Positions 1 to 64,000 of a DNA stretch of 64,000 nt are shown here, in pieces. The notes under the pieces are model-generated. The model searched no databases, was not told the DNA's origin, and worked only from the letters and a program-made list of their open reading frames with translations. The stretch comes from Branchiostoma lanceolatum (Eukaryota > Chordata > Leptocardii > Amphioxiformes > Branchiostomatidae). The stretch covers positions 4,603,383 to 4,667,382 of the forward strand of contig NC_089732.1 in assembly GCF_035083965.1 (NCBI RefSeq), in the 5' to 3' direction. The stretch's first letter is position 1; each line of letters starts with the position of its first letter. A program made the position numbers and the translations under genes.

Positions 1-175
1 TTTCCTGGACCTACACAGGCCAGCTCCTCGGTCGGATCTAGGGCCAACAATGATACATCAGCCCTCTGAGTTACGCTCGTAGACCCTGAGTAGGCAAATT
101 TCGCCGGTGGCATGTTGGCCCTGGAGCCGATGAGCTGGCCTGTGTAGACCCTGGAAGCAGCCTGCCGTCCAGATT
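1..175. mobile_element. Fragment of foldback MITE (TAGCCTGGATGCC family)
   Basis: The stretch carries pieces also found in full-length copies at 6116 and 9112: an opening like CCTACACAGGCCAGCTCCT, the middle CATGTTGGCCCTGGAGCC, and an inverted closing CTGGCCTGTGTAGACCCTGG. It lies in the intron of secreted-peptide copy A, the same place the family occupies in copies B and C. Confidence 0.5.
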
Positions 176-184
176 ACGTCTAAC

Positions 185-296
185 CTCGCAACTTCTTCAC
201 GGTATCTCCAAACCGCCCCTTTAGCCAGCTGTCGGCAGTCATAATCTCAGACGAGATGACCAGGACAACAAGAAGCAACACCAGAGTCGTTTTCAT
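185..296 (-). CDS. Secreted cationic peptide, copy A, first coding exon (partial gene)
   Basis: The exon starts at ATG 296-294, directly after a splice acceptor (ACCACAG then G-ATG), and ends at 185 before a GTTAGA donor in phase 1. It encodes 37 residues: a hydrophobic signal peptide beginning MKTTLVLLLVVLVISSE, then TADS and a short basic peptide, WLKGRFGDTVKKLR. The start is fixed by alignment with copies B, C and D, which share the same acceptor, ATG and signal sequence. The second coding exon must lie left of position 1, so the gene is cut by the window edge. Function is unknown. The mature N-terminal part is cationic and could form an amphipathic helix, as in antimicrobial peptides; this is inference. 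Confidence 0.75.
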
Positions 297-1453
297 CCTG
301 TGGTACAGAAAAAAAACGTGCCTGAAGTTACATGAGGGCCTGTATGGGGGGTCCCGACAACGCTCTACGCTAAATTCGGACGGCCAACTACGTATAACGC
401 TAAATTCAGGACGCCTCTCTACGCTCTACGCTAAATTCTGAAGCTTCCCAATGCATTATGCAGGACTGAAATACGGCCTAACTGTACTACGTCGTGGTGA
501 CACGAAGGTACGATGGAGTTCTCTTCAACTACGACGTGCTTTTGGACGGAGTATGACATGTCTGAAAAATACGGCGTGGCAAAATCCGCAGGCCTGGTAA
601 GGAGACACCTGGGGACCTGCTTAAGAGCAAGAGATTTGTGGAAATTGGTTGGTCAGGAGCAACCTTTATAGATCGTAGCTGAAGATAAAATCGTTTCAGT
701 AGTTTCTTTCAAGATCCTTTGTTCTTTAAAAAGCGTAAATATATGGCCCGATGAGGGCCGTCATTCCACTTATAACATATCCTGCTACTGGAGAGAACTG
801 TAGCTAGAGAAAAAACAAACTTTTATGCAATTGAAGCAGGATCTGAATCTAAATCGGTCAAGCGATATAAACGCCATTTGGCGAAACACACCCTGACACC
901 CTGAAACATGGTATAAATTGTCAAAATTAGGGGGAATATTAAGTTCGCGCTGAAAGTCGGTCCTACGTTTTTACACTGATTCTTTGAACCCAAGATGTGA
1001 CGTGTCTCCGTACTAGTGTGGCTTACCAACACATGGAAAGTGCCAGTTTAGCTGTTACACTTATAGACTAGTGATAACGTGTTTACTTCGTGGTATAGAC
1101 AAATTTCAACTTACCTTGATGTCGAAGACTCGCACCACCAGTGAAACAGAACTGAAGTGTAGTTTGACTGGTGTCCCCGTGGTCCTGTAAATCTTTTTAT
1201 CAGTCGGACTCTCATCTTTATATAGCCCTTCTCTAATGAGAGGTGTCTATTTGCACATATAATAACCTGTATCCGGAATGACGCTTCATTTGGTATGATT
1301 GAAGGACTGCCAAAAGTACCGTTATTAGTAATGGATGAGCCCTGAATAATGTGTACTATTATAGATAATGAAAGGCACAAACTGTTTGTTTTTGCTGAGT
1401 TGGTGCTTCATGCTTTCACTCGTGGTTCGTATTCTTCTATCGGCAGATTTGCC
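297..1453. other. No gene seen
   Basis: No supported exon. Positions 359-440 hold three copies of a short ACGCTAAATTC motif separated by CTCTACG-like spacers. The 5' UTR exon of peptide copy A should lie here by analogy with copies B-D, but I could not place it. Confidence 0.5.
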
Positions 1454-1462
1454 CGTCAGATT

Positions 1463-1662
1463 TACTCTCCAAGCAGAGGAGTGGGTCCGGCAGGTTTTTG
1501 ACGTGTTTTTAGGCGTTTTTGTCGGGCTTTCTACTTTTTGTCATGTTTTTTTTTTTGTCTGGTCAACCCACACGTAAAAAACATGACAAAGAAGAAAGCC
1601 CGACAAAAACGCCTAAAAACACGTCAAAAACCTGCCGGACCCACTACTCTGCTTGGGGAGTA
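1463..1662. mobile_element. Hairpin MITE, TACTCTCCAAGCAGAGG family, with 9-bp TSD
   Basis: The element is nearly a perfect inverted repeat of about 85 bp per arm, with ends TACTCTCC and GGGGAGTA. It is flanked on both sides by the same nine bases, CGTCAGATT (1454-1462 and 1663-1671), which is a clean target-site duplication. Related copies lie at 13066, 61810 and about 63500. Confidence 0.9.
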
Positions 1663-1671
1663 CGTCAGATT

Positions 1672-2692
1672 ATGATCGTTTGTTGTTTCGTAAAGCAAAT
1701 GTAGTCATGTTTGCTCAAATAAATGTGAATGAGACCAAACCGTATATGTCCATCACACTTTGACAGCTATTGCCTGCTAGTGTTGAACTTGTCTGTTTTA
1801 CTTGCTCTTTTTGCTGGCCCTAAACGTAAATATTAGTTATGTCTGCACTTCTCATACATTCTCATGTCATGATGCATTCGAACCTTGGTTTCAAACCCGT
1901 TAGGTACTTCAGAGGTGAAGATACCTGTGCATGCCGAAATCATTTTATGAATTACAGACAATCGATTGTAATATATAGTGCGTGAGAACAGCAGAAATAC
2001 TTCGAAGTTTTGTGCGTGGGGTAAGAAGAGAACAAAAAGTGGGATAAACATAAGATTTTGCTTTCTTTATCAACAGCTGGTGAAATGTTTGAGCAAAATA
2101 TATATGACAATTACTACATTTGCCTCAAGAAATCAGAGAAAACCTTTATATATGCTTATATATATATATACATATTTATATATACTCTGACAGGCAGGCC
2201 TACCAAGATGGATACAAATGATTGGCAAAACCATGAAAAGCAAACTTGGCAAAAATACCCGTGGCTCATTATCTCTGATGATGCCACATTATATATCTCT
2301 CATTTAGGCCATTCTGACTTGATTATATGGGTGACGATTATATGCATGGGTGACATCTGCGCCCATCAAATTTTCCCCTATTGAAGTTTGCTAACAAACT
2401 GTAAATCGTAGAAAGAAGCTGCAAAATCAGCAAAATATGCCGTAAATTGCCAAAAATGGATACTTATGTCATAGATTTCTTTCTTTCCTTTTATCAACTT
2501 TTTTTATCAATTTTGGGGTGCTTAGAAGATGTCATCCATATAATCAAATCAGTATTACCTTACGCGTAAGTAATGACCATAGTTTGTTACGCTATCAATC
2601 ATACCAAATGAAGCGTCATTCCGGATGCAAGTTATCATATGTGCTAATAGCCCCCCCCCCCCCCCCCCCCAATTAAAGAAGGACTATATAAA
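1672..2692. other. No gene seen; AT-rich with TA and poly-C runs
   Basis: AT-rich sequence without a supported exon. A short TA-rich run lies near 2155-2180, and an uninterrupted run of 20 C lies at 2651-2670 just before a SINE. Confidence 0.5.
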
Positions 2693-3108
2693 GGCCGTGT
2701 GGCGTAATGGATAGAACATCCGACTGTCAAACAAGGGGACCCCAGTTCGAACCCGGCCTGCCCCTAGACATGTCTGAACATGCACCCCGACGTTGTGCCC
2801 TTGGGAAAGGCACTCGATTTTCCTCACTTCACTCAGGTGTAAATGAGTACCTAGCTCATCTAGGGTTAGGGATGTCCCTCGGAAAGGACGTTAAATGGAG
2901 GTCCCGTGTTTGGGGAGAGCCACACCCCGCGCACGTAAAAGAACCCACCACACCTTTCGAAAAAGAGTAGGGGTATGCCCCGGTGTGCGATGGTCCAAAC
3001 CTTACAGTCTGGTCCGGGTTGACATCTTGAAAAGGTGATAGTTCACCTGTTATGTCAATCCTTCCACAAATGTGGTAAATCTGAATAAAAACAAATAAAA
3101 TAAAAGGT
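2693..3108 (+). mobile_element. tRNA-derived SINE with A-rich tail
   Basis: The 5' end resembles a tRNA: an A-box-like TGGCGTAATGG followed 35-40 bp later by a canonical B box, GTTCGAACCC. The body contains GGACGTTAAATGGAGGTCCC and CACGTAAAAGAACCC, motifs I recognise from invertebrate SINE bodies. The 3' end is an A/T-rich tail of AAAATAAA-like repeats. The absence of a foldable acceptor stem and the long body argue against a working tRNA gene. Confidence 0.8.
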
Positions 3109-3237
3109 GTGAGTCCGGCTGAACAACATCTACAGGACCACGAGGACATCAGTCGAGCCACAGGTGACTTCACTGATCTTTGGTGCGAGTCTTCGAGTTC
3201 AAGGTAAGTGAAAACTTTGTCTACACGTGCACATACA

Positions 3238-3372
3238 TTAGCCTCAGTTGCAGGCTTTCCCACTAGCGAGTTTTCAACTGATAGGCCTCAAGCAGATACG
3301 GCCCCCCAGCCAAAGAACCTGGACCCGATAAGTTGAAAATCGCTAATGGGAAAGCCTGCAATGGAGGCTAGA
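3238..3372. mobile_element. Hairpin MITE (TAGCCTC ends)
   Basis: The arms read TTGCAGGCTTTCCCACTAGC on the left and the near-complement GCTAATGGGAAAGCCTGCAA on the right. The ends are TTAGCCTC and GGAGGCTA. The termini resemble those of the element at 10133. No convincing target duplication is visible. Confidence 0.75.
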
Positions 3373-3879
3373 CTAAACCATGAAGTAAACACGTTATCAC
3401 TGCTGTTAACAGTGTAACAGGCACATTCCATGTATTGGTCAGTGACTAGTCAGCCACACTTAGTAGTTTGGAGACAGCGGAAAGTTACTTTCTGACATCA
3501 AACGAGTTGTATTTTCCCATTTGGAACGAAGTTATTCTTAGCCATCCTGGGGTCCAAATACAGTGTTAGAATGCACCCCTTACTTATGACGCTCATATCG
3601 ATGTTAAAGTTGACCGACATCTCAGTCCCACATTCACATATAGTCTGGCAGTGTTTTGGAGGAAGAACGTAAAAAAAGCAAACTAGCAATCACTCACAAG
3701 AACTGGAAATTCATATTATCTGGCCTATGTCTATTATGGACTTCTTGGCCTGGCTGGACACCCAATTCTTCAGTCTCTTCTTTTCCTTTCAATGAGCTAA
3801 GTGTAAAGACTTATACAGTAAATTTGACTTTAGTTAGTAAAGTTAAAGTCCTCCCACACGGGTAGCGCCCATCCCCGTT

Positions 3880-4110
3880 TCATAGCCCTGGGCCACACTG
3901 TGGTGCAATCACTGCAGCAGGGGGCTAGTCTACTGCCAGTGGAGAGTGTTTAACTTCGATACTGTTTCGTCTTTGGTATGACTCAATGCGCCTCTTATCC
4001 AGACGAGTCCTACCCGGGCGCGAACTCAGGCCTTCTGGCTCCTCATAATTTGAACCAGATGTGGTAAGTGACATAAGTGCAGACCACTACACCACAGGGA
4101 CATGCCTCAA
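3880..4110 (-). mobile_element. tRNA-derived SINE, antisense
   Basis: Read on the minus strand, it begins CCCTGTGGTGTAGTGGTCTG (A-box-like) and carries a B-box-like GAGTTCGCGCCCGGG, followed by a non-tRNA body. It lies just upstream of the broken peptide copy E. Confidence 0.6.
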
Positions 4111-4176
4111 ATTTGACTTTGTCATATCAGAAAACTAGCGGTGTTATGGTTGGCTCCATAAGGAATTACAATTTTA

Positions 4177-4217
4177 ACATTTTCCCTGCTGCCTAACTCT
4201 GTAACCAATAGAGAATG
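4177..4217. repeat. Piece of TTAA hairpin element
   Basis: The segment AACATTTTCCCTGCTGCCTAA matches the end of the TTAA-flanked hairpin found after the Kelch stop codons and at about 14940. It sits where the start of peptide copy E should be. Confidence 0.5.
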
Positions 4218-4258
4218 GGGTTCCAAACGGCGACATCAGTGCACTAAATGATACTGTT

Positions 4259-4564
4259 CTGGTCATCTCGTTACAGATCATGACTGCCGAAAGCCATTTC
4301 AGGATCGGCAGGGGCATGGGTAAGATAAAACCATCTTTTCTTTCTTTTGAAATTTCATCTGCTTTTCCAAGTGAAAAGAAAAGCATGACACGGATAGAAG
4401 CGTCAGTGATAGCAACACTAGTGTTGAAATAACATCGTTTCCGTTAAGACCTTAGGGGTGACCTGAAGGAGTTGTTGGCCCGTCGGCAGGCCCGAGCTGT
4501 ACTCCGTGAGGCGGCCAAGGAGCTGGAGAACTGGGATGTGGACATGGTGGAGGAAGTGGAATGA
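4259..4564 (+). pseudogene. Secreted-peptide family copy E, inverted and 5'-damaged
   Basis: Two exon-like pieces match the family on the opposite strand. The first (to 4319) reads LVISLQIMTAESHFRIGRGM and ends at a perfect GTAAGA donor in phase 1. The second starts at 4449 after a TTAAG acceptor and runs in frame to TGA at 4562-4564, including DLKELLARRQARA and an acidic tail, DVDMVEEVE. The usual ATG and hydrophobic start are missing: the upstream frame is closed at 4202 and a TTAA-hairpin fragment occupies that position. Phase, exon order and the LKxLLARRQA core all agree with copies B-D. I call it a pseudogene, though a start from another upstream exon cannot be excluded. The acidic tail differs strongly from the basic tails of the other copies. 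Confidence 0.6.
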
Positions 4565-4959
4565 CGAAGAGCTAGGGACGAATAAGATATATGCTCATAT
4601 TCTAATCTTGTTATGATCGACTTAAACAAGAGTCTTGAGACACTGTCACACAAGCATGGCCTCCTGGACAAATTCCTACACAATTCCTAGAATTCTTGTA
4701 AACTGCACACAATACTATAGTCTATACCATTAGGCGTCGACGTCGATCGCCAAAATGTAGGTACTTATGTGTAGGATTTTGTAGACCACGATCCCTTGCA
4801 TAACTTCACTGTTTCACATGTTCACAGACACCAGGCCCGGGCTGAACTCAGAGGGTCAGGGAGCTGCAGTCGGAGAACCGGGATGGATGAAAATCAAGAA
4901 AACTATGTTGAATTGATTTATCATGATAAATTGAACCCAACGAACTATTTACGGAGTAT

Positions 4960-5440
4960 CTTAATATGCATTCACCGCGAATCGGCTTCTCAGTTCAGTT
5001 TCAAGGTTGTATTTGCAGCTTTCCATCACATGATGCCAGTACAGTCCTATTCAAGTCCGAATAAAAGAGTGTGGCGAAGCAAGTACATCCTATGTAATGT
5101 CCTTGGGCGACGCTAAGCGGATCCATACTTTGTTGTTGCAGTACAGAAATTCACCGGCTACATTTGATGTCATATACATGTATGAGTCGCACTGACTCGC
5201 ACATATTTATATAAAGGAGTGTTTGAATTCATGTTTTTGTCCTTTGTGACTAATAGCGTAATAGCATAGCTAGACTTAAAACTAAGATTTTAATCCAAAA
5301 TAGCGACAGCTGATAATAAGCCTATTATCAAAGGTAGCGTTACAGATGTCTGCACAAAATGACAGCTTGACAGCGTACAGGTCACGTGGTGGCCATGTGG
5401 TCACTCCGACTGCCCTGCAAAGACAAAAGCACAACAGAGT
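4960..5440. repeat. Segmental duplication block, left copy
   Basis: Shares long stretches with 8010-8375 in the same orientation, including CAGTTCAGTTTCAAGGTTGT and GCGGATCCATACTTTGTTG, and ends near a shared GCTTGACAGCGTACAGGTCA. This is the 3' flank of peptide copy B; the right copy is the 3' flank of copy C. Confidence 0.85.
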
Positions 5441-5533
5441 ATGTACCGCGATGATGTATCCAATGACACAAATCTTCACAAACGAACTGCCAACTGGTAT
5501 AACTCTTACCTTTTGCTTATTGCCAGCGTCTAG

Positions 5534-5763
5534 CTGGTGTGTTACGCCGAATGGCGGTTATACCGGCTATATAGATACAGATACATATAACGTTACAGAT
5601 ATGCAACAAAACTGCCAAAGGCGTACGGAACAAGTGAGTCACATATCTGATTGGAGATTAACACTAGTAATGCCCTCGGCAAGGTTATGTAGATAACAAA
5701 GCAGGGAATTTTAATTCTGTATCTATATAGCCGGTATAACTGCCCTTCGGTGTAGCACACCAG
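5534..5763. mobile_element. Hairpin MITE (CTGGTGTGTTAC ends)
   Basis: The left arm contains GCGGTTATACCGGCTATATA and the right arm its near-complement TATATAGCCGGTATAACTGC. The outer ends are CTGGTGTG and CACACCAG. Solitary relatives appear near 27680 and 60740. Confidence 0.75.
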
Positions 5764-5893
5764 GCAAGCGGCGCGGCAGCAGCTGGTTATATTACACCGA
5801 ACGACCTGTCACGTCTAAACCTCGCATATCTAACTGCATGCATAGTTTAAAGCTAACTTATGAGTGTTCTTTTTTTTTCTACCTCTTTATTAT

Positions 5894-6450
5894 TCATTTT
5901 CTTCCAATTGGAGGTGCGACCACCTCGCGGCGTCCGTTCTCAGCCTGGCGGCGGGTCAGCAGCGCCTTCAGCTTCTGAGCCGAGACGGGAGACACGCCTC
6001 TACGGGCTGGGGGAAAACAAGGACAAATGTTATGTACTTCTAATGAGTAAGTGAAGTCTTCTTTCACTGCTGTCCAAAATCCGAAGCAAAGAAACAAAGA
6101 TTGCTTCATCTTTCCTAGCCTGGATGCCACTGACTGTTTCCAGGACCAACACAGGCCAGCTCCTATGCTCCAGGGCGAACATGCCACCAAGAAAATTTTG
6201 CCACAGCCCTCTGGCTCATTTCCTGATGGGGGGTGTGGAAAATTTTCTATAGTAGCATGTTGGCTCTGGGGCCGAGGAGTTGTCCTGCGTTGGCCATGGA
6301 AACGGTCTGGCATTCAGGCTGCGTCTTACCTCGCTCCTTCATGATACGTCCAACCGGTTTGCGGCTGCCGCCGGTAGCGAAGCTGTCGGCAGTCATCATC
6401 GCTGACGAGATGACCAGGACGACAAGAAGCAGCCCCAGGGTCGGTTTCAT
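5894..6450 (-). CDS. Secreted cationic peptide precursor, copy B
   Basis: Two coding exons: 6450-6330 and 6006-5894, joined by a phase-1 intron with a GTAAGA donor and a CCCCCAG acceptor, giving 77 residues. Residues 1-23 are a signal peptide (MKPTLGLLLVVLVISSAM, then MTADS). A variable basic stretch follows (FATGGSRKPVGRIMKER), then a dibasic site, a helix-prone core (SAQKLKALLTRRQAENGRR) and a tail EVVAPPIGRK before TGA. There are no cysteines. Pairs of basic residues, and Gly-Arg-Lys at the very end, would suit prohormone-convertase cleavage and C-terminal amidation. The high positive charge would also suit an antimicrobial peptide. AATAAA begins 2 nt after the stop codon. ATG is preceded by a conserved acceptor, so a non-coding first exon is likely (ending at 7031). 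I do not recognise the family. Confidence 0.85.
6116..6320. mobile_element. Hairpin MITE in intron of peptide copy B
   Basis: The ends are TAGCCTGGATGCCACTGACT and a near-inverse GGTCTGGCATTCAGGCT. The right end stops about 9 bp inside the intron, next to the copy-B splice donor. A copy occupies the same site in copy C (9112-9325) and a decayed one in copy A, so insertion probably predates the duplications. Confidence 0.75.
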
Positions 6451-7030
6451 CCTGTGGTGCAGAAACAAAACATCGACGTGCCCTGAAGTTACAGATTAAA
6501 TCAGTGGTGACATTCATCGTACGCTTTCTTCTGTTGTCTTTTGATTTTCAGGGACGTGTACAAAACCGATTACAAGCTACAGGGTGGCGGACAGGGAGTA
6601 GCGCCCTTGCCCTTTGAGAGGCTAAAGCCAAAACATTCTCAAAACAAAACACAGCAACCACCCCGTCCACAAGTACCTCAAACCCCCACCGTGCCAGAGC
6701 CTACAACTTAATGAAGTTGCGCACGAGACAAAGAAGCTTTCACTACAAGCTCAAAGAGTCTTTTTTTTCATGACACGTCTTCAACTGTCCCAAGAATGCC
6801 CTCAATTTTACCACCGAAGACCTATCGTTTCTACAAGACTAACGCTCAGACTGATTTGATTTAGACGTCTTAGCATTCTGAGTGAGCGTCACTGTTAATT
6901 CTAGCAACAGCCGTGCAATTTTTCAAGGACATACGAATATAATTCAAAGGGAGGACCTAGACTTCAATATAAGTCTACTTTACTAATAAGTAGAAATATA
7001 ACATACAGAAGGGATTGTGACAAAACATAC

Positions 7031-7255
7031 CTGTTGAAAACCTGTGGTATACGTGCGTACCTTATCCTGTAGAATGGCCAGAATGACTCAGCAACGAGCT
7101 AAGAATGTTGATGTTCCCCTTAAGTTGGTCCTTGAAACACAACCTCTCCAAGGCTCTGTGACTTATCCTGTATAGAATTACCAAAATGACTCAGCCTTGA
7201 AGCAACGACCTCAGAATGTAGATGTTCCAGTTTAGATAGTCCTTGAAACAAATCC
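7031..7255 (-). promoter_or_regulatory. Putative 5' UTR exon and promoter of peptide copy B
   Basis: A TCAACAG/GTATGT splice donor at 7031 is conserved in sequence context with copies C (9974) and D (12325). Upstream, a block of about 95 bp containing CTTATCCTGTA, AATGACTCAGC and GATGTTCC is present twice in tandem, at about 7060-7140 and 7155-7250. Copies C and D have only one block. No cDNA is available to confirm the exon. Confidence 0.5.
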
Positions 7256-7478
7256 TCTCGCTGTTGAGGTAACCTCCACCAGGCCTTACTACGGGGTACG
7301 GATCGCAAAACCTTTTAATAATTGGCCAATAGAGTCAATCCACAGGAAGGGTAACATTTTCCCCTGCAATGGAAATTGTGGCCAAACTCTCCTGGCAAGT
7401 ATTCTCCCATTGGCCGGCGCAGTCAGTCTGATAGAGACTACTGTTGAGGCTCTATGGAGCTCTTGGGGCACGAGAAGT

Positions 7479-7496
7479 GGGGGGGGGGGGGGGGGG
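7479..7496. repeat. Poly-G run
   Basis: Eighteen consecutive G bases in the upstream flank of peptide copy B. Confidence 0.95.
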
Positions 7497-8009
7497 CTGC
7501 TAGAAGTGTTCTTTAGATCAGGCTGCATTTGGGTTATCCTGGTTTTACGCAATCTCTCCCTGACAGGACTGACTGTCCCTCCTCCTCACCGGTGAGACGT
7601 ATGGGCAGGCCGCTAGGAGCGCGATTTAGTCAGCCTACACTGCGCTACAGTTTGGTTATCATCAACATCAATATCTACGTTGTGTCCTTGGGAAAGGAAC
7701 CGCCTTGGTTAAACTGTTGGTAGGTAAAACGTGGAGTTGCTAGCCTGGATGCCAGGCTGTTTCCAGAGCCTACACAGGCCAACTCGGCTATAGGGCCAAT
7801 ATTCCCCCAAGAAATTCTACAACAGCCCCCCCCCCCCATAGTTGGACCCTGTACGATATATATTGTAGAAATAGGGGGTCAAGCATCTAGGCTTGGAAGT
7901 GGCCAGGTAAATTTGAATATGTAAGCAGTTAAGTTAATATCAATATTGAGAAAGAAGACATCAGAAAACATCAATCTAAATGATACTTGATCCAATAATG
8001 CACAAGAAA

Positions 8010-8375
8010 ACAAACTTGGCTTGTCAGTTCAGTTTCAAGGTTGTATTTGCAGCTTTCCATCCCATGATGCCAGTACAATACAGACTGCTCCAGGATCTAC
8101 CAAATACTAGTATTCAAATCCTAACCATAAACGATTGTGGCGAAGCTAAGCGGATCCATACTTTGTTGTTGCAGTACAGACATTCACCTACATCTGATGT
8201 CATATATGAGTCGCACATATTTCTATAAACGAGTGTTTGAATGAATCGGTCTTTTTGTCTTTTGCGACTACTTTTTAAGGTAATGTTACAGGTGTCTACA
8301 CAAAATGAGAGCTTGACAGCGTACAGGTCACGTGATGGTCACTCCGACTGTCCTGCAAAGACACAGAGACAACAA
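8010..8375. repeat. Segmental duplication block, right copy
   Basis: Matches 4960-5440 in direct orientation with scattered substitutions and small deletions. It marks one end of the duplication that produced copies B and C. The other end is shown by a shared GGTGAGACGTATGGGCAGGC block at about 7591 and 10420. Confidence 0.85.
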
Positions 8376-8497
8376 ACCAAGAACAGATGTATTCAATGGC
8401 CCAAGTTTCCACAAACGGCCTTGGGCGATATATTAACAAAGCAGGGAGTTGGGGATGATTTTTTTAAAATTTCCTTTTATCATTCATTTTTACCACT

Positions 8498-9458
8498 TCA
8501 TTTTCTTGGTCTTCCTCCGCCTCCTCGTTTTCCAGGAGGCCGGACCACCTCACGACGTCCGTTCTCAGCCTGACGGCGGGCCAGCAGCGCCTTCAGCTTC
8601 TGAGCCGAGACGGGAGACACTCCTCTACGGGCTGGGGGGAAACAAATCATGGCAGGTCAATAGACACGCCCAGGGCTGAGACACTAGCCTCTACCACGGG
8701 CTCCGTGGATCCCCTGAAAATAGTAGAATTTGGCCGAATAGAGTGAATAGTATGCCAAGGGAGTCGGCTACGGAGATAGTCCAACAGGCGACTCCGACTT
8801 TCTACTTTTTCCAGCGATCAGCGGAGCCTGGTAGAGGATACTGAGACACGTCAGCAAGAACTAATGTTATGTAGTTGTAATGGATAAGTGAAATCTTCCT
8901 TCGCGCTGTCCAAAGTCCAAATTCCAAGGTGAAGCAATAAAGATTCATAACGGGAGAAATTTAAACACGTCAACGGACTGAGGTCAATCAATGACAGTTC
9001 GGTAGACACGCCAGCAGTGATTTTAATGAATAAGAAAAATCTTATTTATTTCAATTCACTGCTGTCCAACACAAAATCCAAAGCAAAGCAAAAATATGGC
9101 TCCATCTAAACTAGCCTGGATGCCAGACTGTTTCCAGGGCCTACACAGGCCAACTTCTAGGCTACAGGGCGAACATGCCACCAAGAAAATTTTGCCACCA
9201 AGAAAATTTTGCCACCAAGAAAATTTCCTGTTTGGGGCCGTGGCAAATTTTCTATAGTATCATGTTGGCCCTGGAGCCGGGGAGCTGTCCTGCGTTTGCC
9301 ATGGAAACGGTCTGGCATTCAGGCTGCGTCCAACCTCGCTCCTTGATTATACGTCCAACATGACGTCCGTGGCTGCCGCCAGCAGTTAAGCTGTCGGCAG
9401 TCATCATCTCAGACGAGATGACCAGGACGACAAGAAGCAGCAGCACGGCAGGTTTCAT
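8498..9458 (-). CDS. Secreted cationic peptide precursor, copy C
   Basis: Coding exons 9458-9335 and 8631-8498 give 85 residues in the same phase-1 arrangement as copy B. The signal region reads MKPAVLLLLVVLVISSEM and is followed by TADS. The variable segment is LTAGGSHGRHVGRIIKER, the core SAQKLKALLARRQAENGRR, and the tail EVVRPPGKRGGGGRPRK. Gly-Lys-Arg after EVVRPP is a textbook amidation and cleavage signal in neuropeptide precursors. The intron donor is GTTGGA, weaker than the GTAAGA of copy B, so splicing efficiency is open to question. The copy lies in the duplicated block with B, about 3 kb away. Confidence 0.8.
9112..9325. mobile_element. Hairpin MITE in intron of peptide copy C
   Basis: Homologous to the element at 6116-6320, with the ends TAGCCTGGATGCCAGACTG and GGTCTGGCATTCAGGCT. 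Internally, a 17-18 bp unit around CCACCAAGAAAATTTTG is repeated three times. Confidence 0.75.
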
Positions 9459-9973
9459 CCTGTGGTAACGTTACAGAAAATAAAACATCAACGTGCCTAG
9501 AGTTACAGCTTATCATTTTACAGTGACATTTGTCGTACGATGTCTTCCGTCGTCGTTTGATTTTCAGGGACGTATGGTTTTGATGTACAGAAGCTGTATT
9601 TAGAAATATGTATACAAAAAGCAGAACATTTTCACAAAGAACATGTATTTAGGTTTATCTTTTTAAGTACATGCTTCAAGCATGTATAATGTTAGTGAGC
9701 AGTCACAACAGAGCAGAGACTACAGCTAGCGACCGCACATACCCCGGAGCAAAAAGCAAGGCAAGCTGAATTAAAGGTCTTAGTATTCTAAGCTCGAGTG
9801 AGCGACAATGTTAATTCTGGCGGCAGCCATGCATTTTTGAAAGGACATCCGAATACTAGTACTATTCAAAGGTAAGATCTAGCCTTCAACATGACACGTC
9901 CACTGTCTTTACCAATACAAAAGGGAAAGCATACAGAAGGGAAAATGTGTACGTGTTTATGAAAAAAACAAAC

Positions 9974-10080
9974 CTGTTGACAAACTGTGGTGTACGTGCG
10001 TACCTTATACTGTAGAATGGCCAGAGTGACTCAACGAGTTAAGAACGTTGATGTCCCAGTTTAGTTAGCCCTTGGGGCAT
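9974..10080 (-). promoter_or_regulatory. Putative 5' UTR exon of peptide copy C
   Basis: Ends at a TCAACAG/GTTTGT donor and contains the same AGAATGGCCAGA and GTTGATGTCCCAG stretches as the copy-B leader. Transcription has not been tested. Confidence 0.4.
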
Positions 10081-10132
10081 GGCCAATGGGAAGGCTGATG
10101 GAAGTGTCATTTAGATCAGGCTGAAGTTTGGT

Positions 10133-10343
10133 TTAGCCTCCATAGCGGGCTCTCTGGGCCTTTTCTGGCTTATGATACACTTTTTGCTGGTGGCTTCTTT
10201 TTGGACAGGGTCGTTTGTGCCGCCGGCCCGTAACCATTTGGCCCGTGTGTGCCTGCTGCACAAACGACCCAGTACAAAAAGAAGTCATCAGCAAAAAGTG
10301 TATTATAAGCCACAAAAGGCCCAGAGAGCCTGCTATGGAGGCT
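10133..10343. mobile_element. Hairpin MITE with 9-bp TSD, absent from the duplicated site
   Basis: The arms are long inverted repeats beginning TTAGCCTCCATAGC and ending GCTATGGAGGCT. AAGTTTGGT lies on both sides (10124-10132 and 10344-10352). The homologous site near 7516-7545, in the duplicate of this region, lacks the element and so serves as an empty site. Confidence 0.9.
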
Positions 10344-11240
10344 AAGTTTGGTAACAATTAGCCTGTTTTTACACAATCTCTCGCTGGCGGGGACACACTG
10401 GCCCCCTCGTCCTCGCCGGTGAGACGTATGGGCAGGCCGCTAGGAGCGTGATTTAGTCAGCTAGGTTACAATTTGTGGGCTATCATCTACATTAATATTT
10501 CCCATATAGAGGTCTTTCTCCAGTACAGTTTGCCATTCTTTCTGCGTTTCAGGTCCTCTGGCAAATTTTGCCTTCAAGTTTCTTTAGTTAGATAAGGATG
10601 TCACATTATCTATAGCAAAAATGTGAGGAAAATGACTTGTCGAAAAGAAGGACAACACAACCACAGCAGTTTGATTGAACACCCACTTTTGTATAATAAA
10701 AAAAAAATATTATTGCATTGAACGGAGGTGAATCACAGTAGCATTTAATTTCTTCATAAGTGGTGAGGAAATCTGTCAAAATCAATGGATGTTTTACTTT
10801 GGTAAATGACAATCGCACTGTAACAACTAGGAACTGATTAGGATCATGTAGGTTCTAGAATATATTTTCTGATCACTCGCAGTCACAGTTGGCAATTACA
10901 AGTATAATTCCGAAATGAAATATAAATTGGAGTCCCTGTATAGATGTTGTGTCCTTGGGAAAGGCGCCTCCTTGGTTATACCGTTGGTCAGTTAAGCGTT
11001 AGTTGCTAGCCTGGATGCCAGACTGTTTCCAGAGCCTACATAGGCCAACCCCTCGTCTCTATGACCCCAAAGAAATTCTAAGTTAGAGCCTTAAAATTGT
11101 TTATATCAGTGCCTGGACCGGTGCAATGTTATGTAGGTAAATTAAACAAAGTAATGAGTTGAGGCATCTTGAAACAAAAAGACCAAGTAGAAAGATTTTG
11201 TTTGTTTGCTTTTTGTATTTTTTTTTTACCAGTTTGTCAT

Positions 11241-11859
11241 TCATTTTCCTCCACCGAATCCTCCGCCTCTCCTTGTGCTTCCCTGCGGATTCTCCTCATC
11301 ACGGCGTTCAGCAGCCTCGGCCAGACGGCGGGCCAACAGCGCCTTCAGCATCTGAGCCACAGCGGGAGACACGTCTTTGTGGGCTGAGGGAGAACAATAG
11401 CACTTCAATTGATGAATGAATGAATGAAGACCTTTGTTGTACACATATACCTACTGGGTTCAGTACAGGCCACAACAACAACAACAAACAGTTTACAAAT
11501 ACTTAAATACAATGCTTCTACATACAATGACAAACCAGAACTAGTCTAATAGATACATTGATTTGGCTTCTTGCTTCTTAGTAATTAATGATGTATATAT
11601 AGGTACAAATGTGATTTACAATCAAGGGTGTGCCTAAAGGCATTAGAAATATGAACTTAATTTTCTGTGTTACTAAGGTTCAATAGACACGTCGGCAATG
11701 ACTAGCAATGTGTAGGCAATGGAAGCAGAATTCAGTCTGCGTCTAACCTCGCTGCTTCAGAGCTCCAGGCGGACGTCCACCATTATAGAAGCTGTCGGCA
11801 GTCATCATCTCAGACGAGATGACCAGGACGACAAGAAGCAACACCAGGGTCGGTTTCAT
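11241..11859 (-). CDS. Secreted cationic peptide precursor, copy D
   Basis: Coding exons 11859-11748 and 11383-11241 give 84 residues, again joined in phase 1 (GTTAGA donor, CCCTCAG acceptor). After the shared signal region (MKPTLVLLLVVLVISSEM) and TADS, the variable segment is FYNGGRPPGALKQR. The core differs from B and C (SPAVAQMLKALLARRLAEAA). The tail is partly acidic (RRDEENPQGSTRR) and ends GGGFGGGK. It is the most diverged intact copy and has no MITE in its intron. Glycine-rich tails appear in both C and D. Function is unknown. Confidence 0.8.
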
Positions 11860-11883
11860 CCTGTGGTACAGGAAACAGAACGT

Positions 11884-12444
11884 CGACGTGCCTGAGGTTA
11901 TGGCAGAGCTTATGGTAGTGACATTTGTCGTACGATATCGTCCGTCGTTGTTTGATTTTAGCAACGCTGCTACAGAACCTACTGTCGATAAAGATCTACG
12001 GCGACTTTCACGGCAACTGCCTCTAGAATACCCTCAATCTGCGGTCCTAAGGCTATTTTCGTAAGAGAGGCCGGCCCTTACAAAGTTGATATGAAGGCAG
12101 GTGACGATGTAACTCTAGTGACAACTGGTGTAATTTTTAACCGCCATTTTGGACGCAACACCCAGATCACCTTTGGTAGGTTCTAGCTCTTAACTACCAA
12201 GTACCATTATTAATTACCAAAGGTATCGGAGGCATTATTCTGAGAGGTAGAATTTACATCGAAATTAAACAAACTTTGGAAGTTATGATGAGAAGGGAGA
12301 CATGCTTAAAACTAAAACACAAACCTGTTGACGAGCTGTGTCATGTCATTCGTGAAGAAGGGCGCCGGCAAGCTAAAAATGTGGATGTTCCGGTTTGGTT
12401 GGTCTGTGAGACATAGCGTGTCACGTATAGGTCAGGTACCAGTA
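11884..12444. promoter_or_regulatory. 5' leader region of peptide copy D
   Basis: A donor-like GTCAACAG/GTTTGT at 12325 and a downstream AATGTGGATGTTCCGGTT block match the leader exons of copies B and C. The rest shows nothing recognisable. Confidence 0.4.
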
Positions 12445-12445
12445 A

Positions 12446-12540
12446 ATGCGCCAAAAATAATTAACTGAAGCAACTCGATAAAATTTTGAAATTTTCAAAA
12501 TTCAATCCAGTTGCTTGAGTAATTATTTTTGGCGTATCTT
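12446..12540. repeat. Inverted repeat around TTGCTTGAGTAATTATTTTT
   Basis: The left arm CCAAAAATAATTAACTGAAGC pairs with GCTTGAGTAATTATTTTTGG. A related single arm (GCTGCTTGAGTAACTATT) lies at about 27270 in a PAIP1 intron, so this is probably a dispersed repeat. Confidence 0.55.
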
Positions 12541-13065
12541 ATTACCTGGATGTCTAACCTTCATCAACGCACCAGTAAATGGCCTTACCATTGAAACACA
12601 TGATGAAGCTTCAAAACACATTGACCTATAATTCAAACTCAAGTCTTTATTCCCACTCTAAACTTATGTATTATATAAAGAAAGTGTATAACAGAAGTTT
12701 ATCACATTAGTATTCAACTTCTTCGTAAGTAGTGAGAGAGTCTATCAAAATCAATGAATGTCTTACTTTATTAATGACAACTGCACTGTAACAACTAGGA
12801 ATTAATAAGGATAATATAAATCCTAAAAATATGTTTTCTGACCATTCACAGTTGACAAAGAAATATAATATTTTATATATCATATCTTGCCTTTGATTTT
12901 AGAAGACACATATTTGCGGGGGTATTGCAGTATCTCGTTTCATTGATCAGAAATGAAACAAAATAACATACTTTAATATGATGTTACACCCGTGAGCTCT
13001 CTTATCATCATGACAAGTCCAAACGAAAGTGAAAATTGTGTCTCTACCCAACCCTCCATTTCCCT

Positions 13066-13210
13066 TACTCTCCAGCAGATGTTGGTGGAGAAGACTGTGA
13101 CCTTTTTATCATATGCCCCATTTTCTGTCAGCACTCTCGTAGGTGGGCAGAAAACGGGGGATATAATAAAAAGGTCACAATCTTCTCCACCAATCTCTGC
13201 TTGGGGAGTA
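13066..13210. mobile_element. Hairpin MITE in the BRIX1 3' UTR
   Basis: The ends are TACTCTCC and GGGGAGTA, the same family as 1463. The arms contain GTGACCTTTTTATCATATGC and its near-inverse. It begins about 22 bp beyond the BRIX1 stop codon, so it would be transcribed as a long hairpin unless polyadenylation occurs first. No clear TSD is visible. Confidence 0.8.
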
Positions 13211-13232
13211 GTTTTTTCTATCATTATTCTAA

Positions 13233-16200
13233 TCAGTTCTTTTTTCTTTTCCTCTTGTTCTTCTTCTGAGAAGGTTTCTCATCTTCGGAGTCAGCCTCGT
13301 CCCTGGGCGTGGCAAACACCTCGTCAGTCGGGTCGACCGGGTACGTCTCATCCGTCTTTCTCTCCTGGAGCGCCTTCTTGGCCAGGACGCGGTTTGTGTA
13401 CTTGTCCCCCTTCAGCCTCCTCATTGCACGACGAATCTGTAAATCAAGCAAATTCATATAAAGGCAAAGGTAGTTAAAGCCTTTTTTAAGGCCGTAAGGA
13501 CAGCGGGTTGTTATCCACCGTGTCTAGGGCACGGTATTGGAAGGCGGAGCCAGTCCCCTTCCTTACACTGCTTTTTACCTCCCCAACCGAAGTCAGGTAC
13601 CCATTTTACACTGCGCAGTAGGATCAGAGTATAATGTATGAGATAGTATGTACCTTGTTACACACATTTTCAAGGAAAGATTTGAGTTTCCGCCAGTCTT
13701 CATCTTGCTCTCTTGCTAGATTTTAATTAAAAATGGCCCATAACCAAGAAAAGGAACAGCCTTATAGTGGAACATACAACAGTGTGCTTAACATATAGTA
13801 AGAATGGATGACTTTACCTCATTAGGAGACTTATAGTGAGGGTTCTGGTACAGGGTGGGTCCTCCAAAGCTGCCGCCAAACATTCGGATGGGGTTGAGCA
13901 CGAATCTGGGGCCGACTTCTGCCAGGGAACCTTTCTCATCAACAATCTAAAACAAAAAAGAACAAAAAATTATAATTCATCTAGCAAACTGCTCTTAAGC
14001 CCCCACTAGCTTAACAGCATGCCACATGAGGCTTTGTCAGGAGCAGTAAAAAAAGGCAAAAGAAGGAAGAATCATGTTAGAAATCTCCTGATCATTTTCC
14101 CCAGTTGACAGCTAGGATCATCTTATTCCTGAGGCTTCCCCATACACAGGATAAAAGGCTTCATACTATCATATGCTCAGTTCTTATCTTAATCTACACC
14201 ATTGATTATTTGATTGTTCTTATCTTTCGTTATCATATTCTTTGTATTACTTTAGTATATCATTTATTGATTATAAGTCATTTTGATTAGCGTAGAGGAG
14301 GAGGGCCTAGTATAGGTTATATATGTTATATACGATTTTTACCTCCTCCTGTTTCTATTTATTGTTTATTTCATGATGTATTGTGTATTTTCTTGTTGTG
14401 CAAATAAAATGATTAATTAAGAATTAAAGTAACCATGTACAGTATTGAACATTTAAACTTTGTGCAATAAACAGTGACTGTTGTCAAACTGACTCCTGAC
14501 CTGATAGTTGCGGAACCATATTCTATCATCCACCACAGAGAAAGTGTAGACATGGTCCACAAACGGCTGGCTCCGGGGGTGGTGGTAGGGCGTGCTGAAG
14601 GTCTGACACAAAAACAACAAATTTAGTCAAATATACTTGCAAATGGATAATTGATTAGCCTGCCTAAATCACACTTCTAGCAGTCCTCCCTTTGGGAAGG
14701 GCTCCATAAAGTTTGTGTTGGACAGACTACTAGTAAGCAGCTGATATATCTTCAATAAAGGGGCAATCACAATTTTTGTCATTATTAATTCACTGCAAGG
14801 ATGTAACAAAACGACTAACAACAAGGACCCACCACAACATTTTCTGAAACAAGACAGCTGAGTTATGAATTACACATTCACAGTCATTAGAATATCATTA
14901 ATGTGTTTAATCTTTATCACTCTGAAGTAGCCGTTTGACTACCAATTTTCTATTGGTTACTGGGTTAGGCAGCAGGGAGAAGGTTAAAGAATTGTATGTG
15001 ACAGAGACTTAAGCCTTATGTGTTTTTCCTCAATCTTAGACTTAATTTTTGTGTGTTATGGATTACCTGTGTGAACAGTTCCTTCACAAGACTCCAGTGG
15101 GGATGTTCATCAAAACTCTGCAAAAAAGGAGAAAAAAATACTTCTTTCACATGGACACAATGGGAAAAGTATGGAGGTCTATTACTAGATGGAAGCTCAT
15201 CTGTGTTGGTAGCAATCATTAGCATGAATACATTTAGTTGCTGTACAACCTAACAGTACAAAGTAGAACCAGTCATCACTGAAACATTGGCAGGTAAATC
15301 CCTTTGCTTGTGCAACAAAGACCTGCATTGTCTATAGATAGCTGTTGTGTAACAGAATATTACATACATGTGTACTACCAGGGTTTTTTGTAAAGAGGTT
15401 AACAAGGGCACTGCACCCCCATGCCCAACCATATGCCCCCTTACCCTGGAGAGCCGATTCTCTGGCAAACAGAAAATTCTGATTGACCAGAGATACTACT
15501 AGGTCACTTGTGGCCACAGTCTTCAATTTTGACCTGTAATTTCCACCCTCAAGAATGCCTCTAATCCACCAAAACTCCACACCATGGACCATTCCCCAGC
15601 TCGGTCACTCTGCTTTTTTGCAATTCCCCCATCCAATTTTTTTCTAGAAAAAAGCGCTAGCTCTGTACTACTTCTATTACTAGTAAAAATACTACATAAT
15701 TAAATCTGACATCTTAGTTTTGTACCTTGTCAAATGTGACAATGGGTCTGGCACCCTTCAGACAGTTTCCTGTCAACTTGAGTTCTCCCATTGTGTGAAC
15801 TGGAAAAAAACAAATAGACATTCATATGTTGGAGAAATACAAAAAAAAGATAAACCGGTACAAAACAATTCTCAAAACATTGGAAATACATGCTTACTAC
15901 AAAGATAACAAATGTACAAAATAACACAATGGTACAAACTATAGGGAGAGATTCTGAAACAATACAAAACATTACTCATCCACTGACCATTTTCCACCAG
16001 AAATTTCACACAGGGGCCATGGGGCACATTTGACACCCTGCAAGAAAAACATCAATTCTTTATTATCAACGTAACACCATAAAGGCACAAATAAAGCAAA
16101 ATCTCTTTTTGTTTTATCATAGTCATAAATATTACTATTGATGCTCACCACATGTACAGGTCCATCTTCTTCCTGGCCTCCAGGTAGACACATTTGTTGC

Positions 16201-19200
16201 AGTTCTTCATCTCACACATCTATGGAAGAAAGTAGTAGTATCTATTATTTGATTATACTGCTGCTAGGGTCCCTGATGCAGGGGTGGGCAGCAGTCGGCC
16301 AGTCTTCACACCGCACTTCCAAACGGCTTTGTCCAGCGGGTTAACGTTCATAAGTCTGCACACCTTAAATAAATGTCCTTCCTGACACACTCCAACCAAG
16401 GTTTCCTAGGTCTATCATTACCTCTGTTGGCCGGCAACTGCAATTTTGTGATGGTGTCCATGCAGCCACTGGCTCGTTCAACTTCAATGAAGGAATAGCT
16501 TTCCTAACCTCTTCATCTACAACCTTCTTCAGGGTATACTTATTTTAGCATCACTCATTTCCTATCAGCAAAAAATTAACAGACAAAAGGATAAAGTAGA
16601 ATGATTATACTGAGAAAACTGTTACCTCATTGATGAGTTGGATGTTTTCCTTTTTGTGCATCTTGCTTTCTGAAATATGACAAGGTTAAATAATCATGAG
16701 ACATACATTTACTTATTTTATTTATTTATCTATTCATTAAACTTCACAGAATGAAATCTGAGAGGTGTTGGCAACAGGATCAGATTTAGGTAAATCACAG
16801 CTACATGTAGTTACAGGAAAGCTATAGAAAAGATCACTAAGTTCAACCACAACAAAGACTGTGTTTAAGACAACTATACAGTCAAATCTGTACCAGCGAC
16901 CACCTACTAGTAGATCCATACAGACCACCCGGCCATTGTGGTAACTTTTGGGTGGCTCTTTTAGGTTTTTTCCATTTGAACCAAGTGTTAAATATCCGAT
17001 CCTAGCCATCTGTCTACTATTTGAGTTGTGATCACAGAAAAGTTTGATTTTGTGATGTATACTGAAAGGAGAGTTCTTACCTGCTTTAGCATGTGGCATG
17101 AGCATCTTTAGGTCGTTCATGAGATGTCTGGCTCGGTACGAAACACCGCGGGAACAGAACACCAGACAACGCTGCTTATTCGTCCACTTGCCCTGGAGGT
17201 ATTGAAAAGCAACAGCAAGTTCACATGGGTGATGAGAAGACTGCTGGATACATCTGAGTCTCTTTACTCAAATTGTTTAATTCATGATTTTGGGGCTTGT
17301 TTTCTTATTTTTTAATTTTGAACATGTACGACACTACCACCAAACAAAATGTTGAATCTAAAATGCACATTCAGAGTACAAGAAATACATTGAAAAACCT
17401 CACCCCGTGCAAAGGTGGAGGATCTTCTCTTGTGACTGGTGCTGGAGGCTCCTGTTCTTCCTCTTCCGAGTCATCATCTTCAGACTCCTCTGGATTCTCT
17501 TCAGGAGTTTCTGTAGGTTTGGGTAGCGGTGCGCCTTCTCTCCGCATCTGCTTCTTCAACTTCTTCTGCACCTTTCTTCGTTCATTGCGTCGCTGGAAAG
17601 AGAGAAGTACTGTTGTGACTACTGCTCAAGTGTCTACTAGTAAAGCTGTCCTGCACTAGTGTGGGAGAGTTGTGTTGAATGGAGCTATATCTTAGAAAAA
17701 TCATTTTAATTGTTTCATGTACATGTGCGATAAGGTTTCTTGCATATCTTTCCTTCAGAAATTATGCTATCCTATAAGAAAGTCTAAGGAATATACCTTT
17801 ATACCTTTATACCTTTATACCATCTTCAGTCGAGGAAGGCAGCGCCTGTTGTGGACTGATCTATTCGCTTCCGCCGTGTTCGTGCATTAGCTCCTTCCAA
17901 TGTCGATCTAGTTGATTCTTGAACTGGTTAACTGTTTCACTGGAGACTACACTCTCTGGTAGGGAGTTCCAAGTGTTTATTGTCCTTGCACTAAACACAT
18001 GTGCTCTTGTTCTTGATTTGGCCAAGGGTACTTTAAGCTTGAGGCTGTGCCCTCTTGTTACTGCGTTCCCTGCACTTTCAAAGAAAATCTCTGGCTGTAT
18101 TCTCTCCCTCCCAGTAACAATCTTGAAGACTTGTATCATATCGCCCCTCTTTCGTCTGTACTGGAGAGACGGCAAGCGGAGCCTCTTTAACCTCTCACTG
18201 TATGGCAGGTCTCTCAGCCCTTGCACAAGCTTGGTTGCTCTGCCCTGTACTTTCTCCAGTCTCTCTTGATCTAGGGCAAAGTGAGGTCCCCAAATGCAGT
18301 TACCATACTCGAGGTGGGGTCGTACCATAGTTTTGAAGAGGATGGGGATTGTGAGTTCATTTAAGTTGTAGAAAGTTCTCTTAATAAGACCCAGCAGTTG
18401 ATTACCCTTGTTGGCCGCCCTAGCAGCATGTGCATGAAAGGTAAGCTGGTTATCAATGGATACACCAAGGTCCTTCTCTTCTACTGTCTCTTCAATGATC
18501 TGCCCCCCTAAGGTGTACGTGGCTCTTGGGTTCGTCCTCCCCAGGTGCAATACCTTGCATTTACCGACGTTGAAGTGTAGCTGCCAGTCCTGTGACCATT
18601 CCCCCACTGTCATGAGATCCTGTTGCAAGGTCTCTTGGCCACTGACATGTTTAACACTCTCATACAGTTTACTATCATCGGCGAAAATCCTGACTGCACT
18701 AGTGACTGACTCAGGCAGGTCATTTATGTAGATCACAAAGAGAATAGGACCGAGAACGCTCCCCTGTGGTATACCGCTCTTCACGTCTTGCCATGTTGAG
18801 AATTGTCCATTTACTACCACCCTTTGCTTCCTCTGGGCTAAAAAGTCCTTTATCCAGTCTCTCAAGCTACCCCCAACTCCGTACCGCTCTAGTTTGCGGA
18901 GGAGCCTTGCATGCGGGACTGTATCGAAGGCTTTGCGAAAGTCTAGGTAGATGACGTCAATGGGTTCCCCCTCCTGCAGTAACTTAGTCCACTCTTCCAT
19001 TACTACAAGTAACTGTGTCATGCATGACCTGCCAGGGACGAAACCATGCTGGGCATCGGTGAAGTATTCGTTCTGTAGCATGTGCTCTACCAGCTTGTCT
19101 CTAATGATTGATTCCATAGCCTTCCCAACTACCGACGTTAGACTCACTGGTCTATAATTGCCCGGTGATGTTTTGTTTCCCTTCTTAAAAATGGGTGTTA

Positions 19201-21327
19201 CGTGTGCCTGCTTCCACTCCTCCGGCAGTTTGGTCTCTTCTAGTGATTTCACAAACAAAGTAGATAAAGGTGCAGCTAGGTGATGTGCCAGTTCCTTTAG
19301 GAATCTAGGGTGGATGTTGTCGGGACCTGCTGACTTTGAGGGGTTGAGATCAAGCAGTTTCTTCAATACTATCTCTTCTGTGATGCTTATGTCCTCTAAC
19401 TTTACTATGCCCGGTATGCTGCTTATGTTAGGGATCGATGTTAAGTCCTCGAGTGTGAACACACTCGCAAAGAAGTCGTTCAGAACCTCTGCCTTCTCCC
19501 CATCAGTTTCAGCTACTGTGCCGTCTTCTCTAACCAATGCACCGACCTTATCCTTAGTTTGGAGTTTGCTCGAGACGTACCGCCAAAAGGTCTTTGGGTT
19601 GTCCTTAATGTCTTTAACCATCCTATGTTCAAAGTTGCTACAGAGCTCTCTAGTGACACTTCGCAAGTGGTTCCTGACCCTTGTGTATGCTTCGTAGTCA
19701 CTTGCCCTCCCAGAGTTCTTGAATTTAGCCCATGCCCTTCTTTTACGGTCCCTTGTTTTCATTGCACGCTTGTTTAGGTACAGCTTGTTTGCCTTTAGGT
19801 TGGGCTTAGATATAGGAATGCACTCTTCGATGATACTGCCAATTTTTGCATTGAAAATTTCCCATGCTTTTTGTATGTCTAAGTCACATAGCTCCCTCTT
19901 CCATTCAATGTCCTGGAGCATCTGACCGGCCTTAGCGTACTGACCTTTATTGTAGTTCCTTCTTAATGATATGTTAGTGGTACTGTTGTAACTTAAAGAT
20001 GACTCAATCGATGTAAGATGCAAGAAACACCCCATTTAGGAGGTAAGGAATTTTCTTATGCATGTACAACACTGTCCATGCGTGAGGCAAATATACAAAT
20101 GTAACTGCCTCCTTTGTCAGTACTGGACAACCAGTACGGAAGTGGTCGTCAGAACAGGAGCTCCAGTACTGAGACTTTCGCAGTACTGGACTTCCTGTAC
20201 TGGGCAGCTTCAGTACTGGGAACCCTCCTGTCAGGACTGGAAACTAAGTGCTGAGACTCTAACGACCGTCTAACGTTATTTTCAGGGCTGCATCTCTTCG
20301 ATGCTTTTTCCCCACTTTAAAGCTATTGTTTGGAAAACGTTCGAATGAAGAAAGAAAAACTACAATATCACATTCTGTTACGTTTCAACAACGACAACAT
20401 ATCCTTGTGGCTTGTGCCTTTATCGGGAGAAAACGTACACTGAAATAATAATGTACTTTATATTTAAATACCTACCAAAATCTATGTCCATAACCAAGGA
20501 GGTTTTATATAAAACCTCCTTGCCATAACCAAGGCACAAAGCAGTACTACCTAAACGTTAGTATGTACAAGGAGGTTAAATATAACCTCCTTGGTATGTA
20601 CAAGCATTGAAATGTATAGACAACTAAATCCAAAACTGTCCAGTCGGTCCAAACAATGGATCATCCCAGTACCGTATAGAACGTGAGTACAGGACGCCCA
20701 GTTCCGAAATAATTTGAGGTCTCGGCTTCCAGTACTGAAGAGTCACTATTTACTGGTAAATCCAGTACGGAACCCGTTACATCCGTTAATCGGCACTCGG
20801 TTATCCAGTGCTGAATGACCTCCGCACTGGGTATCCAGTACCGAATGACCGTTGACCTAGCCGGAACGCAAATCCGTACTGGAACCCGAGTACCGAGAGG
20901 CGTTCAGCTCTGGAACCCGAGTGCCGAAACAAATTCAGTTCTGGACGTCCAGTGCTGACGAAGCTTCGGTACTGGAATAAAGCCGTTCCGTACTGGAATT
21001 CTTGTACGGAACTTCCTTCCGTACTGGGGGCCGAGTATCGTCGCTATTTTCCCCACGGTTTCCGTACTGGGCGCCCAGTAAGGAGCCGGTTACATCTGTA
21101 TATTTGCATGCGTGAGGTCCCAGGCCCCCCTCCCACTACTGTTGACTATCTCAATTTGTACTCCCATATCCTCTTACCTTCTTTCTCTTGTCCTCCATAC
21201 CTGTCCTTTGTGTTGTAGGCTGTACTTTGGGAGAGTTTCCGTCCTCTCCATTCTCAGTTTTAGCCTTCTTTACGGCTTGATCGCCTGTTTGTTTCACGGC
21301 ACCACGTTTTTTACCCATCGCTGCCAT
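13233..21327 (-). CDS. BRIX1: Ribosome biogenesis protein BRX1 homolog
   Basis: Eleven coding exons, all with AG/GT borders and compatible phases: 21327-21178, 17592-17404, 17192-17081, 16669-16626, 16219-16149, 16037-15988, 15799-15726, 15117-15067, 14602-14501, 13946-13818 and 13436-13233. They sum to 391 codons plus stop; the human protein is about 350. Exons 1-2 give a Lys-rich then acidic N-terminus (EESEDDDSEEEEQE). The Brix domain runs from about residue 122 to 320, with hallmark stretches SRGVSYRARHLMNDL, CNKCVYLEARKKMDLYMW, TGNCLKGARPIVTFD and GGSFGGPTLYQNPHY. The C-terminus is basic and nucleolar-like (KKNKRKRKKN). The family acts in nucleolar 60S-subunit assembly and pre-rRNA binding. 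Intron 1 (3.6 kb) is nearly all transposon. The gene is head-to-head with PAIP1. Confidence 0.97.
13484..13650 (-). mobile_element. SINE body, antisense, in the last BRIX1 intron
   Basis: The stretch GCGGGTTGTTATCCACCGTG is close to the reverse complement of the tail of the SINE at 60409 (CACAGTGGATAACAACCTAC). The neighbouring GGCACGGTATTGGAAGGCGG also has a reverse-complement counterpart there. The tRNA-like head is not seen, so this is a truncated copy. Confidence 0.65.
14650..14995. repeat. Dispersed repeats in a BRIX1 intron
   Basis: Positions 14655-14725 match 26508-26570 in PAIP1 (TAGCCTGCCTAAATCACACTT). Positions 14915-14991 match the TTAA hairpin that follows the Kelch stop codons, ending GGCAGCAGGGAGAAGGTTAA. 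Confidence 0.65.
17790..20040 (-). mobile_element. CR1-like non-LTR retrotransposon, 5'-truncated, intact RT ORF
   Basis: An uninterrupted 724-codon ORF (20035-17861) encodes a reverse transcriptase. Visible motifs are NYRPVSLTSVVGKAMES (about residue 293), HGFVPGRSCMTQLL (330), YLDFRKAFDTVPH with the catalytic Asp (363), GIPQGSVLGPILF (421) and the active-site FADD (451-454), followed by a thumb region and a C-terminal RLPSLQYRRKRGD block typical of CR1 ORF2. The endonuclease domain expected upstream is missing, the usual result of 5' truncation. The 3' end consists of three tandem copies of an 8-bp unit (ATACCTTT on the plus strand, 17796-17819), a feature of CR1-clade tails. An open frame suggests recent insertion. 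It sits in BRIX1 intron 1, in the same orientation as the gene. Confidence 0.95.
20087..21107. mobile_element. Mutator-like non-autonomous element X, 9-bp TSD
   Basis: The termini are inverted (GCAAATATACAAATGTAAC at the left, GTTACATCTGTATATTTGC at the right). The same nine bases, ATGCGTGAG, lie at 20078-20086 and 21108-21116. A long terminal inverted repeat with a 9-bp duplication is the signature of Mutator-like elements. The two subterminal thirds are packed with CCAGTACTG / CAGTACTGG motifs every 15-30 bp, and the centre lacks them. No transposase ORF. It lies in BRIX1 intron 1 between exon 1 and the LINE. Confidence 0.9.
20488..20600. mobile_element. Two micro-palindrome insertions with 7-bp TSDs
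   Basis: A perfect 28-bp palindrome (20495-20522; half-site CAAGGAGGTTTTAT) is flanked by CCATAAC on both sides. A 26-bp near-palindrome (20568-20593; half-site CAAGGAGGTTAAA) is flanked by GTATGTA on both sides. Each duplication could be read as 8 bp because the next base is shared. Both lie in the centre of element X. Confidence 0.75.
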
Positions 21328-21913
21328 CTTGGGGTCAACAGAGGTCAACCGTAATCTCGCGTGACTTTCAGTTCCGAACGAGACTTCGACGAGATCACAA
21401 CAAAACACGGAAGAATACCTGATCTGAAAAGTGAGTTGTTATTTTGCCGTTTTTTGAGGATGTTTGATAAATCTATGCAAATGTATTACACAGTTTGTAG
21501 CTCAGAACTATAAATTGTATGCTTAAGAGGTAAAGGACGTTGTTAGATTGTGACAGCGATTGTATTTTGGCGGGAAATCGCCCAAGTTTCGGTGAGAGAA
21601 AATCGACAGCCTTCTGCCCCCCTCCCACGTTTTCAACGATGAGCACTAAAAACGAAGATGACACAAAATCACCAGGGTCATTTTTCTGTTCACGTTTACA
21701 GCATCCCAAAGTGCTATGTGGTCTTTACATTTTGTACTTTCTACGAGACCTCGAACCTGACGTAATATTACTGTAATATCCATTATCCATAAGAAGGAAC
21801 TTGACCAAATATTCGATTACTCATCACTCATGAGTCATGGTTTGTAATAATCATGAGCACTGAAAAAAACGCAAGCTGTGAAGGTAATCCTTCAAATTGA
21901 TAAGGTCTCTGGT
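21328..21913. promoter_or_regulatory. BRIX1 5' flank
   Basis: Presumed promoter and 5' UTR of BRIX1, upstream of its ATG (21327-21325) and ending at element Y. No TATA box or other element could be identified with confidence. The ATG was chosen because it is followed by a second in-frame ATG, then a Lys-rich stretch, and is shortly preceded by a stop-free but non-conserved frame. Confidence 0.4.
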
Positions 21914-22871
21914 GCAAAAGTACCCGGGTCACCGGTTCCTTAGTAATCCCTCGGTGTCCAGCACCGAAGGTGCCTTCATCGCTAGACTTCCAGTGATGAA
22001 GTTTTGCCATCTGTGGGTGTCCAGCAATGAGGCGACTTCATTACTGGAAATCCCTGAATTATCACTGGAAACCGAGAGATGAGACTACCTGCGGGGCTAT
22101 ATCTATCACAAAAGCATGATCAACAATAAAGATGATACCTCTACACAAGGACATTATACTATATAATGTCCTTGATCTACAGTTGAGTCTTGTATTTATT
22201 CAGATTGTAACATGTAAGTCAGAGTGACTCATAGTTCAAACTAAGATAGATAGTGGAGCTGCGACATCATATGTGGTACAAATGTAATACAAACTGTCAA
22301 ACTAGTGAATAGAATATATCCAGATGCTTGAATTAATAATTGTTCGTGTCACACAAAAGTACCGTACACTGACACATCAGTAGTACGCCGTAACGGTATC
22401 GACTCAAAATGCACTCAAAATATTGTCTAATAGTTAGCACTGGAACATTCCAGTGATAATAGGATGTGATCACTGGAAGGCCACTAACGAAACAATGTCA
22501 TCACTCGGCTTCCAGCACTAGAGAGTCACTCATCACTGGTAAGTCCATCGCGGAACCCGTGACCGCGGGACTTTCGTTACTGGTTATCTAGCGACGAGTG
22601 ACCTCAGTACTGGGGTGCCGAGTGACGAGCGGAGATCGTCACTAGAAGCCGAGTGATGAGCGGAGTTCATTTCTGGAAACCGAGCACCGAGGCAAGATTC
22701 AGTGCTGGAATTCCAGCACCGAGGGGGCTTCATTACTGGAATAAAGCCGTTCGTCACTGGATTGCTAGTGATGAACTTTCTTTGGTGCTGGACGTCCAGC
22801 GACGACGCCATTTTGTTCACGCGTTCATTACTCGGCGCCCAGTGAGGGACCGGTGACCCGGGTACCTTTGC
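21914..22871. mobile_element. Mutator-like non-autonomous element Y, 9-bp TSD
   Basis: The inverted ends are GCAAAAGTACCCGGGTCACC and GGTGACCCGGGTACCTTTGC. GTCTCTGGT is duplicated at 21905-21913 and 22872-22880. The plan is the same as element X: motif-dense flanks and a motif-poor centre. Scaffold segments such as ACTGGAATAAAGCCGTTC and TCGGCTTCCAG are shared with X, but the repeated motif is CCAGTGATGA or TCACTGG instead of the GTAC-centred form. No ORF of note. Confidence 0.9.
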
Positions 22872-22904
22872 GTCTCTGGTCAACATGCATTTCGTTTGGC
22901 TTGT

Positions 22905-23194
22905 TTCTGAATTTGTTTTCAAGGTTTTCTTCTAATGTAGTAAAGAACTCATTCATTTTCATGAAAGTTTTAATGGCAATGAGCAAAGTTGTCAAATGCT
23001 TCTAGTTTTTATGTTGTATTTTTCATTTTCAATTTTAACTGGATCGAATTCGTTTTCAAGGTTTTCTTCTAATATCTACATAAAGGACTCATTCATTCTC
23101 ATTAAAGTTTTGATGCCAATGAGCAAAGTAGTCACATAATTATAGTTTATACGATATTACGTTGTATTTTTCATTTTCAATTATAACCGGATCA
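22905..23194. repeat. Tandem duplication, two units of about 140 bp
   Basis: The unit contains GTTTTCAAGGTTTTCTTCTA, ACTCATTCATTTTCAT and GTTGTATTTTTCATTTTCAA and occurs at about 22915-23040 and 23050-23185 with modest divergence. It lies in the presumed PAIP1 5' flank. Confidence 0.85.
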
Positions 23195-23554
23195 GTGCCA
23201 TTGGGTGAAAAGCAAAACAGTTGAAATGTCCCGTCTGCGAGTTGTATGCTGTTTTCTCTGAATTACCTTGACCCCTCAAATGACGGGGATCTACTGTAGT
23301 TAAAATATATGTGCTGTGCGTTAATCATATGTCATCAATCAATGCCATCCAATATGACTGCCGTTTTCTTAATCAGTGGTGATGTCACATGCTATCAAAG
23401 ATAATTAGATTAGACCTATGATCAATACATTGACATCTAGTTCTTGAATATCAGACTGTATATATTTCTAACCATGTTGCGTTTTGTCCACCCCATCCTC
23501 GCATGCTTCCATGGATTTTTAGTGTTCTATTTTTTCAAAGCAAGGCGGAGAGCC

Positions 23555-26500
23555 ATGTCGTCAGAGGACCTGAAGGCCAGCGGAGATTCGGCGTCAGTGG
23601 GGAGGGGGAGGGGCAGGGGGGTGTACAAGGGTCCCCGGGGTGGGGGGGCTGTCGGGTTCCTGGATAGGAGGTACAACTCCTCCCCCTCTGTGAACTCTCC
23701 TGACCTCGCTGCAAAGGACGGTGGGAAGACTGGGACTCCAGAGAAGCAGCAGCTGAGAAGACCCTTCCCACAAACCATCAGAGACCACAGGATCAAGACT
23801 GACGATGATGGTATGTACAATATGTGCTAGTATGGGATGGGATGGTTCAACATGCTATGATCAGAATTAGCATAGACTCACATGGAATAACTTGCATGCA
23901 CAGGAACCCTGAGTTGAAGAGATACAATGTAGGGACCGTCTGTGAGACCATGCAGTAGGCCACTGTGCAGAGTGAGCTATAGAAACAAAGCAACTTATTA
24001 TAAGTGCAGTCATGGCATGAGTTATCACTTAAAACGAGGATCAATTACATGTAGAGCTGGGTTAGGGTGTGCAACATCTAACGAAAGACAATCTTTAGAC
24101 TGTGGAAAACAACGTTGGCACAACTCAGTACTTTCTGATAAGTGGTGATGATCATGATGATGATGTGCATTTGTATGTACTAGTATGTAGATACCGGTAG
24201 ACTTAGAAAATGACATACCAACTTATTAGATTAGATACAGAATCCACAATTCATATAATCACACACCATCAAAGTTAGAGTGTAATTTCCAACACAAGAA
24301 ATTGTTAAGTTGAATTTTATTGTGTTGGAAATTGCAGTTTTACTTTGATACATAATGACTTCTACCAACACAGATGAACTTTCAAGTGATATAATCTCAT
24401 GTGTTATACACCTTTTTGTGTTCTCTTCACAGTGGACAGCACAGACAGCAGAAGTACAGACACTGACGACACCTCCATCAGTTCTGACAAGATCTCGGCA
24501 ACATCCTCCAAACTGTCTGTCCACGCCGCAGAATTTGTGCCGAGACCTGTGGTAAGTTGTCGCATCTGTCTCCTCACTTGGCAAGAGTAGGATGTTTTTG
24601 TTATCTTAAGTACATGTAATGCTAGGGTCACATTTCCAATCCGTGGCCCAGGCAGTCTTTGGGAACGAAAATTATGGTATAAAAAGACAACCAAAACACA
24701 AAACGTACGCAAAATTATATAAGAGCATAGCTTGTGCAAATTTATTGACATACACTTAGATTTTTTGTTTCCGCAAACAGCCCGGGCGGGCCCCGGTTAG
24801 GAAATGTGACCCTAGCATTAAGCAAGTTATTCTTACCTATCAACATTTTGGTTGTCTGTAAAATGACTGAAGCTTCCGAACTGCTGTGTCCCAGTTATTT
24901 TTGCTCTAAAGGAGCTAGCAGACAGTTAGCATTTAGAGGTAAGAAAAACTTTGTTTTATACAAAAAAGCTACAAATTACAATATCCAATTAATGAAACTA
25001 CATGTATTTGAAACAAAATTATGACTTCCTGAAACCTTCTTTTGCCCAAGGGACTTGGCAACCTTAATTTCAAACAGTACTCTTTCCAAAATGTTACATT
25101 GATACAGAGAGTGACTAGTATTGTAATATGACATTCCATGTATGTACAGGCATATAAATTGTTTCTTTATATGTCATAACAAATATTTTCCAGGTGCGGA
25201 GAAGGGGCTCCAGCTCAGACATGAATGCCATCGAGCACCTGAAGGCCACCATTGTACAGCTGACGGACAACCCCGGAGACTTCCACGACCTGCTCGGCCC
25301 CCTCTCCGACACGCTGAACGCCTGGGTTAGCGACGGGAACACGGTCCTGGAGATCGTAGATACCATCTATGAACAGGTCAGACAAACAGTGAATCCTATT
25401 CAGGGCTCAAAATTCAGAATTTTGGGTGCACAACATAAAATAAAGCACATACCGGTATGTAGAATATTAGCAAAACGTACAAACCCTTCTGCTGCTTTAG
25501 TACTATAACTAACTTCAAAATTTTAAACAAGTAATACATTCAATAAATGTCATGTTTGTTTGTTTGCTTTTCTGTTTGTTCAGGCTTGTGAGCAGCCCAA
25601 CTTCAGATACACCGGCGCAGTACTGTGCGACCACCTGTCCCACCACCTGACAGTGTCCAGCGAGACGGGAAACTTCCGCCAGCACCTGCTGAAGCACTGT
25701 CACGAGGAGTTTGAACAGCGCGAGGCGGCGGTACTGGATCGCACCAGACTGCACAGGCTGGAGAGATACACGCTCTTCATGGCTGAACTCTTCCTAGCAC
25801 TGAAGGTGAGTTAATATTTTCATTTTTTCCACAAACAATACCTCAGTGGAACGCCCTACTTGACCCGGTCGTGATGTCTCCCACAGTTGAAACGATGGCC
25901 TCCTTCTACTCCATCTTTGCCCCAGATGGGGTTATCTGGGGTTTAAACGAAGTTGAAGGTGTTAAGACTAATGAAAGATTACTGGAGAGTAAGTGTCAGA
26001 GGATACCCTGTGTCAAGTTCAAAAGTTTATTGTTATGTTAAACAGCATTGAGTGACTGCAGTGCAGTCGACTTCACATCTCATGTAGACCTGTGGATCTG
26101 CAGACTCTGGTTTCAGGTGTCCCATGATGTTCCGTGTCGTAGTTGATTAGGGATTAGGCTTCTTGACTAGGGTTTGAATCCGAGCTAGACTGTACTTTCT
26201 CTTTTTTTACCATTCATCAATATGTCTCAGCGGAAAGTGTAGAGCCTCCATCAATGTGGTGGTATCGATACAAAATGGCGCCAGTGTAAAAAGAGACATA
26301 GATAAGTTATGCCATTCATGTACTGTAGAAATAAGATTTTTAACCTTGTTTTTTTTTTGTGTAGATCCATGTGAATGGCAAGCAGCAGCGCATGGTTATT
26401 CTGAGGAAGGCCCTGAGAGACCTCATCAACACACTACTGGATCATCCGTCTGATAGCACGTTGAGATGTGCTGCTCAAGCACTAAAGGTAGGGTACACTA

Positions 26501-28585
26501 GTAGCCTGACTAAATCACACTTCTGGCAGCCCTCCCACTGGTTAAACCTGTAGGGAGGGGTTCCATAGAATATATAGAATACAACATGGGGTATTCTGTA
26601 TTGCCTGAAGTATAGGCCCGACCGCGGGTAGCATTGTCGGAAGGCCGGCCCCCGAGGGCATTCCGACTCATGGGATTGCCAGGACCGAGGGTGATGTAGA
26701 ATACACCGTGTTGTATTCTATTTGTGTCATGCCCACTCCAGAAAACACACATTTCAAGGTGACATGCACCAGAAGTTTGAATGTAGGTAGAACTGGTAGA
26801 GGACTGAAATAATGTAAGGTACTTTACTCCCAAAAGTTTACAAGAGGTTAAGCGTTTCTATGTCTTATTCCCCCAGTTGACTGGAGGTGCCTTTGAAGAC
26901 TACTTAGACCTGAAGGAGGAGAACGTGGAGGAGAGTAAGAAGGAGATGGACGGGATCTTCTCCAAACTTAAGAAAAATGCTGCAGAAAGGAGAAGTGACA
27001 TTAGCAAGTAGGTCTCACTGTGGAAACCTTGCAGGATAAAGTTGCTTTAAGCATGTAACAAATATGCAAATTATTGAGTCATGTCTATTTTGAAAAATGT
27101 CTTTTCTCATCTATTTTTTGTATTGGACTATCTAAATTGTCTTCTCTTTATTTGTATATCAATTCATAGTTGTGGTTAAAAAGCTGCTGTTCCACAAATC
27201 TTGCTCAGTGTCACTGACGAAAAGTAGAGGATGCTATACTTGAAACATCTGTTTCCAAAATCATATCCAGCTGCTTGAGTAACTATTATTTGGCATTTTT
27301 CATCTATTGTTTTATATCCCCTGTGTGCAGAAATGTGCTGCTGCTAGTAGTGACAGTTGTGGAGCTCCGGGCGAAGAACTGGAACAAGGAGGAGTCCGCC
27401 CCTGCAGCCGAGGCTGCCCTGCCCTCCCACCTACAAACACTGGAACCTGTCTACTTCGGGAAGGATGGCAAGCCCATCGGACCCACAGACACAGGTACCA
27501 CACTTTGTGGGGTAAAACAAATTGTAGACCCCAAGCTCCCTAAAAACAGGCCCATAGAGCTTGACCATAATTGTCAGTAAGTATGGGCATCCTCATAGCT
27601 TTAAACAATGCCTGGAGGTAGAATGGTGCAAAGGTTGAGCGTGATAGGCTGTACCATAACCAACCACCACATGCCTGCAAAGCTGGTGTGTTACACCAAA
27701 GGCCAATTAAGGGTAGTTACACCATTATAAGGAGGACAAATACAGATCTGGATATTAATGAATGCATTCTCTCTTTCTGACTAGCTGCTATGTGGTTTGT
27801 AAATGTACACCGATTGAAATTATATATATGAATATATGTATATTGGAACTACATGTGACATGCATGTTTTGCTGACAATCCCCACAGCATTCTGGGAAAG
27901 TGCAGCAGCGGAGGACTACTATGGTGACTACGGGCCCGGTGACTTTGGAGACTACTATGATCCAAATGGGGAGGATGAGTACTACTATGATGGTTCACAG
28001 TGAGTCACCCGTTTTCTTATTTTCAAAATAAAAAACAAACTCAGTACATGAGGTTCAGTAGGCAAATACATGTAGTAGTGGACAACCTCAAGCCAACCGT
28101 AAAGTGAAACAAGTCTGGGTGTCGGCTTGAATAAAGTTATAAACAGAACTATGCCGCTTCAGCGTCTTTTTTAAAGATGTGACGTGTGTATGGTTGACTT
28201 GAGGTTGTCCACTTATATGCCTTCAGTACATGAATCATCTCATCATCTTAATGAGCTAATTACTTGAATGTTCTTGACTCTGGTGCAAGAGCTTAAGCTT
28301 AAATGATATCGTTAAATTGTGATAATTTACAAGTCACACCACACCACAAGTCACACCACACGTTTACTCCCATAATGAATACAAGCTCAAAAGAAGCATG
28401 TATGTGGGTTTTAGACACTCAGAACCTTTCAAGATATAATTCTTGCCTAAGATTAAGAACCATCTGACTGTTGTCAATTCTCCCTACCTTGCAGCCCACC
28501 CTTTGAGCTGGAAGACGGAAGTGAAATGGACGATGAAGCTGCGATGGCCTTTGAGGATTTCCTCCGAGACAGTGAACAACTATAA
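23555..28585 (+). CDS. PAIP1: Polyadenylate-binding protein-interacting protein 1 homolog
   Basis: Nine coding exons: 23555-23810, 24433-24551, 25194-25376, 25584-25805, 26365-26487, 26877-27007, 27331-27494, 27888-27999 and 28495-28585. All borders are AG/GT and the phases join to 466 codons plus stop (human long isoform about 479). The N-terminus is Arg-Gly rich (GRGRGRGVYKGPRGGG). A PAM2 motif, SKLSVHAAEFVPRP, at about residues 111-124 should bind the MLLE domain of poly(A)-binding protein. A MIF4G domain fills about residues 135-365 (NFRYTGAVLCDHLSHHL, ETGNFRQHLLKHC). The C-terminus is acidic and Tyr-rich (EDYYGDYGPGD) and ends AMAFEDFLRDSEQL, like the second PABP-contact region of vertebrate PAIP1. 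The family stimulates translation by bridging PABP and eIF4A/eIF3 in the cytoplasm. The start is the first ATG after an upstream, non-conserved frame. Confidence 0.96.
24619..24822. mobile_element. Hairpin MITE in PAIP1 intron 2
   Basis: The ends are AATGCTAGGGTCACATTTCC and the exact inverse GGAAATGTGACCCTAGCATT. The interior is not strongly paired. No clear target duplication. Confidence 0.8.
26508..26815. repeat. Repeat-rich segment of PAIP1 intron 5
   Basis: Begins with a TAGCCTGACTAAATCACACTT repeat also present at 14655. Two inverted AGAATACAACATGG-like stretches (about 26575 and 26695) bracket a GC-rich centre, as in a small foldback element. Confidence 0.5.
28076..28213. mobile_element. 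Hairpin MITE in PAIP1 intron 8
   Basis: The left end TAGTGGACAACCTCAAGCCA pairs with the right end TGACTTGAGGTTGTCCACTT. Confidence 0.75.
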
Positions 28586-30600
28586 CTATCCAACAACAAA
28601 CTCTTGTTATGCTCAGACCATACCGTTCTCATTACCTACTGGTATATATGTCAAATTGAAGACCAAAAAGTAGAACTGGAAAAGAGAAGCTTCTTTGGAA
28701 ATGTCTTGTACAAAGTTTTGGTGAAAACATCTAGGCCATGGGTTAAACGTTTACATGTAGGTGCTAGAAAAATATATTTTACAAGATCACAGTTTGATAC
28801 AGTTACATGTACCTAAGCTACCTATGACACATAATTTTGTTTGTACTATGTGGTGTTTTCGAAGCACAGAATAAAGTGTCATATCTACCATTACGGTAAT
28901 GAAATGACGGTGATCTTACAACAGCAGAGGGAGAATACATACACCTGCCTCACATAGTTGTAATGTCCATTATAATGTCTTGTAATGCTTTATCTTTGAT
29001 GTTTGAAGGAGAAAGAAAAAACTGAGCTATTGTTTTATGAAGTATATTCTTGTCATATTGAGTCGACTTACTAATCCAGGAGTCTTATACTGCTTTAAAA
29101 ACTTGCTTATTAATAGAAGTGTTAGAAATAATCTGCTTTTGCCATTCCATTATCATGCAGGCTTGTAGAACATTGCATCTTGTTTGGTCAACAACTAATG
29201 AACATGTTGTCTTTGGCTGTACTTTGGTTTTCTGTCACTCATCTCAGATCTCTTGCATTGGAAGGCTGCTTGAAGATTCTATTGCACCATCTTGGTTCTA
29301 GGGTCAAACTTTTGGGGTCTTCGGAGGTGCGCATGCACATTGCGGCTGGTAACGCAACTTGTAGCATTAGACATTCTGGAATGTTTATAAAAGTATAAAA
29401 GACCTGAGATTTACAGATACATGTAACTGCTACTGTTCAAGATTTCTTCAACCATCCAGTTTTTTTTAGTGGATTCAGGCATTTCTTCATCTATTATTGT
29501 GAAAGATATTCCATAGGCTGAGAGCTAAGCCTTTGCTAGCTGCAGTTTTGAAGTTAGTCAGACACATAGTTTCTGGCTCTGAAAAATCATTAGAACACAT
29601 TAATTTACCAAGAAATGTACACCACACGGCTGCAAAGGTACTGATTAGTGACTAGTCTTGCACTTCTTGACATGCAGTCTCGACTTCATTTTGGTTTTAA
29701 CGAAAAGGAAAGAGAACTAAGAAGGGTTTAAATCAAAGTAGCATGGCATGGATATATATGTGTTTACTTAATCAGGAGTGACATTAAAAGACATTTGACT
29801 TCATGTTACTAGGCCCTGCAATGTATTAGAAGAAGGTTGAAGAAAAGTAGTCTTGACAAATGGAAGGAAGGAGTGTTAAAAGGAGGCAGCAGAGGATTAT
29901 ATGAGCTGTCTTCAAGTGCTAAGGAGTAATAGCACCATATACGGAGGCCCTTTTCTTTCACATGCCACAGGCGGTGCTATTGTCTATGTGATTGGGTAGA
30001 TTGTAACTGATTGTACTTCAAGAGCAAATTTAACTCAGGTTGTATAAAGCAAAGTAATTATGTGATTAGCAGTGTAAACATTCTCTGTCAATATATGTGT
30101 TATTAGAAAACACAGCTTAGGCACAACTGTAGAGTAGCTTTAGTTGATTCTGGTCTTAATGTGAAATAGACCGCTAGAACAAAAGTATGCAGATTAACTG
30201 AACTGTTCTTTAAATTTCATGTACAGCAGTATGTTGCACATTTGTAGCTTAGGCATTCTGCATTCTGTTTTTATTTTGTTGTGTTTTTGTTTCTCTTAGT
30301 TTTACACTAACCAAAGAGTTGAAGCCACATTATGTATGATCATGCTGAGCAAAGGAATGTAACTCCCTACTATAGACAGATACATGTACTTTGGAATATA
30401 TATTAAGTTATGCTGCTTCAAAGGCTACAAAAAAAGCAAATGTTTTCTGTTTTTGTTCCTTAGTTGATTTGTTCTTGTCAACATTTTGTACATATGTTTG
30501 CAGATGACTATTTCTCGCAGTCACAGTCGTTATATTGTTGATGTTTTCTGCACATATTAAAAGGAGAAAAAGACCCTACTTCAGTTTGAATTCTTTGTAA
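28586..30600 (+). other. PAIP1 3' UTR and downstream flank
   Basis: No further coding exon is supported. A canonical AATAAA lies at 28870-28875, about 285 bp past the stop, and is the best poly(A) signal candidate. An ATTAAA lies near 30557, so a long 3' UTR isoform is possible. ACATGTA and TACATGTA motifs recur here, as they do elsewhere in the window. Confidence 0.45.
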
Positions 30601-30654
30601 TGATAAAGACTGCCTTCTATGTTCATCATCATCAATTATCTATTATTATTCTCC

Positions 30655-30905
30655 AAGGGTTAGCATGTGTTGTCCAGTGGTTAGCAACCCTGCCAATGGA
30701 CCAAGAGGTTGGGAGTGCAAATTCTGGCTGTTGCTGCTCGCCCAACATGCACACTACTGGAGAGTATTCAGTCGTTAGGACAAGACGTTAAGTCATGGCC
30801 CACTGTTCAGTCTGCTTGTGGAAAAGAGCTAGGGGAATTTTCCTGGTATAATGCAGTGTACAAATGGCGTCTGCCTTCTCTGTCACAACCAGTGGAAGAT
30901 TAGTT
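30655..30905 (+). mobile_element. Decayed tRNA-derived SINE
   Basis: The opening TGTTGTCCAGTGGTTAGCAA is A-box-like. A degenerate B box follows (GGGAGTGCAAATTCTGG), then a SINE-like GGACAAGACGTTAAGTC body block. No functional tRNA fold. Confidence 0.6.
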
Positions 30906-31079
30906 CATCAGTGAGCAAAACTTGACTGAGATAGCTTTCGAGGGTTACCCAAAAGGAGATGTACTGACCACTTCATCTGTGATCAAGTGTAGTTTCATCA
31001 GGTTGGAAACTAAATCACTGGGTAATTCTTTACAATTACAACCAATAATGTTTGGACTGCATCCTTCCCATATTGCAGC

Positions 31080-31165
31080 GCCACCTAGCAGTGGAGAGTA
31101 GAACTGCCCTGAGGATGGTAGCAGGACTTGGCTACAGAAACATTGGTAGGCAGGTATTTGTCATA
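31080..31165. repeat. Dispersed repeat fragment (LINE/SINE tail-like)
   Basis: CTGAGGATGGTAGCAGGACTTGGCTACAGAAACATTGGTAGG resembles 3' tail segments of interspersed repeats. A short related stretch (CACTGAAACATTGGCAGGTA) lies at about 15277. Confidence 0.35.
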
Positions 31166-31199
31166 AAGGACCTGAATACCTGCTGACAACTTCAGTTCC

Positions 31200-33840
31200 A
31201 ATTGACTTTTGTTGCTGTATGTGAATGCATGGAATCTGAAGTCTACAGTTCTTTGTATTGCTAACATTGAACAACAAACCCTCTTTAAAACAAAGACGCC
31301 ATACTAGGACAATGGCTTTCAAGAACTGACTGTTGACCACAATCAGTTTAGATATCATTTGTTTTAGTATCTGTGTGAAGGGTCACTGTGTTTCATTATG
31401 TTCTTGTAGTTTTTATGCATGCAGACCTGCTACCTGAAAAACAGGTCACAGTCTAGACCTGAGACATTTTCACCTATTTAAAGTAAACGACAGGCCGAGA
31501 TGAAACTGATTATCCGAAGAAAAAAGTACTTCAAGCCCTAACCTGGCATGGCCAACTGGAGTCATTTCAATAGCTTTGGCAATAGTGAAAGGGCCATGCT
31601 CCATTTGTAGTGGCATGTAAGACTACTTGAGACTACAACAAAGGATGGCATTAGACTGAATACGTAAGAAAACATACCATGTTGATTTAATTTAGTCCCT
31701 CTTACAACATCTTCTTACAATCAGGAACCAGTCTGTACCTTGTACTTGAATTCTCCTGCTATGCTAAATTTCTCAAACATTAGTCACGAAACCTGACCAT
31801 TAGCCTACTTCATTTGAATTACAGTCCAAACTGACCAAAAGTACCACTCAGGACTGATAAATTCTGGTCTATATATATGGACAGGTGGTCAGTACAGACA
31901 GGATTCTTTATGATAATGCTTGAAAATTGTCTAAGGGACCACCAAATCGTTTCTCGAGCAATTTCAGTTTTATCAGCAGAATAAATGACTTCATATAGTC
32001 GGATCTTGGCCCCTCTAAGAATACTAAGACCAATAAGTCCTACACAATCTAATGAAATATGATACTCTCAGCGGAGCACCACAGATCATTATCGTTCAGC
32101 AATGCTGCAGAATTATGGCTGATGAAATGATTAGAACTTCCGGTAGATGACTTTGTTTACTAATTGGCAGCTATTTCACATACATCTGGGACACATGTAT
32201 TCAAATAACACATCTAGTAGGAAACAGTATGCATTTGCCAGCAAAGGCTATTACACTTTGACCTAACATGATATGAAAAAAACATTCACAACATACAACT
32301 GGTCTGATACAATATCAATCAACCAATCGAGAACTCTTAAATGAAATGAATCTATACGGGTCAGTTCTTCATAGGTAGACACTTGAGTCAAACACTATGG
32401 TAATCTCTTCGGTGGACCAGAGAATCTCGCATTCCTCATTGAATAAGTGATACTTGACCTGGTTAACCGTTTCGCCTGAACAAGCCATTTGGTGTAACAG
32501 GTGTTCCATATGGTGCTGGGGTAAATACAAATGAAGGATCTTGTCTTGTGACACAAACTTATTAAGTGTTTGAATCTAAAACAATACAGGGTGCATCATT
32601 AAAAATGTACTAATGATAAGTTTGAGTAACCTTTTCGTTTTTGATCTACATGTATTTTCAAACAAGCTTTGGGAAAGAGAGAAACTGAGATCAGTCTCAA
32701 TGTACTGTAAGTTGTAAAATATTTGCAGAGGTTTTAGATTTACTTTAGTGGACAGCTCTCACCGCGAACTCCCACAACACAAGCATGCGGTCTACCTTGT
32801 ATTATATTACTACAGTTGTTTCAAACGCAAACTCAAAGCACTGAAAATGCCTTCTCCTCCCCCTCCCATTTAAGTCCCCCCAAACTTAAACGAAATCACA
32901 GTACGAAGACTTTCCTAATTACAATCAAAAACAAACTAATTACTACCATCAAGATAATTGCAACCTCGGGGGACTTGTCGCCTTAGATACCACATCTAGG
33001 ACTTTCTGGCCTGTAATCTGAGAGGCTGATAAGTTATGTCAATTCTAGGTTTCCTCTCTTTTCTTTTGTCCTCTGAGAATTCTTCTCCCCTTCGGTAAGT
33101 ATTTAGGTCATCTCATTGTTGGCACAGCTTTTCCCCAGGTAAATAATTAAACGGTTGTTTATGCCTAATCATTCTTCTTTTTGCTGTTCTATGTCACTTG
33201 TAATAATTATTGAAGTCTTCAGCTTCAATAAGTTACATTTCAAAGAAACAACCTCGATACCTGAGTCTTTAAGTTACATTCTGAAATTAAAACTCAAGTA
33301 TCCAGTTTGCTTATAGTGTCTTTAAATTGTGGTGCTTGACTCTCTTATTCAAACAAAGGCTCGTCTGTTCTTGTTACACCAAAACAGATAAAAACTTTTC
33401 TGCAGAATAGAGACAACCCTGAATTTTTCTTAATCCTCTCTGCAAAGAGAACTAGATCTGTTTATGTCTCACTTGTTTAAAGTTCATTTGTCTGTTTATA
33501 CCTGGGCTAAAAGACGTGTCCAGTAGGAATAATCCCCGTCCAACTGACACGCCTGACAGGACTGCACCTGCTTTACCAGTTACTGCGAATCGTGAAATGT
33601 TTGCAGTAGTTTTCTGTATGCAGTTTTCTTGATCTTTAACCACACTATGAACATGCACTGTCTTACTAGTCTTTGACTCGTTGTGAAAGTCTGCTTGATA
33701 TTTGGTGTGTGGATAGGTCATATATATTCATCAAAAGGTATACCAGAATCATAGAAACATCAAACGACATTTGTACCACTAGTATTGGCTTTATTCAATA
33801 CCCCCCTATGCATTCTACTTAATTCAGCAACAAATTTCAT
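31200..33840. other. No gene seen
   Basis: AT-rich sequence with only short, non-conserved frames. A fragment of the GCGAACTTAAA-type repeat is suggested near 32755. Nothing else is recognisable. Confidence 0.5.
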
Positions 33841-33844
33841 GACA

Positions 33845-34375
33845 GTTGCACCAATCCTCATACAACATATTGTTAGCACCATCCTCATAACAAATTGTGA
33901 GTACCATCCTCATATTGTGAGTATCATCCAGTATTCCTCATATAATATGTTAGTACCATCCTCATATAACATATTGAGTACCATCCTCATATAACATATT
34001 GAGTACCATCCTATTACATATTGTGAGTTCCATCCTATAACATATCGTTAGTTCCATCCTCATATAACATATAATTGTGAATATCATTCTCATATAACAT
34101 AATGTGAGTACCATCCTCATATAACATGTACCATCCTCATATAACATAATGTATCATCCTCATATAACATAATGTGAGTACCGTCCTCATAACATATTGT
34201 GAGTACCATCCTATAACTTATTGTTAGTACCATCCTCATATAACCTATTGAGTACTATCCTCATATAACATATTGTAAGTACCATCCTCATATAAAATAA
34301 TGTGAGTACCATCCTCATATAACATAATGTGACTACCATCCTCATATAACATTGTGAGTACATACCTCATAAGTA
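33845..34375. repeat. AT-rich minisatellite, unit about 24-27 bp
   Basis: About 20 imperfect, directly repeated units built on ACCATCCTCATATAACATA followed by TTGTGAGT or a shortened form. Unit length varies by internal deletion. It lies downstream of the first Kelch gene. Confidence 0.92.
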
Positions 34376-34798
34376 ATATCATAACTTATTATGATTACAA
34401 CTAAGAAATGTCCATAAACCATAGGAATAGAGCTGGTATGGCTTGACAAAAATAAAGGGAAAAAAATTATGCTGCAGCAATATTGTGTTCAAACTAAAGC
34501 ATTGAATAAAGGGCAACATGTCTTTTCACCAGCTTTTGTCTAGATTGGTGTTACAAAATTAATCTCTTTGCTTTGCTAGCTTCAGCAACTTAACTTAATT
34601 TGGACTACAAAATGAAATAATCTGTAATTTTACATTATGTAGTACCACTCTCTAAGAAAGGCATTCTTCAACCAAACTACATGTACATGTATATGATAAC
34701 ACCAGTATCCAATCTCTGAAAACGCATATTATCATAACCAGCTCATTTTGTATCCTTACATCTAGATCTATAATTTGCTGCCAATATTTCTTCCTTAA

Positions 34799-34863
34799 CC
34801 TCCTTCTTGCTGAGGTAGCCCTTTGGCACCAAATTTACAGTATGCATGGGGGTAGGGAGCAGG
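34799..34863. mobile_element. TTAA-flanked hairpin after Kelch gene 1
   Basis: Flanked by TTAA at 34795-34798 and 34864-34867. The ends are CCTCCTTCTTGC and GGGAGCAGG. The CDS stop codon TAA lies within the right-hand TTAA. Homologues follow Kelch genes 2 and 4 and, more decayed, gene 3. Confidence 0.7.
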
Positions 34864-36582
34864 TTAATGAACAGTTAATGTTAATTCTCTCCTAGCCATT
34901 GGTTCAAGCTTTGGTATTGTTACAGAGCAGTGTCCCCACAATGGAACAGGCAAAACTTTGGCAAAAATCATGGCATCACTGTTCACATTGTAACACTGCG
35001 AGTGAACTGTGAAGAAACACTTGTTGTTTTCTCTAGATTCCTCATGATAGCCACCAGTAATGAAGATCTCTGACCCACACACAGTGGCGCTACTTACAGC
35101 CCATGGATAAAGGAGTTCAGCCAATTCCTCATACAAATCTTCTTTAGGATTGTAGCACACAATGCAATCACCAACCAAGTAGATCTTAGTATTAACTGTG
35201 CATGCCGTTACAAATTTGTGCAGTAGACATGTTGGCAACGGTGCTGCAAATGCCCACTCATCTTGGTTGGGGTCGTAGCACTGAACAACATCAGTCATAA
35301 CATCAGAGGCAATCTTACCACCAAATACATACATTTTCTGGCAACAAGAGGCTATGCCGAAATTGCTCACTGCCTGTTGAAGAGGTGCTACTGCGCTCCA
35401 ACTGTTTGTATCCTCATTGTACACCTCAGTCGAGTCTCTCCAAACCCACTCAGAACTGGGATCTTCCTCACGAGCGACACCACCAACAACGTACACCTGT
35501 CCCTGCAACACTGCCATTCCATGACAACATCTTTCTGTCATCATTGCCCGCCAAGTCCAAGAGTTAAGAGATGGGTTGTATCGCCATACCTGCCGCATGT
35601 TATGAAAACCCCCTGTAACTATCACGTCATCCTCAACAGAGCATGCTGCAAATCCTCTGCTATTCTCAAGGAAAAATGGTAATGGCATTGTTTCAAGACA
35701 GTTGCCATAGAGGTCAAGTCTGTACATATTATCGGAATGTTCTTCTTCCTGACCATCTCCTGCTGTCATTCCACCAAGAACAAGAATTTCTCCCTGAAAA
35801 GTCTGACAAGATCTTGCCTGAATAGACTGATACTTCACCAGTTCCTTGAGTTTGGCAAACTTCTTGTCTTTCTCCACAATGTCCTTGAGGTAGCTCTGGT
35901 CCACATGTGCGAAGCGAACACATGCCAGCAGGTCCTTGAGGTGTCTTTGTCGTTCCTCAAGATCATGTTTTGCCCAAAGCATGACGGCCTCCATCACTTT
36001 TTCCTCTTTCTCAGCATGGAGGTCATCATCTGAGACATACATCTTCAGAAAGTCCACAGGTAGCTCTAAGAACTCCTCAGTCCAGCACACTTCTTCAAAA
36101 CGTTTCAAAGCATAGCTTCTTGCCATTGCAGACAGATATGTACACAACAGCTTGTCTGCCAACACCCAAATTCCAAGACATGTTTCAGGAGTCAGAGATT
36201 GCATCAGGAAATCTTTGCAGTGGTATTCTACACACTCTATCTGCAGCATGTTGGCGGCCTCATACACCGTGCGGATGTTTTCAAAGGTGATAGCTATCTT
36301 GGATGTGTAGGCGTAGTCCACCAGCAGTTGTAGTGCCTCTGCACTCACCCCTCCTATTTCTATCTTGTCCATCTTGCTTTCGTTGTGGACTCCACAGAAC
36401 ATGGCCTTGAAGTAGTCGCCGAAGGCAGACAGGACCAGGCGATGACAGCGGATCTCTGTTCCTTCCGCACACAGGGTCACGTCAAACAGGTGACCCTCAG
36501 ACCTCAGCTCCTGTAACCTCTGGAGGAACCACGGCGGATAACTCTCATCACCCTCGCGAGCAAGATAGCCGCCGTCATCCAT
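34864..36582 (-). CDS. BTB-BACK-Kelch (KLHL-like) protein, gene 1
   Basis: A single coding exon of 572 residues. The BTB domain is at about residues 27-125 (HLFDVTLCAEGTEIRCHRLV, AFGDYFKAMFCG), BACK at 130-235, and the Kelch repeats at 265-555 with blades marked VIVTGGF...VWRYNP, VYVVGGV...EVYNEDTNSW and MYVFGGK...CYDPNQDEW. One blade (KIYLVGDCIVCYNPKEDLYE) lacks the usual double Gly. Proteins of this type commonly act as CUL3 ubiquitin-ligase adaptors, with BTB binding CUL3 and the propeller choosing substrate. The start ATG follows an acceptor by six bases (TTTAACAG/GTAATC), and a 5' UTR exon is predicted at 37563. The orthologous KLHL type cannot be assigned, and the array looks lineage-specific. 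Confidence 0.95.
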   Translation of the reverse strand: MDDGGYLAREGDESYPPWFLQRLQELRSEGHLFDVTLCAEGTEIRCHRLVLSAFGDYFKAMFCGVHNESKMDKIEIGGVSAEALQLLVDYAYTSKIAITFENIRTVYEAANMLQIECVEYHCKDFLMQSLTPETCLGIWVLADKLLCTYLSAMARSYALKRFEEVCWTEEFLELPVDFLKMYVSDDDLHAEKEEKVMEAVMLWAKHDLEERQRHLKDLLACVRFAHVDQSYLKDIVEKDKKFAKLKELVKYQSIQARSCQTFQGEILVLGGMTAGDGQEEEHSDNMYRLDLYGNCLETMPLPFFLENSRGFAACSVEDDVIVTGGFHNMRQVWRYNPSLNSWTWRAMMTERCCHGMAVLQGQVYVVGGVAREEDPSSEWVWRDSTEVYNEDTNSWSAVAPLQQAVSNFGIASCCQKMYVFGGKIASDVMTDVVQCYDPNQDEWAFAAPLPTCLLHKFVTACTVNTKIYLVGDCIVCYNPKEDLYEELAELLYPWAVSSATVCGSEIFITGGYHEESRENNKCFFTVHSQCYNVNSDAMIFAKVLPVPLWGHCSVTIPKLEPMARRELTLTVH

Positions 36583-37438
36583 GATTACCTGTTAAAGAGA
36601 AGGAAAATTGTTGCCAAAACACCACAATGATTATAATGCAGATTTGACTTTGTAAAGTGTCCTGACAACAAAAACTACAAGACAACATGGGGTGCACCAA
36701 TTGCAAGTTGCATGTACAATATAATAAAGGACATAGTAGAGCAGATTCATTCCTGAAGCTAACCAACATCTTTCACACCACAGTCGTCCCTCAGTTAGAC
36801 ATCTGGAGCTGCGTTGTTCCTGTTTAGAACTTTTATTCAGTTGTGCATGTGACTTATACTAAGGACTCCTCAAGTGTTCAAGTTAAACAGATCATGTAAC
36901 TGTCATTGTTGAAAGAAAAATAATAACAAAAGTCAAATGAGAGTTTATCTGTAATGGTAATTTACATGATAAAAATTTGATATGCTAGAGTGCATTTCAT
37001 TATGGCTTTATTGTTTTGTTGTATGGAACTCATTAAAAATACAAACGGTGCTAATTATATAATCATTCACTTGGAACAACAGTGACCCATAATATCAATC
37101 ATAACAAGAAACAAGGACTATAAATTTACTAGCCATCAATCTGTAACCTAGGGGGTTATAACCTCCTTGCTGCAACAATACCTCATATTTATTCATTGGT
37201 TCGGCTGACACAAGCCAGGGCTGCCCAACTAGCCTGAGGCTATTACAAAGGGCTAGCCCTGCTGACAAAGACCAATGAGGTTATATAAACCCTTGGGGTA
37301 ACATTTAATCTAAAATGCCCACATGTTATCAAATAAACATGGGGCAAGTTCAGTACTGGTCCGGTGTAAACGGACCAGAATATACCCACCACTGGCCAGA
37401 AATTTATACCCAGCGGGTATATAATTTCCCGGTGTGTG

Positions 37439-37463
37439 CCCCCCTCCCCCAACAGTGCACTTC
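37439..37463 (-). promoter_or_regulatory. Conserved intron-1 element, Kelch gene 1
   Basis: Contains CCCCCTCCCCCAACAGTGCA on the plus strand, about 100 bp inside the intron from the predicted 5' UTR donor. The same string is at the same distance in the other three Kelch genes. Confidence 0.5.
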
Positions 37464-37562
37464 CAAACTAAATTGTTCGGCATTTATACATCATCCCTAA
37501 ACTTTGAAAAACACAACTTGGGGCGTATAAAAGTGACGAATGAAAGATGACTTTATACTTAC

Positions 37563-37760
37563 GCTTTTCTCGGGCAACCGATTTTATCTAACGAAAATGC
37601 AGATAAACTCTGCATGCAGTCCAAGCGCGAAGGCAAACGAGTGGAGTTGTCATGCTCAGTGCATTGTGGACCTTTGACCTGACCTCTGACCTGATCTCAA
37701 TCTCTGTGGTCTGTGCGTTTGTGAGTGCGTTCAAACAAGATGTCTCAGAACGCTGTGGAT
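37563..37760 (-). promoter_or_regulatory. 5' UTR exon and promoter, Kelch gene 1
   Basis: A strong donor (AGAAAAGC/GTAAGT) ends the predicted exon at 37563. Upstream, at 37673-37695, the minus strand reads AGGTCAGAGGTCAGGTCAAA: two AGGTCA half-sites separated by one base (DR1), then a third half-site. An NRF1-like or GCGCA-type element is weaker here than in gene 2. The block is duplicated with every Kelch gene. Confidence 0.65.
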
Positions 37761-37784
37761 TTATATTGTAGTTGTTATGTGCAT

Positions 37785-38175
37785 TATGTAGCACCTTACA
37801 TTTTAACCCCTAGTTCCAATTTTGAATAGTTCCTATTACATAAATTCGGGAGGTCCAAATCCGGGGAAGGGCATCCTAGTTGGAGCTGCAGTCGTCTTTC
37901 CGAAGGGACGTAAATGGGGGTCCCGGGATAAAGGAAGTAAAAAAAAAAAGGCAGATACTTCAGATGAACAATAATCCATTCGTCTCCATTACAAGATCTA
38001 ACATGGCAGCCATGTACTCAGTAGTAGTCTATCTTCGTTGCCATGGCAACCGGTCCGCCTTGATCACCAGTTTTTGCTCTTCAGGTTAAACAATTGGTCG
38101 ATTTATGGCGAATCTTCCAAGAGATTGTGTACAAATAGACCGGGTGATTATAAGTCGATAATCAGCTAAAATATC
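37785..38175. mobile_element. Decayed SINE plus duplicated unit, upstream of Kelch gene 1
   Basis: A B-box-like GGTCCAAATCC is followed by GGGAAGGGCATCCTAGTTGG and GGGACGTAAATGGGGGTCCC, matching the SINEs at 42195 and 51800. Then comes a non-SINE block (AACAATTGGTCGATTTATGG) present after each of the three SINEs, showing that the whole unit was duplicated. Confidence 0.6.
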
Positions 38176-38179
38176 TATC

Positions 38180-38993
38180 AATCTGCAGGCTATACTGTAA
38201 AGGGGAAAATGTTCACAGAGGTTCTATGTTAACGGTCTCTGGCCTATTCACCATGAGCTTAAAACTATCGTGAAATTCTGCTTGATATTTAGTGTGTAGA
38301 TAGTACTGGTACTCCTTCTTCACAGGGATGTAGAGGATATCATTGACACTAGTACTGTCATGGCCTCCCATGTATTCATGAACAGGGATGGCTAGGACAA
38401 TGTGAAAGGAGATACTAATATAGAAACTGTAAACAACACTTGTACTACCGGTAGTGGCTATTTATTAGATTCTATGCATTCTGCTAAATTCTGCAACGAC
38501 TCTTACAACATTTGCATTGGACATAGCCTGAGCACCAATCCTCATACAACATACCAAATCATTCTTATATAATGTATAATTCCATTTTGCACATTACAGG
38601 AACATGACTTATGGCCACTGTCAGTGACAAACAAACAAAATTACAACTTAGGACAGAATTCACTGAACTCAAAATAATCAGGCATGCTCCCCTGTAACAG
38701 AACATAAAGTACTTTCTAAGGCCATACATACCATATCCAACTTATTGCACCTTGCATTTTGAAAAAAAATAATAATAATGCCAAACTAAAAAATCAAATG
38801 AAAACAGAGTTAGCACTTAGCAATTACAAAAAGTCACTTTTCCTCTAATAAGAAACCACAAAATAATCATAACCTCTCTAAGTAGGAAGAATATCCATTC
38901 AGTTTAACACGTGTGGCAATCTCTGAAAATGATTATCATAACTTGCTGATTTACTATCTTTACATTTACTATTTGCTCAAGAAGATTTCTTCC
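38180..38993. other. 3' flank of Kelch gene 2
   Basis: No gene seen. Blocks such as GAATTCACTGAACTCAAAAT and AACAGAACATAAAGTACT are shared with the 3' flank of gene 3 (about 43000) and, inverted, with about 51555, as expected from tandem duplication. Confidence 0.55.
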
Positions 38994-38997
38994 TTAA

Positions 38998-39069
38998 CCT
39001 CCTCCCTGCCGAAGTAGCCCTTTGGCACCAACTTTGCACTGGATATGGGGTTAGGCAGCAGGGAGAAGG
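38998..39069. mobile_element. TTAA-flanked hairpin after Kelch gene 2
   Basis: A 72-bp element between TTAA at 38994-38997 and TTAA at 39070-39073. The ends are inverted, CCTCCTCCCTGCC and GGCAGCAGGGAGAAGG. TTAA target duplication with CCT ends is typical of piggyBac-like MITEs. The stop codon of gene 2 lies in the right TTAA. Confidence 0.75.
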
Positions 39070-40779
39070 TTAATGGAAACTGAATTCTCCTCTAGCCGTT
39101 GGTCCTAACTTTGGTATTGTTACAGAGCAGTGTCCCCACAGTGGGATGGGCAACATTGGGGCTGTAACGATGGCATCACTGTTCACATTGTAACACTTTG
39201 ACGAAACTGGTGGGACACCCTTGAACTCTTCTCTAGTATCATAAAGATAGCCACCAGTAATAAAGATCTCTGACCCACACACAGTGGCGCTACTTAGAGG
39301 CCACGGAAAAGGTAGTGCAGTCAATTCCTCATACAAGTCTTCTTTAGGATTGTAGCACACAATGCAATCAAAGACCAAGTAGATCTTAGCATTAACTGTA
39401 CATGCTGCAATGGATGTTGTGCCTGTTAGCAATGGCGCTGCAAATGTCCACTCATCTTGGGTGGGGTCGTAGCACTGAACAACATCAGTTACTCCATCAG
39501 AGGCAATCTTACCACCAAATATGTAAATTTTCTCGCAACAAGAGGCTATGCCAAAATGGCTGACTGCCTGTTTAAGAGGTGCTACTGCGTTCCAACTGTT
39601 TGTGTCCTCGCTGTACACCTCAGTCGAGTCTCTCCAAACCCACTCAGAACTGGGATCTTCCTCACGAGCGACACCACCAACAACATAGACCTGTCCCTGC
39701 AACACTGCCATTCCATGACAACATCGTGCTGTCATCATTGCCCGCCAAGTCCAAGAGTTAAGAGATGGGTTGTACCTCCATACTTGACGCATGCTATGAA
39801 AACCCCCTGTAACTATCACGTCACCTCCAACAGCGCATGCTGCAAATCCGCTGCTATTCTCCAGGAAAACTGGTAACGGGATTATTTCAAGACAGTTGCC
39901 ATAGAGGTCAAGTCTGTACATATTATCGGAATGTTCTTCTTCCTGACCACGTTCTGCTGTCATTCCACCGAGAACAAGAATTTCTCCCTGAAAAGTCTTA
40001 CAAGATCTTGCCTGTATACATGCAGATTGATTCTTCATCAGTTCCTTGAGTTCTGTCAACTCCTTGTCTGTCTCTGAAATGTCCTTAAGGTAGCTCTGGT
40101 CGACTTGTGAAAAGCGAACACATGTCAGGAGGTCCTTAAGGTGTTTTTGTCGTTCCTCAACATCATGTTTTGCCCAGAGCATGACGGCCTTGATAACGTC
40201 TTCTTCTTTCTCAGCATGGAGGTCATCATCTGAGACGTACGTCTTCAGAAAGTCCACAGGCAGCTCTAGGAACTCCTCAGTCATGCACACTTCTTGGAAA
40301 TGTTTCAAAGCCCTGCTTCTTGCCATTGCAGACAATTTTTTACACAACAGCTTGTCTGCCAGTACCCATGTTCCAAGACATGTTTCATGATGCAGGGATC
40401 GCATCAGGAAATTTTCGCAATGGTATTCTACACACCGTATCTGCAGCATGTTGGCGGCCTCATACACCGTGTGGATATTTTCATCAGTAATGGCTATCTT
40501 GGATGTGTAGGCGTAGTCCACCAGCAGTTGTAGTGCCTCTGCACTCACCCCTCCTATCTCTATCTTGTCCATCTTGCTCTCGTTGTGGACTCCACAGAAC
40601 ATGGCCTTGAAGTAGTCGCCGAAAGCAGACAGGATCAGGCGATGACAGCGGATCTCTGTTCCTTCTGCACACAGGGTCACATCAAACAGGTGACCCTCGG
40701 ACCTCAGCACCTGTAACCTCTGGAGGAAGCAGGGCAGATACTCCTCATCACCCTCATACACAATAGGATAGTCACCCAT
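39070..40779 (-). CDS. BTB-BACK-Kelch (KLHL-like) protein, gene 2
   Basis: An intact single coding exon of 569 residues, closest by eye to gene 1. BTB is at about residues 27-125 and differs from gene 1 at only a few positions. BACK follows, then Kelch blades (VIVTGGFHSMRQVWRYNP, VYVVGGVAREEDPSSEW, IYIFGGKIASDGVTDVVQCY). The linker has the extra NQSACIQAR segment shared with gene 4. The ATG at 40779-40777 follows a TTTTTCAG/GTCGTC acceptor, with the 5' UTR exon predicted at 41978. The N-terminal 15 residues (MGDYPIVYEGDEEYL) differ from gene 1 and resemble gene 3. No broken motifs apart from the shared Gly-poor blade (LVFDCIVCYNP). Confidence 0.95.
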   Translation of the reverse strand: MGDYPIVYEGDEEYLPCFLQRLQVLRSEGHLFDVTLCAEGTEIRCHRLILSAFGDYFKAMFCGVHNESKMDKIEIGGVSAEALQLLVDYAYTSKIAITDENIHTVYEAANMLQIRCVEYHCENFLMRSLHHETCLGTWVLADKLLCKKLSAMARSRALKHFQEVCMTEEFLELPVDFLKTYVSDDDLHAEKEEDVIKAVMLWAKHDVEERQKHLKDLLTCVRFSQVDQSYLKDISETDKELTELKELMKNQSACIQARSCKTFQGEILVLGGMTAERGQEEEHSDNMYRLDLYGNCLEIIPLPVFLENSSGFAACAVGGDVIVTGGFHSMRQVWRYNPSLNSWTWRAMMTARCCHGMAVLQGQVYVVGGVAREEDPSSEWVWRDSTEVYSEDTNSWNAVAPLKQAVSHFGIASCCEKIYIFGGKIASDGVTDVVQCYDPTQDEWTFAAPLLTGTTSIAACTVNAKIYLVFDCIVCYNPKEDLYEELTALPFPWPLSSATVCGSEIFITGGYLYDTREEFKGVPPVSSKCYNVNSDAIVTAPMLPIPLWGHCSVTIPKLGPTARGEFSFH

Positions 40780-41060
40780 GACGACCTGAAAAAGAGAAAT
40801 AAATTATATGTCGTTTGGTCAAAAAATGCCAGAGTTGAATCAATTTGAAGATTTGGCAGGAGGAGAAGAAGAACATGAACAAAAACAATATATTTCACTC
40901 CTTCCATATCCCTGGTATGGGGACTGGGGAGTGAAATATAATCATAACAAAAATCAAGAAGGACTAAAATGTTAACTAGCTAATAAATACCTACTATAAT
41001 GTTACCTCATATGCCTAAGTAAGGGTACATTCAATTTTAGAATATTACATGTTAGATGTT

Positions 41061-41246
41061 ATAAGCTAGTTTGTGGTTGCTACTTCGCATGTGCAGTGTC
41101 AAAGGTAAAGGCCCAGAGACGTAAAGAAAAGCCGTCGGGGCATTGTTATGCAAATCAAGACAATGTCCCCGCGAGCACTGTTTACAAGCCGGGGGCCTTC
41201 ACCTGTGACACTGCACATGCGTAGTAGCAACCGTGAACTAGCTTAT
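41061..41246. mobile_element. Hairpin MITE with octamer, copy 1
   Basis: The ends are ATAAGCTAGTT and AACTAGCTTAT. The arms contain CATGTGCAGTGTCAAAGGT and near-inverse sequence, with TTATGCAAAT (a POU-type octamer) inside. Relatives are at 45907 and 47233. Confidence 0.8.
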
Positions 41247-41861
41247 TGTTTTGTTGTATGGAACTCTTTAAAGGAATACAAACATTGCTAATTGTGCACT
41301 TGGAAATTGAAACAGCAGGTTATACAATATCAATCATAACAAAAATCAAGAAGGACTTTATGTTATGCCAAGGAGGTTATGGTTATGCCTAAGGGTACAT
41401 CAATTCTTAATAGAATATAACATGTTCGATGTTATTAGATGAGCAAAGAGGCATGCCCACTAGTAGTACATTGCGGCCATTCCGGCCAGATGTTCTTCTT
41501 TAACATCAAAAAGTATCAGTATGAAAGATATACATTGATTGTAGGGGTATTGGATGCCGTCTATTGGTATTTTTGTTTGTGTGGAACATATCGGAAGCCC
41601 ACCATGTTTATTGTCGCCCATAACACAACAAATTGGATATTTGCTGCGCCGCATATCAACGACTTTAAACATGAATCATTGTACTCGTTGTACACGTTGC
41701 TCAATATTGCTACGTTCTACACTTATGTTGGAGCAAGCAGTCGCCGTAAACGCCAAGTTGATCTTTATCTGGTGGTCCCCGCCGCCGCAGTCGGCTTGAA
41801 AACCAGCAAAATTCGTGAAAATTATTACTAACAGCAAGGATGTTAAAAGAGCCTATAGTCT

Positions 41862-41887
41862 GCCCCCCTCCCCCAACAGTGCACTTC
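41862..41887 (-). promoter_or_regulatory. Conserved intron-1 element, Kelch gene 2
   Basis: CCCCCTCCCCCAACAGTGCA about 90-115 bp downstream of the predicted donor at 41977; the same arrangement as gene 1. Confidence 0.5.
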
Positions 41888-41977
41888 CAAAAGTTAGGCA
41901 TCTATACATCCCTAAACGCAACTTGTGGCGCAAAACGTGTCGCATATTAAATATGACTCTATACTTACTATACTTAC

Positions 41978-42190
41978 GCTTTTCTCTGCTCAGGGAAATG
42001 GTTTTATGTAACGAAAAAGCCGAGATGTACCTAGCTGTGCGGAGAGACGCCAGTCACTCGAGTTGGCGTGCGCAGTGGGTTGTGGGACTTTGACCTGACC
42101 TCTGACCTGACCTGAATCAAGGAGAGGTGTTTCAACAGCGTGTGTGCGTTTGTGAGTGCGTTCAAACAAAATGTGGATTTGTTATGTAGT
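41978..42190 (-). promoter_or_regulatory. 5' UTR exon and promoter, Kelch gene 2
   Basis: The donor is AGAAAAGC/GTAAGT, ending the exon at 41978. Three to four AGGTCA half-sites lie at 42088-42115, including a perfect one-base-spaced direct repeat. GCGTGCGCAGTG, an NRF1-like motif, lies at 42066-42077. A block with GTGCGTTTGTGAGTGCGTTC follows, as in the other copies. Confidence 0.65.
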
Positions 42191-42194
42191 TATT

Positions 42195-42605
42195 ACGTAG
42201 TGTGGCTCAATTGGTAACAGCCTTACAGTTTAGCTCCTGGCTCAAATTAGTTGCTAACTCAATAAACTGGTAGCCCGGTCCGAACCCGGGGAAGGGCATC
42301 CTGGTTGGAGCTGCATTCGTCTTACGGAAGGGACGTTTAAACTGGCGGTACCGTGATCGAGGAGGTGCCTCGAGCAAGATAAAATGCACGACTGAGCTTC
42401 AGCCTTAGATTAACAAATTGAACAATACATTCGTCTCCATGACAACGCACCATTTACACAGGAGTAGTCTATTTTTGTTGTCATGGCAACCGGACGGCCT
42501 TGACGCAATGACCAGTTTTTGCTATTCAGTTTAAACAATTGGTCGATTTACAGTGAATCTTCCAAGAGATTGCGTACCAATAGACCGGGTGATTATAAGT
42601 GGATA
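42195..42605 (+). mobile_element. tRNA-derived SINE plus duplicated unit, upstream of Kelch gene 2
   Basis: The A box TGGCTCAATTGG and B box GGTCCGAACCC are both clear. The body contains GGTTGGAGCTGCATTCGTCT and GGGACGTTTAAACTGG. Sequence from about 42485 onward matches 38040 and 52000. Confidence 0.7.
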
Positions 42606-42634
42606 ATCAGCTAAATACCTACTGTAAATGCAGA

Positions 42635-42705
42635 AATGTTCGCGGTGGTTTTATGCTCACGGTTTTCGCGGCAACCGTTTCACCGCGAACTTAAAACCAC
42701 TGTCA
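42635..42705. mobile_element. GCGAACTTAAA-type repeat
   Basis: ATGTTCGCGGTGGTTTTA... and CACCGCGAACTTAAAACCA form an inverted repeat also seen at 62325 and, decayed, at 38195. Confidence 0.6.
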
Positions 42706-43690
42706 TGGCCTCCCATGTATTCATCCACAGGGATGGCTAGAACAATGTAAAAGGACATACTAAAATAGAAACTGAAAACAACACTTGTACTGGTGGCTAT
42801 TTATTAGATTCTACACGTTCTGCTAAATTCAGCAACAACCCTTACAACATTAATGCGTTGGACTCTGCCTGGGTACCAATTCTTATACAACACATTGTTT
42901 GGCTAATTCTCATACAATGCATTCCTTTAATTTTGCACATTAAAGGACCATGAGGGTTTGGCCACTGTCTGTGACAAATAAACAAAATTACAACTTAAGA
43001 CAGACTTCACTGAACTCAAAATAATTAGGCATGCTCCCATGCAACAGAACATAAAGTACTGAAATGCTTTAGGGCATTTCTGCTTCTTGGATATTGAAAA
43101 AAAAATGCTAAACTAAAAAAAAGCAGATGAGAACCAAGTTGGAGGTGACAGGCTGAGCATTTTTTTTTATATTGTAGTCAGATTCAAACTTTCCTTCCTC
43201 TACTCATTTTCCTGTTGTCCTTTTTGCTAGATCTTTACTTAGGGAATGAACTGGTATGGCTTTACAGCAATAAGAAATCATAAGCATATACTGTAGTGAT
43301 ATTTTGTTCAAACTGAAGCATCAATTATGAAGAAGCTTAAGTCTAGACTGGTGTTGCAAAACTCAAATTAGAAATACAAAATCAATATCACAAATGCAGT
43401 CTGCAACATTAACATACTTAGGACTACCAAATGAAAACATCTGTCATTTTACATCATGGTACATGTATTACCTCTTTCTAGGAATTTAGGTATTCTTCAA
43501 CAAAAGTATAATACCAACATTAGTCCTGAGCAGAGTATTGAAAAGTCACTTTTCCTCATATAATAAGATACCACAAAATAATTATAACCTCTGAAGAATA
43601 TCCATTCAGTTTCACATGTGTGGTAATCTCTGAAAATGCATATCATCATAACCTGCTGATTTATCATCTTTACATCTACAAGATTTCTTC
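42706..43690. other. 3' flank of Kelch gene 3
   Basis: No gene seen. Several blocks match the 3' flanks of genes 1, 2 and 4, consistent with duplication of the whole unit. Confidence 0.5.
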
Positions 43691-43760
43691 CTTAACATTC
43701 TCCCTGCTGAAGTAGCCTTTGTATTGGTTATGGGGTTATTCAACAGGGCGAAGCTTAAGG

Positions 43761-45497
43761 TTAATTAATACTTAATTCTCTTCTAACCATTAGTCCGAGC
43801 TTTGGTATTGTTACAGAGCAGTGTCCCCACAGTGGGACGGGCAAAACGTTTCCTACGATCATGGCATCACTGTTCACATTGTAACACTGAATACTACACG
43901 TGGAGAAACCCTTGTGGTCTTCTCTAGGTTCCTCATGATAGCCACCAGTAATGAAGATCTCTGACCCACACACAGTGGCGCTACTTTGAGTCCATGGAAA
44001 ATGGAGTCCAGCCAATTCCTCATACAAGTCTTCTTTAGGATTGTAGCACACAATGCAATCACTGACCAAGTAGATCTTAGAATTAACTGTACATGCTGTT
44101 GTACATATTGTGCCTGTTGGCAATGGCGCTGCAAATGTCCACTCATCTTGGGTGGGGTCGTAGCACTGAACAACATCAGCAACATCAGTCACTCTATCAA
44201 TGGCAATCTTACCACCAAATACATACATTTTCTCGCAACAACTGGCTATGCTGAAATGGCTGACTGCCTGTTTAAGAGGTGCTAAAGCGTTCCAACTGTT
44301 TGTCTCATCATTGTACACCTCAGTCGAGTCTCTCAAGAACACCTCCAAATTGGGAACGGTCTCGTAAGCGATACCACCAACAACATAGACCTGTCCCTGC
44401 AACACTGCCATTCCATGATAGCATCGTCCCATCCCTAAGGATGCCAGCCCAGCCCAAGAGTTAAGAGATGGGTTGTACCTCCATGCTTGCTGTATGTTGT
44501 AAAACCCCCCTGTAACTATCACCTCACCCCCAACAGAGCATGCTGCAAATCCACTGGTCTTCTCAAGGAAAAATGGTAACGGCATTGTGTCAAGACAGTT
44601 ACCATAGAGATCAAGTCTGTACATATTCTCAGAACTTTCTTCTCCTTCCTGACCAATTTTTTCTGCTGTCCATCCATCGAGAACAAGAATTTCCCCCTGA
44701 AAGGTCTGACAAGATCTTGCCTGAATACATTGATCCTTCATCAGTTCTTCGAGTTCTGGAATCTCTGCAAACTCCTTGTCTGTCTCTGTAATGTCCTTGA
44801 GGTAGCTCTGGTCCACATGTTGGAAGCGAACACATGTCAGGAGGTCCTTGAGGTGTTTTTGTCGTTCTTCAAGATCGCGTCTTGCCCAGAGCATGATGGC
44901 TTCTATTACTGCTTCCTCTTTCTCAGCATGAAGGTCATCATCTGAGACATACGTCTTCAGAAAGTCCACAGGCAGCTCTAAGAACTCCTCAGTCATGCAC
45001 ACTTTTTGGAAATATTTCAAAGCGTAGCTTTTTGCCATCGCAGACAAATATGTACACGAAACCTTGTCTGCCAGTACCCATATTCCAAGACATGTTTCAG
45101 GACCTAGGCTTTGATTCAGGAAAATTTCGCACTGGCGTTCGAGCCACCCTATCTGCAGCATGTTGACTGCTTCATACAGTGGCTGGATGTTTTCAAAAGT
45201 GATGGTTATCTTGGACGTGTAGGCAAAGTCCACCAGCAGTTGTAGTGCCTCTGCACTCACCCCTCCTATCTCTATCTTGTCCATCTTGCTCTGGTTGTGG
45301 ACTCCACAGAACATGGCCTTGAAGTAGTCGCCGAAGGCAGACAGGACCAGGCGATGACAGCGGATCTCCGTTCCTTCCGCACACAGGGTCACGTCAAACA
45401 GGTGACCCTCTGACCTCAGCTCCTGTAACCTCTGGAGGAAGCAGGGCGAATACTCATCATACTTATCACCCTCATACTCAAGATGATAGTCACCCAT
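43761..45497 (-). CDS. BTB-BACK-Kelch (KLHL-like) protein, gene 3
   Basis: A single coding exon, 578 residues from the ATG at 45497. The reading frame runs 25 codons further upstream, but those codons lie before a TTTTCAG/GCCATC acceptor and would be intronic, so the internal ATG is chosen. The domain plan matches gene 1. This is the most diverged copy: the first blade has LVLDGWTAEKIG instead of LVLGGMTA, and a few residues are inserted (DKYDEYSP near the N-terminus, ADVADV in blade 4). Loss of the double Gly in blade 1 may loosen that blade. BTB is still almost identical to the other copies. It lies head-to-head with gene 4. Confidence 0.95.
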   Translation of the reverse strand: MGDYHLEYEGDKYDEYSPCFLQRLQELRSEGHLFDVTLCAEGTEIRCHRLVLSAFGDYFKAMFCGVHNQSKMDKIEIGGVSAEALQLLVDFAYTSKITITFENIQPLYEAVNMLQIGWLERQCEIFLNQSLGPETCLGIWVLADKVSCTYLSAMAKSYALKYFQKVCMTEEFLELPVDFLKTYVSDDDLHAEKEEAVIEAIMLWARRDLEERQKHLKDLLTCVRFQHVDQSYLKDITETDKEFAEIPELEELMKDQCIQARSCQTFQGEILVLDGWTAEKIGQEGEESSENMYRLDLYGNCLDTMPLPFFLEKTSGFAACSVGGEVIVTGGFYNIQQAWRYNPSLNSWAGLASLGMGRCYHGMAVLQGQVYVVGGIAYETVPNLEVFLRDSTEVYNDETNSWNALAPLKQAVSHFSIASCCEKMYVFGGKIAIDRVTDVADVVQCYDPTQDEWTFAAPLPTGTICTTACTVNSKIYLVSDCIVCYNPKEDLYEELAGLHFPWTQSSATVCGSEIFITGGYHEEPREDHKGFSTCSIQCYNVNSDAMIVGNVLPVPLWGHCSVTIPKLGLMVRRELSIN

Positions 45498-45769
45498 GAT
45501 GGCCTGAAAAGGAAAATACAACACATGAATAATAATTTGCATATTTGTGATGTCATGTTTCTTCTCTTTCAAAGGTGGCGCTACAAGGCACTCAGCGTGA
45601 TAGATATTAGACTATAGAGATTGGGAGCCAGGGACAAGAGAGATTTGGTGCCAACACTATACCGGGCATGTGACCTCGCTTGGTCAAAGGGGTTATCGTG
45701 TAAGCGCGAGGGGTCTGTTATCCAGGCTTGGGGGGACTATGAGGGGGACAAGAAATCATTAGTTTAATA

Positions 45770-45815
45770 CCCTGCAGCTGATACCACCTTCAGTCGAGGA
45801 ATGATTTGACAGCAT
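45770..45815. repeat. LINE 3'-end-like motif
   Basis: ATACCACCTTCAGTCGAGGA is 19/20 identical to the sequence just inside the CR1 tail at 17818. It may be a solo 3' fragment of the same LINE. The surrounding sequence is not obviously LINE. Confidence 0.4.
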
Positions 45816-45906
45816 TTACAACTTGAAAGCAGCCGGCTATATTGTCTTTGCATTGTTGTCTTCTGGTGTCAGCTCAATAGGAAAACAATGATAATGTTGA
45901 TAATAC

Positions 45907-46129
45907 AAGCCCACTCGGAGATTCAAGTACGCATGTGCAGTGTCAAAGGTGACATTTGTAAACGGTTGTCTCAACATTGTCTCGATTGGAGTAGTATAGA
46001 GTAGAGCAGAGTAGAGTCGATTCTTCAGTCAGGTAGGATTTGCATAACAATGCCCAGACCGTTTGTTCACATCTCAGGGGCAATGCACTTTGACACTGCA
46101 CATGCATACTCGAATCTCCGAGTGGGCTT
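45907..46129. mobile_element. Hairpin MITE with octamer, copy 2
   Basis: The ends are AAGCCCACTCGGAGATTC and the exact inverse GAATCTCCGAGTGGGCTT. The interior holds ATTTGCATAACAATG (octamer, reverse orientation). A short run based on GTAGAGTAGA lies in the loop. Confidence 0.85.
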
Positions 46130-46386
46130 ACTGCACTCGGAAATAATGTTTGGGACAGCAATATAAAATATATCTATGATAATATCCATCAGCATCATAC
46201 AGAAAAATTGTCGTCGATTTATTTCATAATTTTACATGTACGAGTATTTAGAATAACAAGGCGCAAGTTCGGTACTGGACCGATGTGATGGACCAGACTA
46301 TACCCCTGGCCAGATTATACCCAGGTATGTTCCAACCAGAGGTGTATAATTCCGTGGCCTCCTGGCCAGCTTCACCGTATGCTGGT

Positions 46387-46412
46387 GCCCCCCTCCCCCA
46401 ACAGTGCACTTC
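46387..46412 (-). promoter_or_regulatory. Conserved intron-1 element, Kelch gene 3
   Basis: CCCCCTCCCCCAACAGTGCA 92-117 bp downstream of the predicted donor at 46504. Confidence 0.5.
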
Positions 46413-46504
46413 ACCTCCGCCTCGGTTAGTTTGGCATCCCAAACATTGTCTCTACACAACTTCTGACGTAAAAAGTGTCGCATTACAGATGACTTTATAC
46501 TTAC

Positions 46505-46720
46505 GCCTTTCTGGCTCAGGCAAACGATTGTATTTGACTAAATTTAAAGCGGAGATGTACAATACCCTGTGCAGTACAGAAACTGTTGATTGGGGTCAGG
46601 TCAGGGGTCAGGTCAAAATTCCCACAACACACTGCGCATGTACCGGCCGTGATTTGCGCGGGAACTGCACCGTGGGGGTACGTCTCCGCATCTTCGTCAG
46701 ATAAAACCATTTGCCTGAGC
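46505..46720. promoter_or_regulatory. Shared head-to-head promoter of Kelch genes 3 and 4
   Basis: Two 5' UTR exon donors face away from each other: minus-strand exon end at 46505 (GGCGTAAGTATA context) and plus-strand exon end at 46720 (CTGAGC/GTAAGT). Between them, 46594-46616 reads GGTCAGGTCAGGGGTCAGGTCA, with AGGTCA half-sites in gene-4 orientation, then ACTGCGCATGT. Gene 3 seems to lack its own upstream repeat block. Confidence 0.65.
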
Positions 46721-46819
46721 GTAAGTGTAGAGTCATCTGTAATACTGCACGTTATACTCCCCAAGTTGTGATTTTCAAAGTTTAGGGATGTCGAAATGCC
46801 AAAACTAACCTGTATTTTG

Positions 46820-46845
46820 AAGTGCACTGTTGGGGGAGGGGGGCA
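46820..46845 (+). promoter_or_regulatory. Conserved intron-1 element, Kelch gene 4
   Basis: Reverse complement of CCCCCTCCCCCAACAGTGCA, 99-124 bp downstream of the donor at 46721. Confidence 0.5.
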
Positions 46846-47232
46846 GACTATATCAGTGCGCGTGCGTGTAGCAGATTCATCAACATGTTGATGTTGGCTG
46901 CCAAACCCCAAAGAAGAAGAAAGAAGTAGCTGGCCAGAAAAAAATATATACCCCTAGGCCAGAAGAGACGCGGGTATATTCTGGCCAGTGGTGTATTTTG
47001 GTCCATTTACACCAGTACTGAACTTGCCCCTTGTTTATCTCATTACTAATACATGTAAGAAGATTCTAAAATCAAATCAAGGCCATTTTTTAATGATACT
47101 GATATGGACTACCATCATGCTGCTGTCCCTATTTCCAAGTACAATAGTATTGTTTATTGATCTATGGAGCTCCATAGAACAACAAATACAAAAATAATGG
47201 AAGCCACGCTTAAATTGTAAATAGTGCATATG

Positions 47233-47421
47233 AATAAGCCCACCCGGAATTTTGAGTATGCATTTGCAGTGTCAAAGGTAAAAGCACCGGAGACATAAAC
47301 AAAACCCGCCTGGGCATTGTTATGCAAATCTAGACAATGTCGAGACGAGAACTGTTTACAAGTCAGGGGCTTTCATCTTTGACACTGCACATGTGTAGTC
47401 GAAATTCCAACCGGGCTTATT
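47233..47421. mobile_element. Hairpin MITE with octamer, copy 3
   Basis: The ends are AATAAGCCCACCCGGAA and CCAACCGGGCTTATT. TTATGCAAAT is conserved. It lies in intron 1 of Kelch gene 4. Confidence 0.85.
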
Positions 47422-47738
47422 AAACTAATAATTTCTTCCCTCAAACCCTTGTTATTTCCAGGCATTTCTGCTTGAGGCCTTCTTGGTTTAGTATCCAATA
47501 TGATTCTCTGTGAAGTTGGTGTTGAAGTATGTACCTATATATATACATAACTTTATATATAACTGTAAAAAAAAGGTAGCAATAATGAGTTATGCAGATT
47601 CAAGCGGTGATCAATAAGTTCTAAGTCCAACCCAGAAATAAGGTGCACAACTCAAATTTTGGAGCTTAATTATAAAGCCTTATATGAATGTCTTACTCGC
47701 TCCAATAGATTAGTCAGCCGTAGGGGCAGCAAAGCGTT

Positions 47739-47975
47739 TACCCTGGTATCCAGAGCAATTATACCGAGCATGGACCTACATCGGCCCGCGCCCGGAGCTT
47801 CCTCGGGACCTACCCTCCCACTGGCCCGACAACGTACCCCGCCCCACTTCCCGCTAGCCAAACAAGATTCTTTGGCTAGCGGATAGTGGGGCGGGGTAGA
47901 TCTTCGGGGGAGCGGAAGGGTAGGCCCGGGTAACTCGGAGCGCGGACCGGTACATATGCTCTGGATTCCAGGGTA
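47739..47975. mobile_element. Hairpin MITE with 9-bp TSD (TACCCTGG ends)
   Basis: The inverted ends are TACCCTGGTATCCAGAGC and GCTCTGGATTCCAGGGTA. CAAAGCGTT is duplicated at 47730-47738 and 47976-47984. It lies in intron 1 of Kelch gene 4. Confidence 0.92.
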
Positions 47976-48136
47976 CAAAGCGTTCTCCACTGCTGGCAAT
48001 CTTCTGCCAGTCTCAGGCCTCCCAAATGTCTAACACCATCTGTTACCTTTGAAAGAGAAGAAACATCAAATCACAGACATCCAAATTATTATCATTGTGT
48101 TTTAGCAACAGTTTTTCTTCTCATTACCAGGCCAGC

Positions 48137-49852
48137 ATGGATGACGGCGGCTATCTTGCACATGAGGGTAATCAGGAGTATCCACCCTGGTTCCTCCAGA
48201 GGTTACAGGAGCTGAGGTCCGAGGGTCACCTGTTTGACGTGACCCTGTGTGCTGAAGGAACGGAGATCCGCTGTCATCGCCTGGTCCTGTCTGCCTTCGG
48301 GGACTACTTCAAGGCCATGTTCTGTGGAGTCCACAACGAGAGCAAGATGGACAAGATAGAGATAGGAGGGGTGAGTGCAGAGGCACTGCAACTGCTGGTG
48401 GACTACGCCTACACATCCAAGATAGCCATCACTGATGAAAACATCCACACGGTGTATGAGGCCGCCAACATGCTGCAGATAGAGTGTGTAGAATACCATT
48501 GCGAAGATTTCCTGATGCAATTACTGAATCCTGAAACATGTCTTGGAACATGGGTACTGGCAGACAAGCTTTTGTGTAAAAATTTGTCTGCAATGGCAAG
48601 AACCTGGGCTTTGAAACATTTTGAAGAAGCGTGCATGTCTGAGCATTTTCTAGAGCTGCCTCTGGACTTTCTGAAGACGTATGTCTCCGATGATGACCTT
48701 CATGCTGAGAAAGAAGGAGACGTGATCAAGGCCATCATGCTTTGGGCAAGACATGATCTTGGGGAACGACAAACACACCTCAAGGACCTCCTGACATGTG
48801 TTCGCTTCTCACATGTTGACCAGAGCTACCTAAAGGACATTTTAGAGACAGACAAGGAGTTTGCGGAACTCAAGGAACTCATGAAGAATCAATCTGCATG
48901 TGTACAGGCAAGATCTTGTCAGACTTTTCAGGGAGAAATTCTTGTTCTCGGTGGAATGACAGCAGAAGGTGGTCAGGAAGAAGAACATTCCAATAATATG
49001 TACAGACTTGACCTCTATGGCAACTGTCTTGAAACAATCCTGTTACCAGTTTTCCTGGAGAATAGCAGCGGATTTGCAGCATGCGCTGTTGGAGGTGACG
49101 TGATAGTTACAAGGGGTTTACTTAACTTGACCACAGTATGGAGGTACAACCCATCTCTTAACTCTTGGACTTGGCTTGCATCCCTAGGGACAGAACGATG
49201 TTATCATGGAATGGCAGTGTTGCAGGGACAGGTGTACGTTGTTGGTGGTGTTGCTTATGAGGCCGAGCCCATTTCTGACTGGGTTTTGAGAGACTCGACT
49301 GAGGTGTATAGTGAGGAGACAAACAGCTGGAGTGCAGTAGCACCTCTTAAACAGGCAGTTAGCAATTTCGGCATGACCTCTTGTTGCGAGAAAATGTATG
49401 TATTTGGTGGTAAGATTGCCATTGATGGAGTGACTGATGCTGTTCAGTGCTACGACCCCACCCAAAATGAGTGGACATTTGCAGCGCCATTGCCAACAGG
49501 CACAATATGTACAACGGCATGCTCAGTTAATTCTAAGATCTACTTGGTGAGTGATTGCATTGTGTGCTACAATCCTAAAGAAGACTTGTATGAGGAATTG
49601 GCTGAACTACCTTTTTCGTGGCCTCTAAGTAGCGCCACTGTGTGTGGGTCGGAGATCTTCATTACTGGTGGCTATCTTTATGATACTAGAGAAGACCACA
49701 AGGGTGTCCCTCCAGTTTCGTCACAGTGTTACAATGTGAACAGTGATGCCGTGGTTCTAGCCCCAATGTTGCCCATCCCACTGTGGGGACACTGTTCTGT
49801 AACAATACCAAAGCTCGGACCAACGGCTAGAGGAGAATTAAGTATTCATTAA
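48137..49852 (+). CDS. BTB-BACK-Kelch (KLHL-like) protein, gene 4 (inverted)
   Basis: The only plus-strand member; 571 residues from the ATG at 48137, six bases after a CATTACCAG/GCCAGC acceptor. Fourteen in-frame codons upstream are mostly intronic and are left out. BTB, BACK and Kelch are as in gene 1. The N-terminus MDDGGYLAHEGNQEYPPW matches gene 1, while the linker KNQSACVQAR matches gene 2. Blade 2 has VIVTRGLLNLTT where the others have VIVTGGF, replacing one Gly of the pair. The mix of gene-1-like and gene-2-like segments suggests recombination or conversion among copies. Its 5' UTR exon is predicted to end at 46720. Confidence 0.95.
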   Translation: MDDGGYLAHEGNQEYPPWFLQRLQELRSEGHLFDVTLCAEGTEIRCHRLVLSAFGDYFKAMFCGVHNESKMDKIEIGGVSAEALQLLVDYAYTSKIAITDENIHTVYEAANMLQIECVEYHCEDFLMQLLNPETCLGTWVLADKLLCKNLSAMARTWALKHFEEACMSEHFLELPLDFLKTYVSDDDLHAEKEGDVIKAIMLWARHDLGERQTHLKDLLTCVRFSHVDQSYLKDILETDKEFAELKELMKNQSACVQARSCQTFQGEILVLGGMTAEGGQEEEHSNNMYRLDLYGNCLETILLPVFLENSSGFAACAVGGDVIVTRGLLNLTTVWRYNPSLNSWTWLASLGTERCYHGMAVLQGQVYVVGGVAYEAEPISDWVLRDSTEVYSEETNSWSAVAPLKQAVSNFGMTSCCEKMYVFGGKIAIDGVTDAVQCYDPTQNEWTFAAPLPTGTICTTACSVNSKIYLVSDCIVCYNPKEDLYEELAELPFSWPLSSATVCGSEIFITGGYLYDTREDHKGVPPVSSQCYNVNSDAVVLAPMLPIPLWGHCSVTIPKLGPTARGELSIH

Positions 49853-49924
49853 CCTGCTCCCTGCTGCCTATCCCCATATCCAGTGCAAAGTTGGTGCCAA
49901 AGGGCTACTTCGGCAGGGAGGAGG
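49853..49924. mobile_element. TTAA-flanked hairpin after Kelch gene 4
   Basis: A 72-bp element with TTAA at 49849-49852 (containing the stop codon) and 49925-49928. The ends are CCTGCTCCCTGC and GCAGGGAGGAGG. Confidence 0.75.
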
Positions 49925-49928
49925 TTAA

Positions 49929-50705
49929 GGAAGAAATTTTCCTGAGCAAATAGTAAATGTAAAGATAGTAAATCAGCAGGTTATGATGATATTTATTTTC
50001 AGAGATTGCCACACATGTTAAACTGAATGGATATTCTTACTACTTAGAACGGTTATGATTATTTTGTGGTATCTTAGAAGAGGAAAAATGACTGGTGTTG
50101 ATATTATACTTTGGTTGAAAATACTCAAATTCTTAGAGAGTGGTGGCACATGATGTAAAAAGACAGATGTTTTCATTTGGTAGTCTAAAGTAAACTAATG
50201 TTGCTGAAGCCTTAAGTTAGCAGTGTCAAAGAGATTAATTTTGCGGCGCCAATCAAGACATAAGCTGGTGAAAGATCTTGTGCCATCTTAATAGGTGATG
50301 CCTAAGTTTGAACAAAATATCACTACAGTATTACAGTATATGTTTATGCTTTCTTCTTTTTGTCACACTCTACCTGTTCATTCCCGAGTAAGATCTAGCA
50401 AGGAGGACAACTGGAAAATGAGTGCAGGAAGGAAGGTTTGAATCAGACTACAATCACACACAAACTGCACAGACTGTCACCCCCAACTCTGTATTCATCT
50501 GATTTTTGGCAACGCTTCAGGAGCGCGCCAAACAGTTATATTATGTATTTAGTTGCAGAGAATCCCGCACATTGCCGCTATGCCGAGGTTGGTATTTGTG
50601 GAATGTTACTCGCACGCGCAGTAGTGACCAGCCTGAGATTCTAAAAGTCCTCTTTGGAACAAGAGAAGAACTCTTTTTTTTTCAGGATTTAGGGAAAGTC
50701 ATGCC
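49929..50705. other. 3' flank of Kelch gene 4
   Basis: No gene seen. Several stretches are inverted matches to the 3' flanks of genes 1-3. Confidence 0.5.
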
Positions 50706-50710
50706 TATAC

Positions 50711-51120
50711 ACCTTTCTCACGCGGCAGACATGATAGAATGAAGACGAGGCCAATGAGGCAAAGAAGCAAAAATAATGTACAGATTTAGTTTTCCTCCTA
50801 AATCACATTAAGTTTTAAAATATGATATCCAAGTATCAATATTACAACTAATGCAAAGTACAAAAAAGATGCAGCAATTTAGAGCTTCGTTGACCGATCC
50901 CATAGTCTCCGCCCTCCTCTGTCAGAGCGTAGAAATGCAAAATAAAAACATAGAAATGCAAATATTTGACGGTCATGCAGCCACTTCCTCCTTGGTCGAT
51001 TCTCTAATTATCAGGTAATCATTGGCTAAACTGGTAATTGTGATTGACAGTTAGGATCGGTCAAATGTTTGCCACAAGGGCCTCGTTTTCATTCTATCAT
51101 GGCCGCCGCGTGAGAAAGGT
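50711..51120. mobile_element. Inverted-repeat element of about 410 bp
   Basis: The left end ACCTTTCTCACGCGGC continues into TGATAGAATGAAGACGAGGC; the right end is the inverse (GCCTCGTTTTCATTCTATCA, then GCGTGAGAAAGGT). The arms are about 45 bp and the interior is unpaired. No TSD is evident. Confidence 0.75.
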
Positions 51121-51640
51121 CTATTGCACTGTGGGGAAAGTATATGGATTTGTATTCCTGATCTCTGTTTAGAAATTACAGTCACCGATGTGTTAACTCA
51201 ACCACTAATGCTGTCTCTCTGGTAGAGCATTTCTCAGAATGGAGCTCCGGGCAATTAGCCTGTCTAGAGGATCGTTTGAATCAAGGATTCGAATTCATCA
51301 ATAACTTAGTGGAAATTTCAAAATGTCTGTTGGCTGTCCAATAATAAGTAGACACATTTTAACCTTTAGCCACACGGCCTGGCACCTTAGTTGCAATGTG
51401 TCAAAACATAGCTTAAAAATGTCAATCACCACTTACATATAGCAACTCAATCGTTGCCATGGCAATACGTTTTATCGCCTTTCTTGTTTAGTTTGGCATT
51501 ATTATTTTTTTCAAAATTCAAGAAGCAACAAATTACGTATGGACTAAGATGTTCTGTTACAGGGGAGCATGGCTGATTATTTTGAGTTCAGTGAATTCTG
51601 TCCTGAGTTGTACTAGTAAACGAAAATGTGGAAAGATAAG
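51121..51640. other. No gene seen
   Basis: Includes an inverted match (GGGGAGCATGGCTGATTATT, about 51560) to Kelch 3' flanks. Nothing else is recognisable. Confidence 0.45.
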
Positions 51641-51644
51641 AATC

Positions 51645-51800
51645 CTCACACACGATCGAGCTGGCATGCGCAGTGCGTTGTGGGACCTTTGACCTAACCT
51701 CTGACATGACCTGACCTTAACAGGTGGTGTTTACAGCGTCTGTGCGTTTGTGAGTGCGTTTAAACAAAATGTCTTGAAACGTTGTGGATTTATAATGTAG
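51645..51800 (-). promoter_or_regulatory. Orphan Kelch-type promoter
   Basis: Carries the same sequence train as the Kelch promoters: GGCATGCGCAGTGCGTTGTG, then AGGTCA half-sites on the minus strand (51687-51718), then GTGCGTTTGTGAGTGCGTTT. No Kelch gene in the matching orientation lies beside it, so it is a relic of a lost or rearranged copy. Confidence 0.6.
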
Positions 51801-52130
51801 TTGGTACGTAATGTAGCTCAATTGGTAGCAGCATTACAGTTATTAGTTGTCTGATGATGGTACATGGGAGACCCCGGTCCGAATCCGGGGAAGGGAGCCT
51901 GGTTGGAGTTGCATTCGTCTTTCGAAAGGGACGTAAAATGGAGGTCCTGTGATCATGGACATGCATTACAACAGCCTCATTACTCGTTGCCATGACAACC
52001 GGCCCACCCTTATGTTATCACTAATCTGTGCTATTCAGGTGAAACGATTGGTCGATTTAAGGTAAATTTTCCAAGAGATTGTGTACGAATGGACAGGGTG
52101 ATTAAAGTCGATAATTAGCTACTTAAGTAT
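51800..52130 (+). mobile_element. tRNA-derived SINE plus duplicated unit at the orphan promoter
   Basis: The A box TAGCTCAATTGGTAGC and B box GGTCCGAATCC are well preserved. The body contains GGTTGGAGTTGCATTCGTCT and GGGACGTAAAATGGAGGTCC. It is followed by the ATTGGTCGATTTAAGG block shared with 38090 and 42540. Confidence 0.75.
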
Positions 52131-53700
52131 CAGCCTTCGGGCTATATCTTCAACAGGTGTTAGGATCAGTATTATCTGCGTATAAACGTATAAAGGAAGG
52201 CAACGTGCAGTACTAATTACCAAGCAATATGGCTTCTACTTGTCGTTGGACGTCTTTTCGTAATAGCTTGAACTTGGCGATACCGGTAAATCATAAAATA
52301 CTCATGATTTGCTGAACGTTTTCGGAAGAAAGGAAAACACAGAACGCACACATTGCAGAAAAACTTCTTTTTTTTTCATCTTCCACTTTATACATAGATT
52401 TACGAAATTCTTTTCCTCGGACAATTAGTAACGTTACATGTATTATCCATATAATCAACGATGATGAATTGACCAGGGCGTGCCAAGTACATAGCGACTC
52501 AGAGAAGTTGCCAGCTGCAGTGCCGAGATTGACATGAATTGTTGAAGTGCCTCTTGACAGTTTGGGTCAAAAGGCAGCTGGGCTAACCAGTTAACGCCTC
52601 CTCCGAATCGTGAGGTCCCTTTTGCGAATGTTTAAGGGTCAGTGGACATCTCTCTAAACGCTTAATTGATGTACAATAGCTACAGACGCACACAACAGCT
52701 AGAGAGACGTAGTTTCTCGTGACCAGAACAACTACGCCAGCTATAGGGAGAATATTTGCCAAGGAAGTTTGGCCACCAGAGGGTTTCATTTGCGGGCGAA
52801 TTATTGACCTTATTGTTGACTGACTTTACTGGCCAATTATTCCTTTTTTGACAAATTCTACGATCCACACGCTCGTAGGTAGGCCTGTTGGAGGCTAAGA
52901 GAGACGTACAAATTGCTTCAAAACTTGAGAGGTGCAGAACCAACGTTGACTTAGACTGTCAAACCTGAGTTGACTAGACTGTCAATCATCTGCATGGAGA
53001 TTTTATAATCCACCTGTACTGTATATCCAATACAAAATGTCGTGTCTGAGTAGCTATACTAGTATATAGTTCACTGTCGACTGCACACGAAAGGACACAA
53101 TGAACCGCAAAATGAATAAGATGGCTGGCCCTTGATAAAGTAAAAGCACTGCTTATGATGGGTCAATGGTAAAATATAGTCCTTTTTGGGCCCCTGGTTT
53201 GTGACCTTTATACTGAATCAGAACTTCCGGTTTTTGTATCTCTTGTCCTGGACATGCTATGGTTCTCAACTGTGCTGCGCCCACCGGGTTATTCAAGGTC
53301 AACTCTGCCCGTCTGAGTTTAGTCGTGTTGAAATCACCCCCAGTCAAAATAGCTCATGTTCATATACGTCACATATTTGTAAAATTAACCTAAGGCTGTT
53401 ACTGCAACTGTGCTTGATAAGGTGGGTTGTTAACAATGCCTCGTACAAAAAGAAGCACCTTCAAATCGACACCCCTTGAGGCCCTTACGTTCTGTCTTCC
53501 TGAGCTTGCAAATGATTCATTTTGTACAGTAAGGTACGTAACGTCAGTGCCAACTGATCATGACACTGACGAATCGCTTGTTGTGCAATGCTTTTGCTGG
53601 TCTTTAAGACCACGCCCACCGAATGCTTTTACACGCACACACCTGTTGTCCCCCGTACATATCCGAGTTGGTATCGTCCTATTGTATTAGCTGTCAAAGG
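52131..53700. other. No gene seen
   Basis: Only short non-conserved frames. Nothing recognisable. Confidence 0.45.
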
Positions 53701-53874
53701 TGTATACAGGTAGCAGTGGTCAATTTGCCGTGGCCTCCCTCAGTACAAGTACGCCCGGGATAGCTGTAGGGTGCACTTCAAGAACGCTCACACATCCAAA
53801 ACTCGGTACAACACAGCTTTGACGGAGGATCTACGGCTCGAAGAGTCGCTCAACGTTAGCTGGAGCACTACACG

Positions 53875-56800
53875 ATGGGGTACCGAACAGGACTGTTCGT
53901 GTTGGCGGGCCTGGTCGCCCTGACGTCCGCCCACATTCGCCTCACCTTCCCGCCGGCTCGTCGCTACGCCTTCGACTTCTTGGACAACACTCGAACCAGC
54001 CCGCCCTGCGGCGTAGGACCCGGTGCGTTCTTTATCTAACATATCTCCTTTCTTACCTACAATTTATAACATGGAAAGGAGGGGAATAGTTTCTTAGTCA
54101 AACAGACTTTATTTATGTTTTGCTGATTGTCCTTGACCCACCGACTGTTGCGCATCGCTTCCTTCTCCGCGTTTATGGCCATGAGCTCAAGAGCGTAATT
54201 GCAGCTAGTAAATCAGAAGTACCCGGAAAATCTTAAAGAAGTGTCCACAAAATGCATACAGAGCTAGCCTGGGTACCGGACCACCGCGCTACAGTTGCTA
54301 ATCCTTCGGCAGGGGAAGCAACTTGCCCCGCCACCACAGTTAGCACATTACTCGGAGATCGGCTGCCATGAGCGACCGGGTGCCAACTCTATCCCCTACT
54401 AGGCCTTCCCCGGCCAAAATGGGTTATTGTCTCGCATCGCGCGAAGGGTCTGGTATCCAGGCTAATACAGGGCGCAAGACCTCGGCCGGCTCGCGTCGTG
54501 CGACACAGCTTAGCCGGCTGCCGCGACCGTGTACCCGGCGGTTTCATGTTTCACAACCGTACGGTGTTCAGCTACTCTAGAATACGTCCAGCACAATAGC
54601 CTTCGGCGACAACTTAAAAACACAAGCCCCCAAAACGCTGTTTTGTAGTCACAAAACCCTTTCAAGCTCACATGGTCTACCGCACCATGTAGTACTGTAG
54701 TGGTCCGGGAACGTTGTGCATGGCGGTGTCCCTGTTTTGTGAGGGAAAAACCACAGAACCGTGTAACAACAGCTTTTGACAACTAGGGTGTGTGCAAGCT
54801 GAAAATCTGAGTCTTACCCATCAAAGTGATTCTTCTACTCATGCAGTATCATATGTTGGCATTTTCGCTTTATTGCAGTAGACGCACCACAACATTCTTA
54901 ACGTACCATGGACGGTAACGTATGAATAATATATACTGTTTATGTGAATTTGATACAGTGGGCATTGCAGAAAAAAACCTGTTTTTGTTTGCCTTCTTGG
55001 AAGTAACTTGCCCTGGCCTGAGGAGACGTGTGTTCCCTAAGGATCAAAACCTACCGTGTCAATTAAGCCTCGTAATTCGCTTAAGATTTCAGACGAACCT
55101 CTGTTGATGTACCCTAAGTTGATGAGAAAACACAGTCGCGTTATTTGCGGGTCGATAACTTCGCTAATCCATTAATTCGTGTAGAAACATCGTGTTGTAT
55201 AGACCTATTACAGACTAAGGTGTATCAGGTTTCAAATTGGATTCTATTGTGTCCCTTTGTTTCGTTCCGATTCTTTGTTATAGATTATCCTCTATGTTTT
55301 CATGTGTCACCTCGCAGTTAGAGCAACGGCAACGTAAGACAAAATAATCTGCATGTTTTGAAGTCTTATGACACGGATTGTAGCAGTCACCCTGTTACAT
55401 TTTGCCCAGTCATTTCCCTCCGCCCCTCCCAATAAGATCCAGTCACGACGTTTCTTCTTAAATTTCACCCAACCCTTAAGGGCAACGTCAAGTAAACAGT
55501 TACAGGCGTCACATATATGGATGGCTGCCAAATGGCGTTTGAGGTGCGGCTGATTCTTTATGGTGTTACCTAAAATTTCAGGATGGTCTATGTCTTCTAT
55601 TCTATCATTAAAACAAATCATCATTGGTGCAAAGTGTTTGTAACTTCGCTCTCAAAATGACTATAATTTCTAACTTTGAACAATTGTTGTTGAGCTCTAC
55701 GTCAGAGTAAAGGGGCTCTTTCACAAATGACGACCAGATGGGGTTACGAGCCACGTTCATGAATAGTAACTGTGAGACTTTTATTGTTCATAAGAATGCC
55801 TCTCACAGCTAATGAACTTGAAGAACACTGTTCCAACACACAAAGAAGAAAAGGGGCGGGGCGCGTCTGGACTATTAGTATATATCTGTGTCTGAAAGCT
55901 GTGCAGAACCCAAGGCCACAAGAATAATAGTTAATGCCCTGTTTAGGTTACAGAACAGGTCAGGGATACAGAAGGAGTCTCCTGATGTGACACTGGTCCA
56001 TGATTATGCAAATGACAGCTGTTTTATTCATGACGTTAAATTGGGTAAAAAAAAAGGGCGCAGTTGACATGATTTGGACATGACGTCTGCACGACGCCAT
56101 TTTGTCTATAGTTGCTGGTCGGGTCTAAAAAGACTTTGCCCATATCTATTCATACCTTCACAGATCGAACTGAAGCTTAGATAAGTTAGAACACGGACTG
56201 TCTTGTTTGAGTTTAGCATTTCTTAGCTAGTATTCATTCTTTCGTTAAGCCGAAGTTATATAAGTTGTACAAGTTGTATTCATTCTTTCGTTAAGCCGCA
56301 GTTATATAAGTTGTACAAGTTGTACGCATGTGACAGAGACTTTAGTTGGTCTGTGAGGCCGGGTTGCATTCCGACCAAATTGCCCTCGCATTTCAATGGT
56401 AGATACATTCTATATTGGTTACAACACGTCAATAAGCCGTCACAATGCAGGCACACTTTCTCACGATTTTTCTAATACAAACTCTGCGCCTGAAACAGTG
56501 AGGGGCGCGTCACAAAGTGGATAATCAACTCTAAGTGCAGCCCGTACCAGTCGGCGATGTCACTGGGAATTTTTTTTTATAAAAGAACCATTAGCCAGAG
56601 GCAACAAGGTTTTCAAGTACTTGGTAATGTCAGCGCACTGAACACTTATGACGCACCGGTAAGCATTCTGAATGGGACCTAATCTCCAAGCAGATGTAGT
56701 GTCCGGCTCAGTGTTCTACGCGTGGTTTTGAGGCTTTTTATACGTCAAGTGGGTGCCTCGATGGGCTGTGCCAACTTGCGCTATAGAAAATTGCACCAAC

Positions 56801-59331
56801 TTTGCAAATCTTCGCCAATTTTCACCATGCGACGCATATGCATGGGTAGAATACGTGACCCCTACAAACAAAATGGCCGCGTCCGGAATGTCACATTCTC
56901 ATTTTCGGCCCAATTCAGATACAAGATAACTTTGCCACTGAATTGAAGACCAATGTAGAATGATTAAGATTCATTAAAAAGAGACTTGCAGTTATTTCGG
57001 CCAGTTGCGCCATTTTGCCAATTACGATATTTTATTCTAAATGAAAATGAAACGCAATTTCAGGCGACAAATTGGCGCTGGTTTGCTCCACTTTGCGAAT
57101 GCCTTTCGCAATTTAGCACAATCCAGTGAGACACCCGCTTCATTTTTATCGGTCAGCGTTTTTGTCTCTAATTCTAAAACGCAGACCACTAAAAAGACAT
57201 TAAAAGCCTCAATAACACAACCGGGCCCTGTGTGTTGACACGGTAAACGCAAAACGGTAGCCCCGACAGTTGAGAGGGGGGCGTGCAGGAAGTAGCGGTG
57301 AAAATTCGGGGAAGTACCACAATGAAAACATGAAAATGCGGGGAACTAGCACAATAGAAACGCGTTAAGATGACACATACCAATAACGGTACCAGGCTGC
57401 ACCGAGCACGGCAGTGACGGGCACGTACGTCACAACAAGAGCGGATATCGTCGTTGCGTACGCACTAAAAGATTTACGTTATAGCAACAGTTCCAAGGAA
57501 AGTGTTGGAGCGTATGATACTAATCCATTTTAACCATGACACGGCGTTTTTGTGCATGTTATGATCAAAGTAATGAACTTTGAATGTTGGGGAAACCTTT
57601 GGTGTTTTTAATCATAATTGGACTGTTCTTTGTGTTGTGATATATAAAAAAAAAAGTAAATTATAGGAGTACTATTCGAAAAGGAACAGAAATCTGATAT
57701 GCCCGGCCATTAAGTTTTACATACTCATTCCATATTCGTTAACCAATACTGGCTCTTTGATTCTTGCGACGTTACAGCTTCTCTGGTTTTCAACTTAACG
57801 ATGCGAACCATCCAGGGCTCGGGGTCTCTTTGAATGACCAGGTAGTTCTTCAAAGTTGTCATGATGTTCTGGACAGTCAAAGCGCATGCACAAAGAGCGC
57901 GGATCGGGCACTTGGCTATTGTTTACACTCCACTACAGAACAAGCCATTCCGGGCACCCCAGCAGTATTTCCAGGTACTGCAGCATTGCATATGTACCTA
58001 CACCCCCACCATGAAGGTAGTGTGGTACAGTAAATCAAACAACAGCTGTCGCTTCCCTAATGGGTACTATCTTGTGTCACACAAGCTCTCGCTCCCAGGG
58101 GATGGTTGGCTGCTCTCCAAGCAGAGGCTAGGCTCTGGATTGTTTCAGACGGCTTTTTTGTCGTTTTTTTTAAATTCTGTCAGATTGTCTTTGTGTACTA
58201 TATTTCTAACACACACGAGGCCAGGAGATTGATACACATGTAGAAACTGTAAACGAGTCTGCCTTTCCAATATTGGACTGTACAGCCACAGCAGACGCTG
58301 CGGTCAACCCACAGACTGACCAGGATGCGACGACATAGTCTTTCGAGACTGACGGCTGCCAAACGCTACACAAAATGTATTTCTGTACTGGCACATCGCT
58401 CTTGGGGCAGCCAACTGGTGCCTGGTCATAATTGGGAAACCTATAATGTAACTTATTGGACTTTAAAGAAATCGACATTCGTGGTAGATAGGGTATCAAA
58501 CACTGCAAACACTATTACTGATTCACGGAGGTTTGTGTTCTACGGACTGTTATCAATGTCATACAGCTGGAACAGAAATATGCACACCTAACAAAGGATG
58601 ACATTTTCTCATATTATGTCATCAGTTAACTATGATATGATGGAAAAACTTAAAAAAATTCTACACAGTCTACACATATGTACATGTATGGTATCTAAGG
58701 TATTTGGTAATATCAATATTTTATGCATATTATCAATGATGCTGAAAGTTAGGACTAGGCAGTATTACAGACAGCTTTCACTCTAGTATCGACAACCTTG
58801 CGTGCGTTTTCTTTAATCCTCATGAGTCTCCATAATAAAACGATACAGAGAAATATCTCCTCATCAATAATTGATGTGAATTTCTTTTGTAATAACTTCG
58901 TCTGCGGTTCATTAACCTCCTCGGGCTCAATAGAGCCTTGAAGTAGCTGGCACGACCGACTACCTAAATATTTATCAACCTTAGAAGGCTCTGCTACTTC
59001 TATAAGACATTGTTATTCCATTAAGACATTTTTATCTCAAATATTTATGTTAACTTACTATGAATCCATATGAAAGAGAATGATACCATCTTGTTTGTTC
59101 TGGATTGTTTAATTCATCATATGCAACGAATAACACTCTAGAATTAAGTGAATTTCAGACCTGACAACTTGTGTGCTTTATTTTTGCTTCAATTCTTGGG
59201 TTAATAAACTAAGATACCGAGAAGAGGAGATATTAACTCTTTGTTTTGTTCCCCCAGGAATGGGCCCGATGACGACCCTGCTGGCCGGGTCAACGTTCAA
59301 CCTCACCTGGCATATGGCGTACGCACACAGG
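53875..59331 (+). CDS. Secreted protein with predicted N-terminal histidine (5' part only)
   Basis: Two coding exons: 53875-54022 and 59258-59331, phase-1 intron of 5.2 kb (CCCG/GTGCGT donor, CCCCCAG acceptor), then a GTGAGC donor in phase 0. Residues 1-19 form a signal peptide (MGYRTGLFVLAGLVALTSA). Predicted cleavage after Ala leaves HIRLTFPPARRYAFDFLD as the mature start, followed by a PPCG motif and, in exon 2, TLLAGSTFNLTWHMAYAHR. An N-terminal His with later His residues is the pattern of copper-binding histidine-brace proteins (LPMO or BIM1-like), but I see no decisive family motif and the rest lies beyond the window. The exon-2 pattern GSTFNLTWH looks like a beta-sandwich strand. Function is left open. 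Confidence 0.65.
54265..54464. mobile_element. Hairpin MITE (TAGCCTGG ends) with near-perfect 9-bp TSD
   Basis: The ends are TAGCCTGGGTACC and GGTATCCAGGCTA. The flanks are ATACAGAGC and ATACAGGGC, eight of nine identical. Located in the large intron of the secreted-protein gene. Confidence 0.8.
54465..56225. other. Intron sequence, nothing recognised
   Basis: Continuation of the large intron of the secreted-protein gene. No supported exon or repeat. Confidence 0.45.
56228..56325. repeat. Tandem duplication, two 46-bp units
   Basis: The unit ATTCATTCTTTCGTTAAGCC, followed by AGTTATATAAGTTGTACAAG, occurs twice with one substitution. Confidence 0.9.
56326..59257. other. Intron sequence, little recognised
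   Basis: Remaining part of the large intron. Single CTCCAAGCAGA stretches near 56688 and 58115 may be solitary ends of the TACTCTCC hairpin family. No exon is supported. Confidence 0.45.
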
Positions 59332-59475
59332 GTGAGCAATGACGTCATTTGTTTACAAACTTACTGGACAACTTTATTCCCCTTAACATGCCTAGGAAGC
59401 TATTCATACTTTTTAATATGTTTTAACTTGTTAAACAGTTATATGCACCACCACGTTAGATGCAGTACAACGGGG

Positions 59476-59599
<124 letters not shown>

Positions 59600-60405
59600 A
59601 CGAACGCTGACGAAAACATGACATTCTAGGCGAAGGTAAGGATATGGAAATAACGTTACAGGCTTGCGGGATGGCAAAGGAGACACTACGAAATGACGGG
59701 GTTGTGTAGTCACGTACAATGCCATAAATTCAGAAGTAGGCCAGGACAACTAGGGTGCAAACGCCTTTCTTCTATATCTAGCTCCCCCTTTACCTTTCGT
59801 ACCACCCAATACGTGTTGTTGCATGCATGACTGAAACATCAACTTGCAAACGTGTTTGCAATACACTTTCAACAAAGGCTGCACATATCTTGCCTTCAGG
59901 GCCGTACTGTGTCTGCATGTTTTGTTTGTCTGTTCACGCAAGGTAAAAAGGACGAAATAGAGGTTCGGGGAAGTTCAGTTAAAGAGTTTGATCCGGCCCC
60001 TAAAACATTTCTGTGGAATAATCCTTACCAGGAAACTATTCATTATTTATATGGCCAGACCATAAAAGTATTGATCGTTTGAATAGTTCTACCTGTTACG
60101 ATCCCTACAGTACTAAGCTTTAAGGCGTAGGGAAAAGCACAGAAACTTTGATTCTACTACTTCTAGCAATCTCCAAGTCTCTTTGAGACGCACAGAAAGT
60201 TTAAGAGTGTGGGCACTAGCATGATGCGCTTTATTCAGTTTGGTATAGAGTATTGGAGTCAACGTTCTTTGACGTTTTCAAATCATTTATTTATTTATTC
60301 TTTGACTCAGGCCAAAGGCCCATATTAAAAAACAACAGAGACAATTTACAAAAATCTACATATAACAACAACGACAAAAATTTGCTCCGGCTTAGTTTCG
60401 ATTAT
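59600..60405. other. No gene seen
   Basis: No supported exon. Presumably intron 2 of the secreted-protein gene. Confidence 0.4.
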
Positions 60406-60408
60406 CTT

Positions 60409-60690
60409 GGCGTTGAATGGCCGAGAGACTAAGGTCAAGGACACGAGATCGAAAGGTCACGGGTTCAATTCCTGGCGTTCCTGGACATTGTGTCCTTGGG
60501 AAAGGCACTTTACACGACTTTCCTCACTCCTGTCACTGCTGCTGTAAAGATGTGAACCTGACTTCGCTTGAGGAGGTAAAAGGCGGTGGAAGGAGAGGGT
60601 TATGCTTCGCCTTGCACTGATACCGTGCTCTAGACACAGTGGATAACAACCTACTGTGCCTATGGCTTCAAAAAGGCTATGGGACGTTCA
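60409..60690 (+). mobile_element. tRNA-Leu-like SINE
   Basis: The head GTTGAATGGCCGAGAGACTA resembles a class II tRNA, and GGGTTCAATTCC is a perfect B box. The body has TGTCCTTGGGAAAGGCACTT, also present in the SINE at 2693. No CCA-side acceptor stem closes the fold. The 3' part matches, in reverse, 13484-13650. Confidence 0.75.
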
Positions 60691-61800
60691 CCTTACCTCG
60701 ATCATTAGTTTGTTTTTGGAGTATCCGTAGGTCTGTACTGTGTAGCCGGTATAACCGCCTTAAGCCGTAACACACCGATTGTGCACGTTTGACATGAAGT
60801 GACCTTTGAGGAGCACAAATACCTGGTGGCATTCACAGACTGCCAATAACAGAGTGATTAAGTCATTATCGCGTCTCAGGTCTTCGCACATAATTTACCT
60901 CTTTCGTCTGATAGACGACATGTCTAGAGTTTCTTTTCATCCGTTACGCAATATTCTACCCTGACAGTTAGACTGAAATCACTAGCAGAACAGACCATCC
61001 ACCATGAACGTCCTTTGTAATCTCAAAGCAGATCTATAGGTTGCGAAGACCGTATCAAACTGGCAGAAGAAGTATGTTTTGCAACCTATACAAGCTCCTT
61101 CTTCCAGTTGGATACGGTCTTTGCAATCCATTGGGCCTGCTTGGAGGCTACGTCCTTTGTACGGTGTGGTCTTGTTGGACTCACCTGACACAGGTCATGT
61201 TCATTATACAAAAGATGAAAACATGAAAGGGTTTCCTTTTGTTGTACTTCTTGGAACAGCTTGAATGTGTGTAATCATGAGACGCTACACAACAGTTTAA
61301 TCACTTTCTTGTGCCCTGACATCCAGAGAGTAGGAGGTTACAACAAGATCCATTGATTTCATTAACTTTAGATTTATGGTCTTCGTGAGAATGCGCATGC
61401 ATACGTGTATGTTTTGTCCCTAGCAGTGTACTGCACTACTACTGCATTAGATGGTTTCATAACGGAAACTTTGATGCTTAAGTTATGAAATATCACCATT
61501 TTTTCAGACAGTAAAGTGATTTGACGTCATTTGGCTGTAGAAAAAAGTACAGCCAGGGATATTACAAGGGATGCACTACAACTTAGCTTCAATGATTTTC
61601 TAATGCTTTTTAATATTCATTACGCAACGAACTTTGCTGGGCAATGCCAAGCCTTCTTGAAATGAATAATCATGGTTCAAGCCCTCAAGGATACTCTTAG
61701 ATGCTTGAAAAACTATAGTCGGTATTTTGAGAGGCGTTTCGAACATGTTAAACCTCTAAAACCCGGTGTGATTCAGCAGTCTGTGCCCCCCATGGTAGCA
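60691..61800. other. No gene seen; one short hairpin
   Basis: At 61032-61125 a roughly 30-bp stem (GAAGACCGTATC pairing with GATACGGTCTT, continued by GAAGAAG/CTTCTTC) surrounds a loop of about 30 bases. No exon is supported. Confidence 0.5.
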
Positions 61801-61809
61801 GGGTTGTTG

Positions 61810-61966
61810 TACTCTCCAAGCAGAGGTTGGTGGGGAAGCACATTGTGACCGTTTTATCATATGCCCCGTTTTTCGTCAGCTATCCCCAGGGGATAGCGGA
61901 CAAAAAACCACGGGGCATATGATAAAACGGTCACAATCTTCCCCACCAACCTCTGCTTGGAGAGTA
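61810..61966. mobile_element. Hairpin MITE, TACTCTCC family, perfect 9-bp TSD
   Basis: The ends are TACTCTCCAAGCAGAGG and CCTCTGCTTGGAGAGTA. GGGTTGTTG is duplicated at 61801-61809 and 61967-61975. The arms, with GACCGTTTTATCATATGCCC, are nearly perfect, indicating a young insertion. Confidence 0.95.
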
Positions 61967-62324
61967 GGGTTGTTGTCAATGTCGACGAGTGAGTTGCGTG
62001 TAAATAATGTCCTTCATCAGCCTTTCACCACAACGTGACGTCATGACTACCGTGCCGGTTCGTACCTGGCGCGACGAGCTATTATTTCTAAATATAAACA
62101 TTTCACGGAAGAAAGAGAGGCGTGTCAATTTAGTGGTGATGAGTCTCCCATCAGTATTCAAACGACGAAAAGGATGTCAACAAAACTCTAGGTTTATGTT
62201 GATTTATGTTGATGAATTGCGCTCGCCCTGGAGCGATGTTGATTATAAATGGATTTTAATTTCTCTATAAGGGATATCCTGACAGTATATGCAGAAATAG
62301 AAAATAAAGAAATAAAAAAATAAA

Positions 62325-62522
62325 AAAATGTTCGCTGTGGTTTTAAGTTCACGGTTTTCTCGGCGACCGTTTCATCGCGAATTTAAAGCCACCGCGAATT
62401 TTTTGTCCAATACTGTAGCAGTATGTGACTTAAGCGCTGCCGCAAACTTAAACCCACCGCGAACACTCCATTTTCGCCCTAGCGCGAAATAACAACCACG
62501 CGAACTTAAATGCATTTACAGT
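62325..62522. mobile_element. GCGAACTTAAA-type inverted repeat element
   Basis: Alternating TTCGCTGTGGTTTTAAGTTC and near-inverse ACCGCGAATTTTTTG / CCACCGCGAACAC / CGCGAACTTAAATGC stretches. Relatives are at 42635 and 38195. Probably two overlapping copies. Confidence 0.6.
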
Positions 62523-62769
62523 AGAATATGCGTCGTCACGTCTTTGCAGTGGTCTGAATGATATACCCGAGTCCGTTCCCAAAATGTTCCGAAATAAGAG
62601 CCCTTCCCATGGATGGAAGAATGTTTGCAATGCAATCTCAACACACCGGTCTGTTTGGAGTCTATACGGTTGATAGAACACAGCGAGAGGCAAAGACAGG
62701 TTTTGTTGTGTCGCTTGAAATAGGACATACTGCAATTGGGGTTAGATACGACAGGTGGCGTTGTTATCT

Positions 62770-63180
62770 TCGCCGAGTACTCGGAAATGGTTCACCTTGC
62801 ATTTTTCAACAGTACTGCAGCGGACTTTGCATTTTTGTGTGTTTGTATGTAGGCAAAAAAAGTGACGGAAACGTTGATGGATCTTCATCATTTTTTGCAG
62901 GTGTGTAGAAGTTGTGAAAACGGAGGTCAAGTTCAAAAATGGTTCCCCTTGTATTTTCCGTCGGGCTTTGTGTGGATGTGTATTTGTATGTCGCCAGCAT
63001 AACTCAAGAAGCTGTTGATGGATCTGTATGATATCTAGTGGATGGGTAGGGTTTACAAAAAGGAAGGTCAAGTTCGATAATGGGCCTTCTAGCGGGCACC
63101 TAAGGAACTGCAGCAGAGCTTCAAAATTTGGAGGCATATTTTCTGAAAGTGCTATGGTCATGATTTTTGTGTGGTAGATA
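62770..63180. repeat. Diverged tandem repeat, three units of about 140 bp
   Basis: Each unit carries variants of AATGGTTCACCTTGCATTTT, then a TTGTGTGTTTGTATGT segment, then GTTGATGGATCT. The third unit is the most decayed. Confidence 0.55.
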
Positions 63181-63494
63181 GTTCATGCCACAGAAAGTAA
63201 GTTCTGTAAATTTGTGCCCCCTAGCGGCTTGTTACGAACTGCAGTGGGTGTTTTTGTTTTGACATTCGGACATGAATAACTTGAGAAGGGGTCGACAGAT
63301 CGTCGTGATATTTGATATTTACAGAGCTCAGATGGTGCTTTACATAATCAATGACTAATTATGCAAATCAGGAGCTAATTTGCATAACTAGAAAGGAAAG
63401 TTTGTTAACCCACTGCATTTCATAATCGGACATGGGACTGTCAGGTCATGTAACCAGATGGCCTTGCATAAACGTACATGTAGGTCAAATAAAT

Positions 63495-63672
63495 AAACTA
63501 TCCTCCAAGCAGAGGTGTGGGTCCTGCTGGTTTTTAACGCGTTCAGTTTAGGCATTTTTGTTCACCACGATTGGCGACATAATGAAAAGGGGACAAAATA
63601 GAAAGCCTGACAAAAACACCTAAAAACACGTCAAAAATCAGCCAGACCCACTCCTCTGCTTGGAGAGTACAC
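63495..63672. mobile_element. Older hairpin MITE, TACTCTCC family
   Basis: The ends are CTATCCTCCAAGCAGAGG and CCTCTGCTTGGAGAGTA. The arms resemble the 1463 copy (GCCTGACAAAAACACCTAAA) but with many mismatches. No TSD remains. Confidence 0.75.
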
Positions 63673-64000
63673 TATACCAAAACTGCACCACTGCTAGGTG
63701 CGGAAAAGTCACATGTACATGTACTATGTCTTTCAAAATGTGTATGATATGGAATAAAGATTTATTCTATTCATATATATTGACTGTACCATTTCATCAT
63801 CACTTTCAACTTACAACACTGCAATATCGAACCTTTGTGGCCCATATAATATCAACATACTCATATTTTTTCATGACCAGTTATAACATATACATTTGTA
63901 TCAGCACACTCTACACATATACTAGTCCTGTACCACCAAATAATTTTTAACCCCATCTAGACTGGACTCATTCGCCCCATCATAACTTCCAAATGGTATG
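63673..64000. other. No gene seen
   Basis: AT-rich sequence to the window edge. Later exons of the secreted-protein gene are presumably further right. Confidence 0.4.

Follow-up and report, generated by a model that had tools for sequence, protein, structure and literature searches.

What do the duplicated small genes of this locus encode, and what might their products do? Within the 64-kb window (the whole stretch of DNA analysed) they form a genuine cluster, which seems to specify peptides that are short, positively charged and secreted. The initial annotation described five two-exon genes, a count that has to be trimmed because the second exon of copy A is expected to the left of base 1, outside the window, and copy E is degenerate. 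Copy A is thus present as exon 1 only, and the complete two-coding-exon genes number three (B, C and D), all on the minus strand:

185-296, minus strand: copy A, first coding exon, signal peptide MKTTLVLLLVVLVISSEIMTADS and spacer WLKGRFGDTVKKLR; donor G/GTTAGA, phase 1
5894-6006, minus strand: copy B, exon 2, (A)RRGVSPVSAQKLKALLTRRQAENGRREVVAPPIGRK and stop
6330-6450, minus strand: copy B, first coding exon, signal peptide and spacer FATGGSRKPVGRIMKER; donor G/GTAAGA
8498-8631, minus strand: copy C, exon 2, (A)RRGVSPVSAQKLKALLARRQAENGRREVVRPPGKRGGGGRPRK and stop; a single helix in the AF2 model
9335-9458, minus strand: copy C, first coding exon, signal peptide and spacer LTAGGSHGRHVGRIIKER; donor G/GTTGGA
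11241-11383, minus strand: copy D, exon 2, (A)HKDVSPAVAQMLKALLARRLAEAAERRDEENPQGSTRRGGGFGGGK and stop; without RARR and without a Gly-dibasic motif
11748-11859, minus strand: copy D, first coding exon, signal peptide and spacer FYNGGRPPGALKQR; donor G/GTTAGA

Copies B, C and D have phase-1 GT/AG junctions in common, and their exon 2 acceptors are of the pyrimidine-rich ..AG kind. Signal exons are near-identical in the four minus-strand copies: with the D signal as tblastn query, those of A, B and C were recovered at E values of 3e-9, 1e-9 and 3e-9, and exon 2 of C recovered its counterparts in B (E 5e-16) and D (E 3e-7), against a lowest E overall of 0.018 for four queries in 20 shuffled windows. 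No additional family copy stood out by tblastn in the 64-kb window. In 4/4 minus-strand copies an acceptor-like CCACAG lies one base upstream of the ATG, and 5' leader exons are predicted beyond it, the one common to B, C and D differing from that of A and E:

about 1190 to 1115, minus strand: copy A, predicted 5' leader exon; donor GTAAGT
1217-1225, minus strand: copy A, TATA box CTATATAAA
7031-7140, minus strand: copy B, predicted 5' leader exon, 3' end 7031; block 91% identical with C
9974-10080, minus strand: copy C, predicted 5' leader exon, 3' end 9974; block similarity with B
12325-12420, minus strand: copy D, predicted 5' leader exon, 3' end 12325

Copy E had been described as inverted and broken; it does lie degenerate on the plus strand, but as remnants rather than as a two-exon gene, its TATA box split from the leader exon by an insert:

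2684-2692, plus strand: copy E, TATA box CTATATAAA
2697-3110, plus strand: SINE-like insert between TATA box and leader; tRNA-like head and bounds both judged by eye
3112-3203, plus strand: copy E, leader exon remnant homologous to the leader of A; donor GTAAGT retained, 5' end set by eye
4256-4319, plus strand: copy E, signal exon remnant VLVISLQIMTAES..., signal start missing; donor GTAAGA retained
4451-4564, plus strand: copy E, exon 2 remnant LRGDLKELLARRQARAVLREAAKELENWDVDMVEEVE and stop

Both ARAGORN and Rfam gave negative results for the SINE-like insert. At the protein level what is left of E is only half of a signal (VLVISLQIMTAES, matching at E 0.046) and a portion of the core, which aligns with C at E 0.038-0.051; neither match is better than those in shuffled windows. 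The homology of E is argued instead from DNA inverted repeats with A (exon 1, 85% over 40 nt; leader, 76% over a block of 50 nt and 86% over one of 37 nt) and from pieces that are collinear, in the correct order and on one strand. Alternatively, a reading of E could start at an ATG further downstream, in which case it would lack a signal.

The state of copy E bears on the reading that all these are functionless recent duplicates, whose open frames persist only through youth. It would account for the degeneration of E, with a promoter split by insertion, for E and C using different frames of homologous tail DNA, and for core dN/dS values (D versus B, 0.80; D versus C, 0.72) that are not distinguishable from neutral, so that in comparisons with D the core is not measurably constrained. 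We nevertheless consider it unlikely, since splice sites, phase and stop are intact in all three complete copies and the B-C core shows a synonymous excess: over its 30 codons there are 4 synonymous changes and 1 nonsynonymous (one-sided Fisher P 0.023, uncorrected and one of 16 comparisons; P 0.22 for the first 22 codons alone). An excess is also seen between E and C in their 10 best-matching codons (P 0.005, in a stretch picked for similarity). Exon 2 is 92% identical between B and C over 111 nt, as against 82% over 68 nt of intron, and a 525-column block comprising upstream sequence, exon 1 and most of the intron is 80% identical.

These comparisons also bear on the pattern, a nearly invariant signal followed by a fast-changing secreted part, from which a host-defence role had originally been argued. 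The four signals are indeed near-identical, but this mainly reflects the young age of the copies, those of B and C differing by 2 synonymous and 5 nonsynonymous changes. As for the secreted part, the spacer and the C-terminal tail vary, with dN exceeding dS in the B-C spacer only (0.27 versus 0.22), while what is conserved between B and C is the putative mature core; the argument is therefore partly wrong. The variable segment itself, put at 8-18 residues, is borne out by spacers from TADS to the exon end of 14, 17, 18, 14 and 8 residues in A, B, C, D and E. In B and C the exon junction creates a furin-type RARR site, and because the variable segment is located before this site it is a propeptide spacer, with the conserved core, VSPxxAQxLKALLxRRxAE, after it. 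The core first proposed, LKALLxRRQAENGRR, holds in B and C only, D having LKALLARRLAEAAERR and E LKELLARRQARAVLR in its place. Products of B, C and D contain zero cysteines, in agreement with the initial annotation, and both their spacers and their post-signal parts are basic, the net charge downstream of the signal being +12, +15 and +6, respectively. For exon 2 of C, AF2 predicts a single helix over residues 6-29; pLDDT averages 70, and the blocks making up the first 20 residues score 80 and 89.

Copy D has kept its exon arrangement and some of the core but not the RARR site, as might be expected if the whole basic precursor were active uncleaved, in a secreted family with some other function, for example as a mucus or reproductive peptide. 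The basic spacers and post-signal parts of all three complete copies would suit such a role, but B and C have retained the RARR site and the conserved core behind it, and we regard this reading as rather unlikely.

Searches for relatives agree with the earlier statement that no known family could be matched to the peptides, there being no credible relative in Pfam, NCBIfam, PDB sequences, prokaryote genomes or viral contigs. With the three products, the Pfam and NCBIfam matches up to E 10 were at chance level: chorismate synthase (0.071 in Pfam, 0.027 in NCBIfam) and a glycine-rich protein (0.37). The hits among PDB sequences, all attributed to chance, were three engineered proteins (E 0.039, 0.086 and 0.28), matched over what looks like an ankyrin repeat, and two proteins that bind DNA (E 0.47 and 0.65). 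Among 591 pattern stretches from prokaryote genomes there were no relatives, and the 1 of 24 viral contig stretches that passed, with 20 residues matched, was treated as chance since no ORF of at least 30 residues lies in the matching frame over the match. None of six sequence strings was found in the literature, where, as far as titles and the beginnings of abstracts among the matches listed go, work on BjAMP1 and on PTH/CRH appears and no peptides like these are named.

We tentatively read the cluster, with a probability of roughly 0.4, as a young tandem prepropeptide family, perhaps confined to one lineage, from which a furin-freed helical peptide would serve most likely in host defence at barriers. 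Each gene would be transcribed as three exons: a 5' leader, one encoding a 23-residue signal and a variable basic spacer, and one that begins immediately upstream of the cleavage site. Upon secretion the signal peptide would be cut off after TA or TADS, and in B and C a furin-type protease would cleave after RARR at the exon junction, releasing a basic, cysteine-free peptide of about 30 residues and net charge +4 to +5 that is predicted to fold as one helix and that, once extracellular, might bind or disturb microbial surfaces. Of this scheme the exons, their phase, the RARR site, the variability of the spacer and the conservation of the B-C core are observed, and transcription, secretion, cleavage, the predicted helix and the role are inferred. 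The loss of the cut site in D and the decay of E would then represent birth-and-death evolution, and the presence of one degenerate and one diverged member among the tandem copies counts for the defence reading. Short, basic, cysteine-free and helical (the helix being predicted on C), the putative B and C peptides resemble linear cationic antimicrobials; their charges (B, +4; C, +4 for the helix and +5 for the 30-mer) and hydrophobic fractions (0.37-0.42) are close to those of mBjAMP1 (+6 and 0.38). Other observations count against defence: it is the core, not the spacer, that is conserved between B and C, the spacer is basic where the pro-region of BjAMP1 is anionic, D is without the RARR site, and the D helix has a net charge of only +1, with D as a peptide at +1 to +2. 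The scarcity of kappa-B sites also does so, weakly, given that a single consensus was scanned: GGGRNWYYCC occurs twice in the whole window, not near any minus-strand leader, one of the sites being inside the SINE-like insert of copy E. Helix amphipathicity shows no excess over shuffles (P 0.51 for C, 0.60 for B and 0.80 for D), an argument against an antimicrobial role that was dropped because the published antimicrobial mBjAMP1 fails equally (P 0.35), which makes the measure uninformative either way.

BjAMP1, an antimicrobial from Branchiostoma japonicum, is described as having 97 residues with a 24-residue signal and an anionic pro-region, and a mature peptide with two cysteines, the short basic product being said to become helical (PMC4683396). 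The window peptides would likewise be made as small secreted precursors cleaved at basic residues, with a short basic product and a signal of similar length (23 residues, by eye), but they are cysteine-free, their spacer is basic rather than anionic, and no likeness to mature BjAMP1 is seen by eye.

Much the same features could belong to regulatory-peptide precursors, with a signal, a disposable spacer, a furin-type site and a helical GPCR ligand of about 30 residues in a PTH-type layout, a reading that is possible and that we take seriously without adopting it. A spacer that varies before the cleavage site and a core conserved after it, as in B and C, are what it would predict, and B, C and D all have a prepro exon and then a mature-peptide exon. 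PTH genes are likewise described as carrying the prepro part in one exon and the mature peptide in the next, the classic PTH/TIP39 gene having three exons (PMC4354418, PMC3009671); the non-coding first exon of the window genes is a predicted one. PTH-like peptides are reported from amphioxus, and the present copies could even be these. Against this, the window peptides do not resemble PTH, PTHrP or TIP39 significantly in sequence: in a panel of 17 peptides the shuffle P for TIP39 was 0.15 with C, 0.16 with B and 0.19 with D, and PTH and PTHrP fell outside the best seven of 17 for all three. PTH/TIP39 family peptides are helical, and to our knowledge the hallmark residues of PTH are missing from the window peptides. 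No Pfam hormone model was matched up to E 10, a search in which HMMER filters remove most weak matches.

Two other arguments for a hormone come from motifs and alignments. The Gly-dibasic motifs from which a neuropeptide had been proposed, PPGKR in C and a terminal GRK in B, are both present and would perhaps allow C-terminal amidation (B, ..PPI-NH2; C, ..RPP-NH2). They coincide in the protein alignment but occupy different places in the DNA alignment (GRK before the stop in B, GKR in C) and so need not be homologous, and no such motif was found in D or E; the proposal is weakened, there being no conserved Gly-basic-basic among the copies of the kind expected of amidated peptides. In the panel the top scores went to class B1 peptides, namely GHRH for C (shuffle P 0.010) and B (0.013) and PACAP for D (0.0025), with urocortin 1 second in all three (C, 0.018; B, 0.058; D, 0.055), a lead that means little because 12 of the 17 are class B1. 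For the best of these 12, the score of C was reached by 8 of 983 control 30-mers from window proteins (overlapping windows over five ORFs, of which four are paralogues), but those of B and D by 26 and 55, and pattern-preserving shuffles reached the class B1 score in 2% (C), 7% (B), 36% (D) and 59% (E) of cases. After these controls the weak alignments of the core to GHRH/PACAP and CRF/urocortin hormones are nominal for C only. Those hormones are short, helical and sometimes amidated, and we know of no equivalent of their N-terminal activation segment in the window peptides. The amphioxus CRH-like gene is reported as a single gene (PMC7406891). That the cluster represents an unnamed chordate peptide-hormone system, with tandem furin-processed helical ligands in a PTH/TIP39-like layout and perhaps a strongly diverged class B1 ligand lineage retained and multiplied in lancelets, appears quite improbable.

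Little separates host defence from a hormone-like role, and the former is slightly favoured. The locus is a case in point of how a spacer before a splice-junction protease site can wrongly pass for a fast-evolving mature peptide. If the DNA is from a lancelet, its peptides would be either new effectors of innate immunity at the base of the chordates or secreted ligands whose genes are laid out like those of a hormone.

Four copies of a putative secreted-peptide gene, designated A to D, occupy the minus strand of the window, which has a G+C content of 42% and is eukaryotic in appearance. Their first coding exons each begin ATGAAA and encode a signal-like stretch of 23 residues ending TADS:

185-296, minus strand: exon 1 of copy A
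6330-6450, minus strand: exon 1 of copy B
9335-9458, minus strand: exon 1 of copy C
11748-11859, minus strand: exon 1 of copy D

With the signal of D as tblastn query, A, B and C were recovered at E 3e-9, 1e-9 and 3e-9, against a best E of 0.018 over four queries in 20 shuffled windows, and no additional copy stood out within the 64 kb. All exon 1 donors are GT (GTAAGA, GTTGGA or GTTAGA) in codon phase 1, and in B, C and D a second coding exon follows a pyrimidine-rich acceptor, joins in the matching phase and closes with a stop codon. Since an acceptor-like CCACAG lies one base 5′ of the ATG in all four, A to D likely also carry a 5′ leader exon; a TATA box and predicted leader are readable in A, and the predicted leader common to B, C and D differs from that of A. 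Copy C has an insertion directly 5′ of its exon 2. Self-inverted stretches lie near the intron start, 3′ of exon 1, in B (6117-6320) and C (9113-9325), and at 2-156 in A, so that the insertion of these stretches probably predates the duplication of the copies. Foldback palindromes (arms of 54-95 nt, 89-93% identity) occur at 1456-1669, 10133-10345 and 13074-13201.

Copy E, on the opposite strand, comprises pieces homologous to the TATA box and leader of A, set apart by about 410 bases that by eye resemble a tRNA-derived SINE, for which neither ARAGORN nor Rfam returned a call:

2697-3110, plus strand: SINE-like element whose head resembles a tRNA by eye, inserted between TATA box and leader of E

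The start of the signal is lost in E; its signal remnant (E 0.046) and its core against C (E 0.038-0.051) are, by protein search alone, no better than shuffled windows, and its apparent homology is carried by DNA repeats shared with A together with the order of the pieces. An anchor, CTGGARAAC, is shared by E and C in frames 0 and 1, respectively, and where the tails of B, C and D end in Gly, Arg and Lys, the corresponding DNA of E gives an acidic tail. Part of what the initial annotation called variable tails is explained by this difference in reading frame. Further 3′ of E, a second piece resembling an exon-2 tail by eye (4820-4920, plus strand) gave no significant protein match (4826-4852, E 3.7). 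What had been described as five two-exon genes comprises three complete genes (B, C, D), a half-gene, A, that runs off the end of the window, and a degenerate copy, E.

The peptide copies are followed by a Brix-domain gene and then a BTB-BACK-Kelch cluster:

13210-21330 (bounds by eye), minus strand: Brix-domain gene, BRIX1-like (PF04427, E 2e-16)
17861-20035, minus strand: reverse-transcriptase ORF, 724 residues, LINE-like (RVT_1, E 7e-35)
34867-36591, minus strand: BTB-BACK-Kelch gene, uninterrupted frame
39073-40803, minus strand: BTB-BACK-Kelch gene, uninterrupted frame
43764-45611, minus strand: BTB-BACK-Kelch gene, uninterrupted frame
48053-49849, plus strand: BTB-BACK-Kelch gene, uninterrupted frame, inverted member of the four-gene cluster

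The Brix match comes from one of three pieces, itself joined by eye, the other two being unmatched, and the LINE-like ORF reads as lying in an intron of this gene. Family matches were obtained for five of eight ORFs searched (the four BTB-BACK-Kelch genes and the reverse transcriptase); three ORFs of a further gene (23441-27580, plus strand), which reads like an unconfirmed PAIP1/MIF4G-type gene, had no Pfam match singly. The Brix, reverse-transcriptase and BTB-BACK-Kelch neighbours have no bearing on peptide function. Words resembling CAGTACTGG and CACTGGA are abundant in two blocks at 20100-21060 and 21900-22860 (bounds by eye), which contain 30-31-base tandem units and by eye resemble two copies of one element, and a satellite of 20 copies of a unit of about 25 bases spans 33854-34371.

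The spliced products of B, C and D (77, 85 and 84 residues) lack cysteine. A variable spacer (14-18 residues, net +3 to +4, in A to D; 8 residues in E) precedes the cleavage-site position, where the junction codon G|CC (Ala) of B and C completes a furin-type R-A-R-R site and D has RAHK instead. The core that follows, VSPxxAQxLKALLxRRxAE, is invariant at the positions shown across B, C and D in the protein alignment. For exon 2 of C, AlphaFold2 with three sequences as input predicted a single helix at residues 6-29 (block pLDDT 80 and 89 over the first 20 residues, at most 62 beyond, mean 70). Cleavage behind RARR, followed by trimming at Gly-basic-basic, would yield a 31-mer from B (hydrophobic fraction 0.39, net +4) and a 30-mer from C (0.37, net +5). 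No known family had been recognised, and this holds as a limited claim: there was no credible match in Pfam or NCBIfam, no relative among PDB sequences or the 591 matching stretches of prokaryote genomes, and six sequence strings of the peptides occur nowhere in the papers searched. Of 24 stretches in viral contigs, the single one that matched was judged chance.

We tentatively read these as defence peptides, with a probability of roughly 40%. The tandem copies with loss and the strong positive charge count in favour, and in charge and hydrophobic fraction the B and C peptides resemble mBjAMP1, the mature amphioxus antimicrobial described in PMC4683396; unfavourable is the absence of an anionic pro-region from the window peptides. 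Their helix amphipathicity is no better than that of shuffles, a test that mBjAMP1 likewise fails.

A regulatory, hormone-type peptide is only slightly less probable, given the order of spacer, cleavage site and core and an exon layout like that of PTH in PMC4354418 and PMC3009671. Gly-dibasic motifs are present in B and C, yet D has none, and those of B and C, aligned in the protein alignment, fall at different positions in the DNA alignment. The top scores in a panel of 17 peptides were of class B1 hormones (GHRH scored best with C and with B, PACAP with D), but 12 of the 17 belong to that class. With 12 class B1 peptides as the panel, 8 of 983 unrelated 30-mers scored at least as high as C, 26 as high as B and 55 as high as D, and pattern-preserving shuffles equalled C in 2% of cases, B in 7%, D in 36% and E in 59%. 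The class B1 likeness is therefore nominal, and for copy C only. Two PTH-like peptides have reportedly been described in B. floridae and shown to activate a receptor. Against a hormone, amphioxus is reported in PMC7406891 to have a single CRH-like gene.

Over the 30 codons of the B-C core there are four synonymous changes and one nonsynonymous (dN 0.016, dS 0.171). A one-sided Fisher test, one of 16 comparisons, gives an uncorrected P of 0.023, and P 0.22 for the first 22 codons alone. Identity between B and C is 92% over the 111 nt of the exon-2 block, 80% over the block that runs from upstream sequence through exon 1 and across most of the intron, and 82% over 68 nt of intron. For the signal, five of the six pairs have dN/dS near 0.3-0.5 and B-C has 0.9; no pair is significant. 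In D the cut site is lost, and its core shows no measurable constraint against B (dN 0.40, dS 0.49) or C (dN 0.38, dS 0.53). B and C thus have a loose spacer (dN 0.27, dS 0.22), then a cut site, then a conserved core.
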